Positions 1-64,000 of a DNA stretch of 64,000 nucleotides are shown piece after piece (position 1 is the first letter of the stretch; each line of letters opens with the position of its first letter). Source of the stretch: Adhaeribacter pallidiroseus (GTDB taxonomy: Bacteria; Bacteroidota; Bacteroidia; Cytophagales; Hymenobacteraceae); contig NZ_QASA01000001.1 of assembly GCF_003340495.1 (NCBI RefSeq), positions 2,418,001 to 2,482,000 of the forward strand, read 5' to 3'. The translations under genes and the position numbers were made by a program. The notes under the pieces were generated by a model. That model was given only the letters and a program-made list of their open reading frames with translations. It was not told where the DNA came from and ran no database searches.

Positions 1-228
1 GATTACCGTTTTAACGCCCACGTAATCGGCTTTGCCGATTACCAGATCTACCGGATACTTGCGTTCCACGCGGGTGGTAACTTCTTTTACGACAAATTGC
101 AATATGTTTCGGCGAAAAATAAAAAGTACACTTAGGGCTACTAGCAATACTATTGCCGCAATAGAGGCCACTTTGCCAGCGATTTTGGCGCCTTTACTTT
201 TTAAAATTGCTTGTATTTTCGGGTTCAA
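1..228 (-). CDS. AsmA/DUF748-like membrane-anchored protein, 5' end only (TTG start)
   Basis: Partial gene leaving the window at its 3' side. The minus strand reads 76 codons without a stop from a TTG at 228-226 to base 1. An in-frame stop lies only five codons upstream (243-241) and there is no ATG between, so TTG is the most likely start. The N-terminus is basic and is followed by one hydrophobic segment of about 20 residues (roughly residues 18-40), then FRRN and a stretch rich in VERKYPVDL. This is the look of an inner-membrane signal anchor with a large periplasmic domain, as in AsmA/DUF748/TamB-type envelope proteins. The family call is a guess from the anchor and the beta-rich start; the diagnostic C-terminus is outside the window. 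Confidence 0.5.
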   Translation of the reverse strand, partial: MNPKIQAILKSKGAKIAGKVASIAAIVLLVALSVLFIFRRNILQFVVKEVTTRVERKYPVDLVIGKADYVGVKTVI

Positions 229-464
229 CGCAGGTCTATTTTATAATAATTCACAGATAATCAAAGTGTAACTTTATTATCCGTTTTCCTATTTTATTAC
301 TGGTGGTTTATACTAATAACTTACCTGTAAACGTAAAATTTTCGTTAAAAGGTTAATATTTTTTAAATCTTACCCTAGCCACGAGTGCCACAAAAGTAAC
401 GCCATTTCTTTAATTTTAGCATCTTTTAAGCTTTATCTGCCACCTTAATTTAAATTAATAGACT

Positions 465-472
465 TATCTTTG
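465..472 (+). promoter_or_regulatory. Candidate -7 box upstream of purB
   Basis: TATCTTTG fits the Bacteroidota -7 consensus TAnnTTTG and sits 16 bases before the purB ATG. No clear -33 TTG was seen at the usual distance, so this is a weak call. Confidence 0.3.
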
Positions 473-488
473 GCCAAAAGTTGTATTT

Positions 489-1838
489 ATGAAATTGCAA
501 ACGTTAACTGCCCTTTCTCCAATTGATGGCCGCTATCACCGGCAAACGGCGGAACTAGCGCCTTTTTTTTCCGAATTTGGGTTGATTAAATACCGCGTAT
601 TAGTGGAGATTGAGTATTTTATTGCGTTATGCGAATTACCCTTGCCACAACTTGCAAAAGTAAATAAATCACTTTTCCCGGAGTTGCGCCGGATTTACCA
701 AAATTTTACGGTAGAAGAAGCCACGACCATTAAAGAAATTGAAAAAACCACTAACCACGACGTAAAAGCCGTGGAGTATTTCATCAAAAATCATTTTGAT
801 CAATTAGATTTAACGGCTTACAAGGAATTTATTCATTTTGGCTTAACCTCCCAGGATATTAATAACACAGCGATACCTTTATCTTTAAAAGAAGCCGCCA
901 CACAAAACATTTTGCCCGCTTTTGAGCAAATTTTAACGGAGCTGGAGGCATTAGCCACCACCTGGAAGGCTATTCCCTTATTGGCCCGTACCCATGGTCA
1001 GCCGGCCTCTCCTACCCTCTTAGGTAAAGAAATTCTTGTTTTTGCCGAGCGCCTGCGGGTACAATTAAAGCAACTGCAAGCTATTCCGTTTTCGGCTAAA
1101 TTTGGCGGCGCCACCGGTAATTTTAATGCCCATTTAGTAGCTTACCCACACGTAGATTGGGTTTATTTTGCCAACAGCTTTGTGAATAATAACCTGGGTT
1201 TAAGCCGCAGCCAGTATACTACCCAGATTGAGCACTATGATAATCTGGCGGCCTTTTTCGATGGTTTAAAGCGTTTGAACACTATTTTAATTGATTTTTC
1301 CCGGGATGTGTGGCAATACATTTCGGTGGGTTATTTTAAGCAAAAAATTAAAGCCGGTGAAATTGGTTCTTCGGCCATGCCGCACAAAGTAAATCCCATT
1401 GATTTTGAAAATGCGGAGGGTAATTTAGGCTTAGCCAATGCTTTATTTGAGTTTATAGCGGGCAAGCTCCCTATCAGCCGTTTGCAGCGCGATCTCACCG
1501 ATTCTACCGTACTCCGGAATATAAGCGTGCCTTTGGCCCATACCCTTATTGCTTTAAAGTCGTTAAAAAAAGGGATTCATAAACTAGAGCTAAACGAACA
1601 GGCTTTGCACCAGGATTTAGAAGATAACTGGGCCGTGGTAGCAGAAGGCCTGCAAACCATTTTGCGCCGCGAAGGCTATCCCCAACCTTACGAAGCCCTG
1701 AAAGCCTTGACCCGGGTAAATGAAAAAATTACCGCCCAAACCATTAGTCGGTTTATTGATACCTTAGAAGTAAGCGATGCGATTAAACAGGAATTAAAAG
1801 CAATTACACCGTTTAATTACACGGGCATTTTATTGTGA
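489..1838 (+). CDS. purB: Adenylosuccinate lyase
   Basis: Catalyses two beta-eliminations in purine synthesis: SAICAR to AICAR plus fumarate, and adenylosuccinate to AMP plus fumarate; cytosolic homotetramer. The 449 residues match the length of the E. coli-type PurB. Family marks are visible: SPIDGRY at 10-16, KTTNHDVKAVE at 86-96, GLTSQD at 118-123, ARTHGQPASP at 166-175 with the conserved His169, and the fumarase/aspartase superfamily signature SSAMPHKVNP at 294-303, which carries the catalytic serine loop. The ATG at 489 gives the usual short N-terminus before SPIDGRY. The GT9 gene follows on the same strand after 91 bases, so it may be read independently. Nothing unusual was seen. Confidence 0.97.
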   Translation: MKLQTLTALSPIDGRYHRQTAELAPFFSEFGLIKYRVLVEIEYFIALCELPLPQLAKVNKSLFPELRRIYQNFTVEEATTIKEIEKTTNHDVKAVEYFIKNHFDQLDLTAYKEFIHFGLTSQDINNTAIPLSLKEAATQNILPAFEQILTELEALATTWKAIPLLARTHGQPASPTLLGKEILVFAERLRVQLKQLQAIPFSAKFGGATGNFNAHLVAYPHVDWVYFANSFVNNNLGLSRSQYTTQIEHYDNLAAFFDGLKRLNTILIDFSRDVWQYISVGYFKQKIKAGEIGSSAMPHKVNPIDFENAEGNLGLANALFEFIAGKLPISRLQRDLTDSTVLRNISVPLAHTLIALKSLKKGIHKLELNEQALHQDLEDNWAVVAEGLQTILRREGYPQPYEALKALTRVNEKITAQTISRFIDTLEVSDAIKQELKAITPFNYTGILL

Positions 1839-1929
1839 GTTATGAGTTAAAAATTATGATTTATAAGTGGTCTGTTTACCGTTGACTATCGTCAATCGAC
1901 TATGGTCTAAAATTTTAATTTTTTAAAAA

Positions 1930-3045
1930 ATGTCAGTGATTAACGGGGTTACGGTACATACCGATTGCATCTATTTTCGGGGAGATGTGCCTTGTACACC
2001 AAATAAAGAATCGGGGTACGTATGTGCTGATTGCCCGGTGTATACGCCTGTTCAAACCCGCATTTTAATTATTAAGTTAGGTGCCATTGGGGACGTGATT
2101 CGTACTACGCCCTTACTCCGGAAAATACGGGTTACGTATCCGCAAGCCAAAATTACCTGGCTCACGCACACTCCCGCCATTTTGCCTGCCAGCGAAATAG
2201 AAGAAATTTTAAAATTTGACCTAGCTTCGGTAGTATATCTGCAGAATACCAGCTTTGATATTTTGTTTAACCTGGACAAAGACAAAGAAGCTTGTGCCTT
2301 ACACGATTCTATCCGGGCCGCAAATAAATTTGGTTATACTTTGCACAACGGCGTGGCGTACCCTTCTAATTCCTTAGCCAACCATAAATATTTAACCGGG
2401 ATATTTGATCAGCTCAGTTTAGAAAACAAGAAATCGTACGTAGAAGAAATTTTTGAAATCTGCGGCTGGCAATTTAACCACGAAGAGTACATTTTTAATA
2501 ATCATCAGGATAAAGGTTTTACGTGGCCTTTTAACCAAAGCAAACCTGTAGTGGGTTTAAATACCGGCTGTGGCGACCGTTGGACTACCCGGCTGTGGTC
2601 GGATGAAAAGTGGGTAGAACTGATTGGTTTATTGCAGCAAAAAAATTACACGGTAGTATTACTGGGCGGCGAGTCGGAAGATGCCCGCAATAAACGCTTG
2701 CAGGCCGCTACCCAGGCCGTGTACTTAGGGTACTTTAAACTGGAGCAATTTATTAATTTAATGTACCAGATGGATGTAATTGTAACGCAGGTAACCATGG
2801 CCATGCACATTGCTATAGCGTTGCAGAAAAAAATGGTATTGCTCAACAACATCTTTAACCCCTACGAATTCGAACTATACGGCCGGGGCCAGATTATTCA
2901 GCCTGATAAAACCTGCGAATGCTTTTACCGCGGGACCTGTAAACTTGGCACCTCGTGCATGGAAGATCTACCCGCGATTAAAGTAGCTCAGGCTGTAAAA
3001 GACACACTTGATCCGGTTGTTACTCCTGCTGGTGAAAAGCAGTAG
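1930..3045 (+). CDS. Glycosyltransferase family 9 (heptosyltransferase-like) with terminal cysteine clusters
   Basis: Predicted GT-B glycosyltransferase of the ADP-heptose:LPS heptosyltransferase type, acting at the cytoplasmic face on lipopolysaccharide or another envelope glycan. The core starts with ILIIKLGAIGDVIRTTP (about 45-61), the GT9 phosphate-binding start, and has NTGCGDRWTTRLW in the middle and the acceptor/donor region GGESED near 229. Before the usual GT9 start lies a 40-residue head with four cysteines (C13, C22, C32, C35), and near the end is a second group (C329, C331, C337, C343). Eight cysteines in two clusters suggest a metal site joining the two ends; this is inference. 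Acceptor and sugar cannot be read from sequence. The substrate need not be heptose. Confidence 0.85.
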   Translation: MSVINGVTVHTDCIYFRGDVPCTPNKESGYVCADCPVYTPVQTRILIIKLGAIGDVIRTTPLLRKIRVTYPQAKITWLTHTPAILPASEIEEILKFDLASVVYLQNTSFDILFNLDKDKEACALHDSIRAANKFGYTLHNGVAYPSNSLANHKYLTGIFDQLSLENKKSYVEEIFEICGWQFNHEEYIFNNHQDKGFTWPFNQSKPVVGLNTGCGDRWTTRLWSDEKWVELIGLLQQKNYTVVLLGGESEDARNKRLQAATQAVYLGYFKLEQFINLMYQMDVIVTQVTMAMHIAIALQKKMVLLNNIFNPYEFELYGRGQIIQPDKTCECFYRGTCKLGTSCMEDLPAIKVAQAVKDTLDPVVTPAGEKQ

Positions 3046-3159
3046 TTCAATAATTTTATAAAGCAAGTGAACCTGTTTTTTAAAATTACAGCTTTGCTAG
3101 AGGCTTTTGAAAAGTTTTGAAAGAAAATCATAGCGGATTCAGCTTTTGCCTAGCACCGA

Positions 3160-4296
3160 TTAGAGTTGGTCGGCGAGTTGTTTAAGCGTTTGCACCATAC
3201 TGCTCCAGGAGAACTGTTTTTTTAAATTTTCTACCTCTTTCGTCATATAAGCTTCGCGCTGATTTTGGTAGAAGTCCTGGATAGCCTCGGTAATGGCCTC
3301 GGGAGTTACCGGCACTACATAACCCGCTTTCCCATCCGGAATTAACTCGGCCAGGCCCCCAACGTTGGTAACCACCATGGGTTTGTTAAAATGATAAGCA
3401 ATTTGGGAAACGCCGCTCTGGGTAGCGTGTTTGTAGGGCTGCACTACCAAATCGCTGGCGCAGAAATAATACTTCACCTGGCTATTCGGAATAAAATGCG
3501 TAGCCCGCACCATCCGCGGTTCTAATTGGTATTGCGCTATGAGCTGTTCGTAGGGCTCCGGACTTTCGTAAAACTCGCCCGCAATAATTAATTTTAAATT
3601 TTTGAGCTCGACTAGTCTTTGATCCGCAAAACTTTTTAATAAAATATCTAATCCTTTATACGCCCGGATAAAACCGAAAAACAAAATATAATGGAACTGG
3701 GAATTTAACTTCAAGAATTTTTTGGCTTCTTCTTTTGGGACAGGTTCGCCAAAGTTATCGTACAAGGGGTGCGGGTGGTATTTTTTTAATTTTTTTGGTT
3801 GTAGTTGTTGTAGTTGTTGCAGTACTTCTTCCGACATGGTTACAAACCCCTGGCAAGCGGCCAGAAAATACCGGGTTAGTGGTAAATCGCCCGGCCTTTT
3901 TTCGTGCGGAATAACATTATCCGTTATAGCTACTATTTTAGTGTACTTGTTGCGGGCTACAAGCCGGGCGATCGTGCCGAAGGCTGGTCCCATGAAAGGC
4001 AGCCAAAACCGGAAAATAAGAATATCGGGCTTTTGCCGCCGAAGGTAATTGCCCGTCCGGAACCACGAAATAGGATTCACGGAGTTAATTAAAGTTTTTA
4101 TATTTAAACCTGCCGGAGCCGGTTCCGTGGAATATTGGGTTTGCCCCGGAAACAAGAAATGCGGGTACTGCAAACGAAAGGTTATTATTTCTACTTCATC
4201 GCCGTTTTCCTGAAAGGCCTGGGCTAATCGTTCGTTGTATGTGGCCAAACCACCCCGCAAAGGATAAGCAGGCCCGATTAGGATGATTTTAGACAT
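3160..4296 (-). CDS. Glycosyltransferase family 4 (GT-B)
   Basis: Predicted GDP/UDP-sugar retaining transferase, last gene of the 9700-to-3160 operon. The N-terminus ILIGPAYPLRGGLATYNERL is typical of GT4 Rossmann-like domain 1; the C-terminal domain has FGFIRAYKGLDILLKSF and the donor-binding region QPYKHATQSGVSQIAY followed by VTNVGGLAELIPDGKAGYVV. About 378 residues, normal for the family. I place the start at the ATG at 4296 (MSKIILIG) rather than the in-frame ATG at 4314 because it overlaps the end of the GT2 gene by only 8 bases (CATGTCTAA junction), a common translational coupling arrangement, and begins directly at the first beta strand. Likely partner of the GT2 in making a lipid-linked glycan. 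Sugar and acceptor unknown. Confidence 0.9.
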   Translation of the reverse strand: MSKIILIGPAYPLRGGLATYNERLAQAFQENGDEVEIITFRLQYPHFLFPGQTQYSTEPAPAGLNIKTLINSVNPISWFRTGNYLRRQKPDILIFRFWLPFMGPAFGTIARLVARNKYTKIVAITDNVIPHEKRPGDLPLTRYFLAACQGFVTMSEEVLQQLQQLQPKKLKKYHPHPLYDNFGEPVPKEEAKKFLKLNSQFHYILFFGFIRAYKGLDILLKSFADQRLVELKNLKLIIAGEFYESPEPYEQLIAQYQLEPRMVRATHFIPNSQVKYYFCASDLVVQPYKHATQSGVSQIAYHFNKPMVVTNVGGLAELIPDGKAGYVVPVTPEAITEAIQDFYQNQREAYMTKEVENLKKQFSWSSMVQTLKQLADQL

Positions 4297-5278
4297 GCGT
4301 GGGTAATAAGCCAATCTGGTCGCGGATTAAGTATTCATTTTTCCGGCTTCCGGTTAAGGAAATCATTTCGGCCAGAAAGCCGGCCAGAAAAAGTTGTACC
4401 CCGATTACCAGAGCCACTAGGGCTAAAAAAAACAAAGGCTGGGCCACTACGTCGCGGGTGCGTTGGTGCAGGTAAAACGAGTTAAACACTTTGTCGCCGA
4501 TCAGCCAAATGGTGATAAAAAAACCAATTAAAAAAGACAAAGTGCCCATGGTGCCGAAAAAGTGCATGGGCCGCTTTTTAAACCGCGAAACAAAAGTAAT
4601 CGAAAGCAAATCCAGGAAGCCGTAAACAAAGCGCTCCAGCCCAAATTTGGTGGTGCCGTATTGGCGTTCGCGGTGCTGTACTACTTTTTCGCCAATGTTT
4701 TTAAAACCGTTCCACTTGGCAATTACCGGAATGTAGCGGTGCATTTCGCCGTACACATCAATGCTTTTTACTACCCGTTGGTCATAAGCTTTTAACCCGC
4801 AGTTAAAATCGTGTAACGGAATCCGCGAAATGCGGCGGGTAACGCCGTTGAATAACTTGGTAGGAATGGTTTTGGATAAAGGGTCAAAACGTTTTTTTTT
4901 CCAACCCGAAACCAGGTCGTATTCCTGTTCTTTAATCATGCGGTATAATTCCGGAATTTCGTCGGGACTATCCTGCAAGTCAGCATCCATGGTAATTACC
5001 ACCTCGCCGCGGGTTTCTTTAAAACCCACGTTTAAAGCCGCCGATTTGCCATAATTCCGATTAAACCGGATGGCTTTGATCGCGGGTTCTACGGCCGAAA
5101 GATCCTGAATAACCCGCCAGGAATGATCGGTACTGCCATCATCTACCAAGATAATTTCATAAGAATAGCCGTGCATTTGCATGACACGGCTAATCCATTG
5201 GGTAAGTTCCGGTAATGATTCTTCTTCGTTTAAAAGCGGAATGACTACCGATATATCTAAATCGGGTTGTTGCATCAA
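4289..5278 (-). CDS. Glycosyltransferase family 2, polyprenyl-phosphate sugar transferase type (DPM1/GtrB/ArnC-like)
   Basis: 329 residues. An inverting GT-A domain (about 8-230) is followed by two hydrophobic segments (about 240-262 and 280-305), the architecture of enzymes that move a sugar from a nucleotide donor onto undecaprenyl phosphate at the inner membrane. Visible motifs: VVIPLLNEEESL near 11, LVDDGSTDHSW at about 44-54, MDADLQDSP at about 97-105, and AYDQRV preceding the interface helix region RHRERQYGTTKFG. Gap to the upstream DUF4199 gene is 6 bases, and the downstream GT4 overlaps it, so co-translation is likely. Probably supplies a lipid-linked sugar for a surface glycan or glycoprotein. 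Which sugar is not visible. Confidence 0.92.
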   Translation of the reverse strand: MMQQPDLDISVVIPLLNEEESLPELTQWISRVMQMHGYSYEIILVDDGSTDHSWRVIQDLSAVEPAIKAIRFNRNYGKSAALNVGFKETRGEVVITMDADLQDSPDEIPELYRMIKEQEYDLVSGWKKKRFDPLSKTIPTKLFNGVTRRISRIPLHDFNCGLKAYDQRVVKSIDVYGEMHRYIPVIAKWNGFKNIGEKVVQHRERQYGTTKFGLERFVYGFLDLLSITFVSRFKKRPMHFFGTMGTLSFLIGFFITIWLIGDKVFNSFYLHQRTRDVVAQPLFFLALVALVIGVQLFLAGFLAEMISLTGSRKNEYLIRDQIGLLPTHV

Positions 5279-5284
5279 ACTTGG

Positions 5285-5824
5285 TTATTCAAACTCGGGC
5301 CGGTTATGCTTGATAATGGCCGCAATAATTAATGATAATAAAAAACCTAAAACCAGGCCTCCCAGAATAGCCATTAAAGGAATCATGGTAGGCGTCATCA
5401 TTTTGTCGGTAATCCGCATAGCCTGGTCAATTTGGTCATCGGTCATGCCTTTTTTTTCTAATTCGGCCACCTGTAAGTTGCGCATTTTTTCGATGTACCC
5501 GGTATCGATTATGGTTACGTAGAGATAAGTAAAGATTCCACCCAATACACTCGATACCAAAACCACGATCGTACCAATGCTTAAGCCTTGGCCATAAGAC
5601 ATAAATCCTTGGTTTTGCCGTTTAAATTCCCGCATCGCCATTACAATAGCGGCAATAACGATTAAGAACGAAATCCATCCTAATACCTGATGTGTCAAGG
5701 CCAGTTCCGTGATATTCAGAATAAGGGAATAAACCACGGTTATGACGCCGCAAATTATTCCGTAACGAAGGGCAATCGCATTTTTAGAGGGCACCACCGG
5801 AGCAGTAGTTAAAGTCTCATTCAT
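5285..5824 (-). CDS. DUF4199 membrane protein (first of two neighbours on the lower side)
   Basis: 179-residue integral membrane protein. Four hydrophobic segments are visible (about 20-42, 48-66, 80-106, 147-172). Between the third and fourth is a soluble amphipathic stretch with EKMRNLQVAELEKKGMTDDQIDQAM, typical of DUF4199. The family is widespread in Bacteroidota and has no known function. It lies 22 bases downstream of a second, diverged DUF4199 gene and 6 bases upstream of the GT2, inside the same operon, which hints at a role in envelope biogenesis (inference). Start chosen at the only early ATG. Confidence 0.85.
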   Translation of the reverse strand: MNETLTTAPVVPSKNAIALRYGIICGVITVVYSLILNITELALTHQVLGWISFLIVIAAIVMAMREFKRQNQGFMSYGQGLSIGTIVVLVSSVLGGIFTYLYVTIIDTGYIEKMRNLQVAELEKKGMTDDQIDQAMRITDKMMTPTMIPLMAILGGLVLGFLLSLIIAAIIKHNRPEFE

Positions 5825-5846
5825 AACAGTTTAGCGGTTTATAGGT

Positions 5847-6359
5847 TTATTTTCGGTAAAATGTAGCGGATACAAAGGAAAATAAAAAGCCTATTAGCAA
5901 TAATTTAATAAAATTATCGAGCATTAAGGTTTGGGGCGTAATTAAATCTAACTGCTCATAATTATACTGATAAGCTTGCTGGCCATTCGGTAATTTTAAA
6001 AATTGCGCTTTATTCTGCTCCATCATGGCTTTCATTTCCTGAACATGTTTTTGAATAGAATGCGTACCAGCCAAGTTCGTGAAAGCATAGACCAAAATTC
6101 CAAAAGTAACAGCCGCGATGAGCGTTACCAGCCAACCAAACTTAAGTCCTTTAAAAAATTTAAGTTCCGGATCTATTTTCCGTCTTAAAAACCCGGTACC
6201 CAATACCAGAAATACCGGTAGCAAAAACAAAGCGTAAAAGCCATTCTGGCCATAAGGATTTTTACCGGCTACATAAAATAACACCAATATAATAAAACTC
6301 GCCAGCGCCGCTAAGGCCCCGTACCGTAAAGCAACGCGGAAAATAGGTTTTTCAAACAT
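5847..6359 (-). CDS. DUF4199 membrane protein (second copy)
   Basis: 170-residue membrane protein with four hydrophobic stretches (about 10-30, 40-56, 74-94, 146-165) and a soluble loop (about 97-140) rich in Lys, Gln and Met between the third and fourth. It has the same topology as its neighbour at 5285-5824 but little direct identity, so the pair looks like an old duplication or a heteromeric partner pair. It is separated by 31 bases from the dihydroorotase-like gene upstream and 22 bases from the next DUF4199. Function unknown. Confidence 0.82.
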   Translation of the reverse strand: MFEKPIFRVALRYGALAALASFIILVLFYVAGKNPYGQNGFYALFLLPVFLVLGTGFLRRKIDPELKFFKGLKFGWLVTLIAAVTFGILVYAFTNLAGTHSIQKHVQEMKAMMEQNKAQFLKLPNGQQAYQYNYEQLDLITPQTLMLDNFIKLLLIGFLFSFVSATFYRK

Positions 6360-6390
6360 TTAGAAAATAGAAAAAATTTAAAAAAACCTT

Positions 6391-7680
6391 CTAAGAAAGA
6401 CCAAAATTAGGATTAAACACGCATTGGTTTTTATGAATAATGCCGAATACCTGGCCTTGTAAATGCTGGCCGTAAAACGGATGGTTTAAACTTTTAGAAG
6501 CGGTGGTGGCAAGGGTAGGTACCCAGTTTTGCGCTGGATGAAACAAGGTTACATTAGCGATTTCCCCGGTTTTAATTTCGGGTACGGGCATATTTAAAAT
6601 AAAGCGCGGCGCTTCCACCAGTTTGGTCAATACCTTTTCCAACCCAATTACCGGACTCAGGTAGGTATTGGCTACGGCAAAAGCAGTTTCCAGGCTGGTT
6701 ATGCCAAATTCCGCCATATCAAACTCCAGGTTTTTAGATTCCGGATCTTGCGGCCGATGCCCGGAAACTAATACGTCAATGGTGCCGTCCTGTAAGCCTT
6801 GCTGCAAGGCTTCTTGGTCTTGTTGGGTTCGGAAAGGGGGATTTACTTTAAAATTGGTATCAAAGGGCAGCATTTCGGCATCGGTAAAGGCTGTTTGGTA
6901 GGCAGCCATGTCGCAGGTTACCGCTAAACCTTGTTGTTTGGCCTCCCGGATTAATTGCACGGCTTCCGCAGAAGAAATTAAGGAAAAGTGTAAACGCCCG
7001 CCGGTATAGCGCAACAACTTTAAATCCCGGGCTATTATTACTTCTTCGGCTAATGGGGGCATTCCTTTTAACCCCAACTGCGTGCTCACTACCCCTTCGT
7101 GCATTAAACCGTGCTGGGTTAAACTGGTATTTTCGGGCTTCTGGATTATTAGCCCGTTGAAATACTGCACGTACTGCAAGGCCTTAACTAAAACATCGGC
7201 TTGTTGCACGGGTTGTAAACCATCCGTAAAAGCCACCGCCCCGGCTTCGTGCAAGTCAATCATTTCGGTTAACTCTTTCCCGTGCACGTCGGTGGTTATG
7301 GCGCCAAATGCATGGAAGCTTACTGGCAAAAACCGCGACTGATTTTGAATGTACCGGATGGAATTTTTGGTTTGATGCACCGGCTCGACATTCGGTAAGC
7401 AAATCACTTCGGTAAAACCTCCCTGAGCCGCCGCCATTGCCGCACTTTGTAAATCTTCCTTATGTTCTAATCCCGGATCCCCAACCCAGGCATTCATGTC
7501 GAGCCACCCCGGCGATAGGCATAAACCAGGTTGCTCAATGGTGGTGATGGTGGCATCTACAGCGGGTAAATCAGCGGAAATACTACTGATTACGCCATCC
7601 TTAATATGAATATGTACGGTTTGTTGATGAAATTCGGAAGCGGGAGCAATTACTTTAACTGATTTCAGTAGTACCTGCAT
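6391..7680 (-). CDS. Dihydroorotase-like protein lacking metal ligands (PyrC'/PyrX type)
   Basis: Amidohydrolase-fold protein of 429 residues, full length for class I dihydroorotase, with the family landmarks SPGWLD (56-61), DPG (68-70), HKED (73-76), ICLPN, and a C-terminal GEIANVTLF strand. The catalytic sites are changed. The HxH metal motif is NAW (63-65), the first-shell arginine of LREPG is Gly67, and the DHAPH region reads SGHRPQ. An active enzyme would need these ligands. It is therefore more likely a pseudoenzyme, comparable to the inactive PyrC' that scaffolds aspartate carbamoyltransferase in some bacteria, or a protein with another role. It starts one base after the stop of the BatA-like gene, so the two are translationally linked. 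Usually labelled dihydroorotase (pyrC) in databases; I doubt that activity. Confidence 0.85.
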   Translation of the reverse strand: MQVLLKSVKVIAPASEFHQQTVHIHIKDGVISSISADLPAVDATITTIEQPGLCLSPGWLDMNAWVGDPGLEHKEDLQSAAMAAAQGGFTEVICLPNVEPVHQTKNSIRYIQNQSRFLPVSFHAFGAITTDVHGKELTEMIDLHEAGAVAFTDGLQPVQQADVLVKALQYVQYFNGLIIQKPENTSLTQHGLMHEGVVSTQLGLKGMPPLAEEVIIARDLKLLRYTGGRLHFSLISSAEAVQLIREAKQQGLAVTCDMAAYQTAFTDAEMLPFDTNFKVNPPFRTQQDQEALQQGLQDGTIDVLVSGHRPQDPESKNLEFDMAEFGITSLETAFAVANTYLSPVIGLEKVLTKLVEAPRFILNMPVPEIKTGEIANVTLFHPAQNWVPTLATTASKSLNHPFYGQHLQGQVFGIIHKNQCVFNPNFGLS

Positions 7681-7681
7681 G

Positions 7682-9700
7682 TTAGAAATAACGGATTAAT
7701 AAAATTTCGGTGAACATAAAAACCAAACACAATATTAGGCAATATTTCCAAAGCGGCACACCTAAATTTTCGTTAGTTAACTCTCTTTGTAAGTTTAACG
7801 CATTAGAGGTATCTAATACGTGCACATTTTTTTGCCCGGCCACCGCGTTGCGCAGTTCCGGCACCGTGAATTGCTTTAAATCAGACTCCCGTTTATCAAA
7901 GTTAAAAGCTAAGGTAGCCATTACTTTACCCTGTTGCACCAAGTCGTAAAAGCCAGCCTGGTTAGCTTCGGCGGGAATGCCCAATACCAACTGATTTTTA
8001 CGGGCTTGTTGTTCCGGAATAAACGTAACGCTGTCTTTGCGAAGTTGCACGACTTGGTCGGCGGGTAAATCTTGCTTTAAAGGCACCGCGAAAATCCGGT
8101 TGTTTAACGAATAAGCCAAGGGTTGCTGTTGCCGCGAACTCAGCATGGCCATTTTGTACATAACGGGCACAAACAAACCATTATTTTGAAAGTCAGAAGA
8201 TTCTTCGGTAAGCGGCGAAGCAAACAAATAAATCTGGCCATTGCCTAACCGGAAGGAAGATAAAAAACTGCCGCCTTCTTTAAAGAATAAAATATCGCTG
8301 GCGGACCGGTTCCACCGCCAGGTTTTAGTAGCACTGGGCAATATGGTATTGCGGCTGGGTTCGCTGAAAATATTTTGAAAAAATGGATTGCGCGTGTCCG
8401 GGTAGGCTAATAAACTTTTACGATTTGGCTGATTCCCTCCGCTGGCGGGTACCGCTGATAGCTGCAGTTTACGCATAAAAGCCTGGTAAGAACCAACATT
8501 GGCCTTCGCCGCCGGAACCACAATTACGTTGCCTCCTTCCTGCACAAAAGTTCGCAGGTTGTCGGCCAAGGGAGCATCAATTTCTTCTAGGCTGTTTAAA
8601 ATAATTAAATCAGCTTGCCCGATTAGCTTATAGTTGATGTTGTTGTAGGAAGAGGCAGAATATTTAAAAATATTTTCGTTGGTAAATAACTTATCTCCCA
8701 TTAAACTTTGGCCATTTACCTCCAGAATTTTAATATTTTCGGAGGGTTTTAAATTAAAGTAGTAGGTATTATCAAAGGTAACAGGGTAATCTTCTATCAC
8801 CAGGCGGCAATTAGCGGTTTCGTTGGTGGTTAAGCGGTAATTTAAATTAAAAGGCACCGTTTTGTTAGCCGGCACATCTACACTTAAAGCCGATACCTGT
8901 TTGTTGCCGATGAAAAATTTAACCTGGCAATCCCTCGCTTCTTCGTTACCGGCATTCCGCAGTTTTACCTGCAACACATTGTTTTCATTTTGCCGCACAA
9001 AGGCATCTTCGCTATATACCGTATCAATAAAAACATTCCGGTGGTTCTGGCTTTGCACGGGCACCAGGTAATATTCATTAATTGAATCCGGAATAACCAA
9101 GTTGGCTGATTTTAAACTTGATTTTTGAAAATCCGAAATAATAAATCCTTTGTAAGGTTTCCGGTCTTCTTCCAGGTTAAACCAGGCAAAAACAGAGGCC
9201 AGGGAACGGTTGTTGGCCGATTCGTTGATGCTGTTTATTTGCTTTAAAAAATCGGACTTACTGTAATCAACGTACGAAAGTTTAGCGTGGGTGCCTAGCT
9301 GAAAAGAAGAATTAACATGAAACAACTGGGCAATCTGATTGGCTTGCTCCAGGGCGGTTTGCAATAAAGAATTTTCGGAATCCGTGGCTTCGTTCTGCAT
9401 ACTAAACGAATTATCGACGAATACTTTGGCCCGGTTAGTAGATAAGGCTGCCTGGTTGCCGGTAGAACGGTAGGGCTGGCTGAAAAGCAATACCAGAAAA
9501 ATAATAAACAATATGCGCGCAAGTAAAACGAGCCAACGTTTGAGTTGCCGGTGGCTGGCCGTCACGTTTTTTACTTCTTTAATAAAGTTTAAATTGGTAA
9601 ATACCACGCGCTTTGCCCTTCTTAACTCAATTAAATGAATAACAATGGGAATAGAGATGGCGGATAAAGCGAATAAAAAAGAAGGAAACAGAAAATTCAT
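7682..9700 (-). CDS. BatA-domain membrane protein (aerotolerance-type, VWA-like)
   Basis: 672-residue membrane protein, first gene of the operon running to 3160. Residues 1-78 form a BatA N-terminal domain: MNFLFPSFLFALSAISIPIVIHLI, then RRAKRVVFTNLNFIK, then a second membrane helix (about 58-76). The next part (about 88-210) resembles a von Willebrand factor A fold with VDNSFSM near 92, so it keeps the DxSxS-like start of a metal-ion-dependent adhesion site. A long periplasmic region follows, including a glutamine amidotransferase/ThuA-like beta-alpha section (about 330-400), and a final helix ending in LLIRYF anchors the C-terminus. Related proteins occur in Bacteroidota bat loci and stress responses; the exact role is unknown. 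No moxR or other bat genes are next to it here. Confidence 0.8.
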   Translation of the reverse strand: MNFLFPSFLFALSAISIPIVIHLIELRRAKRVVFTNLNFIKEVKNVTASHRQLKRWLVLLARILFIIFLVLLFSQPYRSTGNQAALSTNRAKVFVDNSFSMQNEATDSENSLLQTALEQANQIAQLFHVNSSFQLGTHAKLSYVDYSKSDFLKQINSINESANNRSLASVFAWFNLEEDRKPYKGFIISDFQKSSLKSANLVIPDSINEYYLVPVQSQNHRNVFIDTVYSEDAFVRQNENNVLQVKLRNAGNEEARDCQVKFFIGNKQVSALSVDVPANKTVPFNLNYRLTTNETANCRLVIEDYPVTFDNTYYFNLKPSENIKILEVNGQSLMGDKLFTNENIFKYSASSYNNINYKLIGQADLIILNSLEEIDAPLADNLRTFVQEGGNVIVVPAAKANVGSYQAFMRKLQLSAVPASGGNQPNRKSLLAYPDTRNPFFQNIFSEPSRNTILPSATKTWRWNRSASDILFFKEGGSFLSSFRLGNGQIYLFASPLTEESSDFQNNGLFVPVMYKMAMLSSRQQQPLAYSLNNRIFAVPLKQDLPADQVVQLRKDSVTFIPEQQARKNQLVLGIPAEANQAGFYDLVQQGKVMATLAFNFDKRESDLKQFTVPELRNAVAGQKNVHVLDTSNALNLQRELTNENLGVPLWKYCLILCLVFMFTEILLIRYF

Positions 9701-10090
9701 TGATCAAAATCTATTTCTGATGAAAAATCAAGTTACAAAAAACCCGGTAATAAGCGAAAGTTATATTTAAAATATAGGCCGGCCTACTAAACCAACGTGT
9801 GGTGTAATGCTTTAGATATAGTAAAAGCTGATCTAATTGATGGAAAGCCTTATTTTTAAAATTTTTACTTCACTTGCTTAGTTATAGCCTGTGGTAAACT
9901 TAATAGCAGTAAGTAGTATTAATTTTCTCGCTTCGAAGCCTTATCCTGTTTCATTAACGGATTTTAAAAAGAGTAGTTTGGCCCGTCTGTTTAGCCTTAA
10001 TAGTTACTGACTGCCCATTATTTAAATAAATAAAAAAGGGCTATTTTGGATAGCCCTTTTTTAAATTTTAAGTATTCTGCCAGAATAATT
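9701..10090. other. Intergenic stretch, 390 bases
   Basis: Separates the first gene of the BatA operon from the end of the first malectin/propeller gene. It is AT-rich. Apart from the terminator at 10032-10062 nothing was recognised; the promoter of the BatA operon should lie in the lower part but no clear TAnnTTTG box was found. Confidence 0.5.
10032..10062 (-). terminator. Rho-independent terminator after the first malectin/propeller gene
   Basis: Perfect 12-base stem (AAAAAAGGGCTA pairing with TAGCCCTTTTTT) with a 7-base loop, T-run on both strands, 29 bases past the stop of the minus-strand gene at 10091. Confidence 0.85.
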
Positions 10091-13000
10091 TTACTCCAGA
10101 ATTACCCGGGTTTGCTTTTGTCCGGAGGAACCGGTGGCTTTGATTATGTAGATACCTGGATTCATGTTTTTGCTTACCGGTATTTCAACGGAGTTACCTC
10201 CTTGTCCATCTACCTGAATGGTTTTTGCCTGGTACAGCTGCCCAAAAGTATCGTATAAGCTGAGCGTTACTGCTTCCTGGGCACCAAAGCCGGTTAAATC
10301 CACAAAAATCTTCGATCCAACCGGATTAGGATTCGGGTAAACGGTGAGTTTTGGCACCTTAACCCCAACTTTACTGGTTAAATCATCAACCACCTGCACC
10401 ACCGAATCCAATAAACCACCTACCGTTATCGAGTCGATTCCTTCGTACGTAATGCCCAATCCAACTAAATCAACTGCAACCGATTGACCTTTCTTATTTT
10501 TATTATTAACCGCTTCTAACTTGGCCCGTTTTATACCAATAGATTTCGGATAAAAAGCAACGTTGAAGGTTATAGAACTGTTTTTCCGAATCTTAATAGG
10601 TTTATTCGGATTTACATCCGGCTGATCTAAAATTTTAAATTCGTCGGCATTTTCCCCGGTTAACTCTAATTTTTTCAGCATCAGATTACCCCGACCGGTG
10701 TTAGATATAGTTACAGAATGACGGGTTACCCGCGATAAGTCAATCAGATCATCATCGCCATCATCATCGTCCTTATCTTTGTCTTTATCCTTATCCTTGT
10801 CTTTACCTTTATCCTTGTCTTTATCTTTGTCTTTGTCCTTATCTTTTTTAGCCGCGGAGGTTACAGCTACTCTTTGGGCGGAAGCAGGTATATTTGAAAC
10901 ACCCACTACCTCGGTAGCGGATATTCTTTCGGGATAGGCGGAGGCGTAACCATCCGCATCGGATAGGCTACTTACCCGTAACAAGGTAATTTGGGCGGTT
11001 CTATCGGGGATGTTGTTCCAGTTAAACTCTATTACGTATAAATTACCGGTTTGCGTGTCTTCCACAATATCCAGCGGATTGATAAAGCCCGACATACCCA
11101 CTAAGCCACTGGTACCTGCCCCAGTATAATCTTCGGTAATGTTGTACTGGCCATCGGTGCTACCTTTTACCACCGAACCCGGTTTCAAAACAATAATATC
11201 ACCACCCCCGCTGAAGCGGCACACCAGCAGCTTGCCCTTTAAAGCGCCGTTAAACGCATTACTCTTGTATTCTATCGCCCCGTTCGGCGAACGGTTTAAT
11301 TCAAAATTAAAGGCGGCTCCCCGATAATTAGGATCGGCCACAACCGAGCTGGCATATCGGGAATTATCTTTATACCCCCGGTTAGCCACGTATTCTCCGC
11401 GCAGTGGGTTCGGATGGCCGTAATAGCCGTTTTGTTTGATGCGGAACAACCAGTCGTTTTGCACCTGCACCCCACTGGTTGCCGGTACATACGGACCACT
11501 GTAACGACTGCCATCCGGCCGGCGCGTACCGGAAACCGAAGCAGGAGTATTCCCCCGGCGGCCGAACCGTTGGCCGGCGCATACAGCTGCCCGTTGCTGT
11601 GCCACACTAAATCATACGCGTTGCGTACGCCCGAAGCATAGATCGTCAGTGGGGAAGCGGATGAATACGGATTATAGCTCCCATCCGACATCTTCGCCGT
11701 ACTCGACGGAGCCGCATTGATGACGCTCTGGTTGGTAGTAGTGCGGGCATCCAATGTAGTGTTGCCGAGCTTAGCTAAATCCAGCTTCAGGACGGCGCCG
11801 GATAGTAAGCTTTCCGTCCGTTGCCACGAGCCGTCGTAAGCGCCCATGGAACTGTTACTCCCTTGCGAGATGTACAATTTCCCATCCGGACCAAATACCA
11901 GGCTGTTTACCAAGTGATCTTTCGCCGAACGTGGCAAGTTTGTTACTAGCAAACGTTCTGTAGTAAGGTTAGATCCCGTTAATTTTGAAATCTTACCATC
12001 AAAAGTAGGAGCATCCTCTAACTTGGAGGAGCAATGCGATACGTAAGCAATTAAGTTAGAAGCAGTAGAAGATGGGTCAAACACTAGCCCGATGGCGGAA
12101 CGTCCGCCGTATTTCTCCGATAAGGCTGTACTAATTACCGCCTGGTTGCCTAAAGTACCATTGCTATGATTAATGGTGAACCGTTCAATGGCGCCATCCA
12201 AGCGCAAAGCGTAAAACTTACCGTCGGGCCCAATGGCTAACGAAGTGTATTTCTTTTTTTGCGTACCCGGGATTGGAGCTTTCGTAAACTCTACCGCAAT
12301 GCGGTCTTGCGATTCCAGAGCGCCACCCGTGGTAAAAGTAGCGGTGTACGGTATAAAAGAAGCTTTACTGTAAGATTTTACACCATCCGTAATGACAAAC
12401 TTATACGTAGCATTGGGTTCTAACGCAAAAGTGGGTGAAAAGCTGATAGCATCGCCCCCGCCGGTACCCTGTACTACCCCTTGTATTTGTGTGGTACTGG
12501 AGCCTACTACTTTTAATAATTTTACCGTACTGCTGGTAATGGTACTGTTATCTACCCCACCTTTATAACCCGATACCGTGGGTACATACAAATTGTTGGC
12601 CGCAATGCTGGACGTATTTACGCTTACATTAGTAGTTTTATTGGCCGGGGTAGAAGAAATTACATAAGGCCTAGGAGCACTTACTTTAACCTGAATAGTT
12701 ACACTACCGGCGGTATAACCCGAAGCAGCCGCATTAACGGTAGCTTTATACGTACCTATGGGCAAACTTTGTGCAGCAGTATAGTTAAAGGTAACATTGG
12801 GTTCAGTACCGGTGTGGGTTTTATTAAAACTTAACCAATTACTGGCACCAGTACCGTAAACAGCAGAAAGCGTATATTGCACACTTTTGTTCGTGGAATT
12901 ACTAAGATCCAGCGAAAATGTTTTAGTAGTACTGGAACTGGTTTTTTCAACGCTTAATAATTGATCGTTGGCGGACCAATACGTGTAAGGACCCGAAGAG

Positions 13001-13656
13001 TAAGGCACAATCCGAACGGAATTGATTTTAGTATTCACGCCGCCATCGGCATCAATGGTCAGGTTGCCATCGGTTACGGTTACCCGAACAGTCGCACTTT
13101 TAAAACGGGTACTGGCCCCGGCGGCACCCGTAGGCACAAAATCCTTAATAGCCTGCGCGCCTTCTACGTTGATACTATGTTTTTCCGGGAAAGAATACAC
13201 TCCTGCATCTCCGGCCGAAACCACCACGTCGTAAATACCATTAATTACTTTGGCTTCCCAATAACCTTCGGCTTTGGTGCCATCAAAACTCCCTACAATA
13301 TCCTCGGCTTGCATGTGCATGAGCGTGGCCAGTAGTGGATCAGCGGGCATTTTCCGGTTGCGGCCGTTGCCGGGAGTGTTGCCCCCCACCGCTAAATTTA
13401 GTAAGCTGCCATCGGAGCGTTTCTTCCAGCCATAAGTACGATTACCACTTTGATAAGCACCGTTCCGTAAACCATAAGCCTGGCCATAATCGCGGTTCCA
13501 GCCAGATGGCGGCACTGATTTCGGATCCTGGAAATTAACTTTTAATAATTGAGAATAAGCTGGCAAAGTCATCATGAAAACGATAACCAAGAGAGCTAAT
13601 TTTTTGTAATAAAAAGAACCAATAGGGAAAAGATGATGCGTATATTTTTTCTTCAT
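10091..13656 (-). pseudogene. Secreted malectin/beta-propeller protein with T9SS tail, frameshifted copy
   Basis: Read from 13656, about 1188 residues once one frameshift is repaired. Order: signal peptide (about 1-35), malectin-like carbohydrate-binding domain with NFQDP and MHMQAEDIVGSFDGTKAEG (about 38-217), a BACON/Ig-like domain (about 220-330), an SbsA-type Ig-like domain starting at RPYVISSTPAN (about 330-450), a glucose/sorbosone-dehydrogenase-like propeller (about 455-870), an acidic Lys-Asp repeat, an ASPM/SPD-2/Hydin-like domain, and a Por secretion C-terminal sorting domain (LTVYPNPNPVG). At 11552-11556 the intact paralogue has CCCGCC where this copy has CCCCC; the total length (3566) is one short of a codon multiple. 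After the break the first frame runs on to 11296 and the second is open from 11605. Likely extracellular glycan binding. Sequencing error is a strong alternative to real decay. Confidence 0.85.
10769..10847 (-). repeat. Degenerate hexanucleotide tandem repeat coding for (Lys-Asp)n
   Basis: About 13 units of a 6-base pattern (GTCTTT/ATCCTT variants on the plus strand) code for alternating KD with one KG, followed by an acidic DDDDGDDD run. The paralogue has only KVKDKKDKEEEDD at this place, so the tract has expanded here. It links the propeller to the SPD-2/Hydin-like domain. Confidence 0.85.
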
Positions 13657-14287
13657 TTTGAGGAAAATTGATGGTATAACTTAAAGTGTGATATAAAAAA
13701 TTAATACTTCATCCAAAAAGGACTAAAAATTTAAAAAACAAAGCATCTTAGATGAAAAAATACTATGAAAAAGAGTGCATTTAAGGGAAAGAATAGTAGG
13801 GTGCTGATGGGAGAGGTTAAAAGTGAAATATCTTTTATAAAAGATTTTAAAAAATAAAAGACTTTATTTGAATTTTATCCACATTAATGCTATCTATAAT
13901 TAAAATAATACACTTATTAAGCTAGTCTTAACGGGTTTTAAACGTAATAAGTTCTTTTGGGTTCTAGTAAAACTTCCAGTATTAATACGGATTTTATATA
14001 CTAAGTAAAATGCAGTTAATTTAAATCGGCTTTACTAATATGAGTATCTGAAACTTTCGGATATGGTGATAAATACGGATTTTGCTTGTAGGCTTAATTA
14101 GATATTACTCCTTATTTAACCTTAAGATTGGTGAATAAGGAAAAATTTTAGGCTTTATTAAAGCGTAGCGGCTACATTGCTTTCTACCAGAACCACCAAA
14201 GTAGAAAATTTAAAATTTAAGTATAAAAAAAAGAACGGCTGGTGCCGTTCCTTTTTACATTCTTTGTTTTCTGTTCTAAATAGTCCT
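13657..14287. other. Intergenic stretch, 631 bases, between the two paralogues
   Basis: AT-rich spacer. It should carry the promoter of the 13656 gene, but no clear TAnnTTTG box was found. It contains the terminator at 14229-14256. No ORF or RNA gene was recognised. Confidence 0.5.
14229..14256 (-). terminator. Rho-independent terminator after the second malectin/propeller gene
   Basis: GAACGGC pairs with GCCGTTC around a 4-base TGGT loop, flanked by A-runs and T-runs; lies 31 bases past the minus-strand stop at 14288. Confidence 0.85.
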
Positions 14288-17200
14288 TTATTCCAATACT
14301 ACTTTAGTTTGCTTCTGTCCAGAAGAACTAGTGGCTTTAATAATGTAGATACCCGGTTTCATGTTTTTGCTTACCGGCATTTCGGCCGAGCTTACTCCCT
14401 GTTCGTCTACCCGTATAGTTTTAGCTTGGTATAACTGCCCGAAGGTGTCATATAAACTCAACGTTACGGCTTCTTTCGCGCCAAAATCAGTTAAATCCAC
14501 GTATATCTTAGATCCTACTTGGTTAGGATTGGGGTAAACACTTAACTTAGGTTCTTTAGCATTTACCTTTTGCGTTAGACTACGCGCAACATAAGCAGCA
14601 GAATCCAAAATAGCGTCCATGGCAGCAGAATCAATCCCCTCGTAGGTAATGCCCAAACCTATTAATTCCACGGAAACGGATTGATCCTGCTTCTTTTTAC
14701 TACTCACTGCTTCCAGTTTAGCACGTTTTAAACCTTTGGATGTTGGAAAAAAAGCCACGTTGAAGGTTACCGAGCTGTTTTTTCTGATTTTAACCGGCTT
14801 ATTTGGTTTTGCATCCGGCTGACCAAACAACTGAAATTCACCGGCATTTTCACCCACGATACCTAAGTTTTTTAATTTTAAATTGCCCCGGCCGGTGTTA
14901 GAAATGGTTACAGGATGTTTAGTCACTCGGGATAAATCTGGCAAATCATCTTCCTCCTCTTTATCTTTTTTGTCTTTTACTTTTTGCTGCAAAGCAAGAG
15001 ATTTTTGGGTATTACGCGTAGTGCTGGTATTGGTAACGCCTACAACTTCGGTTGCTGTAATTTTCTCCGGGAAAGCAGTGGCAAAACCTTCCTCATCCGA
15101 TATGCTGCTTACCCGTAATAAAGTAATCTGCGCTTTTCTATCCGGAATGTTGTTCCAGTTAAATTCAATCACGTACAGATTTCCGGTTTGCGTGTCTTCC
15201 ACTACATCCAACGGATTAATAAAACCCGACATACCCACTAAACCCGTAGTACCTGCTCCAGGGTAACCTACTTGAATATCGTAATCAGCGTCGCTGCTGC
15301 CGGGTGTTACAGATTTTGGCTCCAAAACAATTAAGTCGCCGCCCCCGCTAAACCGGCACACCAGCAGTTTGCCCTTTAAAGCGCCGTTAAAAGCATTACT
15401 CTTGTATTCAATCGCCCCGTTCGGCGAACGGTTTAACTCAAAATTAAAAGCGGCTCCCCGGTAGTTTATATCGGAACTAACATCGCTAGGGTATTTGGGG
15501 TTGTCGGTGAAGCCGCGATTAACCACGTACTCGCCCCGTAGCGGGTTCGGATGGCCGTAATAGCCGTTTTGTTTGATGCGGAACAACCAGTCGTTCTGCA
15601 CCTGCACCCCACTGGTTGCCGGTACATACGGACCACTGTAACGACTGCCATCTGGCCGGCGCGTACCGGAAACCGAAGCAGGAGTATTCCCGCCGGCGGC
15701 CGAACCGTTGGCCGGCGCATACAGCTGCCCGTTGCTGTGCCACACTAAATCATACGCGTTGCGTACGCCCGAAGCATAGATCGTCAGCGGGGAAGCGGAT
15801 GAATACGGATTATAGCTCCCATCCGACATCTTCGCCGTACTCGACGGAGCCGCATTGATGACGCTCTGGTTGGTAGTAGTGCGGGCATCTAAAGTAGTGT
15901 TGCCGAGCTTGGCCAGATCCAGCTTCAAGACGGCGCCGGATAGTAAACTTTCCGTCCGTTGCCACGAGCCGTCGTAAGCGCCCATGGAACTGTTACTCCC
16001 TTGCGAGATGTATAATTTTCCATCCGGACCAAATACCAGGCTGTTTACCAAGTGATCTTTCGCCGAACGTGGCAAGTTTGTTACTAATAACTGTTCCGTG
16101 CCCAAATTAGCCCCGGTTAATTTTGAAATTTTACCATCAAACTCCGGTGCGCCGGTTAACCCTGAGGAGCAATGCGATACATAAGCGATTAAGTTAGAAG
16201 CAGTAGAGGATGGGTCAAACACTAACCCAATGGCGGAGCGCCCGCCGTATTTATTTGGTAGAGTAGAAATGCTGGCCTGAAAAGTTAAGGTACCATCCGG
16301 GCGGTTAATGGTATAACGCTCCAGATTACCGTTCAGCAGCAACGCGTATAATTTACCATCAGGGCCAATCTTAAGCGACGAATATTTTTTATTTTGTGTG
16401 CTTACAATAGGAACTTTGGTAAATTCTACTGCAATAGGATCGGTTGGCTCAATGGCGGCACCCGTGGTAAAAGTAGCGGTGTACGGTATAAAAGAAGCTT
16501 TACTGAACGATTTTACGCCATCCGTAATGACAAACTTATACGTAGCATTGGGTTCTAACGCAAAAGTGGGTGAAAAACTGATAGCATCGCCCCCGCCGGT
16601 ACCTTGGACTACGCCTTGTATTTGCGTGGTGCTGGAGCCTACTACTTTTAATAATTTTACCGTACTGCTGGTAATGGTACTGTTATCTACGCCTCCTTGG
16701 TACCCGGCTACTTCAGGTACAAATAAATTATTAGCCGCTATGCTGGAGGTATTTACATTTACATTAGTAGCGCCATTGGCCGGGGTAGAAGAAATCACAT
16801 AAGGCCGGGGAGCCGTTACATTCATTTGAATGGTAACACTACCGGTGGTAAAACCAGAAGCAATGGCATTGATGGTAGCTTTATACGTACCTATCGGCAA
16901 ATTTTGCGCAGCCGCGTAATTAAAAGTAACATTCGGTTCCGCGCCCGTATGCGTGGTATTAAAGCTTAACCAACCACTGGCCCCAGCCCCATAAACCGCC
17001 GATACCGTGTATTGCAGATCGTTACGGTTGCTGGAGTTGCCTATATCCAGAGAGAAAGTTTTATTAGCGCTGGAGCTGCCTTTTTCTGTGGTAATTTGTA
17101 GTTCATTGGCGGACCAATACGTGTAAGCACCTGTGGAATAAGGTACAATTTTCACGGAATTTATTTTAGAATTTATACCGCCATCGGCATCAATGGTTAA

Positions 17201-18208
17201 GTTGCCATCCGAAACTGTTACCCGGACTGTGGCCGTTTTAAACCGGGTCAGGCTACCGGCGGCCCCCACCGGTATAAAATCTTTAATGGCCTGCGCATCT
17301 TCAACGTTTATACTGTGCTTTTCCGGGAAAGAATATACTCCCGCATCTCCTGCGGACACCGTAACATCGTAAATCCCGTTGCCCACTTTGGCTTCCCAAT
17401 ACCCTTCGGCCTTGGTGCCATCAAAATTACCGGCAATATCATCAGCTTGCATGTGCATGAGCGTGGCCAGCAAGGGATCAGCGGGCATGTTTCGGTTGCG
17501 GCCATTACCGGGAGTGTTGCCTCCCACCGATAAATTAAGTAAGCTGCCATCAATGCGTTTTTTCCAGCCGTAGGTTAAGTTACTGCCTTGGTAGGAACCG
17601 GTGCGCAAACCATACGGCTGCCCATAATCGCGCAACCAATTGGTAGGGGGTACGGTATTCGGATCCTGAAAATTTACCTGTAAGTTCTGCTGGCCATTAA
17701 CAAAGGTAAAAGAAATGGTTTTAGCAGTACCGGCGGTGCCGCCACCGCCGGAAGAAGAGTAAGGCGTAGCCTTTAGGGTATAAGCACCAGCCGCCGGTAT
17801 CCAGGGATGATAGTTACCGCCTACATCGCCGAATAAGGCGTAGGGCGCGCCGGTTTCGGTGATGCTTTTAGTTTGCTTGCCCGTTAAACTCATTACCACA
17901 CTGCCCACTACGGCCGGGCTGGTATTTACCCGGATATTTAAATTTTTAGTAGGTAAAGCATCGAGGTTAATAGTACTGCCGCTCGTAATAACTTGAATAT
18001 CAGTATCGCTATCGGCGTTTATTAAAGTAAAGCTGGCTATTGTTTCCCCGGCCAGGATAGAGGCATTTGGGTTTACTGCTTTTACTTTAGTTATTGCATT
18101 TGCCGGAAAACCAGGCATTAAAAAAAGCCAGCTGACTAGCAGAAAAATAAATTCTTTAAAAGGCACGGGGCATACAACCACATGTGGACGAGTACAGATG
18201 TTTTTCAT
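14288..18208 (-). CDS. Secreted malectin/beta-propeller protein with T9SS C-terminal sorting domain, intact paralogue
   Basis: 1306 residues, predicted to be exported by Sec and then by type IX secretion. Order: signal peptide (about 1-38); an extra beta domain with LINADSDTDIQVI and GGNYHPWIPAAG (about 40-165) that the other copy lacks; malectin-like domain (about 175-360, MHMQADDIAGNFDGTKAEG); BACON/Ig-like domain; SbsA-type Ig-like domain from RPYVISSTPAN; propeller with IGPDGKLYAL and FGPDGKLYISQG repeats (about 590-1030), including NPLRGEYVVNRG; SPD-2/Hydin-like domain; and a Por sorting domain (LSVYPNPNQVG to the end). The propeller resembles PQQ glucose/sorbosone dehydrogenases, but I see no evidence for catalysis. 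A glycan-binding surface protein is the best guess. The central part is nearly identical in DNA to the frameshifted copy; the ends are not. Confidence 0.9.
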   Translation of the reverse strand: MKNICTRPHVVVCPVPFKEFIFLLVSWLFLMPGFPANAITKVKAVNPNASILAGETIASFTLINADSDTDIQVITSGSTINLDALPTKNLNIRVNTSPAVVGSVVMSLTGKQTKSITETGAPYALFGDVGGNYHPWIPAAGAYTLKATPYSSSGGGGTAGTAKTISFTFVNGQQNLQVNFQDPNTVPPTNWLRDYGQPYGLRTGSYQGSNLTYGWKKRIDGSLLNLSVGGNTPGNGRNRNMPADPLLATLMHMQADDIAGNFDGTKAEGYWEAKVGNGIYDVTVSAGDAGVYSFPEKHSINVEDAQAIKDFIPVGAAGSLTRFKTATVRVTVSDGNLTIDADGGINSKINSVKIVPYSTGAYTYWSANELQITTEKGSSSANKTFSLDIGNSSNRNDLQYTVSAVYGAGASGWLSFNTTHTGAEPNVTFNYAAAQNLPIGTYKATINAIASGFTTGSVTIQMNVTAPRPYVISSTPANGATNVNVNTSSIAANNLFVPEVAGYQGGVDNSTITSSTVKLLKVVGSSTTQIQGVVQGTGGGDAISFSPTFALEPNATYKFVITDGVKSFSKASFIPYTATFTTGAAIEPTDPIAVEFTKVPIVSTQNKKYSSLKIGPDGKLYALLLNGNLERYTINRPDGTLTFQASISTLPNKYGGRSAIGLVFDPSSTASNLIAYVSHCSSGLTGAPEFDGKISKLTGANLGTEQLLVTNLPRSAKDHLVNSLVFGPDGKLYISQGSNSSMGAYDGSWQRTESLLSGAVLKLDLAKLGNTTLDARTTTNQSVINAAPSSTAKMSDGSYNPYSSASPLTIYASGVRNAYDLVWHSNGQLYAPANGSAAGGNTPASVSGTRRPDGSRYSGPYVPATSGVQVQNDWLFRIKQNGYYGHPNPLRGEYVVNRGFTDNPKYPSDVSSDINYRGAAFNFELNRSPNGAIEYKSNAFNGALKGKLLVCRFSGGGDLIVLEPKSVTPGSSDADYDIQVGYPGAGTTGLVGMSGFINPLDVVEDTQTGNLYVIEFNWNNIPDRKAQITLLRVSSISDEEGFATAFPEKITATEVVGVTNTSTTRNTQKSLALQQKVKDKKDKEEEDDLPDLSRVTKHPVTISNTGRGNLKLKNLGIVGENAGEFQLFGQPDAKPNKPVKIRKNSSVTFNVAFFPTSKGLKRAKLEAVSSKKKQDQSVSVELIGLGITYEGIDSAAMDAILDSAAYVARSLTQKVNAKEPKLSVYPNPNQVGSKIYVDLTDFGAKEAVTLSLYDTFGQLYQAKTIRVDEQGVSSAEMPVSKNMKPGIYIIKATSSSGQKQTKVVLE

Positions 18209-18847
18209 TCGATTTTTAAGTTAATTATGGATTAAGTTACCTGAGCAAAAGAGATTGTTTCGGTTTTAACAATAAACCAAGGCGGATAAACAGCAAGCGA
18301 CCCGGATTTTAGAAGAACGGCAGAAAAAATATGGACACTTTAAATAAAGCCTGGAGGAACTGGGAATACTTTCTTACATAAATCAGGCAAGTATCAGGAA
18401 CCAAGAAAAGTAGCGTAACAACTCGCTTTAAAAGACACCTAAAATAAAACTATTCTTATTACAAAGCAACAACTTAAAAAGAAAAATTCAATTTTGTCTT
18501 TAAGAAATGATTAAGTCTTAACAATTAAACAAGCACTAAAAAGCAGCGATGTTACAAATAGATCAGGGCTAAAAACAACGTATCGGAAATAACAAACCTT
18601 AATTTTTTAAATTTTTTTATTGCTTCTCGCTTATTTCAGGCAACATTTAATTGTTGTCAGTTGCTGTAACCAGATAAAGTAACCGGAACACGGCCTTAAC
18701 TATTTGATGGCTGCTTTAGATTAGCTAAGGGCTTTAAATTTAAAAAAAACCTGAAATGATTGCATTGGAAATCTTAACCCGCATTCTGTGATGCTTTGTA
18801 CTAAAAGTACCCGTAGAACGTTAAACGTTGGCCTTTTTATAGTGAGT
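18209..18847. other. Intergenic stretch, 639 bases
   Basis: AT-rich, holds the upstream region of the 18208 gene. No gene, RNA or strong hairpin was recognised. A short plus-strand reading (about 18282-18345) looks vaguely phage-like but is too short to call. Confidence 0.45.
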
Positions 18848-19354
18848 TTAGCCGGAGAAAGCATAATCTTTAATTTTTTGCCACGGTCCGCCTAAATATT
18901 CCCATAAACTTAAACCAAGCCCGGTAATGTTAAAACCTTGAAAAGTAGAACGTAATTTTTCGTAAACAAGTAGGGCTTCGGCGGGGCTTACTTTGTTTTG
19001 AACCGTAATATGCGGACGAAACTTTTGGCGATCCTGGGGAATTAACCATGCTTGCCATTGTTGTTGTAAGTATTCTTGTAACTGCACCAACTCTTTACTT
19101 TGCAACTGAAAAGCTACCCCGCGGCCTAGCTTCAGAAGGCCCGTTACTTCTACTGGAAAAACCGCGTGCTGAGCCGCTACTTGCTCTAAAACGCGGGTTA
19201 TTACATCGGTAGCGGGTAAATGATGAAATAAGGTAATATGCGCATCCAGGTAATTGAGTTGCGCTGGAAAATACTGCTTTCGTAAATCATTGAAATAGGT
19301 AAAGGCCGGCTCCTGAATTTGCAATGTAAGAATGCGGGGCGTTTGGTTGTTCAT
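18848..19354 (-). CDS. 2H phosphoesterase (2'-5' RNA ligase family)
   Basis: 168 residues with both catalytic HxT motifs of the 2H superfamily: H39-I-T41 (DAHITLF) and H115-I-T117 (RPHITVQNK), 76 residues apart, in the normal arrangement of two half-repeats. Family members such as ThpR/LigT and cyclic phosphodiesterases act on 2',3'-cyclic or 2'-5' phosphodiester ends of RNA in the cytosol; the true substrate of Bacteroidota members is unknown. It stands alone, with about 340 bases of empty sequence upstream. Start at the only early ATG. Confidence 0.88.
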   Translation of the reverse strand: MNNQTPRILTLQIQEPAFTYFNDLRKQYFPAQLNYLDAHITLFHHLPATDVITRVLEQVAAQHAVFPVEVTGLLKLGRGVAFQLQSKELVQLQEYLQQQWQAWLIPQDRQKFRPHITVQNKVSPAEALLVYEKLRSTFQGFNITGLGLSLWEYLGGPWQKIKDYAFSG

Positions 19355-19694
19355 AATTCTTTTTACGAGAGGCTCTTGATTAAGATAAAGCTTTAAGTAC
19401 CCTCAGCTGATTTAAAAAAGCTTCTATTATCCATTCAGCACTATTACTTTTTATTTTTACAGCCCAGGCTTACTTCCGTGTTTTCTTACCAGAACCGGCA
19501 AGTTAATAGGCTTTAAGGGCATATTCCAAAGTAGCTTAAGAGATTAAAAAACAAAGCGTTTACAGTAAAATTTAAAAAAATGCTCTTGTGCGGCGGTATT
19601 ACAGTAATAAAGGCAGAAAGTCTGGCGTTATATTTAGCATGAAGGCACGGTAGGCTCAGGCCTAAATCACCAGGAAATTACCGGAATGCATTTA
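19355..19694. other. Intergenic stretch, 340 bases
   Basis: Lies upstream of the 2H phosphoesterase and downstream of the histidine kinase, both on the minus strand. No feature recognised. Confidence 0.4.
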
Positions 19695-21578
19695 CTAAAT
19701 TAAAACCGGAGTTGCTGCTACCGGCAGGGTTATCTGAAATATAGTACCGTGCGGTTCCGCTGGTTTTATGACTAATTTACCCGCTAAAATGCTTAAGCGT
19801 TCCTGAATGCCGCGCATGCCAAAGCCTTGTTTCGGGGTAGCAATGGCTGAACTTACTGGCATGCCTTTGCCATTGTCTTCGATAATAATTCTTATCTGCT
19901 GTTCTTCCCGCCCAATAACAATATTCGCCTGGTGGGCACCGGAATGCTTCACAATATTATTCAAACTTTCCTGCACGATGCGGTAAACATTTATTTCTTG
20001 TTCCTGCAGAAGAATTCCGTCGATCAGATCAGCCTGTACCCGGATAGCAATGCCACTCGCTTCCGAAACTTCTTCGGCTAAACCGTGGATGGATTGGGTT
20101 AAGCCCAGCAGATCCAATTGAAAAGGCCGTAAGCCGTACGAAATTCCGCGAATCTCGCCAATTGTATGCGCCACGGTTTGCAGTAAGTCATGGGCATAAA
20201 GCGCTACTTTATCGGGCTTATCTATTTGTTTTTGCAGCAGCAATAAGCGGTTCTTTATTAAAATTAAACTTTGGCCCACACTATCATGCAACTCGGCGGC
20301 AATGCGTTTTCGTTCGTGCTCCTGCGATTGAATAAGCTCTTGGGAAAAAGTGGTTGCTTGTTGCATGGCCTGGGCTTGTACTTGTTCTTTTTCCTGCTTG
20401 TACATATTAAACTTGCTCGTGAGCGCGTACGAGAGTACCACAGCCTCGATAAAGTTGCCTAATTGCAGGCTGCTTTCGGTAAAAATGGTATCCGGAAGAA
20501 GATTATTATCTTTGGCGATGTAAATAATAATACCCGCACCAAAAGCTGCTAAACCTAAGGTATAATAAAGGGCTGGTTTAAAACCTTGGCGGTAAATAAG
20601 AATACCGGCCGAGTAGACATACAGGTAAATCGGAATAAAAGTGAGCAGCATGGTAGTAAAGGCCCAGACGTAAAAGCCCAACAGGTTGAGCAATAGAACC
20701 AAAAATAAGCAAGCTACCATTATCCAGCGCCACCGGTAGAGCCAAGGTAAATTTTGCTGCACCTGCAAGATGGCGTTGGTAAACAACAAAGAAAACAAGA
20801 TGGCCAACCCCAGAAAAACTCGGGTATTTACCTGCCACAGCAAGGGTTCCGGCCACCATTCGTGCAAGTAACCCCGGATACAAGCTATTTCGGCCGCTAC
20901 CGAAAAAATAAAAAGAACATAATATAGATAAGCTTTATCCCGCAAAGAAAAATAAACGAATAAGTTGTACATCATTAAGGCGAACAGCAAACCAAAGTAG
21001 ATGCCATTTACAACATCGGCCCGGTGGTTGGCTTCGTAAAGAACCGGCATGGTAGCTATTTGGAGCGGAAACCGCAAAATACTTCGGCTCCGGAACCGGA
21101 TGTAAAACGTACGTTCCGTACCAGCAGCTACGTGCAGCGGCAAAATCAAACGATTGGTTTTCAGCAAACGGCTTTGAAAAGGCTGCCCAGCGCCGGCCCG
21201 TAATAATTCAAAACTGCCCGGCGCTTTTTGCCGGTATAAATCCACTGCGTACAAGTAAGAACTGCCAATTTCGAGGTACCATTTGGCTTCCTGGCTTTGA
21301 TTGCGCACCCGGAAATACCCCCACACCACCGACGAAGACGGGCCATAAACCGGGGCTTCCTGTTGGCTTTTTACAAAAGTAGATTGCCGCTGTTGTACTT
21401 GTTCAAAAGTTAAATTGCCCGCTGGATCTTCGAGCAGGTAAATACTTCTTCCAATAGTATACTGGGCCGGGGTATCCTGTAAAATAGTCAGGGGTTCTGC
21501 CGCCCGGCAAGTAGGCGAACCTATAAACAAGGCAACGGTAAAACAAAGCACCATTCGTAAACAGGCAAATCGCAGCAT
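19695..21578 (-). CDS. 7TMR-DISM sensor histidine kinase, NarL-type (HisKA_3), orphan
   Basis: 627 residues. A signal peptide (about 1-27) is followed by a periplasmic 7TMR-DISM extracellular domain type 2 (about 35-175, with VWGYFRVRNQS), seven membrane segments (about 185-390), a short coiled coil, a HisKA_3 dimerisation box ERKRIAAELHDSVGQSL with phospho-acceptor His431, and an HATPase_c domain with the N-box QESLNNIVKHS and G-box DNGKGM and GFGMRGIQERL. It should autophosphorylate in response to an unknown periplasmic ligand, often a carbohydrate in DISM proteins, and pass phosphate to a NarL/LuxR-type regulator. No response regulator gene is adjacent, so the partner is elsewhere. Upstream spacing suggests its own promoter. 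Confidence 0.93.
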   Translation of the reverse strand: MLRFACLRMVLCFTVALFIGSPTCRAAEPLTILQDTPAQYTIGRSIYLLEDPAGNLTFEQVQQRQSTFVKSQQEAPVYGPSSSVVWGYFRVRNQSQEAKWYLEIGSSYLYAVDLYRQKAPGSFELLRAGAGQPFQSRLLKTNRLILPLHVAAGTERTFYIRFRSRSILRFPLQIATMPVLYEANHRADVVNGIYFGLLFALMMYNLFVYFSLRDKAYLYYVLFIFSVAAEIACIRGYLHEWWPEPLLWQVNTRVFLGLAILFSLLFTNAILQVQQNLPWLYRWRWIMVACLFLVLLLNLLGFYVWAFTTMLLTFIPIYLYVYSAGILIYRQGFKPALYYTLGLAAFGAGIIIYIAKDNNLLPDTIFTESSLQLGNFIEAVVLSYALTSKFNMYKQEKEQVQAQAMQQATTFSQELIQSQEHERKRIAAELHDSVGQSLILIKNRLLLLQKQIDKPDKVALYAHDLLQTVAHTIGEIRGISYGLRPFQLDLLGLTQSIHGLAEEVSEASGIAIRVQADLIDGILLQEQEINVYRIVQESLNNIVKHSGAHQANIVIGREEQQIRIIIEDNGKGMPVSSAIATPKQGFGMRGIQERLSILAGKLVIKPAEPHGTIFQITLPVAATPVLI

Positions 21579-22064
21579 AACGGAAATTTTATAAAATGCT
21601 ATTCAGAATATTTGGCAAGTGCATTTCTTTAACTGCCCTTGGAACATCTGGCTTTTCAAACCAGAAATTATTCTACGAAACTTTAGAGCAACTACTTTTT
21701 TTTTAAATTAGCCTATCCCCTCCTATCAGCTAAATTTTTTTAAATATTATAAAATTAGAACATTTCCTTTTTATTAAATTTAAGCTATTGATTACCAATT
21801 AGTTAATTCATCAATTAATCTAGCAACAACTGTTTATTTTAGGCGGTTTTAATAAAATGAGCAGTACCACCCAGATAATTAAGTAGTAACACTTATTCCC
21901 TTCGGGCCTGGGGCCTATTACCTTTGTCTTACTAAACAACGATAAACATCCAGATATGATCAATAGGACAAATAAAGTAAAAAATTAGCTTACCCAACGC
22001 AATAATGATACAATCAACTAAACCTAACAATTATCAACCAACAAAACCTAAAACTTTATTTATT
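21579..22064. other. Divergent intergenic region, 486 bases
   Basis: Lies between the histidine kinase (minus) and the outer-membrane protein (plus). It is very AT-rich and holds the candidate -7 box at 21919-21926. An in-frame ATG at 22005 would lengthen the plus-strand protein by 20 polar residues before its signal peptide and is not favoured. Confidence 0.5.
21919..21926 (+). promoter_or_regulatory. Candidate -7 box for the 22065 gene
   Basis: TACCTTTG matches TAnnTTTG. It would give a leader of about 130 bases before the preferred ATG at 22065. No convincing -33 TTG was found. Confidence 0.3.
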
Positions 22065-22598
22065 ATGAAAAAATTTACTGTATTCCTGTTTTGCTTAGTA
22101 GCCTTATTTACTTTTTCGCAGGCGAAAGCCCAGACTCCCGTTAAAAATAAATATTTAAATGCGGGTATTGGCCTGGCCGCTTACACCGCCGGCGGTATTC
22201 CGATTGGCGCGTCTTTAGAAGTTGACTACAAAAATAATATTTCGGTGGGCGGTTTCGTGGATTATGCCAATTACGGGTATAAAGCCGCGGGTTATAAGTG
22301 GAATTATAACTTTCTGTATTTCGGTGCGCGGGGTTCTTACCACTTAGGAGAGTTAATGAAAGATTTAGATATTGACGATGCCAAATTCGATCCTTATGTA
22401 GGAGCCTCTTTAGGTATCCGGACTGCCTGGTACAGCGATAACGATGACTATGATGATTTTGACAGCCCCTACAATAGCGGTTTATTTTTAGGCGTACACG
22501 TGGGTAGCCGGTACATGTTCTCTGAAAAACTAGGTGCTTTTGGCGAAGTAGGTTACGGCGTTTCTGCTCTGAGACTAGGCATTACGGCTAAGTTCTAA
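22065..22598 (+). CDS. Small outer-membrane beta-barrel protein
   Basis: 177 residues from the preferred start. Residues 1-22 form a clear signal peptide (MKKFTVFLFCLVALF, cleavage after AKAQ). The rest alternates aromatic and small residues (VGGFVDYANYGYKAAGYKWNYN, GARGSYHL, YVGASLGIRTAWY, GVHVGSRYMF, GEVGYGVSALRLGITAKF), typical of an eight-stranded OmpX/porin-like barrel with an acidic loop NDDYDDFDS. The protein ends in Phe, as outer-membrane barrels do. An upstream ATG at 22005 is in frame but adds a polar segment ahead of the signal peptide. Function unknown. Confidence 0.85.
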   Translation: MKKFTVFLFCLVALFTFSQAKAQTPVKNKYLNAGIGLAAYTAGGIPIGASLEVDYKNNISVGGFVDYANYGYKAAGYKWNYNFLYFGARGSYHLGELMKDLDIDDAKFDPYVGASLGIRTAWYSDNDDYDDFDSPYNSGLFLGVHVGSRYMFSEKLGAFGEVGYGVSALRLGITAKF

Positions 22599-22718
22599 GG
22601 CGAATGCTAATGACTAACCATTAACCAAAACCTTAAAGTCATCGAACTAACTTAATTAGTCAAAATAAAACTATAATTTTTTATCAATCCCTAAAAACCC
22701 ATTAATCAATCCAAAACC

Positions 22719-23354
22719 ATGAAAAATTTATTAAATTTAAAATTAGTTGCTTTACTTCTTTCCATTGGCCTATTCACTACTTCTTGTAAAGAAGATGATG
22801 ATCCGGGAACACCAACCCCCATCGGCAACACCGAATACAACGGTCAGAAATATACCATTAAAAATGGCTACTATGCGGTAGGAGACGGTATTAAATTATA
22901 CGGCAACGCCAACACCCATCACCTGGATTTCTTGTTTATCACCGATGGTACCCCCCAGTTTTCGAACGACGGAGATATTACCAGCATGAAAGATGGAAAA
23001 ATTGCGATTCTGGGAGCCACTATTTCACCGGATGGCGCCAGCTTTAAGCCCGGAACTTTTGAATACACCAACATGGCCGCGGATGTTAATTTAACGCCGG
23101 CCCAAGTTGAAGCCAAATACAAAAACAAAGCTTTCTTCTATGAATCTATTGTTCGGATGGATACCGATGGCGATAATAACTGGGAAGAAGAAGCTGACAT
23201 GAAAATTGTAGGCGGCACCATTAAAGTTACGGGAGCTTTACCGGTAATTAACACCGAATACAACCTAACCCTGGACAATGGTAAAACGATTAAAGGCAGC
23301 TACGGCGGTACTTTTAATAAGCTAAATCTTGATTTAAGTGAAGAAGGAGAATAA
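22719..23354 (+). CDS. Uncharacterised lipoprotein
   Basis: 211 residues. Signal peptide with lipobox (LFTTSC, Cys23), then an acidic KEDDDPG linker that in Bacteroidota often directs lipoproteins to the surface (LES-like). The mature part (about 40-205) is beta-rich with repeated NTEYNGQKYTIKNGYY- and GTIKVTG-like strands and a calcium-like DTDGDNNWEEE loop (about 147-157). No family recognised. It follows the beta-barrel gene by 120 bases on the same strand, so the two may be co-transcribed, ending at the terminator at 23444. Confidence 0.75.
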   Translation: MKNLLNLKLVALLLSIGLFTTSCKEDDDPGTPTPIGNTEYNGQKYTIKNGYYAVGDGIKLYGNANTHHLDFLFITDGTPQFSNDGDITSMKDGKIAILGATISPDGASFKPGTFEYTNMAADVNLTPAQVEAKYKNKAFFYESIVRMDTDGDNNWEEEADMKIVGGTIKVTGALPVINTEYNLTLDNGKTIKGSYGGTFNKLNLDLSEEGE

Positions 23355-23784
23355 GTAATATCTTTTAGGGCAAAGTTTCTGAATTAAATGCCCTATCTCT
23401 AACTGGTCTAATCAGAAATACGTACAATTAATCTATCCATTGTTGCCCTGTTTGCCTTTAAAAAGCAAACAGGGCATTTTTTTAAATTTTTAAGTGGTTT
23501 AAGCTAAATGTAAGAGGAATTTTTTAGGTCTGGCTACTTTTGGAACTTGTTCTTTATAGCTTTTTTTAATATTTCCCTGGTTATAGGCCTTGGTGCTTAC
23601 AGCAAACCAGAAAATTGCCAATTTGGTAGCACCTAAGCCCGAAATATGCTAAAGGTTACAAAGAAGGATGCTGGTTACTAGTTCGGTTACATTTAGTTGC
23701 CAACCGCAGCCTGCTATTCTTACCTACTATCATAAAGTTATTTTACAAAGCCTAACGTACCCGCATTCTACTACAAAGACAGTA
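23355..23784. other. Convergent intergenic region, 430 bases
   Basis: Contains the strong terminator at 23444-23483. Nothing else was recognised between it and the end of the minus-strand gene at 23785. Confidence 0.5.
23444..23483 (+). terminator. Rho-independent terminator after the lipoprotein gene
   Basis: Perfect 12-base stem (TGCCCTGTTTGC with GCAAACAGGGCA), 9-base loop, followed by seven T; 90 bases past the stop at 23354. Confidence 0.93.
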
Positions 23785-26700
23785 TTATCTATTAGAAAAA
23801 TAAAGCCAATCCAGGTTAAATAAATTTTGCTGCTCTTGGCCCGAATTAGTAAACGTGATATACCAATCGTACTTACCTGGCGTATTAGGTTGCAGCGGTG
23901 CCGTTATCTCCTGCCATTTTGGAGTAGTAGAACTTTTGGCGGGTACTTGAGCGCTACAAACCAGGGGACCATTGGGGCTATTCTGGTGAACTTGAATCTG
24001 GCCGCCGGCACCTACGGGCTGCACCCGGAAGATGATGTTTTTTACTTGGCTTACATCCAGTTGATTAAATTTTACAAAGCTTTGGGGATTAATGGCCGTG
24101 GCGTAGGTTAAAAATTCGGTAGTAACGGTACCAAGTTTTACATTGCCTCCGTCGTAATCTTCTACCTGCAGCAAAGGATTACGCAACACCACGTAATCCC
24201 GGGTAGTGATGGGTTCGATGGTGTTGGCTCCCTGGTCGGTGTACTGAGCCGTTAATAAGTAAGAACCTTCTTTACCCTGACCCAGGTGTTGCTGTAACGG
24301 CAAGGTGCCTGTTACAGGTAAATTTTTAAATTTTTCGTTTAAAGACAAGATGTACGATACAATTTCTTTGGCATCCCCCGGCGCTAAATCCGGGTGCGCC
24401 GACATGGATCGTTTTCCCCAGTTGCCGCTACCGCCTTTAATAATTTTTTGTACTAATTTAGTGGTAACATCGGGCTGGCCCCCGTACCGGGCCGCCACCG
24501 CGGTATAAGCCGGCCCCACCGAAACTTGATCCAGGGAATGACATGCTTTGCAATCGAGACTGGTTAATAGGTATTGCCCTTTTGGATGTTGTAAATTGGT
24601 GGCAGTAGGCGAACCGGTTAGAGCAACGGCCACATCTTTTCCCTGGGGCATAAAATTCCAGGTTATCTTCACCTTATCCGGAGCAATAACTTTGTCTTCT
24701 AAATCCGTTACCTGTACTTGGTAGTCAAATACATTATTGTCCCAGTAAAAACTGCGGTTCGCCTTTGTGTTAATCGTAACAACGGGCGGCGCATTGCCGG
24801 CTTTTATCTGCACTACCGATGTATTACTCTCGCCGTGATTATCCTGTACATTTAAGGATACTCCGTAGGTACCGGCTTTCTGGAAAGTATAGGTAATTTG
24901 TTTTCCATTCAATTTCTTTCCTTCTATTTCCCAGCTATAAACTAAAGAGTCGGTCGCATCAAAATCTTTAGAGCCAGCTGCCGAAAGCGTAACCGGAAAA
25001 GGAACGGCTCCATTTACCTGGTTTACCTGAATATGCGCCACCGGCTTGCGGTTACCTTCGGCGTACTCTACCCGGATTAACCGGGCATCGTTGTTTTTAG
25101 CAAACCAATTCGTGCCGTACTCCAGAATATAAATAGCTCCATCCGGGGAGAACTGCATGTCGGTAGGCGCCGAAAAAGAGATATGATCCAGAAAAGGCTC
25201 CATGCGTAAGTAATTTTTATTTTCATCAAAAGTTACCGCCATTACCCAGCGCCTTACCCAATCGTAAATAAATAATTTGCCATTATAATAAGCGGGAAGC
25301 TTGTACTTAGCCTCCGGAAACAGATCGGCGTAGTAAACCGGGCCGGCTAATACCGATTGGCCGCCTTTGCCCACCAACGGAAATTTTTGCGAAGCTCCAT
25401 CGCCGTACCAAATCATGGCGGGCTGAGCGGGCGGTAACTCCCGGAGACCGGTATTATTCGGAGATTGATTAAGCGGCTGGGCCGGATTGAAAACCGTAGA
25501 CCGGAATTTTTTAGTAGCGTAGTCGTAGTACGGAAAAGCCTCGTTGTTTCCCAGAAAATAAGGCCAACCAAAAAAACCGGGTTGCCGGGCTTGGTTTACT
25601 TCATCAAAACTTAAAGTACCTTCCGAAGCCGGCACTTTGGTATCCGGGCCGATATCGCCCCAGTAAACAAAATTATTCTTGGGGTCCACGGAAAAGCGGT
25701 AGGGATTGCGGTGCCCCATGGTATAAATCTCGGGCCGGGTCTTGGGAGTGCCTTCCGGAAACAAGTTACCTTTCGGGATGGAATACGTACCGTCGGGCTC
25801 GGGTTTAATGCGCAGGATTTTGCCGCGCAAATCGTTGGTATTGGCCGAAGTAGCCTGATCGTCGGCTAGTTGCCGGCCGGGCCGCTCATCAATGGGAATG
25901 TAGCCTTCGGTTTCTTCAGCGTTCGTGTTATCACCGGTAGCTAAATACAGCAAACCACCCGGCCCAAATTGCAGGTAACCCGCCGAGTGGCAGCAATATT
26001 TCCGTTGCGTCGGAATTTCGAGTAATATTTTTTCCGAAGCCCGGTTAAGCGTTTCGTCGCGCATTTCCCACCGCGACAAACGGTTTACGGCTTTTTCGCC
26101 CGGGACGGCGTAGTACAAGTAAATCCAATGGTTTTTTTTAAAATCCGGGTCGGCGGCTACGCCCAGTAAGCCATCTTCAATGCCACTAAATACCTCCAGG
26201 TTAGCCAGCAGTTTTGTTTGGTTCGTAGCCGGATCGTACAACTTAACGGCTCCTTTCCGCTCGACAAAAAGTACCTGGTTGGCGGGTAACAAAGCCATTT
26301 GCATCGGCTCGTCCATGCCCTGGCTTAAAACCTGGTAAGTAAATCGGCTCGAATCAGGTACAGGTAAGGTAGTAGCCAGGCTAAAATCCGGTAGTTTTTT
26401 TTCGGAGTTAGTAATATGAAAGATTTTTTGAATTTCTTCCGAGGTAGGGTTAGCACTCACAACGAATGGCTTATTTATATCTTGTTCCAATTCCTGAACC
26501 AGGGGTAGCTGCTGCCATTCCGTTAACCAGGGCCATTGGGCAGTGGATAGGGCGGTATCTTTTACGGCTACCACTTCCCCACCCGCTTCCAGGTATCGTT
26601 TTAAAGAAGTAAGCTGGCGGTGATTGAACTGCGAAACGGACGAAAAGGGAATTACCAGGCGCTGAAAATTTTTTAATGAATCTTCGGATAAGTAGTTCTG

Positions 26701-26895
26701 ATTAGACGCAGAAATAACGTGCCAGGATAAAGGCAATTCCATTTTTGGAGATTGTTCTGGTTTTAAAGAATTATCATAGATTAACATCCGGGGATGCTGT
26801 TGTGAATCTTTTTTCCAGCTAATGTTTGTTCTGGAGGAGCAGGCAATAGCCAATATGGCGAAAATGAAAAACAACAAATTTGAAAATAAGCGCAT
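23785..26895 (-). CDS. ThuA-like/PQQ-type sugar dehydrogenase/PKD/cytochrome c/CBM6-like fusion lipoprotein
   Basis: 1036 residues from the preferred ATG at 26895 (MRLFSNLLFF); an ATG eight codons upstream also fits. Counting from 26919: lipobox with Cys27 (AIACSS), a degenerate ThuA-like domain (about 40-170), a glucose/sorbosone dehydrogenase beta-propeller (about 185-625, with GLLGVAADPDF, RNPYRFSVDP and WGDIGPDT), a PKD domain (about 635-725), a c-type cytochrome with C790-K-A-C793-H794 and a Met-bearing KRSMSAHP region, and a C-terminal carbohydrate-binding domain (about 905-1044). It would oxidise or bind sugars in the periplasm or on the surface and pass electrons to its own haem domain. 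The substrate is unknown. The catalytic status of the propeller was not tested. Confidence 0.9.
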   Translation of the reverse strand: MRLFSNLLFFIFAILAIACSSRTNISWKKDSQQHPRMLIYDNSLKPEQSPKMELPLSWHVISASNQNYLSEDSLKNFQRLVIPFSSVSQFNHRQLTSLKRYLEAGGEVVAVKDTALSTAQWPWLTEWQQLPLVQELEQDINKPFVVSANPTSEEIQKIFHITNSEKKLPDFSLATTLPVPDSSRFTYQVLSQGMDEPMQMALLPANQVLFVERKGAVKLYDPATNQTKLLANLEVFSGIEDGLLGVAADPDFKKNHWIYLYYAVPGEKAVNRLSRWEMRDETLNRASEKILLEIPTQRKYCCHSAGYLQFGPGGLLYLATGDNTNAEETEGYIPIDERPGRQLADDQATSANTNDLRGKILRIKPEPDGTYSIPKGNLFPEGTPKTRPEIYTMGHRNPYRFSVDPKNNFVYWGDIGPDTKVPASEGTLSFDEVNQARQPGFFGWPYFLGNNEAFPYYDYATKKFRSTVFNPAQPLNQSPNNTGLRELPPAQPAMIWYGDGASQKFPLVGKGGQSVLAGPVYYADLFPEAKYKLPAYYNGKLFIYDWVRRWVMAVTFDENKNYLRMEPFLDHISFSAPTDMQFSPDGAIYILEYGTNWFAKNNDARLIRVEYAEGNRKPVAHIQVNQVNGAVPFPVTLSAAGSKDFDATDSLVYSWEIEGKKLNGKQITYTFQKAGTYGVSLNVQDNHGESNTSVVQIKAGNAPPVVTINTKANRSFYWDNNVFDYQVQVTDLEDKVIAPDKVKITWNFMPQGKDVAVALTGSPTATNLQHPKGQYLLTSLDCKACHSLDQVSVGPAYTAVAARYGGQPDVTTKLVQKIIKGGSGNWGKRSMSAHPDLAPGDAKEIVSYILSLNEKFKNLPVTGTLPLQQHLGQGKEGSYLLTAQYTDQGANTIEPITTRDYVVLRNPLLQVEDYDGGNVKLGTVTTEFLTYATAINPQSFVKFNQLDVSQVKNIIFRVQPVGAGGQIQVHQNSPNGPLVCSAQVPAKSSTTPKWQEITAPLQPNTPGKYDWYITFTNSGQEQQNLFNLDWLYFSNR

Positions 26896-27156
26896 AAACA
26901 GGTAGATCAAAAAAGGCAATGGTTCAGGCGCATTGCCTTTCTAATTTAAAAATAATTTGTAACTATTAGGTACACTGTTTTCTTACCTCTCATCATTTGC
27001 CAGAGAATAATCTTAAATATTGACTCTGAAATAATAAAAGGAATATTTTAAAAATTTAACTTAGAATTACTTTTTAAAACAAAGATTCCGGTGATTGTTC
27101 TTTAGTTAACAATTGTTTGCTGAGCGAATGCCATCATAAAAAAATATTACTTCTAA

Positions 27157-28860
27157 TTATTTGGGCCATTGGGTAGCAATGCCTTGGGCGCGAACCGTTT
27201 TCTGAAATTCCTGCAATAGATCTGGTTTTTCGCGCACGGCGCGGGGTATAACTTTTTTCTGTAACGCAAAAGCAGTTAATAATCCAACGGCTTCACCAAT
27301 GCTCCATTCTACCGGGTGCAGCCGGTAACAGCCGTTCGTGATATGGGTGGTGCCGATGTTTTTGTTAGCCGGTAATAAATTTTCCATACGTTGGGGCAAC
27401 AAGGCACCTAGCGGTATTTGAAACGGCAAAGAGGCAAAATCAATGTAATTATGGCCGCGGCTGCTGGGATGCAAATCAATGTGGTAATAACCAATACCTA
27501 CACTGTCTTTAAAATCAGCGGCAAGGTTGTTTTCTTTTTGGCCGGTAATTAAGGCCCGGTTTTCAGCCCCCACGTGTTCTTCCAATACGGTAAAAACAGC
27601 TTTGATGCGCCGCGATTCCCGAATGTAGGGGTATTTGGCTAAACCATCCGGGGTGCTCAGCAAATCGCCGCGCAAGCGTAAACCGGGCCAGCCCTGCCCT
27701 CCATCGGGGCGCGGTGCCTCGGTTTGCAGCCAGTAAAAAAGGGATAAACTGAGTTGCTTGGCCCGTTGCACGTTTTTTTTTAATTCCGCCTCTCCAACTC
27801 CCACCAGGTTGCCCAAAAAATAATCGTTTTGCGGCCAGTTTAAGATGCTGCTGTCGCCGGCGTACGTGCCTGGTACAAAGTTATTTTTAAAAATTATGCG
27901 CCGGTAATTCCACAAGTTTAGCATTTGGCCGGTAGGTACTCCTTCCGGGTGAAAACCCAATGCTTTTGGTTTTAAAGTTTTCGGATCAGAATAATTTAAA
28001 TCGAGTAAGCGACCACTCCAGGGTGGATTCATCGCGGGTTTAAAGTTGCGCCAGAATTCGTACTCGGCTGGCTTCTCAATCAGGTGGTTGCCATTGGGTA
28101 CGTAGTCCATAGCCAGGCACATGGTAAATGCTTGCTGGTTCTCCGGGTCGGCTTTTTCCGGGGCGTGCAGTTCCCGGGTAACCCGGCGCGATTCGGTACC
28201 CGTCACAAATTCTGTTTTGGTTAAGGGCAGCAAATCGCCCAGTTCCGTAGCATCTACAAAATAAGGCGCCACTAGGGTGATATTTTTGCCTTGGCGAAGA
28301 TCCTGCGCCTGCAAGGCTGTTACTTTATCTTGTGTTACCTCGGCCCCGCTGATTTTATGTTCTAACAATAGCGTTAATTTTTTGGAACTCAGGTAAGGCG
28401 CCAACAACTGGTGCAATACGGCCAAAGCTACCCGTGGTTCATGCGCCAGGCGCGAAACAGCTCCTTCGCCCGGATTTAAAAAAGGCTCGGCTTTCGCTTC
28501 GTGGGTTAAAGGGTAATGTTGTTTATAAAAATTACGGATAGCGGTTCTAAAATCGCGGTAAAGCTGGGTAGCGCCGTGCGTTTCAATCCAGGCGTGCTCG
28601 TCCGGCGGAACGCCCTGCTGGGTTAGCTGCCCACCCAGCCAATCGGTTTCTTCGGTCAGTATAACCGTTAAATGATTACGTAAAGCCGCCAAGGCCGCCG
28701 CACAACCACCTAAACCGCCACCCGCAATTACCACGTCCGCCCGTAGCTCCTGACCGTATACAGGATTTCCTTGGGCCGAAGTTGACAGCACTAATCCGTT
28801 GCTGGTTAAAATAGCCCCACTACCTAAGCTTAAAAACTCTAGAAAATCGCGCCGGTTCAT
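27157..28860 (-). CDS. FAD-dependent oxidoreductase with Tat-type signal
   Basis: 567 residues of the FAD-dependent oxidoreductase family (PF12831-like). Residues 1-30 carry NRRDFLEFLSLGSGAIL, a twin-arginine signal, so the folded flavoprotein is probably exported. The FAD Rossmann motif follows at about 42-60 (DVVIAGGGLGGCAAA), then DWLGGQLTQQGVP and the second FAD contact VDATELGDLLPL (about 210). A late region reads NIGTTHITNGCYRLHPVEWSIGEAVG, typical of the family's C-terminal FAD closure. Substrate unknown. It lies in a cluster of oxidative sugar genes on the same strand; a terminator separates it from the GMC pair upstream. Confidence 0.85.
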   Translation of the reverse strand: MNRRDFLEFLSLGSGAILTSNGLVLSTSAQGNPVYGQELRADVVIAGGGLGGCAAALAALRNHLTVILTEETDWLGGQLTQQGVPPDEHAWIETHGATQLYRDFRTAIRNFYKQHYPLTHEAKAEPFLNPGEGAVSRLAHEPRVALAVLHQLLAPYLSSKKLTLLLEHKISGAEVTQDKVTALQAQDLRQGKNITLVAPYFVDATELGDLLPLTKTEFVTGTESRRVTRELHAPEKADPENQQAFTMCLAMDYVPNGNHLIEKPAEYEFWRNFKPAMNPPWSGRLLDLNYSDPKTLKPKALGFHPEGVPTGQMLNLWNYRRIIFKNNFVPGTYAGDSSILNWPQNDYFLGNLVGVGEAELKKNVQRAKQLSLSLFYWLQTEAPRPDGGQGWPGLRLRGDLLSTPDGLAKYPYIRESRRIKAVFTVLEEHVGAENRALITGQKENNLAADFKDSVGIGYYHIDLHPSSRGHNYIDFASLPFQIPLGALLPQRMENLLPANKNIGTTHITNGCYRLHPVEWSIGEAVGLLTAFALQKKVIPRAVREKPDLLQEFQKTVRAQGIATQWPK

Positions 28861-29009
28861 GCTGGTTTATATTTGTTTTGAAGTCATAAAATAGTTTGTT
28901 TATGAAGGCACCTTCACCGGCATAAGCAGAATAGCGCGATTGGTAAGCAGTAATTTAATGTATTGTTCCTAGATCTGTTATCTAGTTTGCATTAACATTT
29001 TTAAAAACA

Positions 29010-29042
29010 AAATGCCTCCCGTTGAAGGTGGAGGCATTTTGT
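29010..29042 (-). terminator. Rho-independent terminator after the subunit 3 gene
   Basis: AAAATGCCTCC pairs with GGAGGCATTTT around a 10-base loop; A-rich on the left, so it ends minus-strand transcription from the gluconate-dehydrogenase-like pair at 29133-31614. Confidence 0.85.
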
Positions 29043-29132
29043 TTTACCGGTAATTAATGATTAATGAATTATACGGCTAGGTCTTGCATTTGCCAACTGG
29101 TTAGGCTTGCGAGGGTCCAAGAAATTTAAAAA

Positions 29133-29840
29133 TTAAGCATCCCAGGTCATCATCTTTCCGCGATCTTCGTTTTTCAGACATTCGGCCAAGGTTTTTTTAT
29201 CGTATTCTAATCCGTATTGTTTTAATACGTCGGCGGGTACGCCATCCCAGGCATTGGGCGTATTACCTTTGTACTCCATATCTTCGATGCCAATTTTGCT
29301 GGAGAAAAATCCGGTGGCGGTGAGATTACGCATTTGGTTAAAGAACGCAACCCCTTGGGCATTTTCTTTGGCTGCTTTTTCGGGGTAGGCAATTAAATCT
29401 ACCAGTTGAATTTGTTGTTCTTTACTGACATCCCGAAAAGGCTTTTCAAACATTTTGGTAGATTTAATGTTCAGCCAGCGTAAACCGCCGCGTAGCGGGG
29501 TTTGGTAACTCGGCTGATCTTTAGCCATAAACTCGATAAATTCGGGCACTTTAGCATCGGTGGCACTCCCGGAACGGTCGTCGGCCGGAATAATGATATC
29601 GGCTAAAATTGCGATGGTCGCCATTTCTTCTTTTGTGAAAAATTGCTCTTTCATGAGTTTGGCGTCGCGCTCTTTTTCTTCGGGAGTACGGCCATAGCCT
29701 TCTTCTTTGGCGTCTTCTTTTACCTCGCTGGTACTTTTCTCGTCGCCTTTTTCACCGTAATTTTTATCGCAACCTACTAGCAGGGCGCTGGCACCTAACG
29801 ACCCAATAGCCAGAACTTTCAGGGATTCTCTTCTGTCCAT
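29133..29840 (-). CDS. Gluconate 2-dehydrogenase subunit 3 family protein
   Basis: 235 residues. The N-terminus MDRRESLKVLAIGSLGASALLVGC combines a twin-arginine signal with a lipobox (Cys24), followed by a charged KSTSEVKEDAKEEGYG linker and the helical subunit-3 domain (about 68-230: FFTKEEMATIAILADIIIPADD, VPEFIEFMAKD, FFNQMRNLTATGFFSS, WDGVPADVLKQYGL). This small subunit escorts its GMC-type FAD partner through the Tat pathway and supports membrane-bound sugar or gluconate dehydrogenases. The GMC gene lies 31 bases upstream in the same operon, as is standard. The lipobox implies membrane anchoring of the complex. Confidence 0.92.
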   Translation of the reverse strand: MDRRESLKVLAIGSLGASALLVGCDKNYGEKGDEKSTSEVKEDAKEEGYGRTPEEKERDAKLMKEQFFTKEEMATIAILADIIIPADDRSGSATDAKVPEFIEFMAKDQPSYQTPLRGGLRWLNIKSTKMFEKPFRDVSKEQQIQLVDLIAYPEKAAKENAQGVAFFNQMRNLTATGFFSSKIGIEDMEYKGNTPNAWDGVPADVLKQYGLEYDKKTLAECLKNEDRGKMMTWDA

Positions 29841-29871
29841 AATATTTTACTTTTTAAGCTATTACTAGCGA

Positions 29872-31614
29872 TTAGATATTTTGCTTTTTGAGTTGGTCGA
29901 TCATGAATTCGGAAGCCCGCATCGAGAGGGCCATAATCGTCCAGGTAGGGTTTTTATCGGCCTGCGATACAAATGGACCACCGTCTACCACAAATAAATT
30001 TTTCACTTCGTGGGCCTGGCAGTTTTTGTTCAGCGCCGATTTGCTCGGGTTGCTGCCCATGCGGGTAGTGCCTACTTCGTGAATAATCCGGCCGGGAGCG
30101 GCTAAGCCGTATTGCTCATCGGCGCCCGGTTTTTTACCGTTGGCAATCCCACCCATGGCGTGTATAATTTCCTCGAAAGTATCCTGCATGTGTTTGGCCT
30201 GGTTAATTTCCTGGTCGGTCCATTTATAAGTAAAGCGCAACACCGGAATACCGTATTTATCAACTACGTTCGGATCTATTTCGCATTTGTTATACTCGCG
30301 CGGTACGCTTTCGCCCCGACCGGAAAAACCCACGTTAGATCCGTAAAAGCGGCGGTAATCATCTTTCAGAGAAGCACCGTAACCTCCGGCGGCTTTGGTT
30401 TTGCCATCTTTGGTGGGATATTTACCGTTCATGTTTTCCATGCCAAAGCCAAAACCATAAGAAGGCATGCCCATACCGCCCCCTAGTTCAATGTGGTAAC
30501 CTCTTGAAAAGTTAATTTTTTTATTGCCTTCGAGCCACCACGGAATATACAAGTGAGCGCCGCCTACGCCATCTTCGTTATAGCGCTTGCGGTCCATGAG
30601 CTTTGGAATAAACGCGCTGCGCGAGGCACCGGTAGAATCGTGCAGGTATTTACCAACCACGCCGCTGGAATTGGCTAAACCGTTGGGGTGCTGCGCGGAT
30701 TTAGAGTTGAGTAAAAGCCGCGCGGATTCGCAGGCGCTGGCCGCCAACACTACAATTTTACCATTTACCTGGTATTCTTGCAGATCGGCTTTATCCGTGT
30801 ACAAAACTCCGGTAGCCTGGCCGTTTTTATCCGTAAGTACTTCGCGGGCCATGGCACCCACGTATAAATCAACGTTACCGGTTTTGCGGGCGGGCTTCAC
30901 CAACACGGTGGAGGCGGCAAAGTCGGCGTGCACCGAGCAACCCCGGCCGCACTGCGAACAAAAGAAACAAGCGCCGCGGTCTTTATTTACCGGCCGGGTT
31001 AACATCGATAAACGCGATGGAATAACCGGAATACCCACGCTATTGGCTGCTTTTTTAATCATTAACTCGTGCAAGCGGGGTTTAGGAGGCGGTAAGAAAT
31101 AGCCATCCGGATCGTTCGGCAAGTTTTCGTTGGTACCAAACACCCCTACCATTTTATCTACCCGGTCGTAGTACGGTTTTAAATCTTCGTAACTAATCGG
31201 CCAGTCGTCGCTTAAGCCATCAATACTGCCCCGTTTAAAATCATGCGGCCCGAAACGTAAAGAAATCCGGCCCCAGTGGTTGGTGCGGCCCCCAATCATC
31301 CGCGACCGGAACCAGTCAAACTCGGTGTCGCCGTCGCGGGTATACGGTTCGCCGTCAATTTCCCAACCGCCGTACGCCCCATCAAAATCGCCGAAAGCCC
31401 GGGTGGTACCGGCGCCCCGCCGCGGCGACTGGTAAGGCCATTTTAATTGGGTTTGTTGCTCCGGGTTAGCCGGGTCGTAATCCGGGCCAGCCTCCAGCAA
31501 AGCTACTTTAAGACCTGCTTCGGTGAGGGTTTTAGCGGCCATACCGCCCCCCGCGCCCGAACCTACAATAACGACATCGTATAATTCGCCTTTCTTTTTA
31601 ATCTGAAATGCCAT
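29872..31614 (-). CDS. GMC family FAD oxidoreductase (gluconate/glucoside dehydrogenase-like large subunit)
   Basis: 580 residues from the ATG at 31614 (MAFQIKKKGELYDVV); an ATG at 31671 would add 19 residues and is less likely because the FAD motif DVVIVGSGAGGGMAA normally begins near residue 15. It has the GMC features GGRTNHWG (about 110-117), CFFCSQCGRGC, ASACESARLLL, and the C-terminal EVGTTRMGSNP and VVDGGPF with the conserved NPTWTIMALS end. It lacks its own signal peptide and presumably rides out with the Tat-signalled subunit 3 encoded immediately downstream. Homologous pairs oxidise gluconate or the C3 hydroxyl of glycosides and give electrons to cytochromes. The Cys-rich FCSQCGRGC segment could bind a metal. 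The exact substrate is not visible. Confidence 0.92.
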   Translation of the reverse strand: MAFQIKKKGELYDVVIVGSGAGGGMAAKTLTEAGLKVALLEAGPDYDPANPEQQTQLKWPYQSPRRGAGTTRAFGDFDGAYGGWEIDGEPYTRDGDTEFDWFRSRMIGGRTNHWGRISLRFGPHDFKRGSIDGLSDDWPISYEDLKPYYDRVDKMVGVFGTNENLPNDPDGYFLPPPKPRLHELMIKKAANSVGIPVIPSRLSMLTRPVNKDRGACFFCSQCGRGCSVHADFAASTVLVKPARKTGNVDLYVGAMAREVLTDKNGQATGVLYTDKADLQEYQVNGKIVVLAASACESARLLLNSKSAQHPNGLANSSGVVGKYLHDSTGASRSAFIPKLMDRKRYNEDGVGGAHLYIPWWLEGNKKINFSRGYHIELGGGMGMPSYGFGFGMENMNGKYPTKDGKTKAAGGYGASLKDDYRRFYGSNVGFSGRGESVPREYNKCEIDPNVVDKYGIPVLRFTYKWTDQEINQAKHMQDTFEEIIHAMGGIANGKKPGADEQYGLAAPGRIIHEVGTTRMGSNPSKSALNKNCQAHEVKNLFVVDGGPFVSQADKNPTWTIMALSMRASEFMIDQLKKQNI

Positions 31615-32050
31615 AAGGTGGGTTAATATTAGTGGAACAAAATATCTGGTTTTAATTTTTAATAGCAGCAAAAACGATCTGCGTTTATATTTTATCGGGT
31701 ATGCCGCAACTAAAACAGGTTCTTATTTTCGGAGTATAATGTAAATATATTCTCTGGATTTTCAACTTGCCGGCACCCGATTCTCTGGATTATTTTCGTA
31801 AAAGATTATTTCAAACAATTTCTCTCTTGTTTTGTAGTACACGAATTGTTGCCGGTAACATCCAGAATAAAACCTCTAACTTAGCAGTTTTATTTTGTTT
31901 ACCAATCGCGGACGCATTAAAATAAAAGGCTCTCTTCATAAAAATTTAAAAAAGTGTTTCATTCATTATTAAAAGAAGAGCTATAAAAAGCGTAGTAGTT
32001 TAAAGCGGTAAAAGTGTAATTTGGGGCAATTAATAACAGCAATAAGTAAT
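31615..32050. other. Divergent intergenic region, 436 bases
   Basis: Between the GMC gene (minus) and the Anbu gene (plus). AT-rich. It should hold both promoters; no convincing box was identified. Confidence 0.4.
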
Positions 32051-32785
32051 ATGACATACTGTTTAGGCATAAAAGTTAAAGAGGGCTTAGTGGCGTTGGC
32101 CGATACCCGTATTACCGCCGGAACAAATACCACCGTTAAGAAAAAATTTTTTACCTACCAGAAAGACAATAGTTCCTTATTTATTATGACCAGCGGCCTG
32201 CGGTCGGTGCGCGACAAAGCGGTTCATTATTTTCAGGAACTGCTCGAAGAAGGCGCTACTTACAATAAACTGTTTAAGGCGGTAAATGCGTTTGGCGAGC
32301 AAATTAAAAGAGTAGCCGAGGAAGACCGCGCAGCATTAGAAAGCGCCGGTTTTAAGTTTAACTTAAACACCATTGTGGGCGGTCAGCTAGCCGACGATAC
32401 CGAGCATAAATTATTTTTATTATACGCCGAAGGCAACTGGGTGGAACTAGATGAAGGCGCACCGTACGTAATTATTGGGAACTCGGGGCAGGGAAAAGCA
32501 ATTCTGAACCGGGTCCTGAACTCGGATTGCACCATGAAGCAATCTTTAAAGGCGGGTTTTCTTTCGTTTGATTCTACGCGGGTAAGCAACAACGACGTCG
32601 ATTTCCCGATAGATGTAATTTTATACAAAAAGGACAGCTTTCAGCTAGGCCAGTACCGGTACGAGCAAAAAGAGCTGAGTGCTATTTCGGAGCTTTGGGC
32701 CGAGAAATTAAAAACCGCGTTGGATAACATTCCGGAAGAATGGATGGATTCGGCATTTGACCAGCTTCCGGCTACTACCAAATAA
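32051..32785 (+). CDS. Anbu-type proteasome-like peptidase
   Basis: 244 residues from the ATG at 32051; the in-frame ATG at 32021 adds ten residues and would hide the N-terminal nucleophile. With the chosen start the protein begins MTYCLGIKVKEGLVALADTRITAG, the signature start of Anbu (ancestral beta-subunit), where Thr2 becomes the N-terminal nucleophile after Met removal. The Ntn-hydrolase core continues with FIMTSGLRSVRDKA, NTIVGGQLAD, ELDEGAPYVIIGNSGQGKAIL and SFDSTRVSNNDVDFPIDV. It is cytosolic and is expected to form large rings. The 36-base spacing to a transglutaminase gene on the same strand matches the conserved Anbu neighbourhood, though the ATP-grasp and alpha-E genes usually found there are absent. 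Confidence 0.9.
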   Translation: MTYCLGIKVKEGLVALADTRITAGTNTTVKKKFFTYQKDNSSLFIMTSGLRSVRDKAVHYFQELLEEGATYNKLFKAVNAFGEQIKRVAEEDRAALESAGFKFNLNTIVGGQLADDTEHKLFLLYAEGNWVELDEGAPYVIIGNSGQGKAILNRVLNSDCTMKQSLKAGFLSFDSTRVSNNDVDFPIDVILYKKDSFQLGQYRYEQKELSAISELWAEKLKTALDNIPEEWMDSAFDQLPATTK

Positions 32786-32821
32786 AAATTTTAAAAATCA
32801 GTTCTACCTCCATTCTCCAGA

Positions 32822-33667
32822 ATGAAATTTAAAGTACATAGCACCTTAGAATACCAGGTGCTGCAACCCAGCACTTTTATTTTAAATATCCATGCTTTGC
32901 GCACGCCCACGCAAACCGTATTGGAAGAATCTTTGGTAGTAGATCCGGAGATTCGGGTGGAAGAATTTAGTTCCGGGCCAGGCGCTAACCGGTTTGTGCG
33001 TTTAGAAATAACGGAGCCGGTAACTTTTAAGATAGCCTACCAAGCTACGGTAGAACCTGTAACCCAAGTTATTGATTTAACGCCGGGAATGGAACCTACC
33101 CCTATTATGCAGCTGGATGCCAGCGTTCTTTCGTATTTAAACCCTAGCCGGTATGCCCAATCCGATAAATTGCAGCGTTTAGCTTCTAGTAAATTTGATA
33201 AATACCCCGGTGCTTTTGAAAAAGTGCTAGCCATCACCGACTGGATTTACGAAAATGTAGAATATCTGAGTGGCAGCACCAATTCACAAACTTCGGCGTA
33301 CGATACCGTGAGCGAACGGGCCGGCGTTTGCCGCGATTTTGCGCATTTGGGTATTGCATTATGCCGGGCGCTCTCTATACCGACCCGGTACTTTACCGCT
33401 TACGCGTTTAAGTTAAATCCACCCGATTTTCACGCGTGCTTTGAGGCTTACATTGGCGGTAACTGGCTTATTTTTGATGCTACTAAATTGGCCCCGCTCA
33501 ACGGTTTGGTAAAAATTGCCAACGGTCGCGATGCCGCGGATGTAGCCGTAGCCAGTATTTTCGGCAATGTGAACTGCCAGAACATGCGAGTAGGATGCGA
33601 AACCCTGGAAGAAAATTTTGAGCCATTTTACTACAATCCAAACACCTTAAAAGCTCTAGCATACTAA
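32822..33667 (+). CDS. Transglutaminase-like cysteine protein (Anbu partner)
   Basis: 281 residues. A beta-rich N-terminal domain (about 1-110, Bact_transglu_N type: YQVLQPSTFILNIHA) precedes a transglutaminase core with a complete triad: Cys170 in ERAGVCRDFAHL, His204 in PPDFHACFEAY and Asp219 in WLIFDATKLAP. Catalytic residues are intact, so it may act as a peptidase or acyl-transferase. Family members are regular genomic companions of Anbu, perhaps acting on the same peptide or amide substrate; this link is known from gene neighbourhood. Probably the second gene of a two-gene operon ending at the terminator at 33703. Confidence 0.9.
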   Translation: MKFKVHSTLEYQVLQPSTFILNIHALRTPTQTVLEESLVVDPEIRVEEFSSGPGANRFVRLEITEPVTFKIAYQATVEPVTQVIDLTPGMEPTPIMQLDASVLSYLNPSRYAQSDKLQRLASSKFDKYPGAFEKVLAITDWIYENVEYLSGSTNSQTSAYDTVSERAGVCRDFAHLGIALCRALSIPTRYFTAYAFKLNPPDFHACFEAYIGGNWLIFDATKLAPLNGLVKIANGRDAADVAVASIFGNVNCQNMRVGCETLEENFEPFYYNPNTLKALAY

Positions 33668-33702
33668 TACTTAGTTCTTTAAATAAATTTAAAGCAAACG
33701 AA

Positions 33703-33747
33703 AGAACCTGCTTCCCTTAAACACTAAAGCAAGCAGGTTCTTTTTTT
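33703..33747 (+). terminator. Rho-independent terminator after the transglutaminase gene
   Basis: AGAACCTGCTT pairs with AAGCAGGTTCT around a 17-base loop and is followed by a T-run; 36 bases past the stop at 33667. Confidence 0.9.
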
Positions 33748-33807
33748 AATTTTTAGTGTGGCTATGCGTTGCCCAGAAAAGTATTAATAAAGCTTTAGAA
33801 GAAAAAT

Positions 33808-34808
33808 TTAAATTTTTTCAAAAACCAGGCGGGCGTGGCCCATGATTTCCCGTTCAAAACACACCCGGTTGGGTCTTACCCGCAGTACCGCTAATTGGTG
33901 CCGGAATTCTTTATCAGTAAACAGTTTGGGTACTAAAGAGGCAAACCACAGGTATTTTTTTAAGCTAAATTTATAAAAACGCTTCGTCCACTCGCGGTTA
34001 GTTTTAACGTAATCCAAGCGGCCGTCGCTGTAAAAAACATTTTTAAAATAAGGAGCTGCCACCCGGATTACATGTTCGTGCCCATACGGTATCCAGGAGT
34101 CCGGATTATGTTTTAGCAACAAGGCAAATACATAAGCATCTGATCCCTTGGGGCATTGATATCAATCTGGTCAAAGGGAATCATGTTTTTACCAAAAACC
34201 ATGGTTTGCATGTAAAACCGGCCGCCAGGAGGTAGCAAATCGTACACATGTTTAAAATAATCGGCGTACACCTCGTCTTGTTTACCCGCCAAATAATCGT
34301 TTACGGAGGCTACGTGCTCAAAACTGCCGAAGGCAGTAACCCCATCAAAAGTGCCAAAATCTTCTGGTTTAATGTAACGAGCATCTTTCAAATAAACCTC
34401 TAAGCCATTTTTTTTGCAGGCAGCCACCTGGCCTTCTGACAAGTTTACCCCAATGCCGTGAGCTTTAACGGTATCTTTTAAATATTTCAGCCAACCGCCC
34501 CAGCCGCAGCCTAAATCCAAAATTTTAGAGCCTTGTTTAATGCCTAGTTGCTCCACTACAAATTCGTGCTTCCGGATTTGCGCCTGGTCTAAGGTAAGGG
34601 AATAATCGCCGTCGTACTTGGCATTACTAAAAATCGGGTTTTCGCCTAAACTCCACCGAATGAATTTATCGATGTTGGTATAGGTAAAGTCCATTTCTTT
34701 TTTCTTATCCCAGCCTTGTCCTTCGCGGGCGCTCACGCTGCTTCCCTGCCATTTGGTGGTTTTGTTTTTAATTTCTGATTCTGTTTCTGGTTGCAAAGCT
34801 TCTTTCAT
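33808..34808 (-). pseudogene. CMAS-like class I SAM methyltransferase, frameshifted
   Basis: With one base added the gene reads 333 residues from the ATG at 34808 (MKEALQPETE). An ATG 12 codons upstream is in frame. The SAM-binding motif ILDLGCGWGGWLKYL (about 98-112) and the QAQIRKHEFVVEQLG and FGSFEHV segments match cyclopropane-fatty-acid-synthase/mycolic-acid methyltransferases (PF02353 type). The reading breaks near 34145-34153: frame 1 ends DINAPRDQMLMYLPCC, while the next frame continues SDAYVFALLLKHNPDSW to a natural end at 33808. The span (1001 bases) is one short of a codon multiple, and the joint lies in CCCTTGGGG. The rest of the sequence is not decayed, so sequencing undercalling in the G run is at least as likely as a real lesion. 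Substrate unknown. Confidence 0.85.
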
Positions 34809-35281
34809 AATAAAAGGTTTTAGAGAGTGGGAAATGGCAACCAACGATTGTAACGCCGCTGGATTATTTATTTTTTCAAGGTAGTATTTATCTACTAACT
34901 TTTACAAAATCAGGCTTTTTTTAATTTCCGATATAGAAGCACGTACCTACTCTAAAAAATTTAGCAAGTGTTTAATCCGTTATGGGTAACCATGCCAAGA
35001 GCTTTCTACTACCGGCACGTGCTGTCCTTTATACTTGTGCGTATTTTGTACAACCTTAAAAAAACCAACCCGCTGCTGGGTTGGCCCAGCAGTTACTGTA
35101 AAGTACCGGAGAGATACTTTTTTAAAATACACGAGAAATACGGCTGATAAATTTTAAAAATCAGGCAGTTACAAGAAAACCAGGCAGTGTATGGTAATCC
35201 ATACTTCCTTTTCCGGTATTCTATTTATTAGTCTTTTTTACCAACTATTTACAAGCATCCAGTCCTGTGTCTGGTGTTGGT
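34809..35281. other. Intergenic stretch, 473 bases
   Basis: Contains the terminator at 35058-35084 for the HA-repeat gene above. Nothing else was recognised. Confidence 0.45.
35058..35084 (-). terminator. Rho-independent terminator after the HA-repeat gene
   Basis: CCAACCC pairs with GGGTTGG around a 6-base loop, with an A-run on the left that becomes a T-run on the minus strand. It lies about 200 bases past the stop at 35282. Confidence 0.8.
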
Positions 35282-37015
35282 TTACTTATTTTGTTCCCGG
35301 AAATCGGAAGGTTTTTCCAGCGAGAATTCTTTCTTTTTATTTACCTGCGCGTATCCCCAGTCAAAATTTATTTTATCTAGCAAGGCCATTCGTTCGGGGG
35401 CTAGTTTATGCTTTTCGTGGCGCATGCGGCTCACCCATTTACCTAACTTAGGATCTGAAGCCCATTTTACCGGCACCCGGGTGTGGCCAAATTCGTGCTT
35501 AAACCATTGTAAACGATCAAACATATTTGCCCAAGAAACAACTGTTTTCCTGCTCAAAGTCCAGTCGAAACCCAGAATATTTAGTAACTCTACTTTTTGA
35601 GCGGATAATTCGGCTTTCACTAGCTTTTGCCGGTATACCCATGCCGCTAACTGCCGGTTGGGCTCCCATTGATAAGGCACCCGGGTATGGCCAAAACGTT
35701 CTTTAAATTGAGTAAGGGCTTCGTACATTTTCATCCAGTAACCTTCCTGCACGTTCCACGGAAACCGGATTTCGTTTAGTTTTGCCATTCGCTCTTCGGA
35801 TAGTTTACCCTGGCAAAAAAGAATGCGCTGCCACCGGGTCCAGCGTTGCAGAACCGGGTTAATTTTTAAAGAAACCTGGCAGGTACCGTAAACTTGCTGG
35901 TAAATCTTTAATCTTTCCAGATTTAAATTCCATTTAGAATCGTAATTAGATTTTAATCGCCGTTGCGTATCCGAACTCCAAACAAAACCAATTTGGCTTA
36001 ATTTCTTTTTCTTTGCCTTATCTAGTTTTCCTTTGACTTCCAGGGTGCGCTGAGTGGCTACCCAGGTGCCGAGCGCTTTATTTTCTTTATAATTTACGGG
36101 TACAAAACTGTGGCCGTGTTGCTTTTTAAAAGCTACTAATTGCTGGTATTTCTCGAGCCAGTAATTTTTTTTAACTTCTTTAAAGCTCCAGATAAATTGC
36201 AGTTCGTTTAATTTTTGTTCCCGCTCGGCGGATAACAAATGGTTCTTCTTGGCGGTTCTTTGGTTTTCGATCCAGCTGGTGAGCTGTTTGTATTTGCCCG
36301 GCACCTGGCAATGGCCGTGGGTTTGGTAAAAGTTATTTAGCTCCTGGTAATACTGCTCCCACTGCGAATCGTACAGCGTTTGAATATGCCAAATAAAACC
36401 TACTTCATTCAGTTGATTTTCCCGTTCGGCACGTAATTTTTTCTTAGCTTTCATGCGGCGCTGCACGCGCACCCAATTTGCTAATATTAAATCTTTCTCC
36501 CAATGTTGCGGTACCTGGCAATGGCCATAAGTAGCCTTAAATTCTTGGAGTTTTTGGTACATCTGCTCCCATCTTTGGTCGCGGGTAGTAGCCATTTCCC
36601 AATCAACGCCCACTTGGTCTAGCTTATTTAACCGGTTAGGCGACAAGTATTTTTTATCCTGAACTTGCCGCAATAGCCAATCTTTCACGGCTTCGTACTC
36701 GGGCGTGTCGGGTAAGTTTACGTGGCCGTATTTTTGAAAAAAGAAAACCAGGTGCTCGTACATGAGTTCCCATAGAGCTCCTTTTTTGCTAAAATCAAAA
36801 TTAAGATTCGTGAGTTTACTTTTTAACTCAACCGGCAATTTGTTTTTTAACCGGGCCTGAATACCAATCCAATTAATTAATTCTTCGTCCAGAGTAACCC
36901 GATCCTGCTCAAGCGTAGATTTATCTTGATGTAAGTAAGCTCTAAATTTATGATAAAGGCGATACCAGCTATCGTAAAACGTAGTATCAAAAAGTTCTCT
37001 CGCTAAACTTTCCAT
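35282..37015 (-). CDS. Helicase-associated (HA) domain repeat protein without a helicase
   Basis: 577 residues made almost entirely of eight tandem units of about 65-72 residues. Each unit follows the pattern W..MY..L..F...YGHC.VP......L..WV..QR....L...R...L...GF.W (PF03457 type). Units start near residues 12, 76, 142, 212, 279, 348, 423 and 488; the first is degenerate and the sixth has GTCQVS instead of GHCQVP. No SF2 helicase motifs are present. HA domains occur mostly at the ends of predicted bacterial and algal helicases and are thought to bind nucleic acid. This protein could be a stand-alone DNA/RNA binder. It is a single gene with its own terminator. Function not established. Confidence 0.9.
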   Translation of the reverse strand: MESLARELFDTTFYDSWYRLYHKFRAYLHQDKSTLEQDRVTLDEELINWIGIQARLKNKLPVELKSKLTNLNFDFSKKGALWELMYEHLVFFFQKYGHVNLPDTPEYEAVKDWLLRQVQDKKYLSPNRLNKLDQVGVDWEMATTRDQRWEQMYQKLQEFKATYGHCQVPQHWEKDLILANWVRVQRRMKAKKKLRAERENQLNEVGFIWHIQTLYDSQWEQYYQELNNFYQTHGHCQVPGKYKQLTSWIENQRTAKKNHLLSAEREQKLNELQFIWSFKEVKKNYWLEKYQQLVAFKKQHGHSFVPVNYKENKALGTWVATQRTLEVKGKLDKAKKKKLSQIGFVWSSDTQRRLKSNYDSKWNLNLERLKIYQQVYGTCQVSLKINPVLQRWTRWQRILFCQGKLSEERMAKLNEIRFPWNVQEGYWMKMYEALTQFKERFGHTRVPYQWEPNRQLAAWVYRQKLVKAELSAQKVELLNILGFDWTLSRKTVVSWANMFDRLQWFKHEFGHTRVPVKWASDPKLGKWVSRMRHEKHKLAPERMALLDKINFDWGYAQVNKKKEFSLEKPSDFREQNK

Positions 37016-38622
37016 AGTTCTAAGAATATCTAAATTATTCCTGGTAACGCTTAGTGCCTCTTAAATATATAAGAATTATATTATGTTATCATTAAATATT
37101 AAAATTTATTTTTACAGACTTATACTAACCGCCTTTTTTTGAAATTTTTGCAAATAAACTTGGTTTAAAGATAACTTGTTTGCCATTTTTACAGCCCACA
37201 TCACCAGTATTACTGACCTAAACTTTAAGGGTAAAAGGTCTATTCACACCAGATATTATCCCCAAGCCACCTGGCAACAGTGTATTTCATGCATATTTAT
37301 TGCGCTTCGTTACAAATTTGATTAAACTCTTTCGAAAAGCTTACATTCTAAGGATTTATCTGATTGTAAGTCAGCGGTGATGCCGCAGCGTACGGGCTGA
37401 TCCTTAAATTGACCTGAATATTATTATGGGTTAGTTTTTTTAAAAATTGCTCGGGCTGCGGATAATAGTTTTTATCCCACACCCAAGAGGTAGGATAAGC
37501 GGCGCTTTAACAGCCGGGTTCCCGGTTCACAAAACTCAAAGAATAGCTTTGTTCTCGAAAAGCAGCTACTTTGCCCAGCACTTGCTGGTCTGTGAATAAA
37601 GTAGGTGTGCGGTGCGTGACACCCAAGCCCCATTTAGGCGGCAAAGTGCCGGCACCGCAAAAAAAATTATACCAGTGCATGACCTTCAGCGAATTTTACC
37701 AACAAAAACATACCCTTTTTTCCCGGAGCAGGTACTAAAATTGCCACGGCATCGGCGTAAGGGCTGTGTTTTACGACTAAAAATCGCATTTTGCCAAATA
37801 ATTTACATTTAAGTTGCAGATGCAAAACCTATTCTTTTTGTTACTTTAAGGAGCAAAAACGCCATTAATAAGCATTATGAAACAACAAAAAATAAATACG
37901 ATCGGGACAGTTGAAATACCCTATACATCTTAAGCAAGAACTAGTTAGTTCCGGAATATTTTCCGATGTTCTCGGTTTAATGTAAATAAATTTTGATTAA
38001 AACAATTAATAAAACAAGAGATAGAAAGTTAGTCTTTACTGATATTTAAATTATTTTTCCCAGAAGCATCCTGGATTAATCAAATTTTATTACATTAATT
38101 TTCTTGAACACCCGTGTTATTAAAAGCTTTAAATTATATTTATTAAGTTACTTAAACACTAGGTCTTTATTAGACACTAGTAACCCTTGTAAAACACGAA
38201 ATTAACCGGTTAAGATTTCTATGAAATAAACTAAAATAAAGTTAACGCCTGTTTCCGGCCGATGCTGATTTGCTGTTTGGTTGGCTCTGTCCCGATTTTT
38301 TAGGTTGTATTTATCTGCATCCGCTTATTGCTTTAAATGCCATACCAACAGCTGCCAATAGATTACATGTAGATTAGATCTGCTTATAAATTTATTTTAA
38401 CGACCAAAATTTAAATAAATACTCAAAATAAGCTTATATAAAATTAAAATTATTATAATTAGTAGCTCATTGTACTGATTATTCATTACGTGAAGGATGC
38501 ATATACTTTGTTATTTAATTCTGATTCAAGGGAGAAGCTGAAAACACAAAGCTATGACTTCAGCAACCTGAAACTTTTATAATCTGCCTTTACCTAAACT
38601 AAACGTTAATTTATCCGAATCC
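37016..38622. other. Long non-coding stretch, 1.6 kb
   Basis: No intact gene. It contains a decayed GH31 glycosidase fragment at 37352-37793 (minus). The rest is AT-rich and appears empty; an 18-codon plus-strand reading at about 37877 and a TTAACCGGTTAA palindrome at 38202-38213 were noted without further support. Confidence 0.6.
37352..37793 (-). pseudogene. GH31 alpha-glucosidase/alpha-xylosidase remnant
   Basis: The minus strand preserves a string of GH31 landmarks: YNFFCGAGTLPPKWGLGVTH, then RTPTLFTDQQVLGKVAAFRE, then a broken REPG(W)(Q)SAAYPTSWVWDK, then NYYPQPEQFLKKL and QVNLRISPY. In intact relatives the sequence EPGWQS is expected where this reads EPGC followed by a stop (TGT TAA at 37512-37507), explained by two substitutions from TGG CAA. 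Upstream of YNFF the frame changes near the segment coding NSLKVM, and downstream an in-frame TAG ends the similarity; the catalytic domain is missing. It has neither start nor end, so it is a relic of a lost glycoside hydrolase. Homology is from remembered motif patterns; no alignment was run. Confidence 0.72.
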
Positions 38623-38997
38623 ATGAAACAAATTTTACTTGCTTTACTTGCCAGTGCTTGTACTACTGGGTGTACTTTGCCTTTATCCACTACCGCTTAC
38701 AACCAACACGAAGGCTACCACGCCATTAATGCTACGTATACCGCTGGCCGTACAGGAGCCGTATTGCGGAAATATCCTAAAGTTTTTACACCCATATTAA
38801 AAAATGTTCGCGTGGGCGATACGCTTTACGTACATGGCCGGATCAATCATGACTGGTACGTTGTAAGAAGAAGCGGGAAAAAGTATTTTGCTCCTTACCG
38901 CGATATTTACGCTTTTAGTATTGCCGATATTGTGGCGCGGCCACAGTTAGATTCCTTCGCCGTACAGCTCACCCCCATCCCGCTGTTGGCGGAGTAA
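38623..38997 (+). CDS. SH3-like lipoprotein
   Basis: 124 residues. Signal peptide with lipobox (TTGC, Cys17). The mature part contains an SH3b-like beta stretch, GAVLRKYPKVFTP...VRVGDTLYVHGRINHDWYVVRR...GKKYFAPYRDIY (about 46-106), with the aromatic pattern seen in bacterial SH3 domains that bind peptidoglycan or other cell-wall ligands. Single small gene in an otherwise empty region; it lies about 1.6 kb from the next upstream gene. Function unknown. Confidence 0.7.
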   Translation: MKQILLALLASACTTGCTLPLSTTAYNQHEGYHAINATYTAGRTGAVLRKYPKVFTPILKNVRVGDTLYVHGRINHDWYVVRRSGKKYFAPYRDIYAFSIADIVARPQLDSFAVQLTPIPLLAE

Positions 38998-39104
38998 AAA
39001 TAATTATGTAGCCGGCATCTTGCTTTTTAAGGCCAGGAAAACTAAAATTTTAAAATTCACTAAATTTTGTTTTGCCCGATGGCAACTATTTACCCGGTTT
39101 CACT

Positions 39105-39144
39105 CGTCTTTTTAGTAGCAAAGAGCAGCGCCACTAAAAAGACG
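39105..39144. promoter_or_regulatory. 12-base perfect inverted repeat just before a start codon
   Basis: CGTCTTTTTAGT (39105-39116) pairs with ACTAAAAAGACG (39133-39144) across a 16-base loop, ending five bases before the ATG at 39150. It lacks a T-run directly after the stem. It could be a terminator-like element or an RNA hairpin that limits translation of the next gene. Confidence 0.5.
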
Positions 39145-39149
39145 GAACA

Positions 39150-39398
39150 ATGCTGAGTTTAAAAGATTTTAACCATTTAACTCATCTGGAAAAAATGGTT
39201 TACCTTAAAAAATGGGGTACGTATTTAGCAATTCGTCAAACTTCGGTTTTTGAAATAAAACTCTTTTATGTGAATAACTTTTATGTGGAGCTTTATTTCC
39301 GATCCAGTCAGGATAAGTGCGAATACATCGGCAACTTTGATGACACCACCATGCTGGAACCTTATTTAAGAGGTATTCAATTAGATATCAGTTCTTAA
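39150..39398 (+). CDS. Small conserved hypothetical protein
   Basis: 82 residues: MLSLKDFNHLTHLEKMVYLKKWGTY at the start (helical), then a beta-rich part ending in SQDKCEYIGNFDDTTMLEPYLRGI. It has no signal peptide or membrane segment. The composition is balanced and codon use resembles neighbours, and a terminator follows at 39518, so the gene is probably real. No family recognised with confidence. Confidence 0.6.
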   Translation: MLSLKDFNHLTHLEKMVYLKKWGTYLAIRQTSVFEIKLFYVNNFYVELYFRSSQDKCEYIGNFDDTTMLEPYLRGIQLDISS

Positions 39399-40023
39399 TT
39401 TCGGAACAACCTCGCCCATTTAGGCAGCAATATTTTTAAAAAATACTTTTAATAAATAACTTTTCCGGAAAACAACTACCCGAAAACAATTATCTATTTA
39501 TAGCTGCATTTATTTACAAGCCACTCTTAGCCGGGTGGCTTTTTAGTTTTATTCCTTCGTGTCAGCAGCCATTAGTAAAATGTTGCGTTGTAGTTTAATC
39601 CACAAGTTTGGCCCCTGTGCAAGTAAACCCCCGCCGCCCCTAACCACAGATCAGGAGGCGCAGGATTTTCTTGGCTTAAGGTATTTACGTAACCCAAAAT
39701 GGTTCTGTAAACGCCCAAAAATCCCCGAATTTGGTAATACTCGCTGAGGTGTATTTTACAGGCCGCGTTTTTTTAGTTCTATTTTCCCCGCTTTCGGGGA
39801 TGGTGCTCCAGGCATTTACTTTCTTAATTTGTACTGTTCTAGAACTACATCCAATACGGCTACAGTAAACGCATGATGATTCCTTTACATAAAGCAACCG
39901 CCAGCCAGATTATTTTAAATACCCGAGCCGTCAAGCCGCTCCTTACCTCCTGGTGCGGGAGCATGGATTCTGTGCGCCATTCAGCAAATTCAATCTTTTT
40001 CCCATTTTTAAATTTTAACAATT
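39399..40023. other. Intergenic stretch, 625 bases
   Basis: Holds the terminator at 39518-39545 and a CCCCG-CTTT-CGGGG hairpin at 39786-39799. Two overlapping readings of 60-70 codons were considered and dropped for lack of any protein-like character. Confidence 0.5.
39518..39545 (+). terminator. Rho-independent terminator after the small hypothetical gene
   Basis: AAGCCAC pairs with GTGGCTT around a 10-base loop, followed by TTTT; 120 bases past the stop at 39398. Confidence 0.7.
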
Positions 40024-41238
40024 ATGAAAAAATTAATTCCTGATTTAAGTAAAACTACTTTTGCCAAAGTAGCGGCTCTTTCTATTTCCTTAACGGCCCT
40101 CAGTTCTGGTTGCGACAACAACCTAGACGAACTGGATAAGCAAGTTACCAAATCGGACGCAGCCGTGAGTATGGCTTCTTACCCCGATTACCTCCAGGAC
40201 TTTAGCCAGGTAAACTTAGTTTCCAGTGTTGCCGGAAACTATAATGCCAAACGCGTAGAACCCACCATGCAAAATGCCTGGGGCTTAGCCTTTAATGCAA
40301 CGGGCATTCCTTGGGTAAATGCTACCAACACCGGATTGAGTTTTATTTTAAATCCGGAAGGCGAGCAAGTAATTCCCCCGGTAACTGTTCCCTCTCCTAC
40401 CGCTGCTACCGGCGGTTTACCTACCGGAATGGTTTTTAACGCCACCGACGATTTTAAATTACCCAACGGCAATCCAGCCCGTTTTTTATTCTGCGGCATT
40501 GATGGTTTAATTTCCGGATGGAATCCTGGCGGTTCTGTAAAGGTGGTTGATCGTTCGGCCGCCGCCGGTTATAAGGGTGCGGCGTATACGGGTCTGGCCA
40601 AAGCGGTAAATAACGGGGCTAATTACCTGTATGCTGCTAACTTTAGTATTGGTAAAATAGATGTGTTTGACGCAAACTTTAAACAAGTAAAAACCAAATA
40701 CTATAAAGATGCTAACGTACCGGCCGGATACGCTCCTTTTAACATCCGTAACTTACGTAATAAATTATATGTACTCTACGCCAAAAAAGATGCGAATGGC
40801 CGGCCGGAAAAAGGCAAAGGCAAAGGTTACGTTACCATCTTTAATCCGGATGGCTCTCTTTTCCGTCGCTTTATCGTAAATGGGGCTTTAAATGCTCCCT
40901 GGGGAATTGCCCGCGCACCTAAAGGTTTTTTCAAAAATGATAGCCAATACAACAAATTGAAAGATGCGATACTGGTCGGTAATTTTGGCGATGGCTATAT
41001 AAATGTATATACAGCTGAAGGCAAATACGTAGGCCCGCTTTTAGCTAAAGGCAAGCCGCTGGCCATTGATGGTCTTTGGGAAATTTCTTTCCCGCCGCGT
41101 ACAGCTACCAACGTTGATTTAACCAGGCTTTATTTCGCCGCCGGCCCCAACAACGAAAAAGACGGTTTGTTTGGGTATATATCTCCTAAGTCCGGATCTT
41201 TAGTCGCCAGTACTGCTCCTTCCTCAGATTCGGAATAA
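40024..41238 (+). CDS. TIGR03118 family lipoprotein
   Basis: 404 residues. Lipoprotein signal peptide ending SLTALSSGC (Cys30), then a beta-propeller-like body: VNLVSSVAGNYNAKRVEPTMQNAWGL, GIPWVNATNTGLS, LPTGMVFNAT, LFCGIDGLISGWNP, ANFSIGKIDVFDANF, GPLLAKGKPLAIDGLWEI. This order matches TIGR03118, a family of unknown function. It sits alone on the plus strand and ends at the terminator at 41271. Probably a surface or periplasmic lipoprotein. No catalytic motif visible. Confidence 0.85.
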   Translation: MKKLIPDLSKTTFAKVAALSISLTALSSGCDNNLDELDKQVTKSDAAVSMASYPDYLQDFSQVNLVSSVAGNYNAKRVEPTMQNAWGLAFNATGIPWVNATNTGLSFILNPEGEQVIPPVTVPSPTAATGGLPTGMVFNATDDFKLPNGNPARFLFCGIDGLISGWNPGGSVKVVDRSAAAGYKGAAYTGLAKAVNNGANYLYAANFSIGKIDVFDANFKQVKTKYYKDANVPAGYAPFNIRNLRNKLYVLYAKKDANGRPEKGKGKGYVTIFNPDGSLFRRFIVNGALNAPWGIARAPKGFFKNDSQYNKLKDAILVGNFGDGYINVYTAEGKYVGPLLAKGKPLAIDGLWEISFPPRTATNVDLTRLYFAAGPNNEKDGLFGYISPKSGSLVASTAPSSDSE

Positions 41239-41270
41239 TATCTAAAAATCCACCATTATATTTAAAAATG

Positions 41271-41295
41271 CACCAGCCCTAGCTGGTGTTTTTTT
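41271..41295 (+). terminator. Rho-independent terminator after the TIGR03118 gene
   Basis: CACCAGC pairs with GCTGGTG around a 4-base loop and is followed by seven T; 32 bases past the stop at 41238. Confidence 0.92.
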
Positions 41296-41482
41296 ATGGC
41301 CCTAACTTTCCAAGGAAACGCCATTGGTAGTTTATTGTTCCGGAAGAAAATTAAGTAAAGTAAAATTTTAAAAATATAAGCATCTAACGAGGCCTATCCG
41401 CCAGTAAACGGTAAATATGCCTCACACCTGCCATAGTACGCTTTGGTAAAGGCGGGGAGTGTTACCAGATTTTGACAATTTT

Positions 41483-42697
41483 TTAAAATTTTACTTCTAA
41501 AGGTGAGGCCAGACACCGGGCAAAAGTAGCCAGGTACTTATCCCAATCGGCCTGACTCTTAAATAGATTACTCTTGGACCAGCCAAAGCCTGCGTAGTAC
41601 ACCAGCTTTCCGTTAGTAGGATTTGTGATCACGTACAAATGACTTCGGTCTTTTAATTTTACCCGGTGATCTTTATAAGTTTGCATGAAAGCTGGGTTCA
41701 ATACCAGACCCGTTCCCAGATAAGCATCATCCAGGGGTTCCCAATAGCGGAACCAACCGGCTTTTGGGTCAACTTGCACGTTGCCTTTTTGGTCGTGCAA
41801 GGTAATCCCGATGGTGGCATTTGGTAATGCTTTTTTAGTTGTTAATTCTTCCTCGAAACGGGTTAAGTTACTTCCTAAATCCAGGCTGATCGTCTTCTCT
41901 TCGGTGATCATGTTATTCTGGGCGGGCCATGGCGCGTAAGTAAGCTTAAAAATGGTGCGGATAGGGCCTTCGGCTATTTTTTTATAGGTTATAAAGTTTT
42001 TAGAAACATACAGGGAATCGTCCAGCAAAATACCTATCCCGCCTAAGCCCCGACTTGCTCCCACGTGGTACGGATCGTAGCCTTCGCCGTGGTCCGTATG
42101 GTAATATCCGGCTTCTTGCAAATTGTTTTTGTACCATTTATTAATAACCGGATAATTTACCCGCTTTAACCAGGCATCTATCCCGCTGGTTAAGGTTCCG
42201 CCGGGTTTGCCTTGCTCTACTAATTGCTGTGCCACCGGACCGTACGTGCGAAAGGCCACGCGGTCGTTTTCCCAAGCGTAATCATCGGTACGTTCGGGAA
42301 CAAAGCGGGAGTAGGTAGTGAACTTGCTTTTAGGTTGCTGAGTGGCTCCGTTCTTGCTGCCAACAACTAAGAATTTCTTCTCGGCATTTGCCGGAATACT
42401 GGTCTGAAATAAAACTTCATCCACCACACCATCTGCATTATTATCCAATACTTGGCTTACTAATAAACGACCCGTAACGGCATCTTTAATCAGCAAATTA
42501 GTTGCTCCGAAGGCTTGCATCAGGGCTTCTACTTTAACTGCGGGCACGCTAATGGTTTCGGAAGTCCGGGCAATTTCTAAATTATTTTTTACGGTAAAAA
42601 TAATTTGTTCATTTTTGGATTGGCAGGATGATAACTCCACCCAAAAAAGCAGAAAACCTAAAATTTTACCTCTTACACTTAAATTAGGTTTTTTCAT
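41483..42697 (-). CDS. DUF4861 lipoprotein of pectin/uronate loci
   Basis: 404 residues. Lipoprotein signal with LSSC (about residue 25), then the DUF4861 fold: FTVKNNLEIARTSETISVP, VDEVLFQTSIPANAEKKFLVV, RFVPERTDDYAWENDRVAFRTYGP, GEGYDPYHVGASRGLGGIGI and YVITNPTNGKLVYYAGFGWSKSN. DUF4861 proteins recur in Bacteroidota pectin and other uronan utilisation loci; the biochemical role is not firmly known to me. The conserved acidic and aromatic residues (GxGYDPYHVG) suggest ligand binding. It lies 284 bases downstream of kduD on the same strand, so it may or may not be in the same transcript. Confidence 0.85.
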   Translation of the reverse strand: MKKPNLSVRGKILGFLLFWVELSSCQSKNEQIIFTVKNNLEIARTSETISVPAVKVEALMQAFGATNLLIKDAVTGRLLVSQVLDNNADGVVDEVLFQTSIPANAEKKFLVVGSKNGATQQPKSKFTTYSRFVPERTDDYAWENDRVAFRTYGPVAQQLVEQGKPGGTLTSGIDAWLKRVNYPVINKWYKNNLQEAGYYHTDHGEGYDPYHVGASRGLGGIGILLDDSLYVSKNFITYKKIAEGPIRTIFKLTYAPWPAQNNMITEEKTISLDLGSNLTRFEEELTTKKALPNATIGITLHDQKGNVQVDPKAGWFRYWEPLDDAYLGTGLVLNPAFMQTYKDHRVKLKDRSHLYVITNPTNGKLVYYAGFGWSKSNLFKSQADWDKYLATFARCLASPLEVKF

Positions 42698-42980
42698 GTT
42701 GATTGTAAATGAGGCTCCCGGTTTTTTATGCTTGCTAAGAACAATGCAGTAATTGGGTTAGGTCTAAAAAAGCTTTGAAGCCCGTTAAATTTTTAAAATT
42801 TTGCCTTTGTTTAACTCCGGATCAGTAAAATAACCCGTTTACTTTCGGGTAAATCTGTCATTCATCCAGCACGCATTTAGAAAATAACTATTCCGTTCGT
42901 AACTGAATTGAAACTTCTTGAATGATAGATGCTAATGTTTTGTCGAGATATTGATTTAAATAAGCAGCTTCTTAGCGAAA

Positions 42981-43772
42981 CTACTCGCCCGATGGTTTGC
43001 CAATGGTAGCCAATAGGCCCCCATCTACGTACAAGATTTGACCGTTAACAAAATTACTGGCGGCAGAAGCCAGAAATACCACCGCTCCCCCTAATTCATC
43101 GGGCTCGCCCCATTTACCGGCCGGGGTACGGTTAACAATAAATTCGTGAAAAGCATTACCGGCTACCCGCAAGGGTGCCGTTTGGCTGGTAGCAAAGTAA
43201 CCGGGACCAAGGCCGTTTACCTGAATATTATAACGGGCCCATTCGGTAGCCATGTTGCGGGTCAGCATTTTTAAACCACCTTTCGCAGCTGCGTAAGCCC
43301 CTACATTCTGGCGCCCCAATTCACTCATCATGGAGCAAATATTAATAATTTTACCTTGCTGCCGCTCGATCATGCTTTTTACCACCGTTTGCGAAACAAT
43401 AAACGGCGCAGTAAGATCAACATCAATTACTTGCTGCCAATCAATCAAATCCATCTCTACTAAGGGAATGCGCTTTATAATGCCGGCATTATTCACCAAA
43501 ATATCTATAAAGCCGATTTCTTTTTCGATATGGGCCACTAACTCCCGCACTTGCTGCTGGTTGGTAACGTCGCACATAAAACCGTGAACTGTTAGTCCTT
43601 CGGCCTGGTACTCCTGTATAGCCTGGTCTAATTTTTCCCGGGACGAATTGCCGTTAACGATAATAGTAGCCCCGGCTTGTGCTAATGCTTTGGCCATGGC
43701 CATGCCTAAACCATGCGTACCGCCCGTGATCCAGGCCAATTTGCCGGTAAGACTAAATTGTTGTAAAATCAT
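42981..43772 (-). CDS. kduD: 2-deoxy-D-gluconate 3-dehydrogenase / 5-keto-gluconate-type SDR (KduD)
   Basis: 263-residue classical short-chain dehydrogenase. Cofactor motif TGGTHGLG at 16-23, structural NNAG at 94-97, catalytic Ser147, Tyr160 and Lys164 (YAAAK), and the C-terminal FVNGQILYVDGG. KduD reduces 2,5-diketo-3-deoxygluconate to 2-keto-3-deoxygluconate with NADH, following KduI in the breakdown of unsaturated uronates. It starts 16 bases after the stop of kduI on the same strand, so identification rests on the SDR fold plus pairing with kduI; sequence alone would also allow gluconate 5-dehydrogenase. Confidence 0.9.
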   Translation of the reverse strand: MILQQFSLTGKLAWITGGTHGLGMAMAKALAQAGATIIVNGNSSREKLDQAIQEYQAEGLTVHGFMCDVTNQQQVRELVAHIEKEIGFIDILVNNAGIIKRIPLVEMDLIDWQQVIDVDLTAPFIVSQTVVKSMIERQQGKIINICSMMSELGRQNVGAYAAAKGGLKMLTRNMATEWARYNIQVNGLGPGYFATSQTAPLRVAGNAFHEFIVNRTPAGKWGEPDELGGAVVFLASAASNFVNGQILYVDGGLLATIGKPSGE

Positions 43773-43788
43773 GATTATTTCTTAAAAA

Positions 43789-44631
43789 TCAGCGCAAATC
43801 CGGAATGGGGCAAACATCCATATCGCCATAATCCAAGTTTTCGCCGGCCATTCCCCAGATAAAAGTATAGTTTGACGTGCCGGAACCCGCGTGAATGGAC
43901 CAGGGTGGCGAAATAACCGCTTGTTCGTTCTGCATCCAAATATGGCGGGTTTCCTGGGGCTCGCCCATAAAATGGCACACTGCCTGATTCGCGGGAACTT
44001 CAAAGTACAAATACACTTCCATGCGCCGGTCGTGGGTGTGGGCCGGCATCGTATTCCAGACGCTACCGGTTTGCAGTTCGGTCATGCCCATTTGCAACTG
44101 GCACGTTTGAATAACTCCCGCTACCAATAATTTATTAATTGTTCTTTTGTTCGCCGTTTCTAAACTACCCAGTTCTACTATCTCTGCCTGGGCGCGGGTT
44201 ACTTTTTTACTAGGATATAGCTGGTGGGCCGGGGCTGAATTAAGGTAGAATTTAGCCGGAGTTTCGGCCTGGTTGCTGGCAAAAGTTACTTCTTGGGTGC
44301 CTTTGCCTAAGTACAAGGCTTCTTTGTATTGCAGCTCATACGCTACTCCATCGGCGGTTACAGTACCGGTTCCGCCAATATTGATAATCCCCAGTTCCCG
44401 CCTTTTTAAAAAATATTCAACTTTTAGCGGCGGGATGGTTACTAAATTTAAAATTTCATGCACTGGCATGGCCCCACCGGCAATGTAGCGGTCGAACTGC
44501 GTGTAACAGAGTTGAATCTCGTCGGGTTGAAATACTGTTTGGATTAAAAAATTCTCCCGCAGGGCAGCCGTGTCCATACCTTTGGTTTCCCGGGGACTTA
44601 CCGCCTGCCGTAAAGTATAATACGTTTTCAT
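43789..44631 (-). CDS. kduI: 4-deoxy-L-threo-5-hexosulose-uronate ketol-isomerase
   Basis: 280 residues, the usual length of KduI (about 278). Zinc ligands are intact: H198 and H200 in MPAHTHDRR, E205 in MEVYLYF, and H247 in PPWSIHAGSG. The enzyme converts 5-keto-4-deoxyuronate, released from unsaturated galacturonides or glycosaminoglycans, to 2,5-diketo-3-deoxygluconate. KduD downstream performs the next step. The ATG at 44631 gives the normal start MKTYYTLRQAVSP. A promoter-like TACATTTG is found about 59 bases upstream. Confidence 0.96.
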   Translation of the reverse strand: MKTYYTLRQAVSPRETKGMDTAALRENFLIQTVFQPDEIQLCYTQFDRYIAGGAMPVHEILNLVTIPPLKVEYFLKRRELGIINIGGTGTVTADGVAYELQYKEALYLGKGTQEVTFASNQAETPAKFYLNSAPAHQLYPSKKVTRAQAEIVELGSLETANKRTINKLLVAGVIQTCQLQMGMTELQTGSVWNTMPAHTHDRRMEVYLYFEVPANQAVCHFMGEPQETRHIWMQNEQAVISPPWSIHAGSGTSNYTFIWGMAGENLDYGDMDVCPIPDLR

Positions 44632-44689
44632 TCTTCTGTGTTTTACCGGGCTTGACTTGCATAAGCTTATACATCATCAGTCGTGTTGA

Positions 44690-44697
44690 CAAATGTA
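44690..44697 (-). promoter_or_regulatory. Candidate -7 box for kduI-kduD
   Basis: On the minus strand TACATTTG fits TAnnTTTG, about 59 bases upstream of the kduI ATG. A TTG lies 16 bases further upstream (within TTTTTG), which is a little short for a -33 element. Both are consistent with Bacteroidota promoter preferences. Confidence 0.45.
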
Positions 44698-44770
44698 CAT
44701 TTTCAGTGCTTTACAAAAATACAAGTCCAACATGCTATAGTATATATTTTATTAATAAAAGCCTTACAAG

Positions 44771-45007
44771 TTAAATAGGGTTAGATGCCTTGTTTCCGCT
44801 TAAATTCCTATAAAGCCACTTAATCAGCAGATAATCCAGGAAAACTAAGAAGGCTGCAAATAATCCGGATAAGAAGAAACCTTCTAAATTTAAATTTTTC
44901 ATTTCGGGTTTATCAATTTTTAGGTAAAGCATTCCGATATACATAACTATCAGTACACCAGTATAAAGTAAAAAAATAATACTAAGTACATACTTTACTA
45001 CTTTCAT
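44771..45007 (-). CDS. Small two-helix membrane protein
   Basis: 78 residues with two hydrophobic segments (about 5-28 and 46-67) connected by a charged loop KIDKPEMKNLNLEG; ends WLYRNLSGNKASNPI. No family recognised. It has a short upstream gap before the DUF2200 gene, on the same strand. The clear hydrophobic pattern argues for a real gene. Confidence 0.6.
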   Translation of the reverse strand: MKVVKYVLSIIFLLYTGVLIVMYIGMLYLKIDKPEMKNLNLEGFFLSGLFAAFLVFLDYLLIKWLYRNLSGNKASNPI

Positions 45008-45134
45008 CGCTCCCTTTGATTTTTCCTATAGCTTGCCTAGAAACTTGTTTATACCAGCCCTTTCGTGCAGCCAGTCTTGCAGATATCCTGTTGGTCAGAG
45101 TTTTACTTGATGCATTATAGATTATGTATTGTTT

Positions 45135-45500
45135 TTACGTTTTTCGTAAAATCTTCTCCATTTTTTTGCCTTTAGCCAATTCGTCCACCAACTTATCTAA
45201 ATACCTTACTTGTTGGGTTAAAGGAGTTTGAATTTCTTCTACCCGGTACCCGCAAATAACGCCGGTAATCAGGTGTGCATGGGGGTTCAAATTGGCTTGG
45301 GCAAAGAAAGTTTCAAAAGTTACCTTTTCGTCAATTAATGCTTGTAGTTTTTGATCGTTAAAGCCCGTCAGCCACGCTAGTACCTGGTGTAATTCTGCTT
45401 TGGTTCGGCCTTTACTCTCCACTTTAGTAATATAGTGGGGATATACCGAGGCAAATGTCATTTTTGCTATTCGGCTGTCGTGCTCCGGTGTTGTTTTCAT
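45135..45500 (-). CDS. DUF2200 family protein
   Basis: 121 residues. The conserved start [37 protein letters not shown] (about 11-47), the [16 protein letters not shown] block, and the end [29 protein letters not shown] match DUF2200, a small cytosolic alpha-helical family of unknown function in which a short His/Arg-rich start is normal. The length is right for the family. Confidence 0.88.
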
Positions 45501-45633
45501 ACTATGGTAATCTTTCTGATGGATCTTTTTTGTAGTAAGACCCTAATAAGCTATTTTACTTGGTATGTTCCTATTTTTAAAATTTTACTAATACGAAGCG
45601 GCATTATTTTCATCTTCCCGGAAAACTATTACG

Positions 45634-47712
45634 CTACTCCAGCCAAACCTGTTGGGTAAAAGCGCCATTTACGGCGGCATCCCACACTTCTACCCGTACC
45701 CATTTCTTGCCGTTCAGATTAGTTTTAAATTTAAAATTTTGCTTACCAAAAGCTTGCGTATTTTGTAAATCTATCTTTTCGCGGAACACTTGGCTACCAT
45801 CGCCCGAAATAATCTCGGCAAATGTTAAGGGAAAGGTCCAGCTTACATCCAGGGCAATCGTTACTTTACCCTCACCGGGTAATTTCAGGGTTTCGCCCGA
45901 TTTTTTACCATTTACGCTGAAGGTCGGTAAAAGAACTTCACCGGTTGTTACAAAAAACTTACCTTGCTGCATGGCATCCAGAATGGGTTGCCAGCCTTGG
46001 TTATAATTAGGCAGTTTATCGAGTTGTAAGTAATTTACGTTTAAATGGGCGTACATTTCGTTTTCGGGCTCTACGGTGAATAAGTCGGCTTCGGCAATCA
46101 CGTGTTTTTTTAAACCCCAGTTGGCCATGTCATCCATCAAATCCAGCACGCGCTTACTTAACCGGGGTTCCGATAATTCACCGGGTATGTTTTTCCAGGC
46201 GGCTCCCATAAACCGATCTGATTTAAAAAAAGTTTCTTCTTTGTATTTATCCGGGTAGCCCGTGGATCCTTTGGTGCGGGCGTGGGCCGTCCAGGCCAGG
46301 CCATTTTCTACTTCCAGTAACTGCAGCATATCGTTTTTGTCGTTGATACGATACACTTTGCCGTACCGGGAGTCTGCGGTGACAAAGGGCATTTCGGGCT
46401 TCCGCGCCATAATCCAGTACACCGGTTTCGGGAAAAATTGCAGCCAGTGTCCGCCGAAAAATTCGTTGGGTTCTTCGCCGGGTAGCAACAGAAACTTGTC
46501 CGTGGATAAACGTTTGCATTGGTCGAACAACGCCTTTAATTCCTGCAAGCGCGGTTCATCCGGACCTTTCGGGTGGGCGGTATAATGAAACTCGCCCAGG
46601 TGTACGATGTCGATGCCGGTATTTTTAAAAACATCTACAAAGGTAGGCTTCTCTGGTACGGGTTTATTGGCCAGCACTACTTTCATAATAAATTCATTAT
46701 GAAAATGGCTCGACATGGTTTTGTAGCCCGCCAAAGGCTGGTACGTATCGTTGTGGGTAAATTGCTTTACCTGGGTTAAGGTTTGCTCCGGCGATTCGGT
46801 ACTGAGTAAACAGAAAAAATTGAGCCGCTGCTGGGTTTTGGGTGGGGCGTTAAACCAGGGTACATACCGGTCGTCGCCCATTAAATCCTGCCGGATACCT
46901 ATTCCGTAATCCTCTACCAGATTGCGGTAGTTCTTACCCATCCAGGTAAATTTTAAATTAAAAGCTTCGTCGAGCGGGTAAAAATATTGATGCGGCGCCG
47001 GAAAAATAGCTAAGGTCCCATTACGGCCCGATCCCATAATGGTCCGGTATTTTACCCTTTTGGCTTCACTGTTCTGGTTAATGGTTAAGGGGATGGTTTG
47101 TAGTTTATTATCGGTATCCGACCAGGCAATGGTGTTCCAGGTGGGCGCTTTACTTACGAGACCGCCATCGTAGAGAATGGCCGTGGAATCTACTTCAGTA
47201 GCCATTACGGCGGCTACGTTAAACAAAGGGCTGCCATTATATAAAGTTATTTCTAACGCACCTCTAAAAGAGGCAGCTTTTACTTCCGATACCCGGATAA
47301 CCGTACGGGAACCATTGGTTTTTACGCTGACATTGCGCTTATCAAACTCCACCAAATAAGCTTGATGCGGTTTTTTATGCGTTTTATCGAAAAAAATATT
47401 CCAGCCATTCTGCGAAACTAAATCGCGTTTTCCTACCGTTAAAATAAAAGCAGGATCTAGCGCTGTAGCAATTTCTTTCGTTACTCCTCCTTGAGTCAGT
47501 TGAATACTCGCAAATAAAGGAGCATCTTGATTTAGATTAAAAATTATTTTCCCTTTTTGTTTATTCTTTATCGGCCAGCTTACCTCTAATCGGCTGGCCG
47601 ACGTGTTTACCTGCGCCCCACTGTTTTTTTTAAATTCGGCTAAGTCAACGGGGATTTGGGCCCGGGAAATAAAACTGATCAGTAGTAAAATAAGGGAAAA
47701 ACTGTTTTTCAT
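45634..47712 (-). CDS. CehA/McbA-like (PHP-related) secreted protein
   Basis: 692 residues from the ATG at 47712 (MKNSFSLILLLISFISRAQ), a clean signal peptide; an ATG ten codons upstream is less likely. The N-terminal half (about 30-330) is beta-rich. The middle carries metallohydrolase-like elements: MSSHFHNEF (about 345), DIVHLGEFHYT, LLPGEEPNEFFGGHW and GLAWTAHARTKGSTGYP. The end is a beta-sandwich. The order resembles CehA/McbA and PHP phosphoesterase-like proteins, with most metal-binding His and Asp/Glu present (H, H, E, H), although SHFHNE rather than the usual HxH-D start is seen. It follows DUF3823 in the PUL. Could also be a lyase-associated protein of unknown activity. Confidence 0.7.
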   Translation of the reverse strand: MKNSFSLILLLISFISRAQIPVDLAEFKKNSGAQVNTSASRLEVSWPIKNKQKGKIIFNLNQDAPLFASIQLTQGGVTKEIATALDPAFILTVGKRDLVSQNGWNIFFDKTHKKPHQAYLVEFDKRNVSVKTNGSRTVIRVSEVKAASFRGALEITLYNGSPLFNVAAVMATEVDSTAILYDGGLVSKAPTWNTIAWSDTDNKLQTIPLTINQNSEAKRVKYRTIMGSGRNGTLAIFPAPHQYFYPLDEAFNLKFTWMGKNYRNLVEDYGIGIRQDLMGDDRYVPWFNAPPKTQQRLNFFCLLSTESPEQTLTQVKQFTHNDTYQPLAGYKTMSSHFHNEFIMKVVLANKPVPEKPTFVDVFKNTGIDIVHLGEFHYTAHPKGPDEPRLQELKALFDQCKRLSTDKFLLLPGEEPNEFFGGHWLQFFPKPVYWIMARKPEMPFVTADSRYGKVYRINDKNDMLQLLEVENGLAWTAHARTKGSTGYPDKYKEETFFKSDRFMGAAWKNIPGELSEPRLSKRVLDLMDDMANWGLKKHVIAEADLFTVEPENEMYAHLNVNYLQLDKLPNYNQGWQPILDAMQQGKFFVTTGEVLLPTFSVNGKKSGETLKLPGEGKVTIALDVSWTFPLTFAEIISGDGSQVFREKIDLQNTQAFGKQNFKFKTNLNGKKWVRVEVWDAAVNGAFTQQVWLE

Positions 47713-47852
47713 AGCTGATAGCGCGTAAAGACGAAAATACATATCCTACCGAATATTTATGGGTACTCTGACCTTTTTTTAAACTCGTAAGAATTAAAAC
47801 TGAGGTAGAGCCAACCGATTAGTTAAGCAAGTACTAAGGGTTAATACAAACA

Positions 47853-47881
47853 AACCCGGCTGGTTTAAAACCAACCGGGTT
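47853..47881 (-). terminator. Rho-independent terminator-like hairpin after DUF3823
   Basis: AACCCGG pairs with CCGGGTT, with an inner TGGTTT/AAACCA stem; on the minus strand it is followed by a T-rich stretch. It lies 20 bases past the stop at 47902. Confidence 0.8.
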
Positions 47882-47901
47882 GCCCATTTGCATTATAAAT
47901 G

Positions 47902-48633
47902 TTATTGCAAATTTACCTTTTGCACCGGCGAGTAAATCATGTCTTCTATTCCCGCGATTTTTACCCCGATACGCGCGAAAACATAATTTTGCGATGGCAC
48001 TATGGCACCAATCGCCTCAGTAGCAATACTTACATTATTTAAATCCGGAATGGCCGAACCGGCTAAATCAGCGGCTTTAATATTATTACCGGCGTCTACA
48101 AACTGGGTCCGGTTCACGTATAGCGAGACCCGTTCGACGTCTTTGGCATTCGCGTCGGTGATTATTTTGTTAACCGCTACCGTACTAGTTACTACCCGGC
48201 CACTAGTGGTAAATTGCGCATTCCGGATCATGTAATAAGGCGTTACTTCCAGGTCTAAGGTTTGGCTACCATTTAGGTTTACTGTGAGGCTGTCCGGGGC
48301 GTTAGTGGCAGTGGTTTTCCAAAGAAAAGGACCTTGCCCATTGGGAATGGTTAGTTTATAATCCCCGTTAAAAAGCACCGCCGAAAAAGTACCATCTTGC
48401 TTTACCGGCACCCGAATGGAGCTTCGATTTTGGTAAGCTTTTTCCCATAACTCAAAAAACACCGGAAAATCCGATACGTTGCCGCCGTTGGCGTTGGCAC
48501 TTTGCACCAAGATCGGTTCGCCTTGGTAAACCAGGCGTCCGTCCAATACTGACTTAGGAGGTTCAAAATTATCTTTAGCACAGGATCCTAATCCAAAACC
48601 GAGTGCCATTATTACTAAATGTTTTAATTTCAT
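47902..48633 (-). CDS. DUF3823 lipoprotein of a SusCD locus
   Basis: 243 residues. Lipobox GLGSC (Cys18). The first domain (about 28-125: LDGRLVYQGEPI, GTFSAVLFNGDYKLTI, LWKTTATNAPDSLTVNLNGSQTLDLEVTPYYMIRNAQF) is the carboxypeptidase-regulatory-like half of DUF3823; the second (about 128-240) is a beta-sandwich. In Bacteroidota PULs DUF3823 proteins sit behind SusD, where SusE/SusF-like surface glycan-binding lipoproteins are expected. It starts 30 bases after the SusD stop and is in the same operon. Surface glycan binding is the likely role. Confidence 0.87.
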   Translation of the reverse strand: MKLKHLVIMALGFGLGSCAKDNFEPPKSVLDGRLVYQGEPILVQSANANGGNVSDFPVFFELWEKAYQNRSSIRVPVKQDGTFSAVLFNGDYKLTIPNGQGPFLWKTTATNAPDSLTVNLNGSQTLDLEVTPYYMIRNAQFTTSGRVVTSTVAVNKIITDANAKDVERVSLYVNRTQFVDAGNNIKAADLAGSAIPDLNNVSIATEAIGAIVPSQNYVFARIGVKIAGIEDMIYSPVQKVNLQ

Positions 48634-48663
48634 TTTTCGATCTTTATAGATGTGGTTGCCTGC

Positions 48664-50532
48664 TTATTGATTCGGGTTCCGGATGATCAACGGATTATTG
48701 CTGATAATTCCGTCACTTATCCGGGAATAGTAGTTGCCTAACCGGAAGTTATGGCTTTCCGTAACGTTGTTCAGGTTCACTCTCCGGAATACCCATTTGT
48801 TATGATTAGCAGTGCCGGGATTGTAGATTTTGTAGGGATACAAAGCAAAAACCCGGGTACTGGGAGCCGTGGCCTTGCTGGGGTCTGTGGTTAAGTCGGT
48901 ATTAGAACCGTTCCAGACCAGGTGCGCAATACGCCAGCGTTTGTAATCCCAAAGCTCGTGATTCTCAAAAGCCAACTCTACTTTCCGCTCGTGTACAATC
49001 CGGTCGAAGGTAATATCAGTGGAGGTTAACGGAATATTTAATCCGGCCCGGGCCCGTACCTGGTTCATGTAGGTTACGGCTACATCCGGCTGGTTTAACT
49101 CAAAAGCAGCTTCGGCGGCATTTAACAAAACCTCGGCGTAGCGGTAGCGCACATTCCATACTTCGCTTTGCGTACCAATCTGGCCGGAACCTAAAGCCGG
49201 GTCGTTGTGCTTGCGGATATAAAAGCCGCTCTCGGCCGAACCGTTACGGCCTTGAATGGGTCCGGAAGCACCCACCACTTGCACCGACGGACCACTGGGC
49301 TCCGGCACGTTTTTGAATTGGCCGAGTTGGTCACCGGATAAAATACTGTTATTAGCTAAAAGTAAACCAGCGAAAATATCAATGGGACGACCTTTAAATC
49401 GGGAACCGGGCACCAATACTGTACCGCGTAACCGGGCATCGCGGCCGGCAAATAAATCTTCAGGGTTATCGTACACAATATCCTCGTTACCTTCCTTAAT
49501 GGCCAATGGCGCAAAAGTATTATCGAGTTTTTCAAAAGATTGCACCAGGTTGAGGGACGGATTTAAAAAACCGCCGACGTCGCCTTCTTCGGTAATACCG
49601 CGGGGCTGATTTTCCAGTGCAAAATTATGCACTTTCCCGCTCCGTAATTTATAATCCTCTACAAAGATGACTTCCGGGTTACCTGCTTTGTCCAGAATAA
49701 TATTCGCGAAATTTTCGGATAAATCCGGCGTTTTCTGATACAAGGAATACAGGCCGGAGTTAATTAATTCCTGGGCAGCAGCCAATGCAGTCTGGTAATA
49801 ACCTGTGGCCAAGGTAGCCGGTATACCAATTTCGCCGTTGGGTAAAGATACGGTGGGGGTAGTAGCGCCGTACTTCGCAATGGAACCCGCATACAAAGCT
49901 GCCCGGGCTTTGGTGGCAACCGCCAAGCCGTAAGTAGCCCGGCTCTTTTCGTTGGCATCCCGGGGCAAAATAACTTTAATTTCTTCCATTTCCTTAATCA
50001 CAAAGTCGTAAATCTCCGACTCTTTGGCGCGTGGTTTCCGCAGGTAGCCCGCATCGCCGCTGTAATCGTAGGTGAGTGATTCCAAAACCAATGGTACCCC
50101 CCCCATGCGTTTCACGAGTTCAAAGTAAGCGTTGGCTCTTAAGTAACGAGCTTCGGCCGCAAACCGGGCTTTATCGGCTTCTGTTAAGGTTTCTGAAGTG
50201 TTTAATCTTTCTAAAAAAAGATTGATATCCCGGATATAGCCGTAATCCCAGTAATTCCATTCGTCGAAACTATAATCCCGGAAACGGTGGCGGTTATAAT
50301 CGCGGGAAGCAAATGCTTCGTCGAAGGCAGCGTAATTACCAAAATTACCTGGCTCTTGATAATCCGGGATGCGGTTGTACAGGTTGGTAATGGCCGATAA
50401 TACCAGCCGGGGATCGTTGTACACTTCATCTACTAACAAGATATTAGTAGGTTTTATATCCAGAAATTTATCATCGTTACACCCGGCATTCAGGGCAAGT
50501 GCCCCGATCAGAGCTATACTAAATTTTTTCAT
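48664..50532 (-). CDS. SusD/RagB outer-membrane lipoprotein
   Basis: 622 residues from the ATG at 50532 (MKKFSIALIGALALNAGC). Upstream ATGs reach 50580, but they would overlap SusC and precede the signal peptide. Lipobox NAGC, then CNDDKFLDIKPTNI, the canonical SusD start with the FLD motif. TPR-like helices (about 90-160, ADKARFAAEARYLRANAYFELVKRMGGVPLV) and a C-terminal YAEVLLNAAEAAFELN...MNQVRARAGL and VHERKVELAFENHELWDYKRW are family hallmarks. It caps the SusC pore and captures oligosaccharide at the cell surface. The gap to SusC is 25 bases. Confidence 0.95.
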   Translation of the reverse strand: MKKFSIALIGALALNAGCNDDKFLDIKPTNILLVDEVYNDPRLVLSAITNLYNRIPDYQEPGNFGNYAAFDEAFASRDYNRHRFRDYSFDEWNYWDYGYIRDINLFLERLNTSETLTEADKARFAAEARYLRANAYFELVKRMGGVPLVLESLTYDYSGDAGYLRKPRAKESEIYDFVIKEMEEIKVILPRDANEKSRATYGLAVATKARAALYAGSIAKYGATTPTVSLPNGEIGIPATLATGYYQTALAAAQELINSGLYSLYQKTPDLSENFANIILDKAGNPEVIFVEDYKLRSGKVHNFALENQPRGITEEGDVGGFLNPSLNLVQSFEKLDNTFAPLAIKEGNEDIVYDNPEDLFAGRDARLRGTVLVPGSRFKGRPIDIFAGLLLANNSILSGDQLGQFKNVPEPSGPSVQVVGASGPIQGRNGSAESGFYIRKHNDPALGSGQIGTQSEVWNVRYRYAEVLLNAAEAAFELNQPDVAVTYMNQVRARAGLNIPLTSTDITFDRIVHERKVELAFENHELWDYKRWRIAHLVWNGSNTDLTTDPSKATAPSTRVFALYPYKIYNPGTANHNKWVFRRVNLNNVTESHNFRLGNYYSRISDGIISNNPLIIRNPNQ

Positions 50533-50557
50533 ATTATATTGCTGATTCATCATACCT

Positions 50558-53500
50558 CTATAAGCTGAGATTAAAACCAAAGTTTACCAGTACATTCTGG
50601 GGGTATTGTAAGCCATTATCGTCGGTAACTTCCGGATCAGTGCCGTATTTCTTCACATTATCGAGCGAGAACAAGTTGTAGGTATTGGCGAACAGGCGCA
50701 CCTTTTGTAGTTTAGCTTTGGTGGTTAAAGCTTGCGGTAAGGTATAGCCAATTTCAAAAGTCCGCATCCGGAAATATTTTACGTTGGTTAAGTATATATT
50801 TGAGTTTTTGTTGTAATTGTTATGATTGGCATCGTTGAAGCGCAAAGCCGGAGTACTCCCGGGAATCCACTCACTATCGGGGTTTAATGGATCGGCGCGG
50901 TGCCAACGGTCATCGAACATAAAACGGGGAACATTACCGGTGTTTTGAAATGGCCATCTTACTTCGTAGTTGCGGTTATAAGCATAACCACCCCCGCCCG
51001 AAAAATCAGCGTTCACATCAAAGCCATTATATCGAAGTGAAAAATTAAGCCCGCCGCTGTAAATAGGTGTGCTGCCAGTACCATACCCAATGGGTCTTTC
51101 ATCGCGGCTGTTAATAATCCCATCGCCGTTTTCATCTTTATAAATATAGTCCCCGGGAATCATGGTGCGGTTGCCCTGGCCATCGTTATTGATGGGGTAA
51201 TTATTTATTTCTTCCTGCGATTGGAACTGACCGGTTACATGATAACCCCAAAAGATATTGTTCCAGCGGTCTTGCCGCGAGTTGCGGTATTCATCTAAGG
51301 AATTACTGAAGGGAGCGCGGTAATCGGCAATAAACCGGTTGCGGCCATACAAGAAGTTCGCTCCAACCGAAAAATTAACTGCTCCTACTGTACCGTTATA
51401 AGTTATCGAGGCATCGCTCCCCACCACGGCGTCTTCATTCAAATTTTCCGGTGGCAACACGTACCCTATTTCGCTCGGTACAAATACGTCAAATCTTTCC
51501 TGTACTAAACCGGTCCGGTTCCGACGGAAGTAATCGATGCTACCAGTAACCTTATTGCTTAAAATAGAAAAGTCCACCCCCGCATCGAACGTTTTACTGG
51601 TAAACCAGGATACCCGATCTCTCACCGGTCCACGGTCTTGAGCCGCTACTACCGGATTACCGGACATTATACCAATACCTGCGGGATAATTGTAGCCGAG
51701 TAAATAATCAAAAGGGTCCAGATCAACATCCCGGTCAACTCTCCGGTCGTAATAACGTACGCCATCATCACCCAACTCGCCGTAGGAAGCCCGAATTTTT
51801 AAATCGCTCACGAAGGAGCCGTCGCCGGTTATGGATTTAAAAAATCCTTCTTCGGATATCCGCCAACCGACCGAAGCGGAAGGGAAGAAGCCGTACCGCT
51901 TATCCGGAGTAAATTTCCAGGAAGCATCGCGGCGGCCAGCTAGTTCCAGAAAGTACTTATCGGCGTAGTTATAATTAAACCGACCTACGTAACCTAAGCG
52001 GGCTTGGGTAAAATCCAAATCATTATACGTATCAATATCGGCGAATTGCAGAATAGGCAACACGTTGGTCTTGGGCACCGAATGCACAAATACTTCCCGT
52101 TCGCGTCTTTCAATCCGCTCGGTCAGCAACAAGCCGCCCACGGTGTGTTTACCAAAGGTATTATTATAGTTTAATTGAAACTGACCTACTGTTTCGTTTA
52201 TTTTACGGGTAACGCGTTCCCGGTAGGGGTTTTGGCTGCCTCCGGTTTTCAGGTATTCCTCCGTATCGGGTTTGTAGGTATAGGTATCGTAGGTATACTC
52301 AAAAATATCCTGCAAACGGTCGGCATTATAATACGAGTACAAACCTTTGGCAACTAAGCCTTTAATAGGCGTTTGGTATTCGCCGGTAACCTGCGGGGTT
52401 ACAATCGTCCAATCTTCGCGGAAAAAACCAGCATTTTTAAAATTTAAGTAGCCCCAGTTCGATGCCGGATTACTGATGTTATTAATATAGTTCGGGTTAT
52501 CATTAGCGAAAGGCCGTTCGGTAGGTCGGTTCCGGAAAAGCGCAAAACGCGGGGCAAAATAATCATCGCCGCCGGGTACGCCCGGATTTTCGCGGGTTTC
52601 GATGCGACCGTTAATACCTAAACCCACTTTCAGATTATTCGAAATTTTAGCGTCGATGTTGGATTGTAAATTGGTACGGGCAAATGTAAATTCCCGGCCT
52701 AATACTGAGTTTTGGTCTAGACGGGTAGCCGAGATGTAGTAATTAATTTTATCGGAACCACCCGTAGCGTTGATGTTGATATTGGTTTGGGGAGAATTCT
52801 TCTTGATAATGTATTTGCGCCAATCAAAATTCTGGTAGCCATATTCGGTGCCGGCCCGGTATTTATCTAATTCCGATTGGGTGGTACTGGTAACGTTGTC
52901 CCGGTTAACCTCGGCTTCGGCTTTACCTAAGGCCCATTCGTACGCATTTACGGTTTCGGGAAAGCGGCTCCAGTTCTGAAAGCCGTAATAAGCATCAACA
53001 TTTATCGTACTTTTCTGGCCATTCGCACCTCTTTTGGTAGTAACCAGTACCACTCCGTTCGCGGCCCGGGAACCGTAAATAGCCGCCGAGGCATCTTTTA
53101 AAACCGATATTGTTTCGATATCGTTGGGCGATAAGTTATTAAAATGCCCGGCATCTTTTTGTACGCCATCAATTACGAACAACGGGTTCCCCCCCATGTT
53201 CCGGATTTGAATGGCGGCACCCGCTCCCGGCCGGCCTTCGGCTTGCCGGAAGGAAACCCCCGGAATTTTACCGGCTAACAAACCACTTACGGTACTGGCG
53301 TGCACCCGGCTTAAATCTTTACTAGTAACTGCGGCCACTGCCCCCGTGATGGATTCCCGTTTTTGGGTACCATACCCTACTACCACTACTTCTTCCAAGG
53401 CTTTGTTGTCTTCGGCTAAAGTAACGTTGATAGTGGTACGGTTGGCAATAGCTACTTCTTGGGTAAGGTAACCAATAAAAGAAACTACGAGGGCACCATT

Positions 53501-53770
53501 AGTCTGGTCAGCTGGAATGCTCATGGTAAATTTTCCACCGCCATCGGTAGTAGTGCCGTTAGTAGTACCTTTAATTAATACCGTTACTCCGGGTAATGTT
53601 TCGCCCTTACCACTGGTTACAGTACCCGATACCGTTTGCTGCGCAAACGCAGCCAAGTGGCTGAATAAAAGAAAGGTAACCAGAAGCAGCAACTGGTTGG
53701 GGTTTGGGAAAAACCAGGCGTTCTGGTGGGTAAAAGAAGGAGGAGACTTTTTACGTAACAGGTTTTCCAT
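50558..53770 (-). CDS. SusC/RagA TonB-dependent outer-membrane transporter
   Basis: 1070 residues. A signal peptide (about 25-44) is followed by a carboxypeptidase-D-regulatory-like domain (about 46-130: TVSGTVTSGKGETLPGVTVLIKG), a plug with VVVGYGTQKRESITGAV and DGVQKDAG (about 130-240), and a 22-strand barrel ending NVLVNFGFNLSL. The SusC imports oligosaccharides across the outer membrane with energy from TonB; SusD follows in the operon. The likely LacI operator lies about 370 bases upstream at 54144-54155, consistent with negative control. The substrate is not readable, but the surrounding GH127 and Kdu genes point to arabinose-bearing pectin. Confidence 0.96.
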   Translation of the reverse strand: MENLLRKKSPPSFTHQNAWFFPNPNQLLLLVTFLLFSHLAAFAQQTVSGTVTSGKGETLPGVTVLIKGTTNGTTTDGGGKFTMSIPADQTNGALVVSFIGYLTQEVAIANRTTINVTLAEDNKALEEVVVVGYGTQKRESITGAVAAVTSKDLSRVHASTVSGLLAGKIPGVSFRQAEGRPGAGAAIQIRNMGGNPLFVIDGVQKDAGHFNNLSPNDIETISVLKDASAAIYGSRAANGVVLVTTKRGANGQKSTINVDAYYGFQNWSRFPETVNAYEWALGKAEAEVNRDNVTSTTQSELDKYRAGTEYGYQNFDWRKYIIKKNSPQTNININATGGSDKINYYISATRLDQNSVLGREFTFARTNLQSNIDAKISNNLKVGLGINGRIETRENPGVPGGDDYFAPRFALFRNRPTERPFANDNPNYINNISNPASNWGYLNFKNAGFFREDWTIVTPQVTGEYQTPIKGLVAKGLYSYYNADRLQDIFEYTYDTYTYKPDTEEYLKTGGSQNPYRERVTRKINETVGQFQLNYNNTFGKHTVGGLLLTERIERREREVFVHSVPKTNVLPILQFADIDTYNDLDFTQARLGYVGRFNYNYADKYFLELAGRRDASWKFTPDKRYGFFPSASVGWRISEEGFFKSITGDGSFVSDLKIRASYGELGDDGVRYYDRRVDRDVDLDPFDYLLGYNYPAGIGIMSGNPVVAAQDRGPVRDRVSWFTSKTFDAGVDFSILSNKVTGSIDYFRRNRTGLVQERFDVFVPSEIGYVLPPENLNEDAVVGSDASITYNGTVGAVNFSVGANFLYGRNRFIADYRAPFSNSLDEYRNSRQDRWNNIFWGYHVTGQFQSQEEINNYPINNDGQGNRTMIPGDYIYKDENGDGIINSRDERPIGYGTGSTPIYSGGLNFSLRYNGFDVNADFSGGGGYAYNRNYEVRWPFQNTGNVPRFMFDDRWHRADPLNPDSEWIPGSTPALRFNDANHNNYNKNSNIYLTNVKYFRMRTFEIGYTLPQALTTKAKLQKVRLFANTYNLFSLDNVKKYGTDPEVTDDNGLQYPQNVLVNFGFNLSL

Positions 53771-54276
53771 ATATTAATTTTATTTATTGAATAGGTGTTT
53801 TGTAAGCTGGTAAATCTGCTAAACAGGTAGTGGTTACCAACCCGCTCAGTAGGATTTTTTCTCGTAAGTATTCCACTAAAAAGGCAATAGGGTACTGTTA
53901 CAAAAGTGGGTTAAATATCATTTAACTTACTCTTGCGCGTATTTGATATTATTGGTAGCAATGGGATTATTTTTTCATTCTCAGGAATAAAGTTTATGTA
54001 CCCATAAAAGAATGTTTAATCGTTTTATTACTTACAATCAGGTATGAATTCCAGTAAAAAACTTTTACGCTTAAGCTAGGTAATAAATGTTCCACCTAAT
54101 ACCAACTAACAGATCCTGTAATAGAAATAAAGCTGTACCTTACGCAACCGGTTGCATAAACATATTATATTTTTTTTCACATCCAACAGTTTTTACCTTA
54201 ATTTTTTAAATTTTTTATGAATCAGGTGCTATTTCCAGCTTAGGAGAATCAATTTTTAAAATTTTGCTTAGTTCTC
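53771..54276. other. Intergenic region upstream of SusC, 506 bases
   Basis: Between the epimerase gene end and the SusC start, both on the minus strand. It carries the GCAACCGGTTGC palindrome at 54144-54155 and should carry the SusC promoter, though no clear TAnnTTTG box was identified. Confidence 0.55.
54140..54159. promoter_or_regulatory. LacI-family operator upstream of SusC
   Basis: Perfect 12-base palindrome GCAACCGGTTGC at 54144-54155 with a central CG, as in LacI/PurR/CcpA-type operators. The flanks on both sides extend the match to the second site at 63728-63746. Matching copies near the regulated genes and a LacI gene next to one of them make this a good operator candidate. Confidence 0.75.
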
Positions 54277-55179
54277 CTAGATATGCATGCTTATACCGGG
54301 CGTGATATGGTTTTGGTTGTTTCTTGTTTTATGAAACAAAACCTCTAAAAATTGCAAGCCTTCTTGCGCCAGTTCATCCGGACTATTGGCTAAGGGCCGC
54401 CAAATGCAGGCGGCCTTGGCGAGTTCTTTGGAAGGTGCCCCGAAGGTTTCGATCACGATGGCACCCTCGTAGCCGATATCCACCAGGGCTTCTTTAATGC
54501 CTATCCAATCTAAGTGGCCGGTGCCGGGGGTGCCCCGGTCGCTTTCGTTGCCTTGCACGTGGCACAGGTAGTCTTTGCCAATGGCCCGGATGGTAGCCGG
54601 AATGTTTTTTTCCTCGATGTTGCTGTGAAAAGTATCCAGGGAAATTTTAACGTGCGAATGCCCTACTTCCTGCACCAGCGCTAAAGCCTGGTCAGCCGTG
54701 TTGATCATGTCGGTTTCAAAGCGATTTAGCGGCTCTACTCCTACCACCACGTTATAATCCGCGGCCATTTGCCCTACGTCTTTCAAGTTTTGGACGCACC
54801 AAGCCCGCTCTTGTTTTTTTTGCTCCGGGCCGACGTACCGGGTTTTGCCTACCGCCGAGTAAACCGGACCGGTAAATACCGGGCTATCCAGAGCAGCGGC
54901 AATTTTAATACAATCCTGTATGTATTGTTTGCCGTTTTTCCGGAAGGCGGCGTTGTCACTGGAAATATCCCGGTCCGGGCCAAAGGCGCCGCTAATGGTT
55001 ATTTTTATTTCTAGCGCCTGCGCCAACTGCTTTAAATAAACCCAATCAACTAAATCGGCTTGCTCTACCGCTACTTCTAAAATAGCGTAACCCATTTTTT
55101 TTACTTTGGCGAGTAAGTGAAAATCTGCCGTTTGAAAAGGCGAAACCCAAATAAAAGTACTGGCACCCAAAAGAATCAT
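54277..55179 (-). CDS. Sugar phosphate isomerase/epimerase family TIM barrel
   Basis: 300 residues of the xylose-isomerase-like TIM barrel (AP endonuclease 2 superfamily). Metal-site motifs are in the order of D-tagatose/D-psicose 3-epimerases: VGVEPLNRFE (Glu near 149), SLDTFHSNIEE (Asp and His near 182), HVQGNESDRGTPGTGHLDW (His near 208, with an Arg nearby) and AIVIETF (Glu near 245). It would epimerise a ketose or act on a 3-keto-sugar. It follows the Gfo/Idh gene after 55 bases on the same strand, the same pairing found in inositol and 3-keto-glycoside loci. Exact substrate unknown. Confidence 0.87.
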   Translation of the reverse strand: MILLGASTFIWVSPFQTADFHLLAKVKKMGYAILEVAVEQADLVDWVYLKQLAQALEIKITISGAFGPDRDISSDNAAFRKNGKQYIQDCIKIAAALDSPVFTGPVYSAVGKTRYVGPEQKKQERAWCVQNLKDVGQMAADYNVVVGVEPLNRFETDMINTADQALALVQEVGHSHVKISLDTFHSNIEEKNIPATIRAIGKDYLCHVQGNESDRGTPGTGHLDWIGIKEALVDIGYEGAIVIETFGAPSKELAKAACIWRPLANSPDELAQEGLQFLEVLFHKTRNNQNHITPGISMHI

Positions 55180-55234
55180 GAGAAATCAGGTTTGGAGAAA
55201 TTAGAAAATTTAAAAAATCTGGCGGCTAACTTGT

Positions 55235-56380
55235 TTACGCTTCTACCTGAGCCGGCACTTCTTGTAATTCAAAATCCGGGATGGCAATGCGCTTGCCATT
55301 GTTCATGGCTGATTCGTGGGCGCAAATACCGGCACAGGTGTAATTAGCGGCCAAAGCCGCATCTACCGCCGAATCCCGGCCCTCGATGATGGCCGCCACA
55401 AACTCCTGCACTAAATGCGGGTGCGAACCACCGTGACCGGCTCCCTGCAAAAAGGAAACGTGATTAGGGTCGTCTATTTTTTCGCGTTTGGTAAAGTGCT
55501 TAATGGGTTCAATTAGTAAATCGTCGGTATCAGGCACATTAATGCGGCGCGCGTTTTCGCCGCCGTCAAAAATCACGTGTTCTTCATCCTGTAATTGTTC
55601 CCACTCAAACGACATTTTGGTGCCGTATACGTCGTAGCTTTCGCGGTATTGGCGTACTACGTCAAACAAAGAACGGGTTGCTTCGGCCACTACATCGGAG
55701 TTTTTTAAGGTAAAGGTGGCGGTTTCCACGGCAAATGGCGAATTATACCGGCTGGCTAAATCTTCGCTTAACCGGCCGGAGCCGTGGCAAACCACGCTTT
55801 CGGCCTTGGTGTTGTTGATGCGGAGCAAAGGCGAAATGGCGTGCGTACCGTTTAACATGGGAGGGTAACCTTTCCAGTATTCGGCCCAGCCTTCCATGCT
55901 CATATCCTGAATGTGGGAACCGCGCACAAATTGAATCCTGCCTAGCTGGCCACTTTCGGCTAATTCCAGGCCATACAAAAACTCGCGGGTGTATAAAGCG
56001 GTTTCCATCATCATGTACACTTTGCCCGCTTTTCTTTTGGCTTCCACGATGGCTTGGCAGTCTTCTACGGTCATGGCCATAGGGATCGTACAGGCCGTAT
56101 GTTTATTGGCGTTCAGCGAAGCCAAAGTCATTTTGGCGTGTTCCGGTACCGGCGTTACAATATGAATAGCGTCCACATCTTCGCGCAATGGCACGTCCTC
56201 AAAGTTCTCGAAGCATAAATCTCTATCCAGATTAAACTTAGCGGCCAGTTCCTCGATCGTTTGGCGGTTGCGGGTGCAAATACCCACGGCTTTAATGTTG
56301 GGGTGACTTTGATAAATAGGAATAAATTCTTTGCCAAAGCCCATGCCCACGATAACGACGGTAATTTGTTTCTGATCCAT
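55235..56380 (-). CDS. Gfo/Idh/MocA family oxidoreductase, atypical active-site lysine
   Basis: 381 residues with an N-terminal Rossmann fold (ITVVIVGMGFGKEFIP, 6-21) and a C-terminal Gfo/Idh domain. The family motif EKP, whose lysine is catalytic in many members, reads TIP at 98-100 (CTIPMAMTVEDC), so the usual catalytic Lys is Ile99. Downstream features such as GRIQFVRGSHIQD and GGSHPHLVQEFVAAI remain typical. It may have changed chemistry or be a binding protein. It is flanked by the epimerase downstream and GH127 upstream, all on the minus strand. Confidence 0.87.
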   Translation of the reverse strand: MDQKQITVVIVGMGFGKEFIPIYQSHPNIKAVGICTRNRQTIEELAAKFNLDRDLCFENFEDVPLREDVDAIHIVTPVPEHAKMTLASLNANKHTACTIPMAMTVEDCQAIVEAKRKAGKVYMMMETALYTREFLYGLELAESGQLGRIQFVRGSHIQDMSMEGWAEYWKGYPPMLNGTHAISPLLRINNTKAESVVCHGSGRLSEDLASRYNSPFAVETATFTLKNSDVVAEATRSLFDVVRQYRESYDVYGTKMSFEWEQLQDEEHVIFDGGENARRINVPDTDDLLIEPIKHFTKREKIDDPNHVSFLQGAGHGGSHPHLVQEFVAAIIEGRDSAVDAALAANYTCAGICAHESAMNNGKRIAIPDFELQEVPAQVEA

Positions 56381-56866
56381 ATTATATATTTTTAAATGAT
56401 TAATACTATTCCATCCAGCTAGTCCGAGGCCGTTGCACTGGTTAAGTCCGGCTAATAGCTAGTTGGTTCTAAGCTGGTTTATATTGCTTTTTGATTATTT
56501 TTTTAAATTTTCAAGATGCTTCTGAGCATAAATTTTTAAAAAAATCTATCATAGCTCTTACTTAAGCACTGTTACATTCTATAATATCGCGAGCGTCCAC
56601 GCTCGTGAGAAATATCGTCCGGCCTCTAGCCCGTAGAGAATAAAGCTATTCGCCTCGTTTCTGTACCTCTGATTGCCCGGCCAGAGGCCTACTGGATAGT
56701 AGACACGAGGCTGGAGCCTCGCGCCAGGTAAAACTTAATTTTTTGATAAAACGTAATAGCCTCAACTCTTATCGCGAACTTTTCTACGACTAAGCAGAAT
56801 TCCGACAACAGAATATAATTAAAAGTAAACCAGCGCGTTACCAAGATTTAAAAATTTATCATCTAG
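56381..56866. other. Intergenic stretch, 486 bases, with palindromic repeat cluster
   Basis: Between GH127 (upstream) and the Gfo/Idh gene. Its GC-rich middle is the hairpin cluster at 56590-56721; the flanks are AT-rich and otherwise empty. Confidence 0.55.
56590..56721. repeat. REP-like palindromic repeat cluster
   Basis: Three hairpins occur within 132 bases: CGAGCGT-cc-ACGCTCG (56590-56605), CCTCTG/CAGAGG (about 56667-56688), and CGAGGCT-gg-AGCCTCG (56706-56721). The first and last have 7-base stems with 2-base loops and similar CGAG ends. The composition is far more GC-rich than the surroundings. This resembles an intergenic repetitive extragenic palindrome element; the number of genomic copies cannot be judged from this window. 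Confidence 0.7.
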
Positions 56867-58933
56867 TTAGTGCACCTCCGGAAATTGCGCAATCCGTAAA
56901 GTGGTACAGCCGTACGGAATTAAAGTAACTTCTTCCACGTCTTTACTAGTTTCCAAATCCGAGGTGATGCTGTAAGGCATGGGGCCAGCCATGTCGTTGT
57001 AAAGCTGCCACGACGGAATTTTCTTTGCTTTCGCCTTGATCTGGATAGGCGCATTAGCGACGCTCCATGGGAAAACGGCTACTTGCTCTTTGGTGCTGAT
57101 GGTAAAATTTTCGGTTAATTTATTATCAGCTACGTGCAGCAAGCCATAATTCCAGGGTGTGGTGGGGCGAACTTCGATGTATTGCTGGCCGTACGCTACC
57201 GGGTCTTTGTCGTTCTTTACGGTTTTGCGATCTTCGCCTACTTTTAAAGCATAGGTAATAGGGCCACGTTCGATGGCTACCGCGTTTTCGTACCAGGTAC
57301 TTCTAAATAAGTGCATGGGCAATTGCAGTTGCACCACATCCCCCGATTTCCAAGCGCGGTTAACCACTACTATTTGGTTGCCCGCCGCTTCTTGCCAAAT
57401 TTTGCCATTAATGGTAATAGTGGCTTTTTGGCACCAGGCCGGCACGCGCAAGTGGAACGGAAAGTTTACAGATTTTACTTTTTTAGGGATAGTTAAGGTA
57501 AATTTGATCGCTTCGCCAAATGGGTAATTGGTTTCTTCAGTAAATTTTACTTCGGTGCCGTTAGCTACTTGGGCTTTTACTTCGCAGGGCGAATAGACTA
57601 AAGCGGCTAAGCCATTATCGGGTGTAGCGTACCACAGATTCTGGGTAAACTTGGGCCAGCCCTGGTGCATGTTAGAAGTACAGCACGGATAGCCGGTTAG
57701 CAAGCCATAACAAGCATCGGTGCCGCCGTGGTTTTGGTCGAAGTTGCGGATGTGCCGGGTAAGCATTACCTGGTTGGCCTGCTGAAAATACTGGCGGGCC
57801 ATGTAATCCGGGGTAGTTTGGGTGGGCAGCGCATTAAAAGCAATTTTCTCCAGGTGATCGGCCAAGCTTACCTGCCCGGTAATGCCCAGCATACTTTCCA
57901 AAGAAAACATCATTTCTACGGCGCTGCACAATTCCGAACCTTGGGTAGGATTGTTGCCGTGCAGAGCTTCGTCGCCGCCGTACAAACCTTGCGCCTGCCC
58001 GTTAAATTTCCGGATATCGGCTAATCCTTTGTTGGTAGCATCCAGGTACTTGGGTTCGGGATGCTGCTGATAATAAATAAGTGGTTCTTTTAAACCTTGC
58101 GCTAAATTCACGCAATGAATGCTACCCGGGGTAGCCAGCATTTCGCCTTTCAAGAAGGCTCCGGTATAGTCAAAAGTTTGCTGATGAATGAGGTTGGCCA
58201 AGTCCAGCAGAAAGGCATCCTGGGTGATGTTGTACAGCCAATAAACAACCATTAAATTATCGCCGCCCCGGTAACGGGCCCAAAATGTCCAGTGGTCGAG
58301 GGGCGTTTTGGGTAACTCTTTTAACTGGTATTTAAAATAATTGGTCATGAGGGTGATTACCCGTTTGTCGCCGGTAGCGGAGTAATATTGCTTCAAGATT
58401 TTGAGCATCACCATTTTGGGCCACCAGTCGCGGCTATTATCGCGTTGAACCCCCGGTTCCGACCCATAGTCGGTTTTTGGCCCAAAATGCCCTTCGGTAT
58501 CCTGACTTTGGAGCGCCCATTCTATCCAGGGTTTGGTTTTGGCAATTAATGCTTTATCCTCCAGAATATAAGCCAATGGCAATAGACCGTCGAGCCAGTA
58601 AGGACCGCGTTCCCACTGGTCGCCGTCGCCACCCAACCAGCCGTTGCGTTTGCCCATTACTAACGGATACAACTGATCTAATTGGCCCGTAGCTCCGTTT
58701 TTTTGCCGTACCAGCATTTCTTGGAGCCAACCCTGCGGTTTTATGGCGCCCAAGGGAAGTTCCTGGTACGGATTGGTTCGTAGCGGGGCTTTGTTGCCGC
58801 CGTAAAAGGTATTAACTCCTACCGTCGGGTGCTGACTACGTGCTTTTTCTTCCCAAGTTTGTTTTTGGGCCGAAGTTATTTCCTCATTACCTAAAAAGCA
58901 GAACGCGAAAATTAAAATCAGATTTTTTTTCAT
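56867..58933 (-). CDS. GH127 beta-L-arabinofuranosidase (DUF1680 family)
   Basis: 688 residues from the ATG at 58933 (MKKNLILIFAFCFL), which begins a signal peptide; an ATG ten codons upstream is in frame but precedes it. The (alpha/alpha) barrel contains the Zn-dependent cysteine active site of GH127: E344 and C346 (SELCSAVE, numbered from 58963) with C427 and C428 (YPCCTSNMHQGWPKF), the pattern of HypBA1 E338/C340/C417/C418. The nucleophile is expected to be C427. A C-terminal beta-sandwich follows (about 480-690). It should release terminal beta-L-arabinofuranose in the periplasm. Could also be the related GH146 type. Confidence 0.93.
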   Translation of the reverse strand: MKKNLILIFAFCFLGNEEITSAQKQTWEEKARSQHPTVGVNTFYGGNKAPLRTNPYQELPLGAIKPQGWLQEMLVRQKNGATGQLDQLYPLVMGKRNGWLGGDGDQWERGPYWLDGLLPLAYILEDKALIAKTKPWIEWALQSQDTEGHFGPKTDYGSEPGVQRDNSRDWWPKMVMLKILKQYYSATGDKRVITLMTNYFKYQLKELPKTPLDHWTFWARYRGGDNLMVVYWLYNITQDAFLLDLANLIHQQTFDYTGAFLKGEMLATPGSIHCVNLAQGLKEPLIYYQQHPEPKYLDATNKGLADIRKFNGQAQGLYGGDEALHGNNPTQGSELCSAVEMMFSLESMLGITGQVSLADHLEKIAFNALPTQTTPDYMARQYFQQANQVMLTRHIRNFDQNHGGTDACYGLLTGYPCCTSNMHQGWPKFTQNLWYATPDNGLAALVYSPCEVKAQVANGTEVKFTEETNYPFGEAIKFTLTIPKKVKSVNFPFHLRVPAWCQKATITINGKIWQEAAGNQIVVVNRAWKSGDVVQLQLPMHLFRSTWYENAVAIERGPITYALKVGEDRKTVKNDKDPVAYGQQYIEVRPTTPWNYGLLHVADNKLTENFTISTKEQVAVFPWSVANAPIQIKAKAKKIPSWQLYNDMAGPMPYSITSDLETSKDVEEVTLIPYGCTTLRIAQFPEVH

Positions 58934-59010
58934 TTTTGCAGTTTCAGAATAGGAATCACCCATTTTTTAAAAAATCAAAAACCAACCAACCTTCCGGCGT
59001 ATTTACCTAA

Positions 59011-59784
59011 TTACTTCCGAGCCGCCCATTGCACCGCATTCCGGATAATAGTTTGGTAGTTAGCGATATCATGCGATTCGGCATCGTGCCCTAAAGCAAT
59101 GCCTAAGATTCGGGCTTTCGGGTGTTTAATTACAAAAATAGACGGATAAATTTTATCGGAACCCGTTACGCTGGAGTTAGCCAGCACTTCAATGCCCGGG
59201 CCAGCTGGGTCCGGATTATAGTAATACCGTTCGTCTTGTAACGAAAATTTAATTTCTACTCCTTTCATAACCGGGTGTTGGGGGTTGGTAACGGTAACCT
59301 CAAAACTGCCGTATTTATCATGGCCCCGCGAACCGCCGCTGACTAATTGCAAATTATATTCGGGCCAGTCTTGCCAGTTGTACCACAAGGCCGGATGCGC
59401 TAAAATTAATCCTTTACCGGCCTGGGCAAAATCAAAAATAGCCTTTCTTACTTGAGGATCGTTGATGGGCTGGTTGTTACTTAAAAATAGCACGTCCGTT
59501 TTTGGCAAATACAGCAAAATAGAATCCGGATGGCTGAGGTAAGTAACTTTGGCTAAATTGTTTTTCCGCAACGTTTCGCCGTCGGCTTGTTTGTACCATT
59601 TGTTAAAATCGTGCGACGAACCGCCGCCTACCATTAACACCCGAATACCGGTTGCTGGTTTAACTGTAGCGGGTAAATTGGATTTACAATTTAAAAACAA
59701 CCAGCTGGTGGTTACTAAAAACACAATCCAACTGTGTTGTTTTACTCTACTAAAAACGGTATGCCGATAAGTTGTTTGCATCAT
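59011..59784 (-). CDS. ThuA domain lipoprotein
   Basis: 257 residues. A lipobox near residue 33 (LNC) gives a lipoprotein; the ThuA domain (about 46-255) shows RVLMVGGGSSHDFNKWYK, LSNNQPINDPQVRKAIFDFA, GKGLILAHPALWYNW and GIALGHDAESHD. ThuA is a glutamine amidotransferase-like fold first linked to trehalose utilisation and associated with 3-keto-sugar metabolism. Lies 48 bases upstream of GH127 on the same strand and 116 bases downstream of the ThuA fusion, within one likely operon. Confidence 0.9.
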   Translation of the reverse strand: MMQTTYRHTVFSRVKQHSWIVFLVTTSWLFLNCKSNLPATVKPATGIRVLMVGGGSSHDFNKWYKQADGETLRKNNLAKVTYLSHPDSILLYLPKTDVLFLSNNQPINDPQVRKAIFDFAQAGKGLILAHPALWYNWQDWPEYNLQLVSGGSRGHDKYGSFEVTVTNPQHPVMKGVEIKFSLQDERYYYNPDPAGPGIEVLANSSVTGSDKIYPSIFVIKHPKARILGIALGHDAESHDIANYQTIIRNAVQWAARK

Positions 59785-59900
59785 TTTTTTAAATTTCAGA
59801 TAAGGTTACCAGGTTTAAAGGTGCTATTAACGAAAGCTCCCCAGAAGATTTCAGACGAAAAAGCAGGTATTTTTTAAAAATTAAAATTTTTACTGGAAAT

Positions 59901-62900
59901 TTAATCTACCACTTTTAAGATACCGTTCATGATACGCCAGTGCCCCGGGAAAGTACAGACAAAAGGATAATCGCCGGGTTGGGTGGGCGCCGTAAACTGC
60001 AAGGTTACTTCTTCGCCGGAGTTTACCAGTTTAGTAGCGTGCAGTACTTCCGGTATTTGCGGCACGTAGCTTTTTTCGGCGCCGTTCGGGTCGCGGGCTA
60101 TTACATCGGCCGCGGCGCCTACTTTCTGCATCATACCTTTCTGAATAATTACCAGGTTGTGCTGCATGTTATCGGGGTTTAATAAGTTAATAACCACCTT
60201 CTGACCGGCTTTCACGGTGAGTAGCTTTTTATCGAACTGCATCACATTTTCGACTACCCGCAAATTAATGGTTATGGTTTCGTTATTTTGGCTGGGAAGT
60301 GCCACATTTTTTACCGGCGTGGTTCTCACCACTGGTTTACCCGCAATCGGTTGGGTAGACACGCTTTTACCAGCCGGTCTCAGTTCCAGAGTAGCATTTT
60401 GCATATCCCCGATTAACCGGAAAGGACCGTCGTATTTGCCCACTCTTTCGGTATTTTCCACGTCCTGCGACACCCGTACCGTGGTGGTGAGGGGTTGTTT
60501 GAATAAGGAAGGCGCTTTGCCTTGCGCCACCGTTTGGTCGTTTACCGCCACAATCATTTCGCCGCCGCGGAGTAGTTGCGCTTTGAAATCAAATTTTTCC
60601 GGTACGGGTTCTTGGGAAGTGGCCGTATAACTCTTGCCATTTTGATTTACTAACAAATGCAGTTTGCCGTTCTGGATAAATAAACCATAGCCGTTTTCCT
60701 TGCCGCCCTGCGCTACCAACATGCCTTCCAGGTCTCGTTTTCCTTTACTAACCGAACCTTTCATGGTAATTTCTTTATTACTCACATCCGGCGGGAAAAG
60801 CAGGTTGCCGCGGCGTGGTAAGGCGTAACTTTCCTCACTCAAAGCTTTAACGATGCGGGTACTTAAGTCATCCGCATGATTATTTTCACCGTTAGGGGTG
60901 CTGGCCGCGGCCATAAAACCATCCTGGTGCGTGATTGCGGCAGCAAAAGCGGCGCGAGATAGCCATTCGTCCTGACCGTTTTCGGGTTTTAAAGTAGCCG
61001 CGTACACCAGTTTACCTAATTCCTCCGAAGCTGGTAATTCGGCGAGGGCCAGCAGCGTATTTAGCCGCACATTCAAATTGGGGTCGTTGAGTAAGCTGGT
61101 TTTTTTAAAAATATCGACGGCTTGCGCATTTTTAGGCAATACCGCTAAAGCGGCTTTGCGCACGCCGGCTGCCGGGTGGTTCAAGGCTTTAATGGCTACC
61201 TGCATGGCTTCGGAGTTGGTACCATCCAAAGCGCCTAGCCCTTGTAAGGTCCAGAGGGCGTGTACCGCCGGACTGTTCAGGCCAATTTCATCTACTTTTT
61301 GGTTATTTATTATTTGGTAAAGACCGGGTAGAGCAGCTTTGTCTTTGGCTTCCACTAACAACCGCTGGGCGGTCATCCGCCAGAACATATTGTCATTTTC
61401 GAGGGCTGCTAATAAAGCCGGGGTATTGTTTTGGCTCAGTTTTAAGGGTGAATACGGCTTGGCTTTTTTGTACACCACCCGATATACGCGGCCATGGTTA
61501 ATATCGCGCAATGGGCTGCTAAAAGCGTTACCTTGCCCCATGGGCTGTTCGGTAAAAGGCAAAACCATTTCGGAAGGCGCTTGCGCGGGTACAAACACAT
61601 TGTGCTGAATGATAAAATTATACCAATCGGCAACCCAAACGGCCCCGTCCGGACCAACTTCGGCGTGCACCGGCCCGAACCATTCGTCGGAACTGGCCAT
61701 TAAATTCCAGCCATCTTTTTCGGCAAAACCGGCTCCTTTCGGTTCAATTACTGCGTTGTGCAGCAAGCGCACGGTGGGTTCACAAACCAAGGCAATCCGG
61801 TTCCAGTATTCTTTTGGGAAGCTGCGGGCGGTGTACAAATGATGGCCCGCCGCCGATGTAAACCCGCCTACCACATCTACCTGGCGTAAGTTGGGCGTTA
61901 AAGAATGCGCATCGTAATGGCCGTCAATTTTCTGCACCGGTAATATGCCGGTGGGGCCCGATTTGTCCGATGAGGCCGTTAAAGCGGGCAAAGCTCTTTG
62001 CGTATACCGGGCCGGCATGGAGTAAAAAGCGCTATGGGTGTTATTGGCCGTGGAAATAAATACGTTATTGTCCTCCGAAAAGCCGAGGCCCCAGGTATTG
62101 TTGCTGGTATTGGCTAAGAACTCCATACCGGTTCCATCGGGATTAACGTGGTACACACCGGTCCGGAAACTTAAATTTTTGCTGTCTTTGGTAGTACCAT
62201 TAAATCCGGAACCCACTACGCCCCAGATTTTATTATCGAAACCGTATTGTAAGTTAGAAGGGCCAAAATGGGTATCGTTCTTTTCCCAGCCGGTCATAAT
62301 ATTTTCGCGCACATCGGCTTTATCGTCGCCGTTAGTATCTTTTAAAAAAACAAAGTAAGGCGCCATGGAAACGACTACCCCCCGTTGGCAAACACCATAC
62401 TGGTCGGGATATTCAGCTTATCGGCAAAAACCGTGAACTTATCGGCTTTGCCGTCGTTGTTGGTATCTTCACAGATTTTAATGCGGTCGTTGGCGGCGCC
62501 GTCGGTTTCCAGGAAAGTATTCGGATAATCCACGGATTCTACAATCCACAAGCGGCCGCGCTCGTCCCACGACATGGCAATCGGGTTGGTAATATCCGGC
62601 TCGGCAGCAAATAATTGTACCTCAAAATCTACGGGTACCTGGGTTAATTTCAGGGATTGTTCCGGCGTAAGCGCTTCCTGCATTTTAGGTACTAGGTGGC
62701 GCTTGGTATAATCCGAAATAGCGATGTTGGAAGAAGCATAAATATCTACCTGGGGGGCATTAAACTGGGCAATTTGCTTTTGCACTTTGTCGCCCACGGC
62801 CCATAACACGCCATTGCTCACTAATTTTTGAAAACCAGGTTTCGTCCAGGTGCTGTCGTCGTGGCCGTAAGCGGTGTAGAATACCCGGCCTTTGCCTTGG

Positions 62901-63520
62901 TGGCGCACCCAGGTATACGGTTCGCGCGTGCTGCCCTCTACCCTTTCCATTAAAACCGTTTTGTCTTTGTTCAAATTTTGGTGCACGTAAGTTTCATCGG
63001 TAGTAGAAAATTCCGTAAGGCCTTGTGTAACCGGGTGCTTTTTGTTAACAATAGCCGCGGTAAAAGCGCCGTTGCCATGCGATTTAAACTGGCCCCCGAT
63101 AGTGTTTAGGTACCACGGGGAGTTTTTGAAGCAACCGGTTGCGCAATGCAACGGAATTAAACCTTTCCCTCCTTCTACAAAACCTTGCAACGCTTTTTCC
63201 TGGTCGGTAGCCAGGGTATCGTAATTGGCATAAATTACCAAGGCATCGTATTTACTTAAATTTTCGGGATTTAAATCTTTTAAATTAGTAGTGTAAGTGA
63301 GGTTGAGGCCGCTCTTAAACAAAGTAATGGCCAGCCAAGGGGCGTATTTACCGGAATCGTGGTGTTTGCTGTTGTGGCCCAAAAACAATATTTCGCCTCG
63401 TCGGGGACCTTCCTTACCGGATTTATGGCTGCTGGTTATAGCGGAGGTGGTTCCAGCTTTTTTGGCGCACCCGGAAAATAGCCAAGCAGTTAAAAAAACG
63501 AGATAAACTAATTTCTTCAT
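59901..63520 (-). pseudogene. ThuA/beta-propeller dehydrogenase/HEAT/azurin-like fusion protein, frameshifted
   Basis: With one base added, 1206 residues from the ATG at 63520. Order: lipobox Cys18 (LFSGC); ThuA domain (about 40-260); membrane-bound-dehydrogenase-type propeller (TIGR02604-like, about 290-700, with DTNNDGKADKFTVFAD and EVGPDGAVWVADWYNF); HEAT-type helices (about 700-870); a ConA-like sandwich (about 890-1070); and an azurin-like cupredoxin with Cu ligands H1121 (NMQHNL), C1189, H1194 and M1198 (FVCTFPGHWRIM), spaced C-H 5 and H-M 4 exactly as in azurin. At 62378-62383 there are six C; seven restore ANGGVVVSM across the junction between the two open readings (63520-62375 and 62366-59901). 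The span (3620) is one short of a codon multiple. Likely a surface sugar dehydrogenase with a built-in copper electron carrier. Confidence 0.88.
63131..63142. promoter_or_regulatory. Third GCAACCGGTTGC palindrome, inside the ThuA fusion gene
   Basis: Same 12-base palindrome as the two intergenic sites, about 380-390 bases inside the ThuA fusion reading frame. It codes for AlaThrGlyCys in the motif HCATGCF, so it could be partly fixed by coding. An auxiliary looping operator is possible. Confidence 0.4.
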
Positions 63521-63657
63521 TTTAACAGAATATATTTATTTTGGAATAGCCAGTTTTTACCGGTAAGTACAGATTAATCAAGATTGGTTTTAACCTGCTT
63601 TTATCAGTTGCTTTAGGGTTTTAATCGCTTTCCAATCAAGTAAAAGCAATCTGGTAA

Positions 63658-63999
63658 TTATGCCGGGCTTATTACCATAATTGTAAAAAGCAACCTGAGA
63701 AAGCACGGCTGATAAAAGAATTTAAAATGCGCAACCGGTTGCGTAATGTTAGAACAAAATTTCTTAGATTCAAAATTACCGTTGCAAAAATTTTTAAATT
63801 TTTTTAAGCTGGACTCCCGCACGATTAATTCCGTGGAAAGTATTCGTTTTTCGATAGGGGAAGTTTTATCCTGGATGTGTTGAAAGAAAATGGCGGCGGC
63901 CGTTTCGCCAATCTGAAAAGCCGGCTGCACCAAAGAAGACAAAGGCGGCTCCACCACCGTATCCATCGGCTCGTTGCAAAACCCCACGACGGCCATTTC
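63658..63999 (-). CDS. LacI family transcriptional regulator, C-terminal part
   Basis: Partial; the gene continues past the right edge, so the helix-turn-helix is not seen. The visible part is the end of the periplasmic-binding-protein-like effector domain: AVVGFCNEPMDTVVEPPLSSL, then AFQIGETAAAIFFQHIQ, then ILSTELIVRESS, the typical LacI/PurR end. After RESS the frame continues 49 more residues (LKKFKNFCNGNF...) over the operator and into spacer DNA, which is abnormal. One added A in the T7 run at 63799-63805 (minus A7) would stop the protein right after SLKKI. So the true gene probably ends near 63800, and the operator lies outside it. It probably senses a sugar and controls the PUL. Confidence 0.85.
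   Translation of the reverse strand, partial: EMAVVGFCNEPMDTVVEPPLSSLVQPAFQIGETAAAIFFQHIQDKTSPIEKRILSTELIVRESSLKKFKNFCNGNFESKKFCSNITQPVAHFKFFYQPCFLRLLFTIMVISPA
63728..63746. promoter_or_regulatory. LacI-family operator upstream of the ThuA operon
   Basis: TGCGCAACCGGTTGCGTAA contains the 12-base palindrome at 63731-63742 and shares GCAACCGGTTGCGTAA with the SusC-upstream site read on the minus strand. It lies about 210 bases upstream of the ATG at 63520 and immediately downstream of the LacI gene. Confidence 0.75.
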
Positions 64000-64000
64000 C

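Follow-up and report, generated by a model that had tools for sequence, protein, structure and literature searches.

A candidate Bacteroidota lipoprotein combining ThuA, a six-bladed propeller and an azurin-type copper domain, encoded by a gene split in the Adhaeribacter pallidiroseus assembly

The window analyzed here is a 64,000-nucleotide stretch of the Adhaeribacter pallidiroseus genome, and coordinates refer to positions within it. On its minus strand, a coding span running from 63520 to 59901 consists of two open reading frames (ORFs) in different frames, with a stop codon lying behind a run of six G residues. An earlier note had described the span as ThuA, a propeller dehydrogenase, and an azurin-like domain joined in one protein. 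The three domains are present in that order (PF06283, DUF7133/TIGR02604, and the azurin/plastocyanin family PF00127), but in the assembly they are divided between ORFs at 63520-62375 and 62366-59901. The features of the span are as follows.

62375..63520, minus strand: ORF1, 381 amino acids, with a lipoprotein-type signal, ThuA, and the opening segment of the propeller, terminating at the frame break
62798..63382, minus strand: ThuA domain (PF06283; 4.6e-42, 145.1 bits, cut-off 33.4)
62378..62665, minus strand: N-terminal part of the propeller (DUF7133 positions 2-95; 2.6e-37)
62375..62383, minus strand: G-run and stop codon, the site of the frame break
59901..62366, minus strand: ORF2, 821 amino acids counted from the first ATG, with the remaining propeller, HEAT, laminin-G-like, and azurin parts
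61467..62387, minus strand: remainder of the propeller (DUF7133 positions 93-384; 1.4e-74), with conserved NDTH and NNTWG motifs
61005..61199, minus strand: HEAT_2 match (26.3 bits, just below the Pfam cut-off of 27.7), a helical stretch in the model of the A. rhizoryzae relative
60324..60896, minus strand: laminin-G-like beta sandwich, with approximate limits set by analogy with a fold match in the model of the A. rhizoryzae relative
59910..60269, minus strand: azurin/auracyanin type 1 copper domain (PF00127; profile match 4.4e-13), with a predicted copper site
60159-60161 (H), 59955-59957 (C), 59940-59942 (H), and 59928-59930 (M), minus strand: predicted copper ligands, including the C-x4-H-x3-M loop

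The one-base frame break is most likely a homopolymer sequencing error, as judged from sequence comparison, because another gene of the window breaks in a similar way, being likewise one base short in a G-run. That second break also points to a technical cause when weighed against the alternative of a genuine pseudogene of recent origin, with the break present in the organism. Selection argues in the same direction, since dN/dS values of 0.058/0.96 and 0.083/1.01 on the two sides of the break, calculated against the related genome G003, indicate strong purifying selection on both; however, these values average over the time since the split from G003 and are compatible with a very recent event. 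The pseudogene reading can further draw on the in-frame stop in the assembly and on an intact paralogue in the same genome, 2.9 Mb away (G000:C1:5424446-5426830) and flanked by epimerase-like and Gfo/Idh-like genes. Nor does the assembly appear to be error-ridden: runs of at least six G or C are not scarcer in the window (7 in 64 kb, versus 4 in 77 kb of G003), and 14 ORFs of G003 found counterparts in the syntenic stretch, two in antisense orientation, of which the split gene is the only one matched in more than one frame. On balance we regard a genuine pseudogene as unlikely; were the break real, the window copy would be dead and the intact paralogue would remain. Programmed frameshifting at the G-run, which would join both ORFs, was also considered, as the ORFs abut at the run with the offset needed for a −1 slip. 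It was rejected as extremely improbable because the frame is uninterrupted in 104/104 related rows and the G-run is not conserved among the related genes.

Read through the probable sequencing error, the locus would encode a Bacteroidota lipoprotein with the order ThuA, propeller, HEAT, laminin-G-like domain, and azurin, which is probably periplasmic. By eye, the N terminus of ORF1 reads as a lipoprotein-type signal (MKKLVYLVFLTAWLFSGC). This signal, the HEAT match, and the laminin-G-like domain had gone unmentioned in the earlier note. By BLAST, the laminin-G-like domain was found at only three loci of the phylum survey (L147-L149). ThuA accompanies the propeller, in one or the other of two different positions, in 127 of 136 propeller rows, counted either in the same protein or, for the broken window copy, in its other ORF. 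The activity associated with the ThuA family is on keto-disaccharides. Foldseek also matched the full-length model with clostridial neurotoxins and multicopper oxidases; these rows were set aside, as the long alignments among them have rmsd values of ~15-27 Å and TM scores of 0.07-0.18.

The following genes lie downstream on the same strand.

59011..59784, minus strand: another ThuA gene, standing alone, with related genes at 62/80 named loci
55235..56380, minus strand: Gfo/Idh/MocA dehydrogenase, with a relative in 73/80 named loci and DgpA as its best solved match
54277..55179, minus strand: TIM-barrel sugar epimerase/isomerase, with related genes at 69/80 named loci and matches to 3-epimerases
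48664..53770, minus strand: SusD and SusC-like (TonB plug) genes, for outer-membrane glycan uptake

The sugar-linked role that had been proposed is supported at the level of gene content, because SusC/SusD, Gfo/Idh, and epimerase genes adjoin.

The azurin ligand spacing claimed for the C terminus (H, then C-x4-H-x3-M) is present exactly as stated and lies far beyond chance. The ligand set H, C, H, M is invariant in 100/100 distinct domains, that of the window included. The model of the window's own domain is confident (pLDDT 93.2) and superimposes on auracyanin A (2aan) with a Z score of 20.5 and an rmsd of 1.2 Å over 119 residues. Against the NCBIfam azurin equivalog TIGR02695 the domain scored 50.3 bits and did not reach the cut-off of 105.1. 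The invariant ligands and the structural model support a type 1 copper domain of the azurin/auracyanin type with a predicted copper site, in agreement with the earlier note, and from it we infer copper binding and a redox function.

A search for the same architecture elsewhere, as the note had suggested, showed that the ThuA-propeller-azurin design recurs in soil Bacteroidota. Tails were counted by BLAST with the window domains together with a CxxCH pattern, and 26 rows had some other architecture. Ten ThuA-propeller proteins had no fused azurin, and nine of these had an azurin gene adjoining; at L094, no azurin was found within the 11.6-kb locus. One protein, L163, carries a cytochrome c in place of azurin and is nested among azurin-bearing proteins (support 95/83) in a tree from which azurin-bearing near-copies were thinned and in which the outgroup sits on long branches. 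Seven rows combined propeller and cytochrome c, five of them own-genome paralogues added as the outgroup. The alignments A1 and A2 included 49/80 and 41/80 of the named loci, respectively, picked for spread. A redox carrier, either azurin or cytochrome c, thus accompanies nearly all clade proteins examined, fused or adjoining. This comparison of sequences lends indirect support to a coupling between copper domain and propeller, because azurin is fused or next door and has once been replaced by cytochrome c. A copper site by itself leaves its purpose unspecified, and the domain might instead serve copper storage, delivery, or resistance and take no electrons from the propeller. The exchange of azurin and cytochrome c at the same place and the sugar-gene setting both speak against such copper handling, which we consider very unlikely.

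The propeller itself was examined for the residues of quinoprotein dehydrogenases. The TIGR02604 model scored 143.4 bits in ORF2, against a cut-off of 122.2, and 93.7 bits in ORF1, the match being split by the break; the CxxCH heme motif is absent from both ORF1 and ORF2. The fold was assessed in the A. rhizoryzae relative rather than in the window's broken copy, and that model, which has pLDDT values of ~50-70 in parts of the propeller's second half, is of the six-bladed sGDH/AA12 type (3a9g, Z 26.0; AA12 6i1q, Z 25.2; CcPDH 6jt5, Z 23.6). His144, which is catalytic in sGDH, has a His counterpart in 127/127 aligned propellers. The Arg/Asx dyad contacts the ketones of PQQ, according to PMC6881810; in the aligned propellers its Arg position is Asn in 127/127 and its Asx is kept as Asn in 127/127. 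The residue assignments to sGDH, that of the His included, rest on a weak alignment of profiles (hhalign local probability 70.7, E 3.8e-5, 13% identity). Strict text patterns recovered the Asn motif in 77/127 rows and the His motif in 114/127, and the alignment shows the misses to be pattern artefacts. A standard PQQ enzyme, as the term propeller dehydrogenase had implied, is therefore unsupported, and by this sequence correspondence the propeller binds its cofactor through contacts other than those usual for PQQ. The azurin clade is not alone in this respect: the own-genome cytochrome-tailed paralogues examined likewise have no clear Arg-Asn pair. No pqqE scored above the cut-off in the genome, and a control genome set also gave none above the cut-off; as PMC6881810 notes, E. 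coli has a PQQ enzyme yet no PQQ synthesis, PQQ being obtainable from outside.

The A. pallidiroseus genome contains 17 DUF7133 genes, 11 with CxxCH, 3 with the copper motif, and 3 with neither, compared with a single wet-lab report found for this numerous DUF7133/TIGR02604 family. That result concerned hydrolysis rather than oxidation: in PMC5342196 (section 15), purified Lac161_ORF7 (TIGR02604, HEAT_2, cytochrome c), a reported beta-galactosidase, cleaves lactose. The fused ThuA-propeller-azurin design seems uncharacterized, with no description among the titles and abstract beginnings listed from the open-license PMC literature; both words, "ThuA" and "azurin," do occur in PMC10694973.

We put at about even the chances of an overall reading in which a glycoside is oxidized, and perhaps also cleaved, by the lipoprotein and copper receives the electrons, the gene being split in the assembly by a probable sequencing error. 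In this scheme, a glycoside or keto-sugar would be imported via SusC/SusD and then oxidized at the propeller, the ThuA module would process the oxidized sugar, and the electrons would move through the azurin copper to the respiratory chain. Once in the cytoplasm, the product would be converted to a normal sugar by the Gfo/Idh dehydrogenase together with the epimerase. The protein may alternatively be mainly a glycoside-cleaving enzyme with an auxiliary redox tail and no net electron flow to respiration. This is consistent with the hydrolysis of lactose by Lac161_ORF7 (Km 1.8 mM in PMC5342196), which shares the propeller family and HEAT with the window protein and ends in a cytochrome c, as well as with the absence of the PQQ Arg and the retention of ThuA described above. 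However, section 15 of PMC5342196 describes no ThuA or azurin for Lac161_ORF7, and a redox carrier with nearly all clade proteins fits a required electron outlet; we regard the hydrolytic alternative as fairly unlikely. An auxiliary tail could, for example, reset a cofactor used within every catalytic cycle.

Returning to the oxidative reading, the natural interchange of azurin with cytochrome c, and of fused azurin with its free form, argues that these enzymes are redox-active, which bears on how the cytochrome-tailed relatives work, including the reported beta-galactosidase. A broader and rather doubtful extension is that they form a class of periplasmic "respiratory glycosidases," whose propeller lacks the usual PQQ site and is fused to ThuA and an exchangeable carrier, a single lipoprotein thereby coupling glycan breakdown to respiration. 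If this were true, the propeller would oxidize the glycoside, the fused ThuA would cleave the oxidized sugar, and azurin or cytochrome c would take the electrons. Azurin, spectroscopically visible if it binds copper, would directly report whether electrons are moved by the propeller.

Among known systems, the "PVC-type heme-binding CxxCH protein" family of TIGR02604, of which Lac161_ORF7 is an example, has the same propeller model, then HEAT repeats, and an electron carrier at the C terminus, whereas the window protein has azurin instead of the CxxCH cytochrome c and an N-terminal ThuA in addition. With sGDH (soluble PQQ glucose dehydrogenase), aldose sugar dehydrogenase, and the CAZy AA12 family (the T. 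reesei enzyme and CcPDH, the pyranose dehydrogenase of C. cinerea) it has the six-bladed propeller and the catalytic His equivalent in common. The AA12 enzyme CcPDH is modular like the window protein, AA12 enzymes being joined to an AA8 domain (PMC6881810). The window clade differs from sGDH and AA12 in having Asn for the dyad Arg, similarity at the profile level only, a copper carrier where those have a cytochrome domain, and an added ThuA. The solved ThuA-like structures 4jqs, 4e5v, and 1t0b share the fold of the N-terminal domain of the A. rhizoryzae relative (Z 22.7, 23.4, and 23.0, respectively) and are titled just "putative" or "ThuA-like"; the ThuA of the window is fused. Auracyanin and azurin have the fold, the ligand set, and the C-x4-H-x3-M loop in common with the window domain. 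Azurin has Gly at the position before the first His, whereas the window domain has Gln, as do the aligned solved auracyanins, and unlike both of these proteins the window domain is tethered to an enzyme.

The earlier note had read positions 59901-63520 as one protein uniting ThuA, a propeller dehydrogenase and an azurin-like copper domain. Pfam and NCBIfam matches to the ThuA, propeller and azurin families bear out its modules but not its single reading frame, since the stretch consists of two ORFs.

63520-62375, minus strand: ORF1, 381 aa
62366-59901, minus strand: ORF2, 821 aa, in a different frame from ORF1

Six consecutive G immediately precede the stop that ends ORF1. In Pfam, ThuA (PF06283) is matched by ORF1 at 145.1 bits, and DUF7133 is divided between the two ORFs, with positions 2-95 in ORF1 and 93-384 in ORF2; in NCBIfam, the propeller matches TIGR02604. 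ORF2 also has a HEAT_2 match slightly below Pfam's cut-off and a plastocyanin/azurin-family domain predicted to bind copper (PF00127, 4.4e-13), with an NCBIfam azurin match below cut-off (50.3 versus 105.1 bits).

Both sides of the break fall within one ORF in all 104 related rows whose alignment reaches it (100 distinct sequences, counting the intact paralogue from the same genome and some repeats of one organism, and leaving out the window's two entries). The closest relative, from the same-genus genome G003, shows identities of 91% and 85% to the two sides, and the low dN/dS against it (0.058/0.96 for ORF1, 0.083/1.01 for ORF2) indicates strong purifying selection on both. Among the 14 matching G003 ORFs of the syntenic stretch (two antisense), only the window gene needs two frames. 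The window holds a second broken gene.

10091-13656, minus strand: second broken gene, with a G-run break near 11552

It is matched in two frames by a paralogue at 14288-18208, and its G-run is one base shorter at the break than the corresponding stretch there. Two such similar breaks suggest a technical cause; against this, long G/C runs are at least as frequent in the window as in G003. In our judgement, the one-base break at 59901-63520 is probably a sequencing error, it is unlikely that the window copy is a real pseudogene, and a programmed frameshift joining ORF1 and ORF2 is highly improbable. The paralogue at 14288-18208 carries Big_5, Cep192_D4, Por_Secre_tail and weak GSDH domains.

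The copper ligands proposed in the earlier note stood up well: the predicted His, Cys, His and Met do not vary across a set of 100 distinct domains that includes the window's own. Among solved structures, auracyanins and azurins come closest. A model of the window's own domain, built from an alignment with 41 relatives (mean pLDDT 93.2), superimposes on auracyanin A with Z 20.5 and 1.2 A over 119 residues and reaches a target-normalised TM of 0.86 against 6kol. Gln precedes the first predicted ligand in 95 of the 100 domains, as in three aligned solved auracyanins, and the name auracyanin-like therefore suits the domain at least as well as azurin.

The propeller was modeled in the mature relative from Adhaeribacter rhizoryzae (1193 aa; pLDDT 81.0, pTM 0.80, weaker in parts of the propeller's second half). 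Its best fold matches were the PQQ-dependent sugar dehydrogenase 3a9g (Z 26.0), Trichoderma reesei AA12 6i1q (Z 25.2) and the Coprinopsis cinerea pyranose dehydrogenase 6jt5 (Z 23.6), followed by other six-bladed propellers such as DFPase at Z ~21, so that fold alone does not give the activity. Residues were paired by profile alignment with Escherichia coli YliI and three GSDH proteins of the same genome (local probability 70.7, E 3.8e-5). In all 127 propellers of the ThuA/azurin clade, the catalytic His pairs with an invariant His, the PQQ-contacting Arg is replaced by Asn, and the Asx that follows it pairs with Asn; the pairings held in 49/49 propellers of a smaller alignment. No PqqE above cut-off was found in the same genome, which is weak evidence because E. 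coli, according to an excerpt of PMC6881810, has a PQQ enzyme without PQQ synthesis. Taking the pairings, above all Arg to Asn in 127/127, together with the PqqE result, we do not file the propeller as a PQQ enzyme.

Relatives occurred in 17 of 150 genomes in a family-wide search (E up to 1e-30) and in 33 of 395 phylum-wide (E up to 1e-60), each count including the window's genome and each survey scoring few candidates per genome. Scanning named genomes yielded 307 relatives; the best 80 were kept and, by their titles and names, are Bacteroidota. The 136 distinct propellers from the searches comprised 110 ThuA-propeller-azurin proteins, 10 ThuA-propeller proteins without fused azurin, 5 in the order propeller-azurin-ThuA, 1 ThuA-propeller-cytochrome c, 7 propeller-cytochrome c (five added as outgroup), 2 propellers alone and the broken window copy. 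An azurin gene directly adjoins nine of the ten ThuA-propeller genes without fused azurin; none was found within the locus of the tenth, L094. A tree of 64 rows needs four changes to account for the ThuA-propeller label, L094 included, and in it the cytochrome c form, from locus L163, is nested within the azurin forms (support 95/83).

1186-4125 of L163, minus strand: ThuA-DUF7133-HEAT protein with a C-terminal cytochrome c (Pfam) where its sisters have azurin

The permuted order (L171, L172, L173, L174 and L175) forms a single clade (support 100/100). In L172, Pfam confirms ThuA, and azurin, below Pfam significance, is assigned from BLAST and the ligand motif only; the weak L171 ThuA match appears in one of two domain surveys. 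Because the carrier is separated, fused and exchanged among relatives, there is good evidence that the modules work together and that the conserved thing is an electron carrier.

Seventeen DUF7133 genes, one below the family's cut-off, were read in the window's genome: 11 have CxxCH, 3 the copper motif and 3 neither. All three azurin-like domains found there with the query used lie within propeller proteins. Elsewhere in this genome (L177, G000:C1:4345000-4364900), a propeller-azurin protein of 743 aa that has no match to ThuA is clustered with a pair of large CxxCH proteins (1138 and 1164 aa) that both match it; Pfam assigns ThuA, GSDH, PKD, cytochrome c and CBM6 to the 1138-aa protein. The window has its own cytochrome-tailed counterpart, a 1044-aa GSDH-PKD-cytochrome c-CBM6 protein (23785-26919, minus strand).

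Neighbors were counted at the 80 named loci, with 6 kb sought per side and some stretches shortened by contig ends. Relatives of the window's Gfo/Idh gene lay near 73 loci, of its TIM-barrel gene near 69, of its second ThuA near 62, of SusD near 48 and of SusC near 32. The intact paralogue, 2.9 Mb from the window gene, likewise adjoins TIM-barrel-like and Gfo/Idh-like genes (N-termini judged by eye). The best solved match of the Gfo/Idh protein is DgpA (8.4e-16), and an excerpt of PMC10539306 describes oxidation of puerarin to 3''-oxo-puerarin by DgpABC; the best matches of the TIM-barrel protein include D-psicose 3-epimerase (9.5e-41). These matches point to keto-sugar chemistry without naming the substrate.

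Other genes were observed in the window. A GH127-like gene (56867-58963, minus strand) between the second ThuA and Gfo/Idh genes is unmatched at the DNA level in the syntenic stretch of G003, and 1 of the 80 loci has a relative of it. Consecutive DUF4861, SDR and KduI/IolB genes (41483-44631, minus strand) hint at uronate breakdown. A 702-aa protein (45634-47742, minus strand) without a Pfam match has relatives at 27 of the 80 loci.

With domains, ligands, folds, neighborhood and module exchange established, we propose that the protein may be exported as a lipoprotein, that sugar would be oxidized at the propeller, that ThuA would act on the oxidized sugar and that electrons would pass to copper and on to respiration. 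The single wet-lab result found on the propeller family concerns Lac161_ORF7 (TIGR02604, HEAT_2, cytochrome c), which, as an excerpt of PMC5342196 reports, hydrolyzed lactose when purified (Km 1.8 mM); this result favors a less likely rival reading of the protein as a hydrolase, and would also fit a cycle of oxidation and cleavage.

Among the open-licence PMC papers that the searches listed, no title or abstract opening describes the architecture. Every module is already known, and we therefore rate the combination as a variant of the TIGR02604 design, with azurin in place of cytochrome c and ThuA added.
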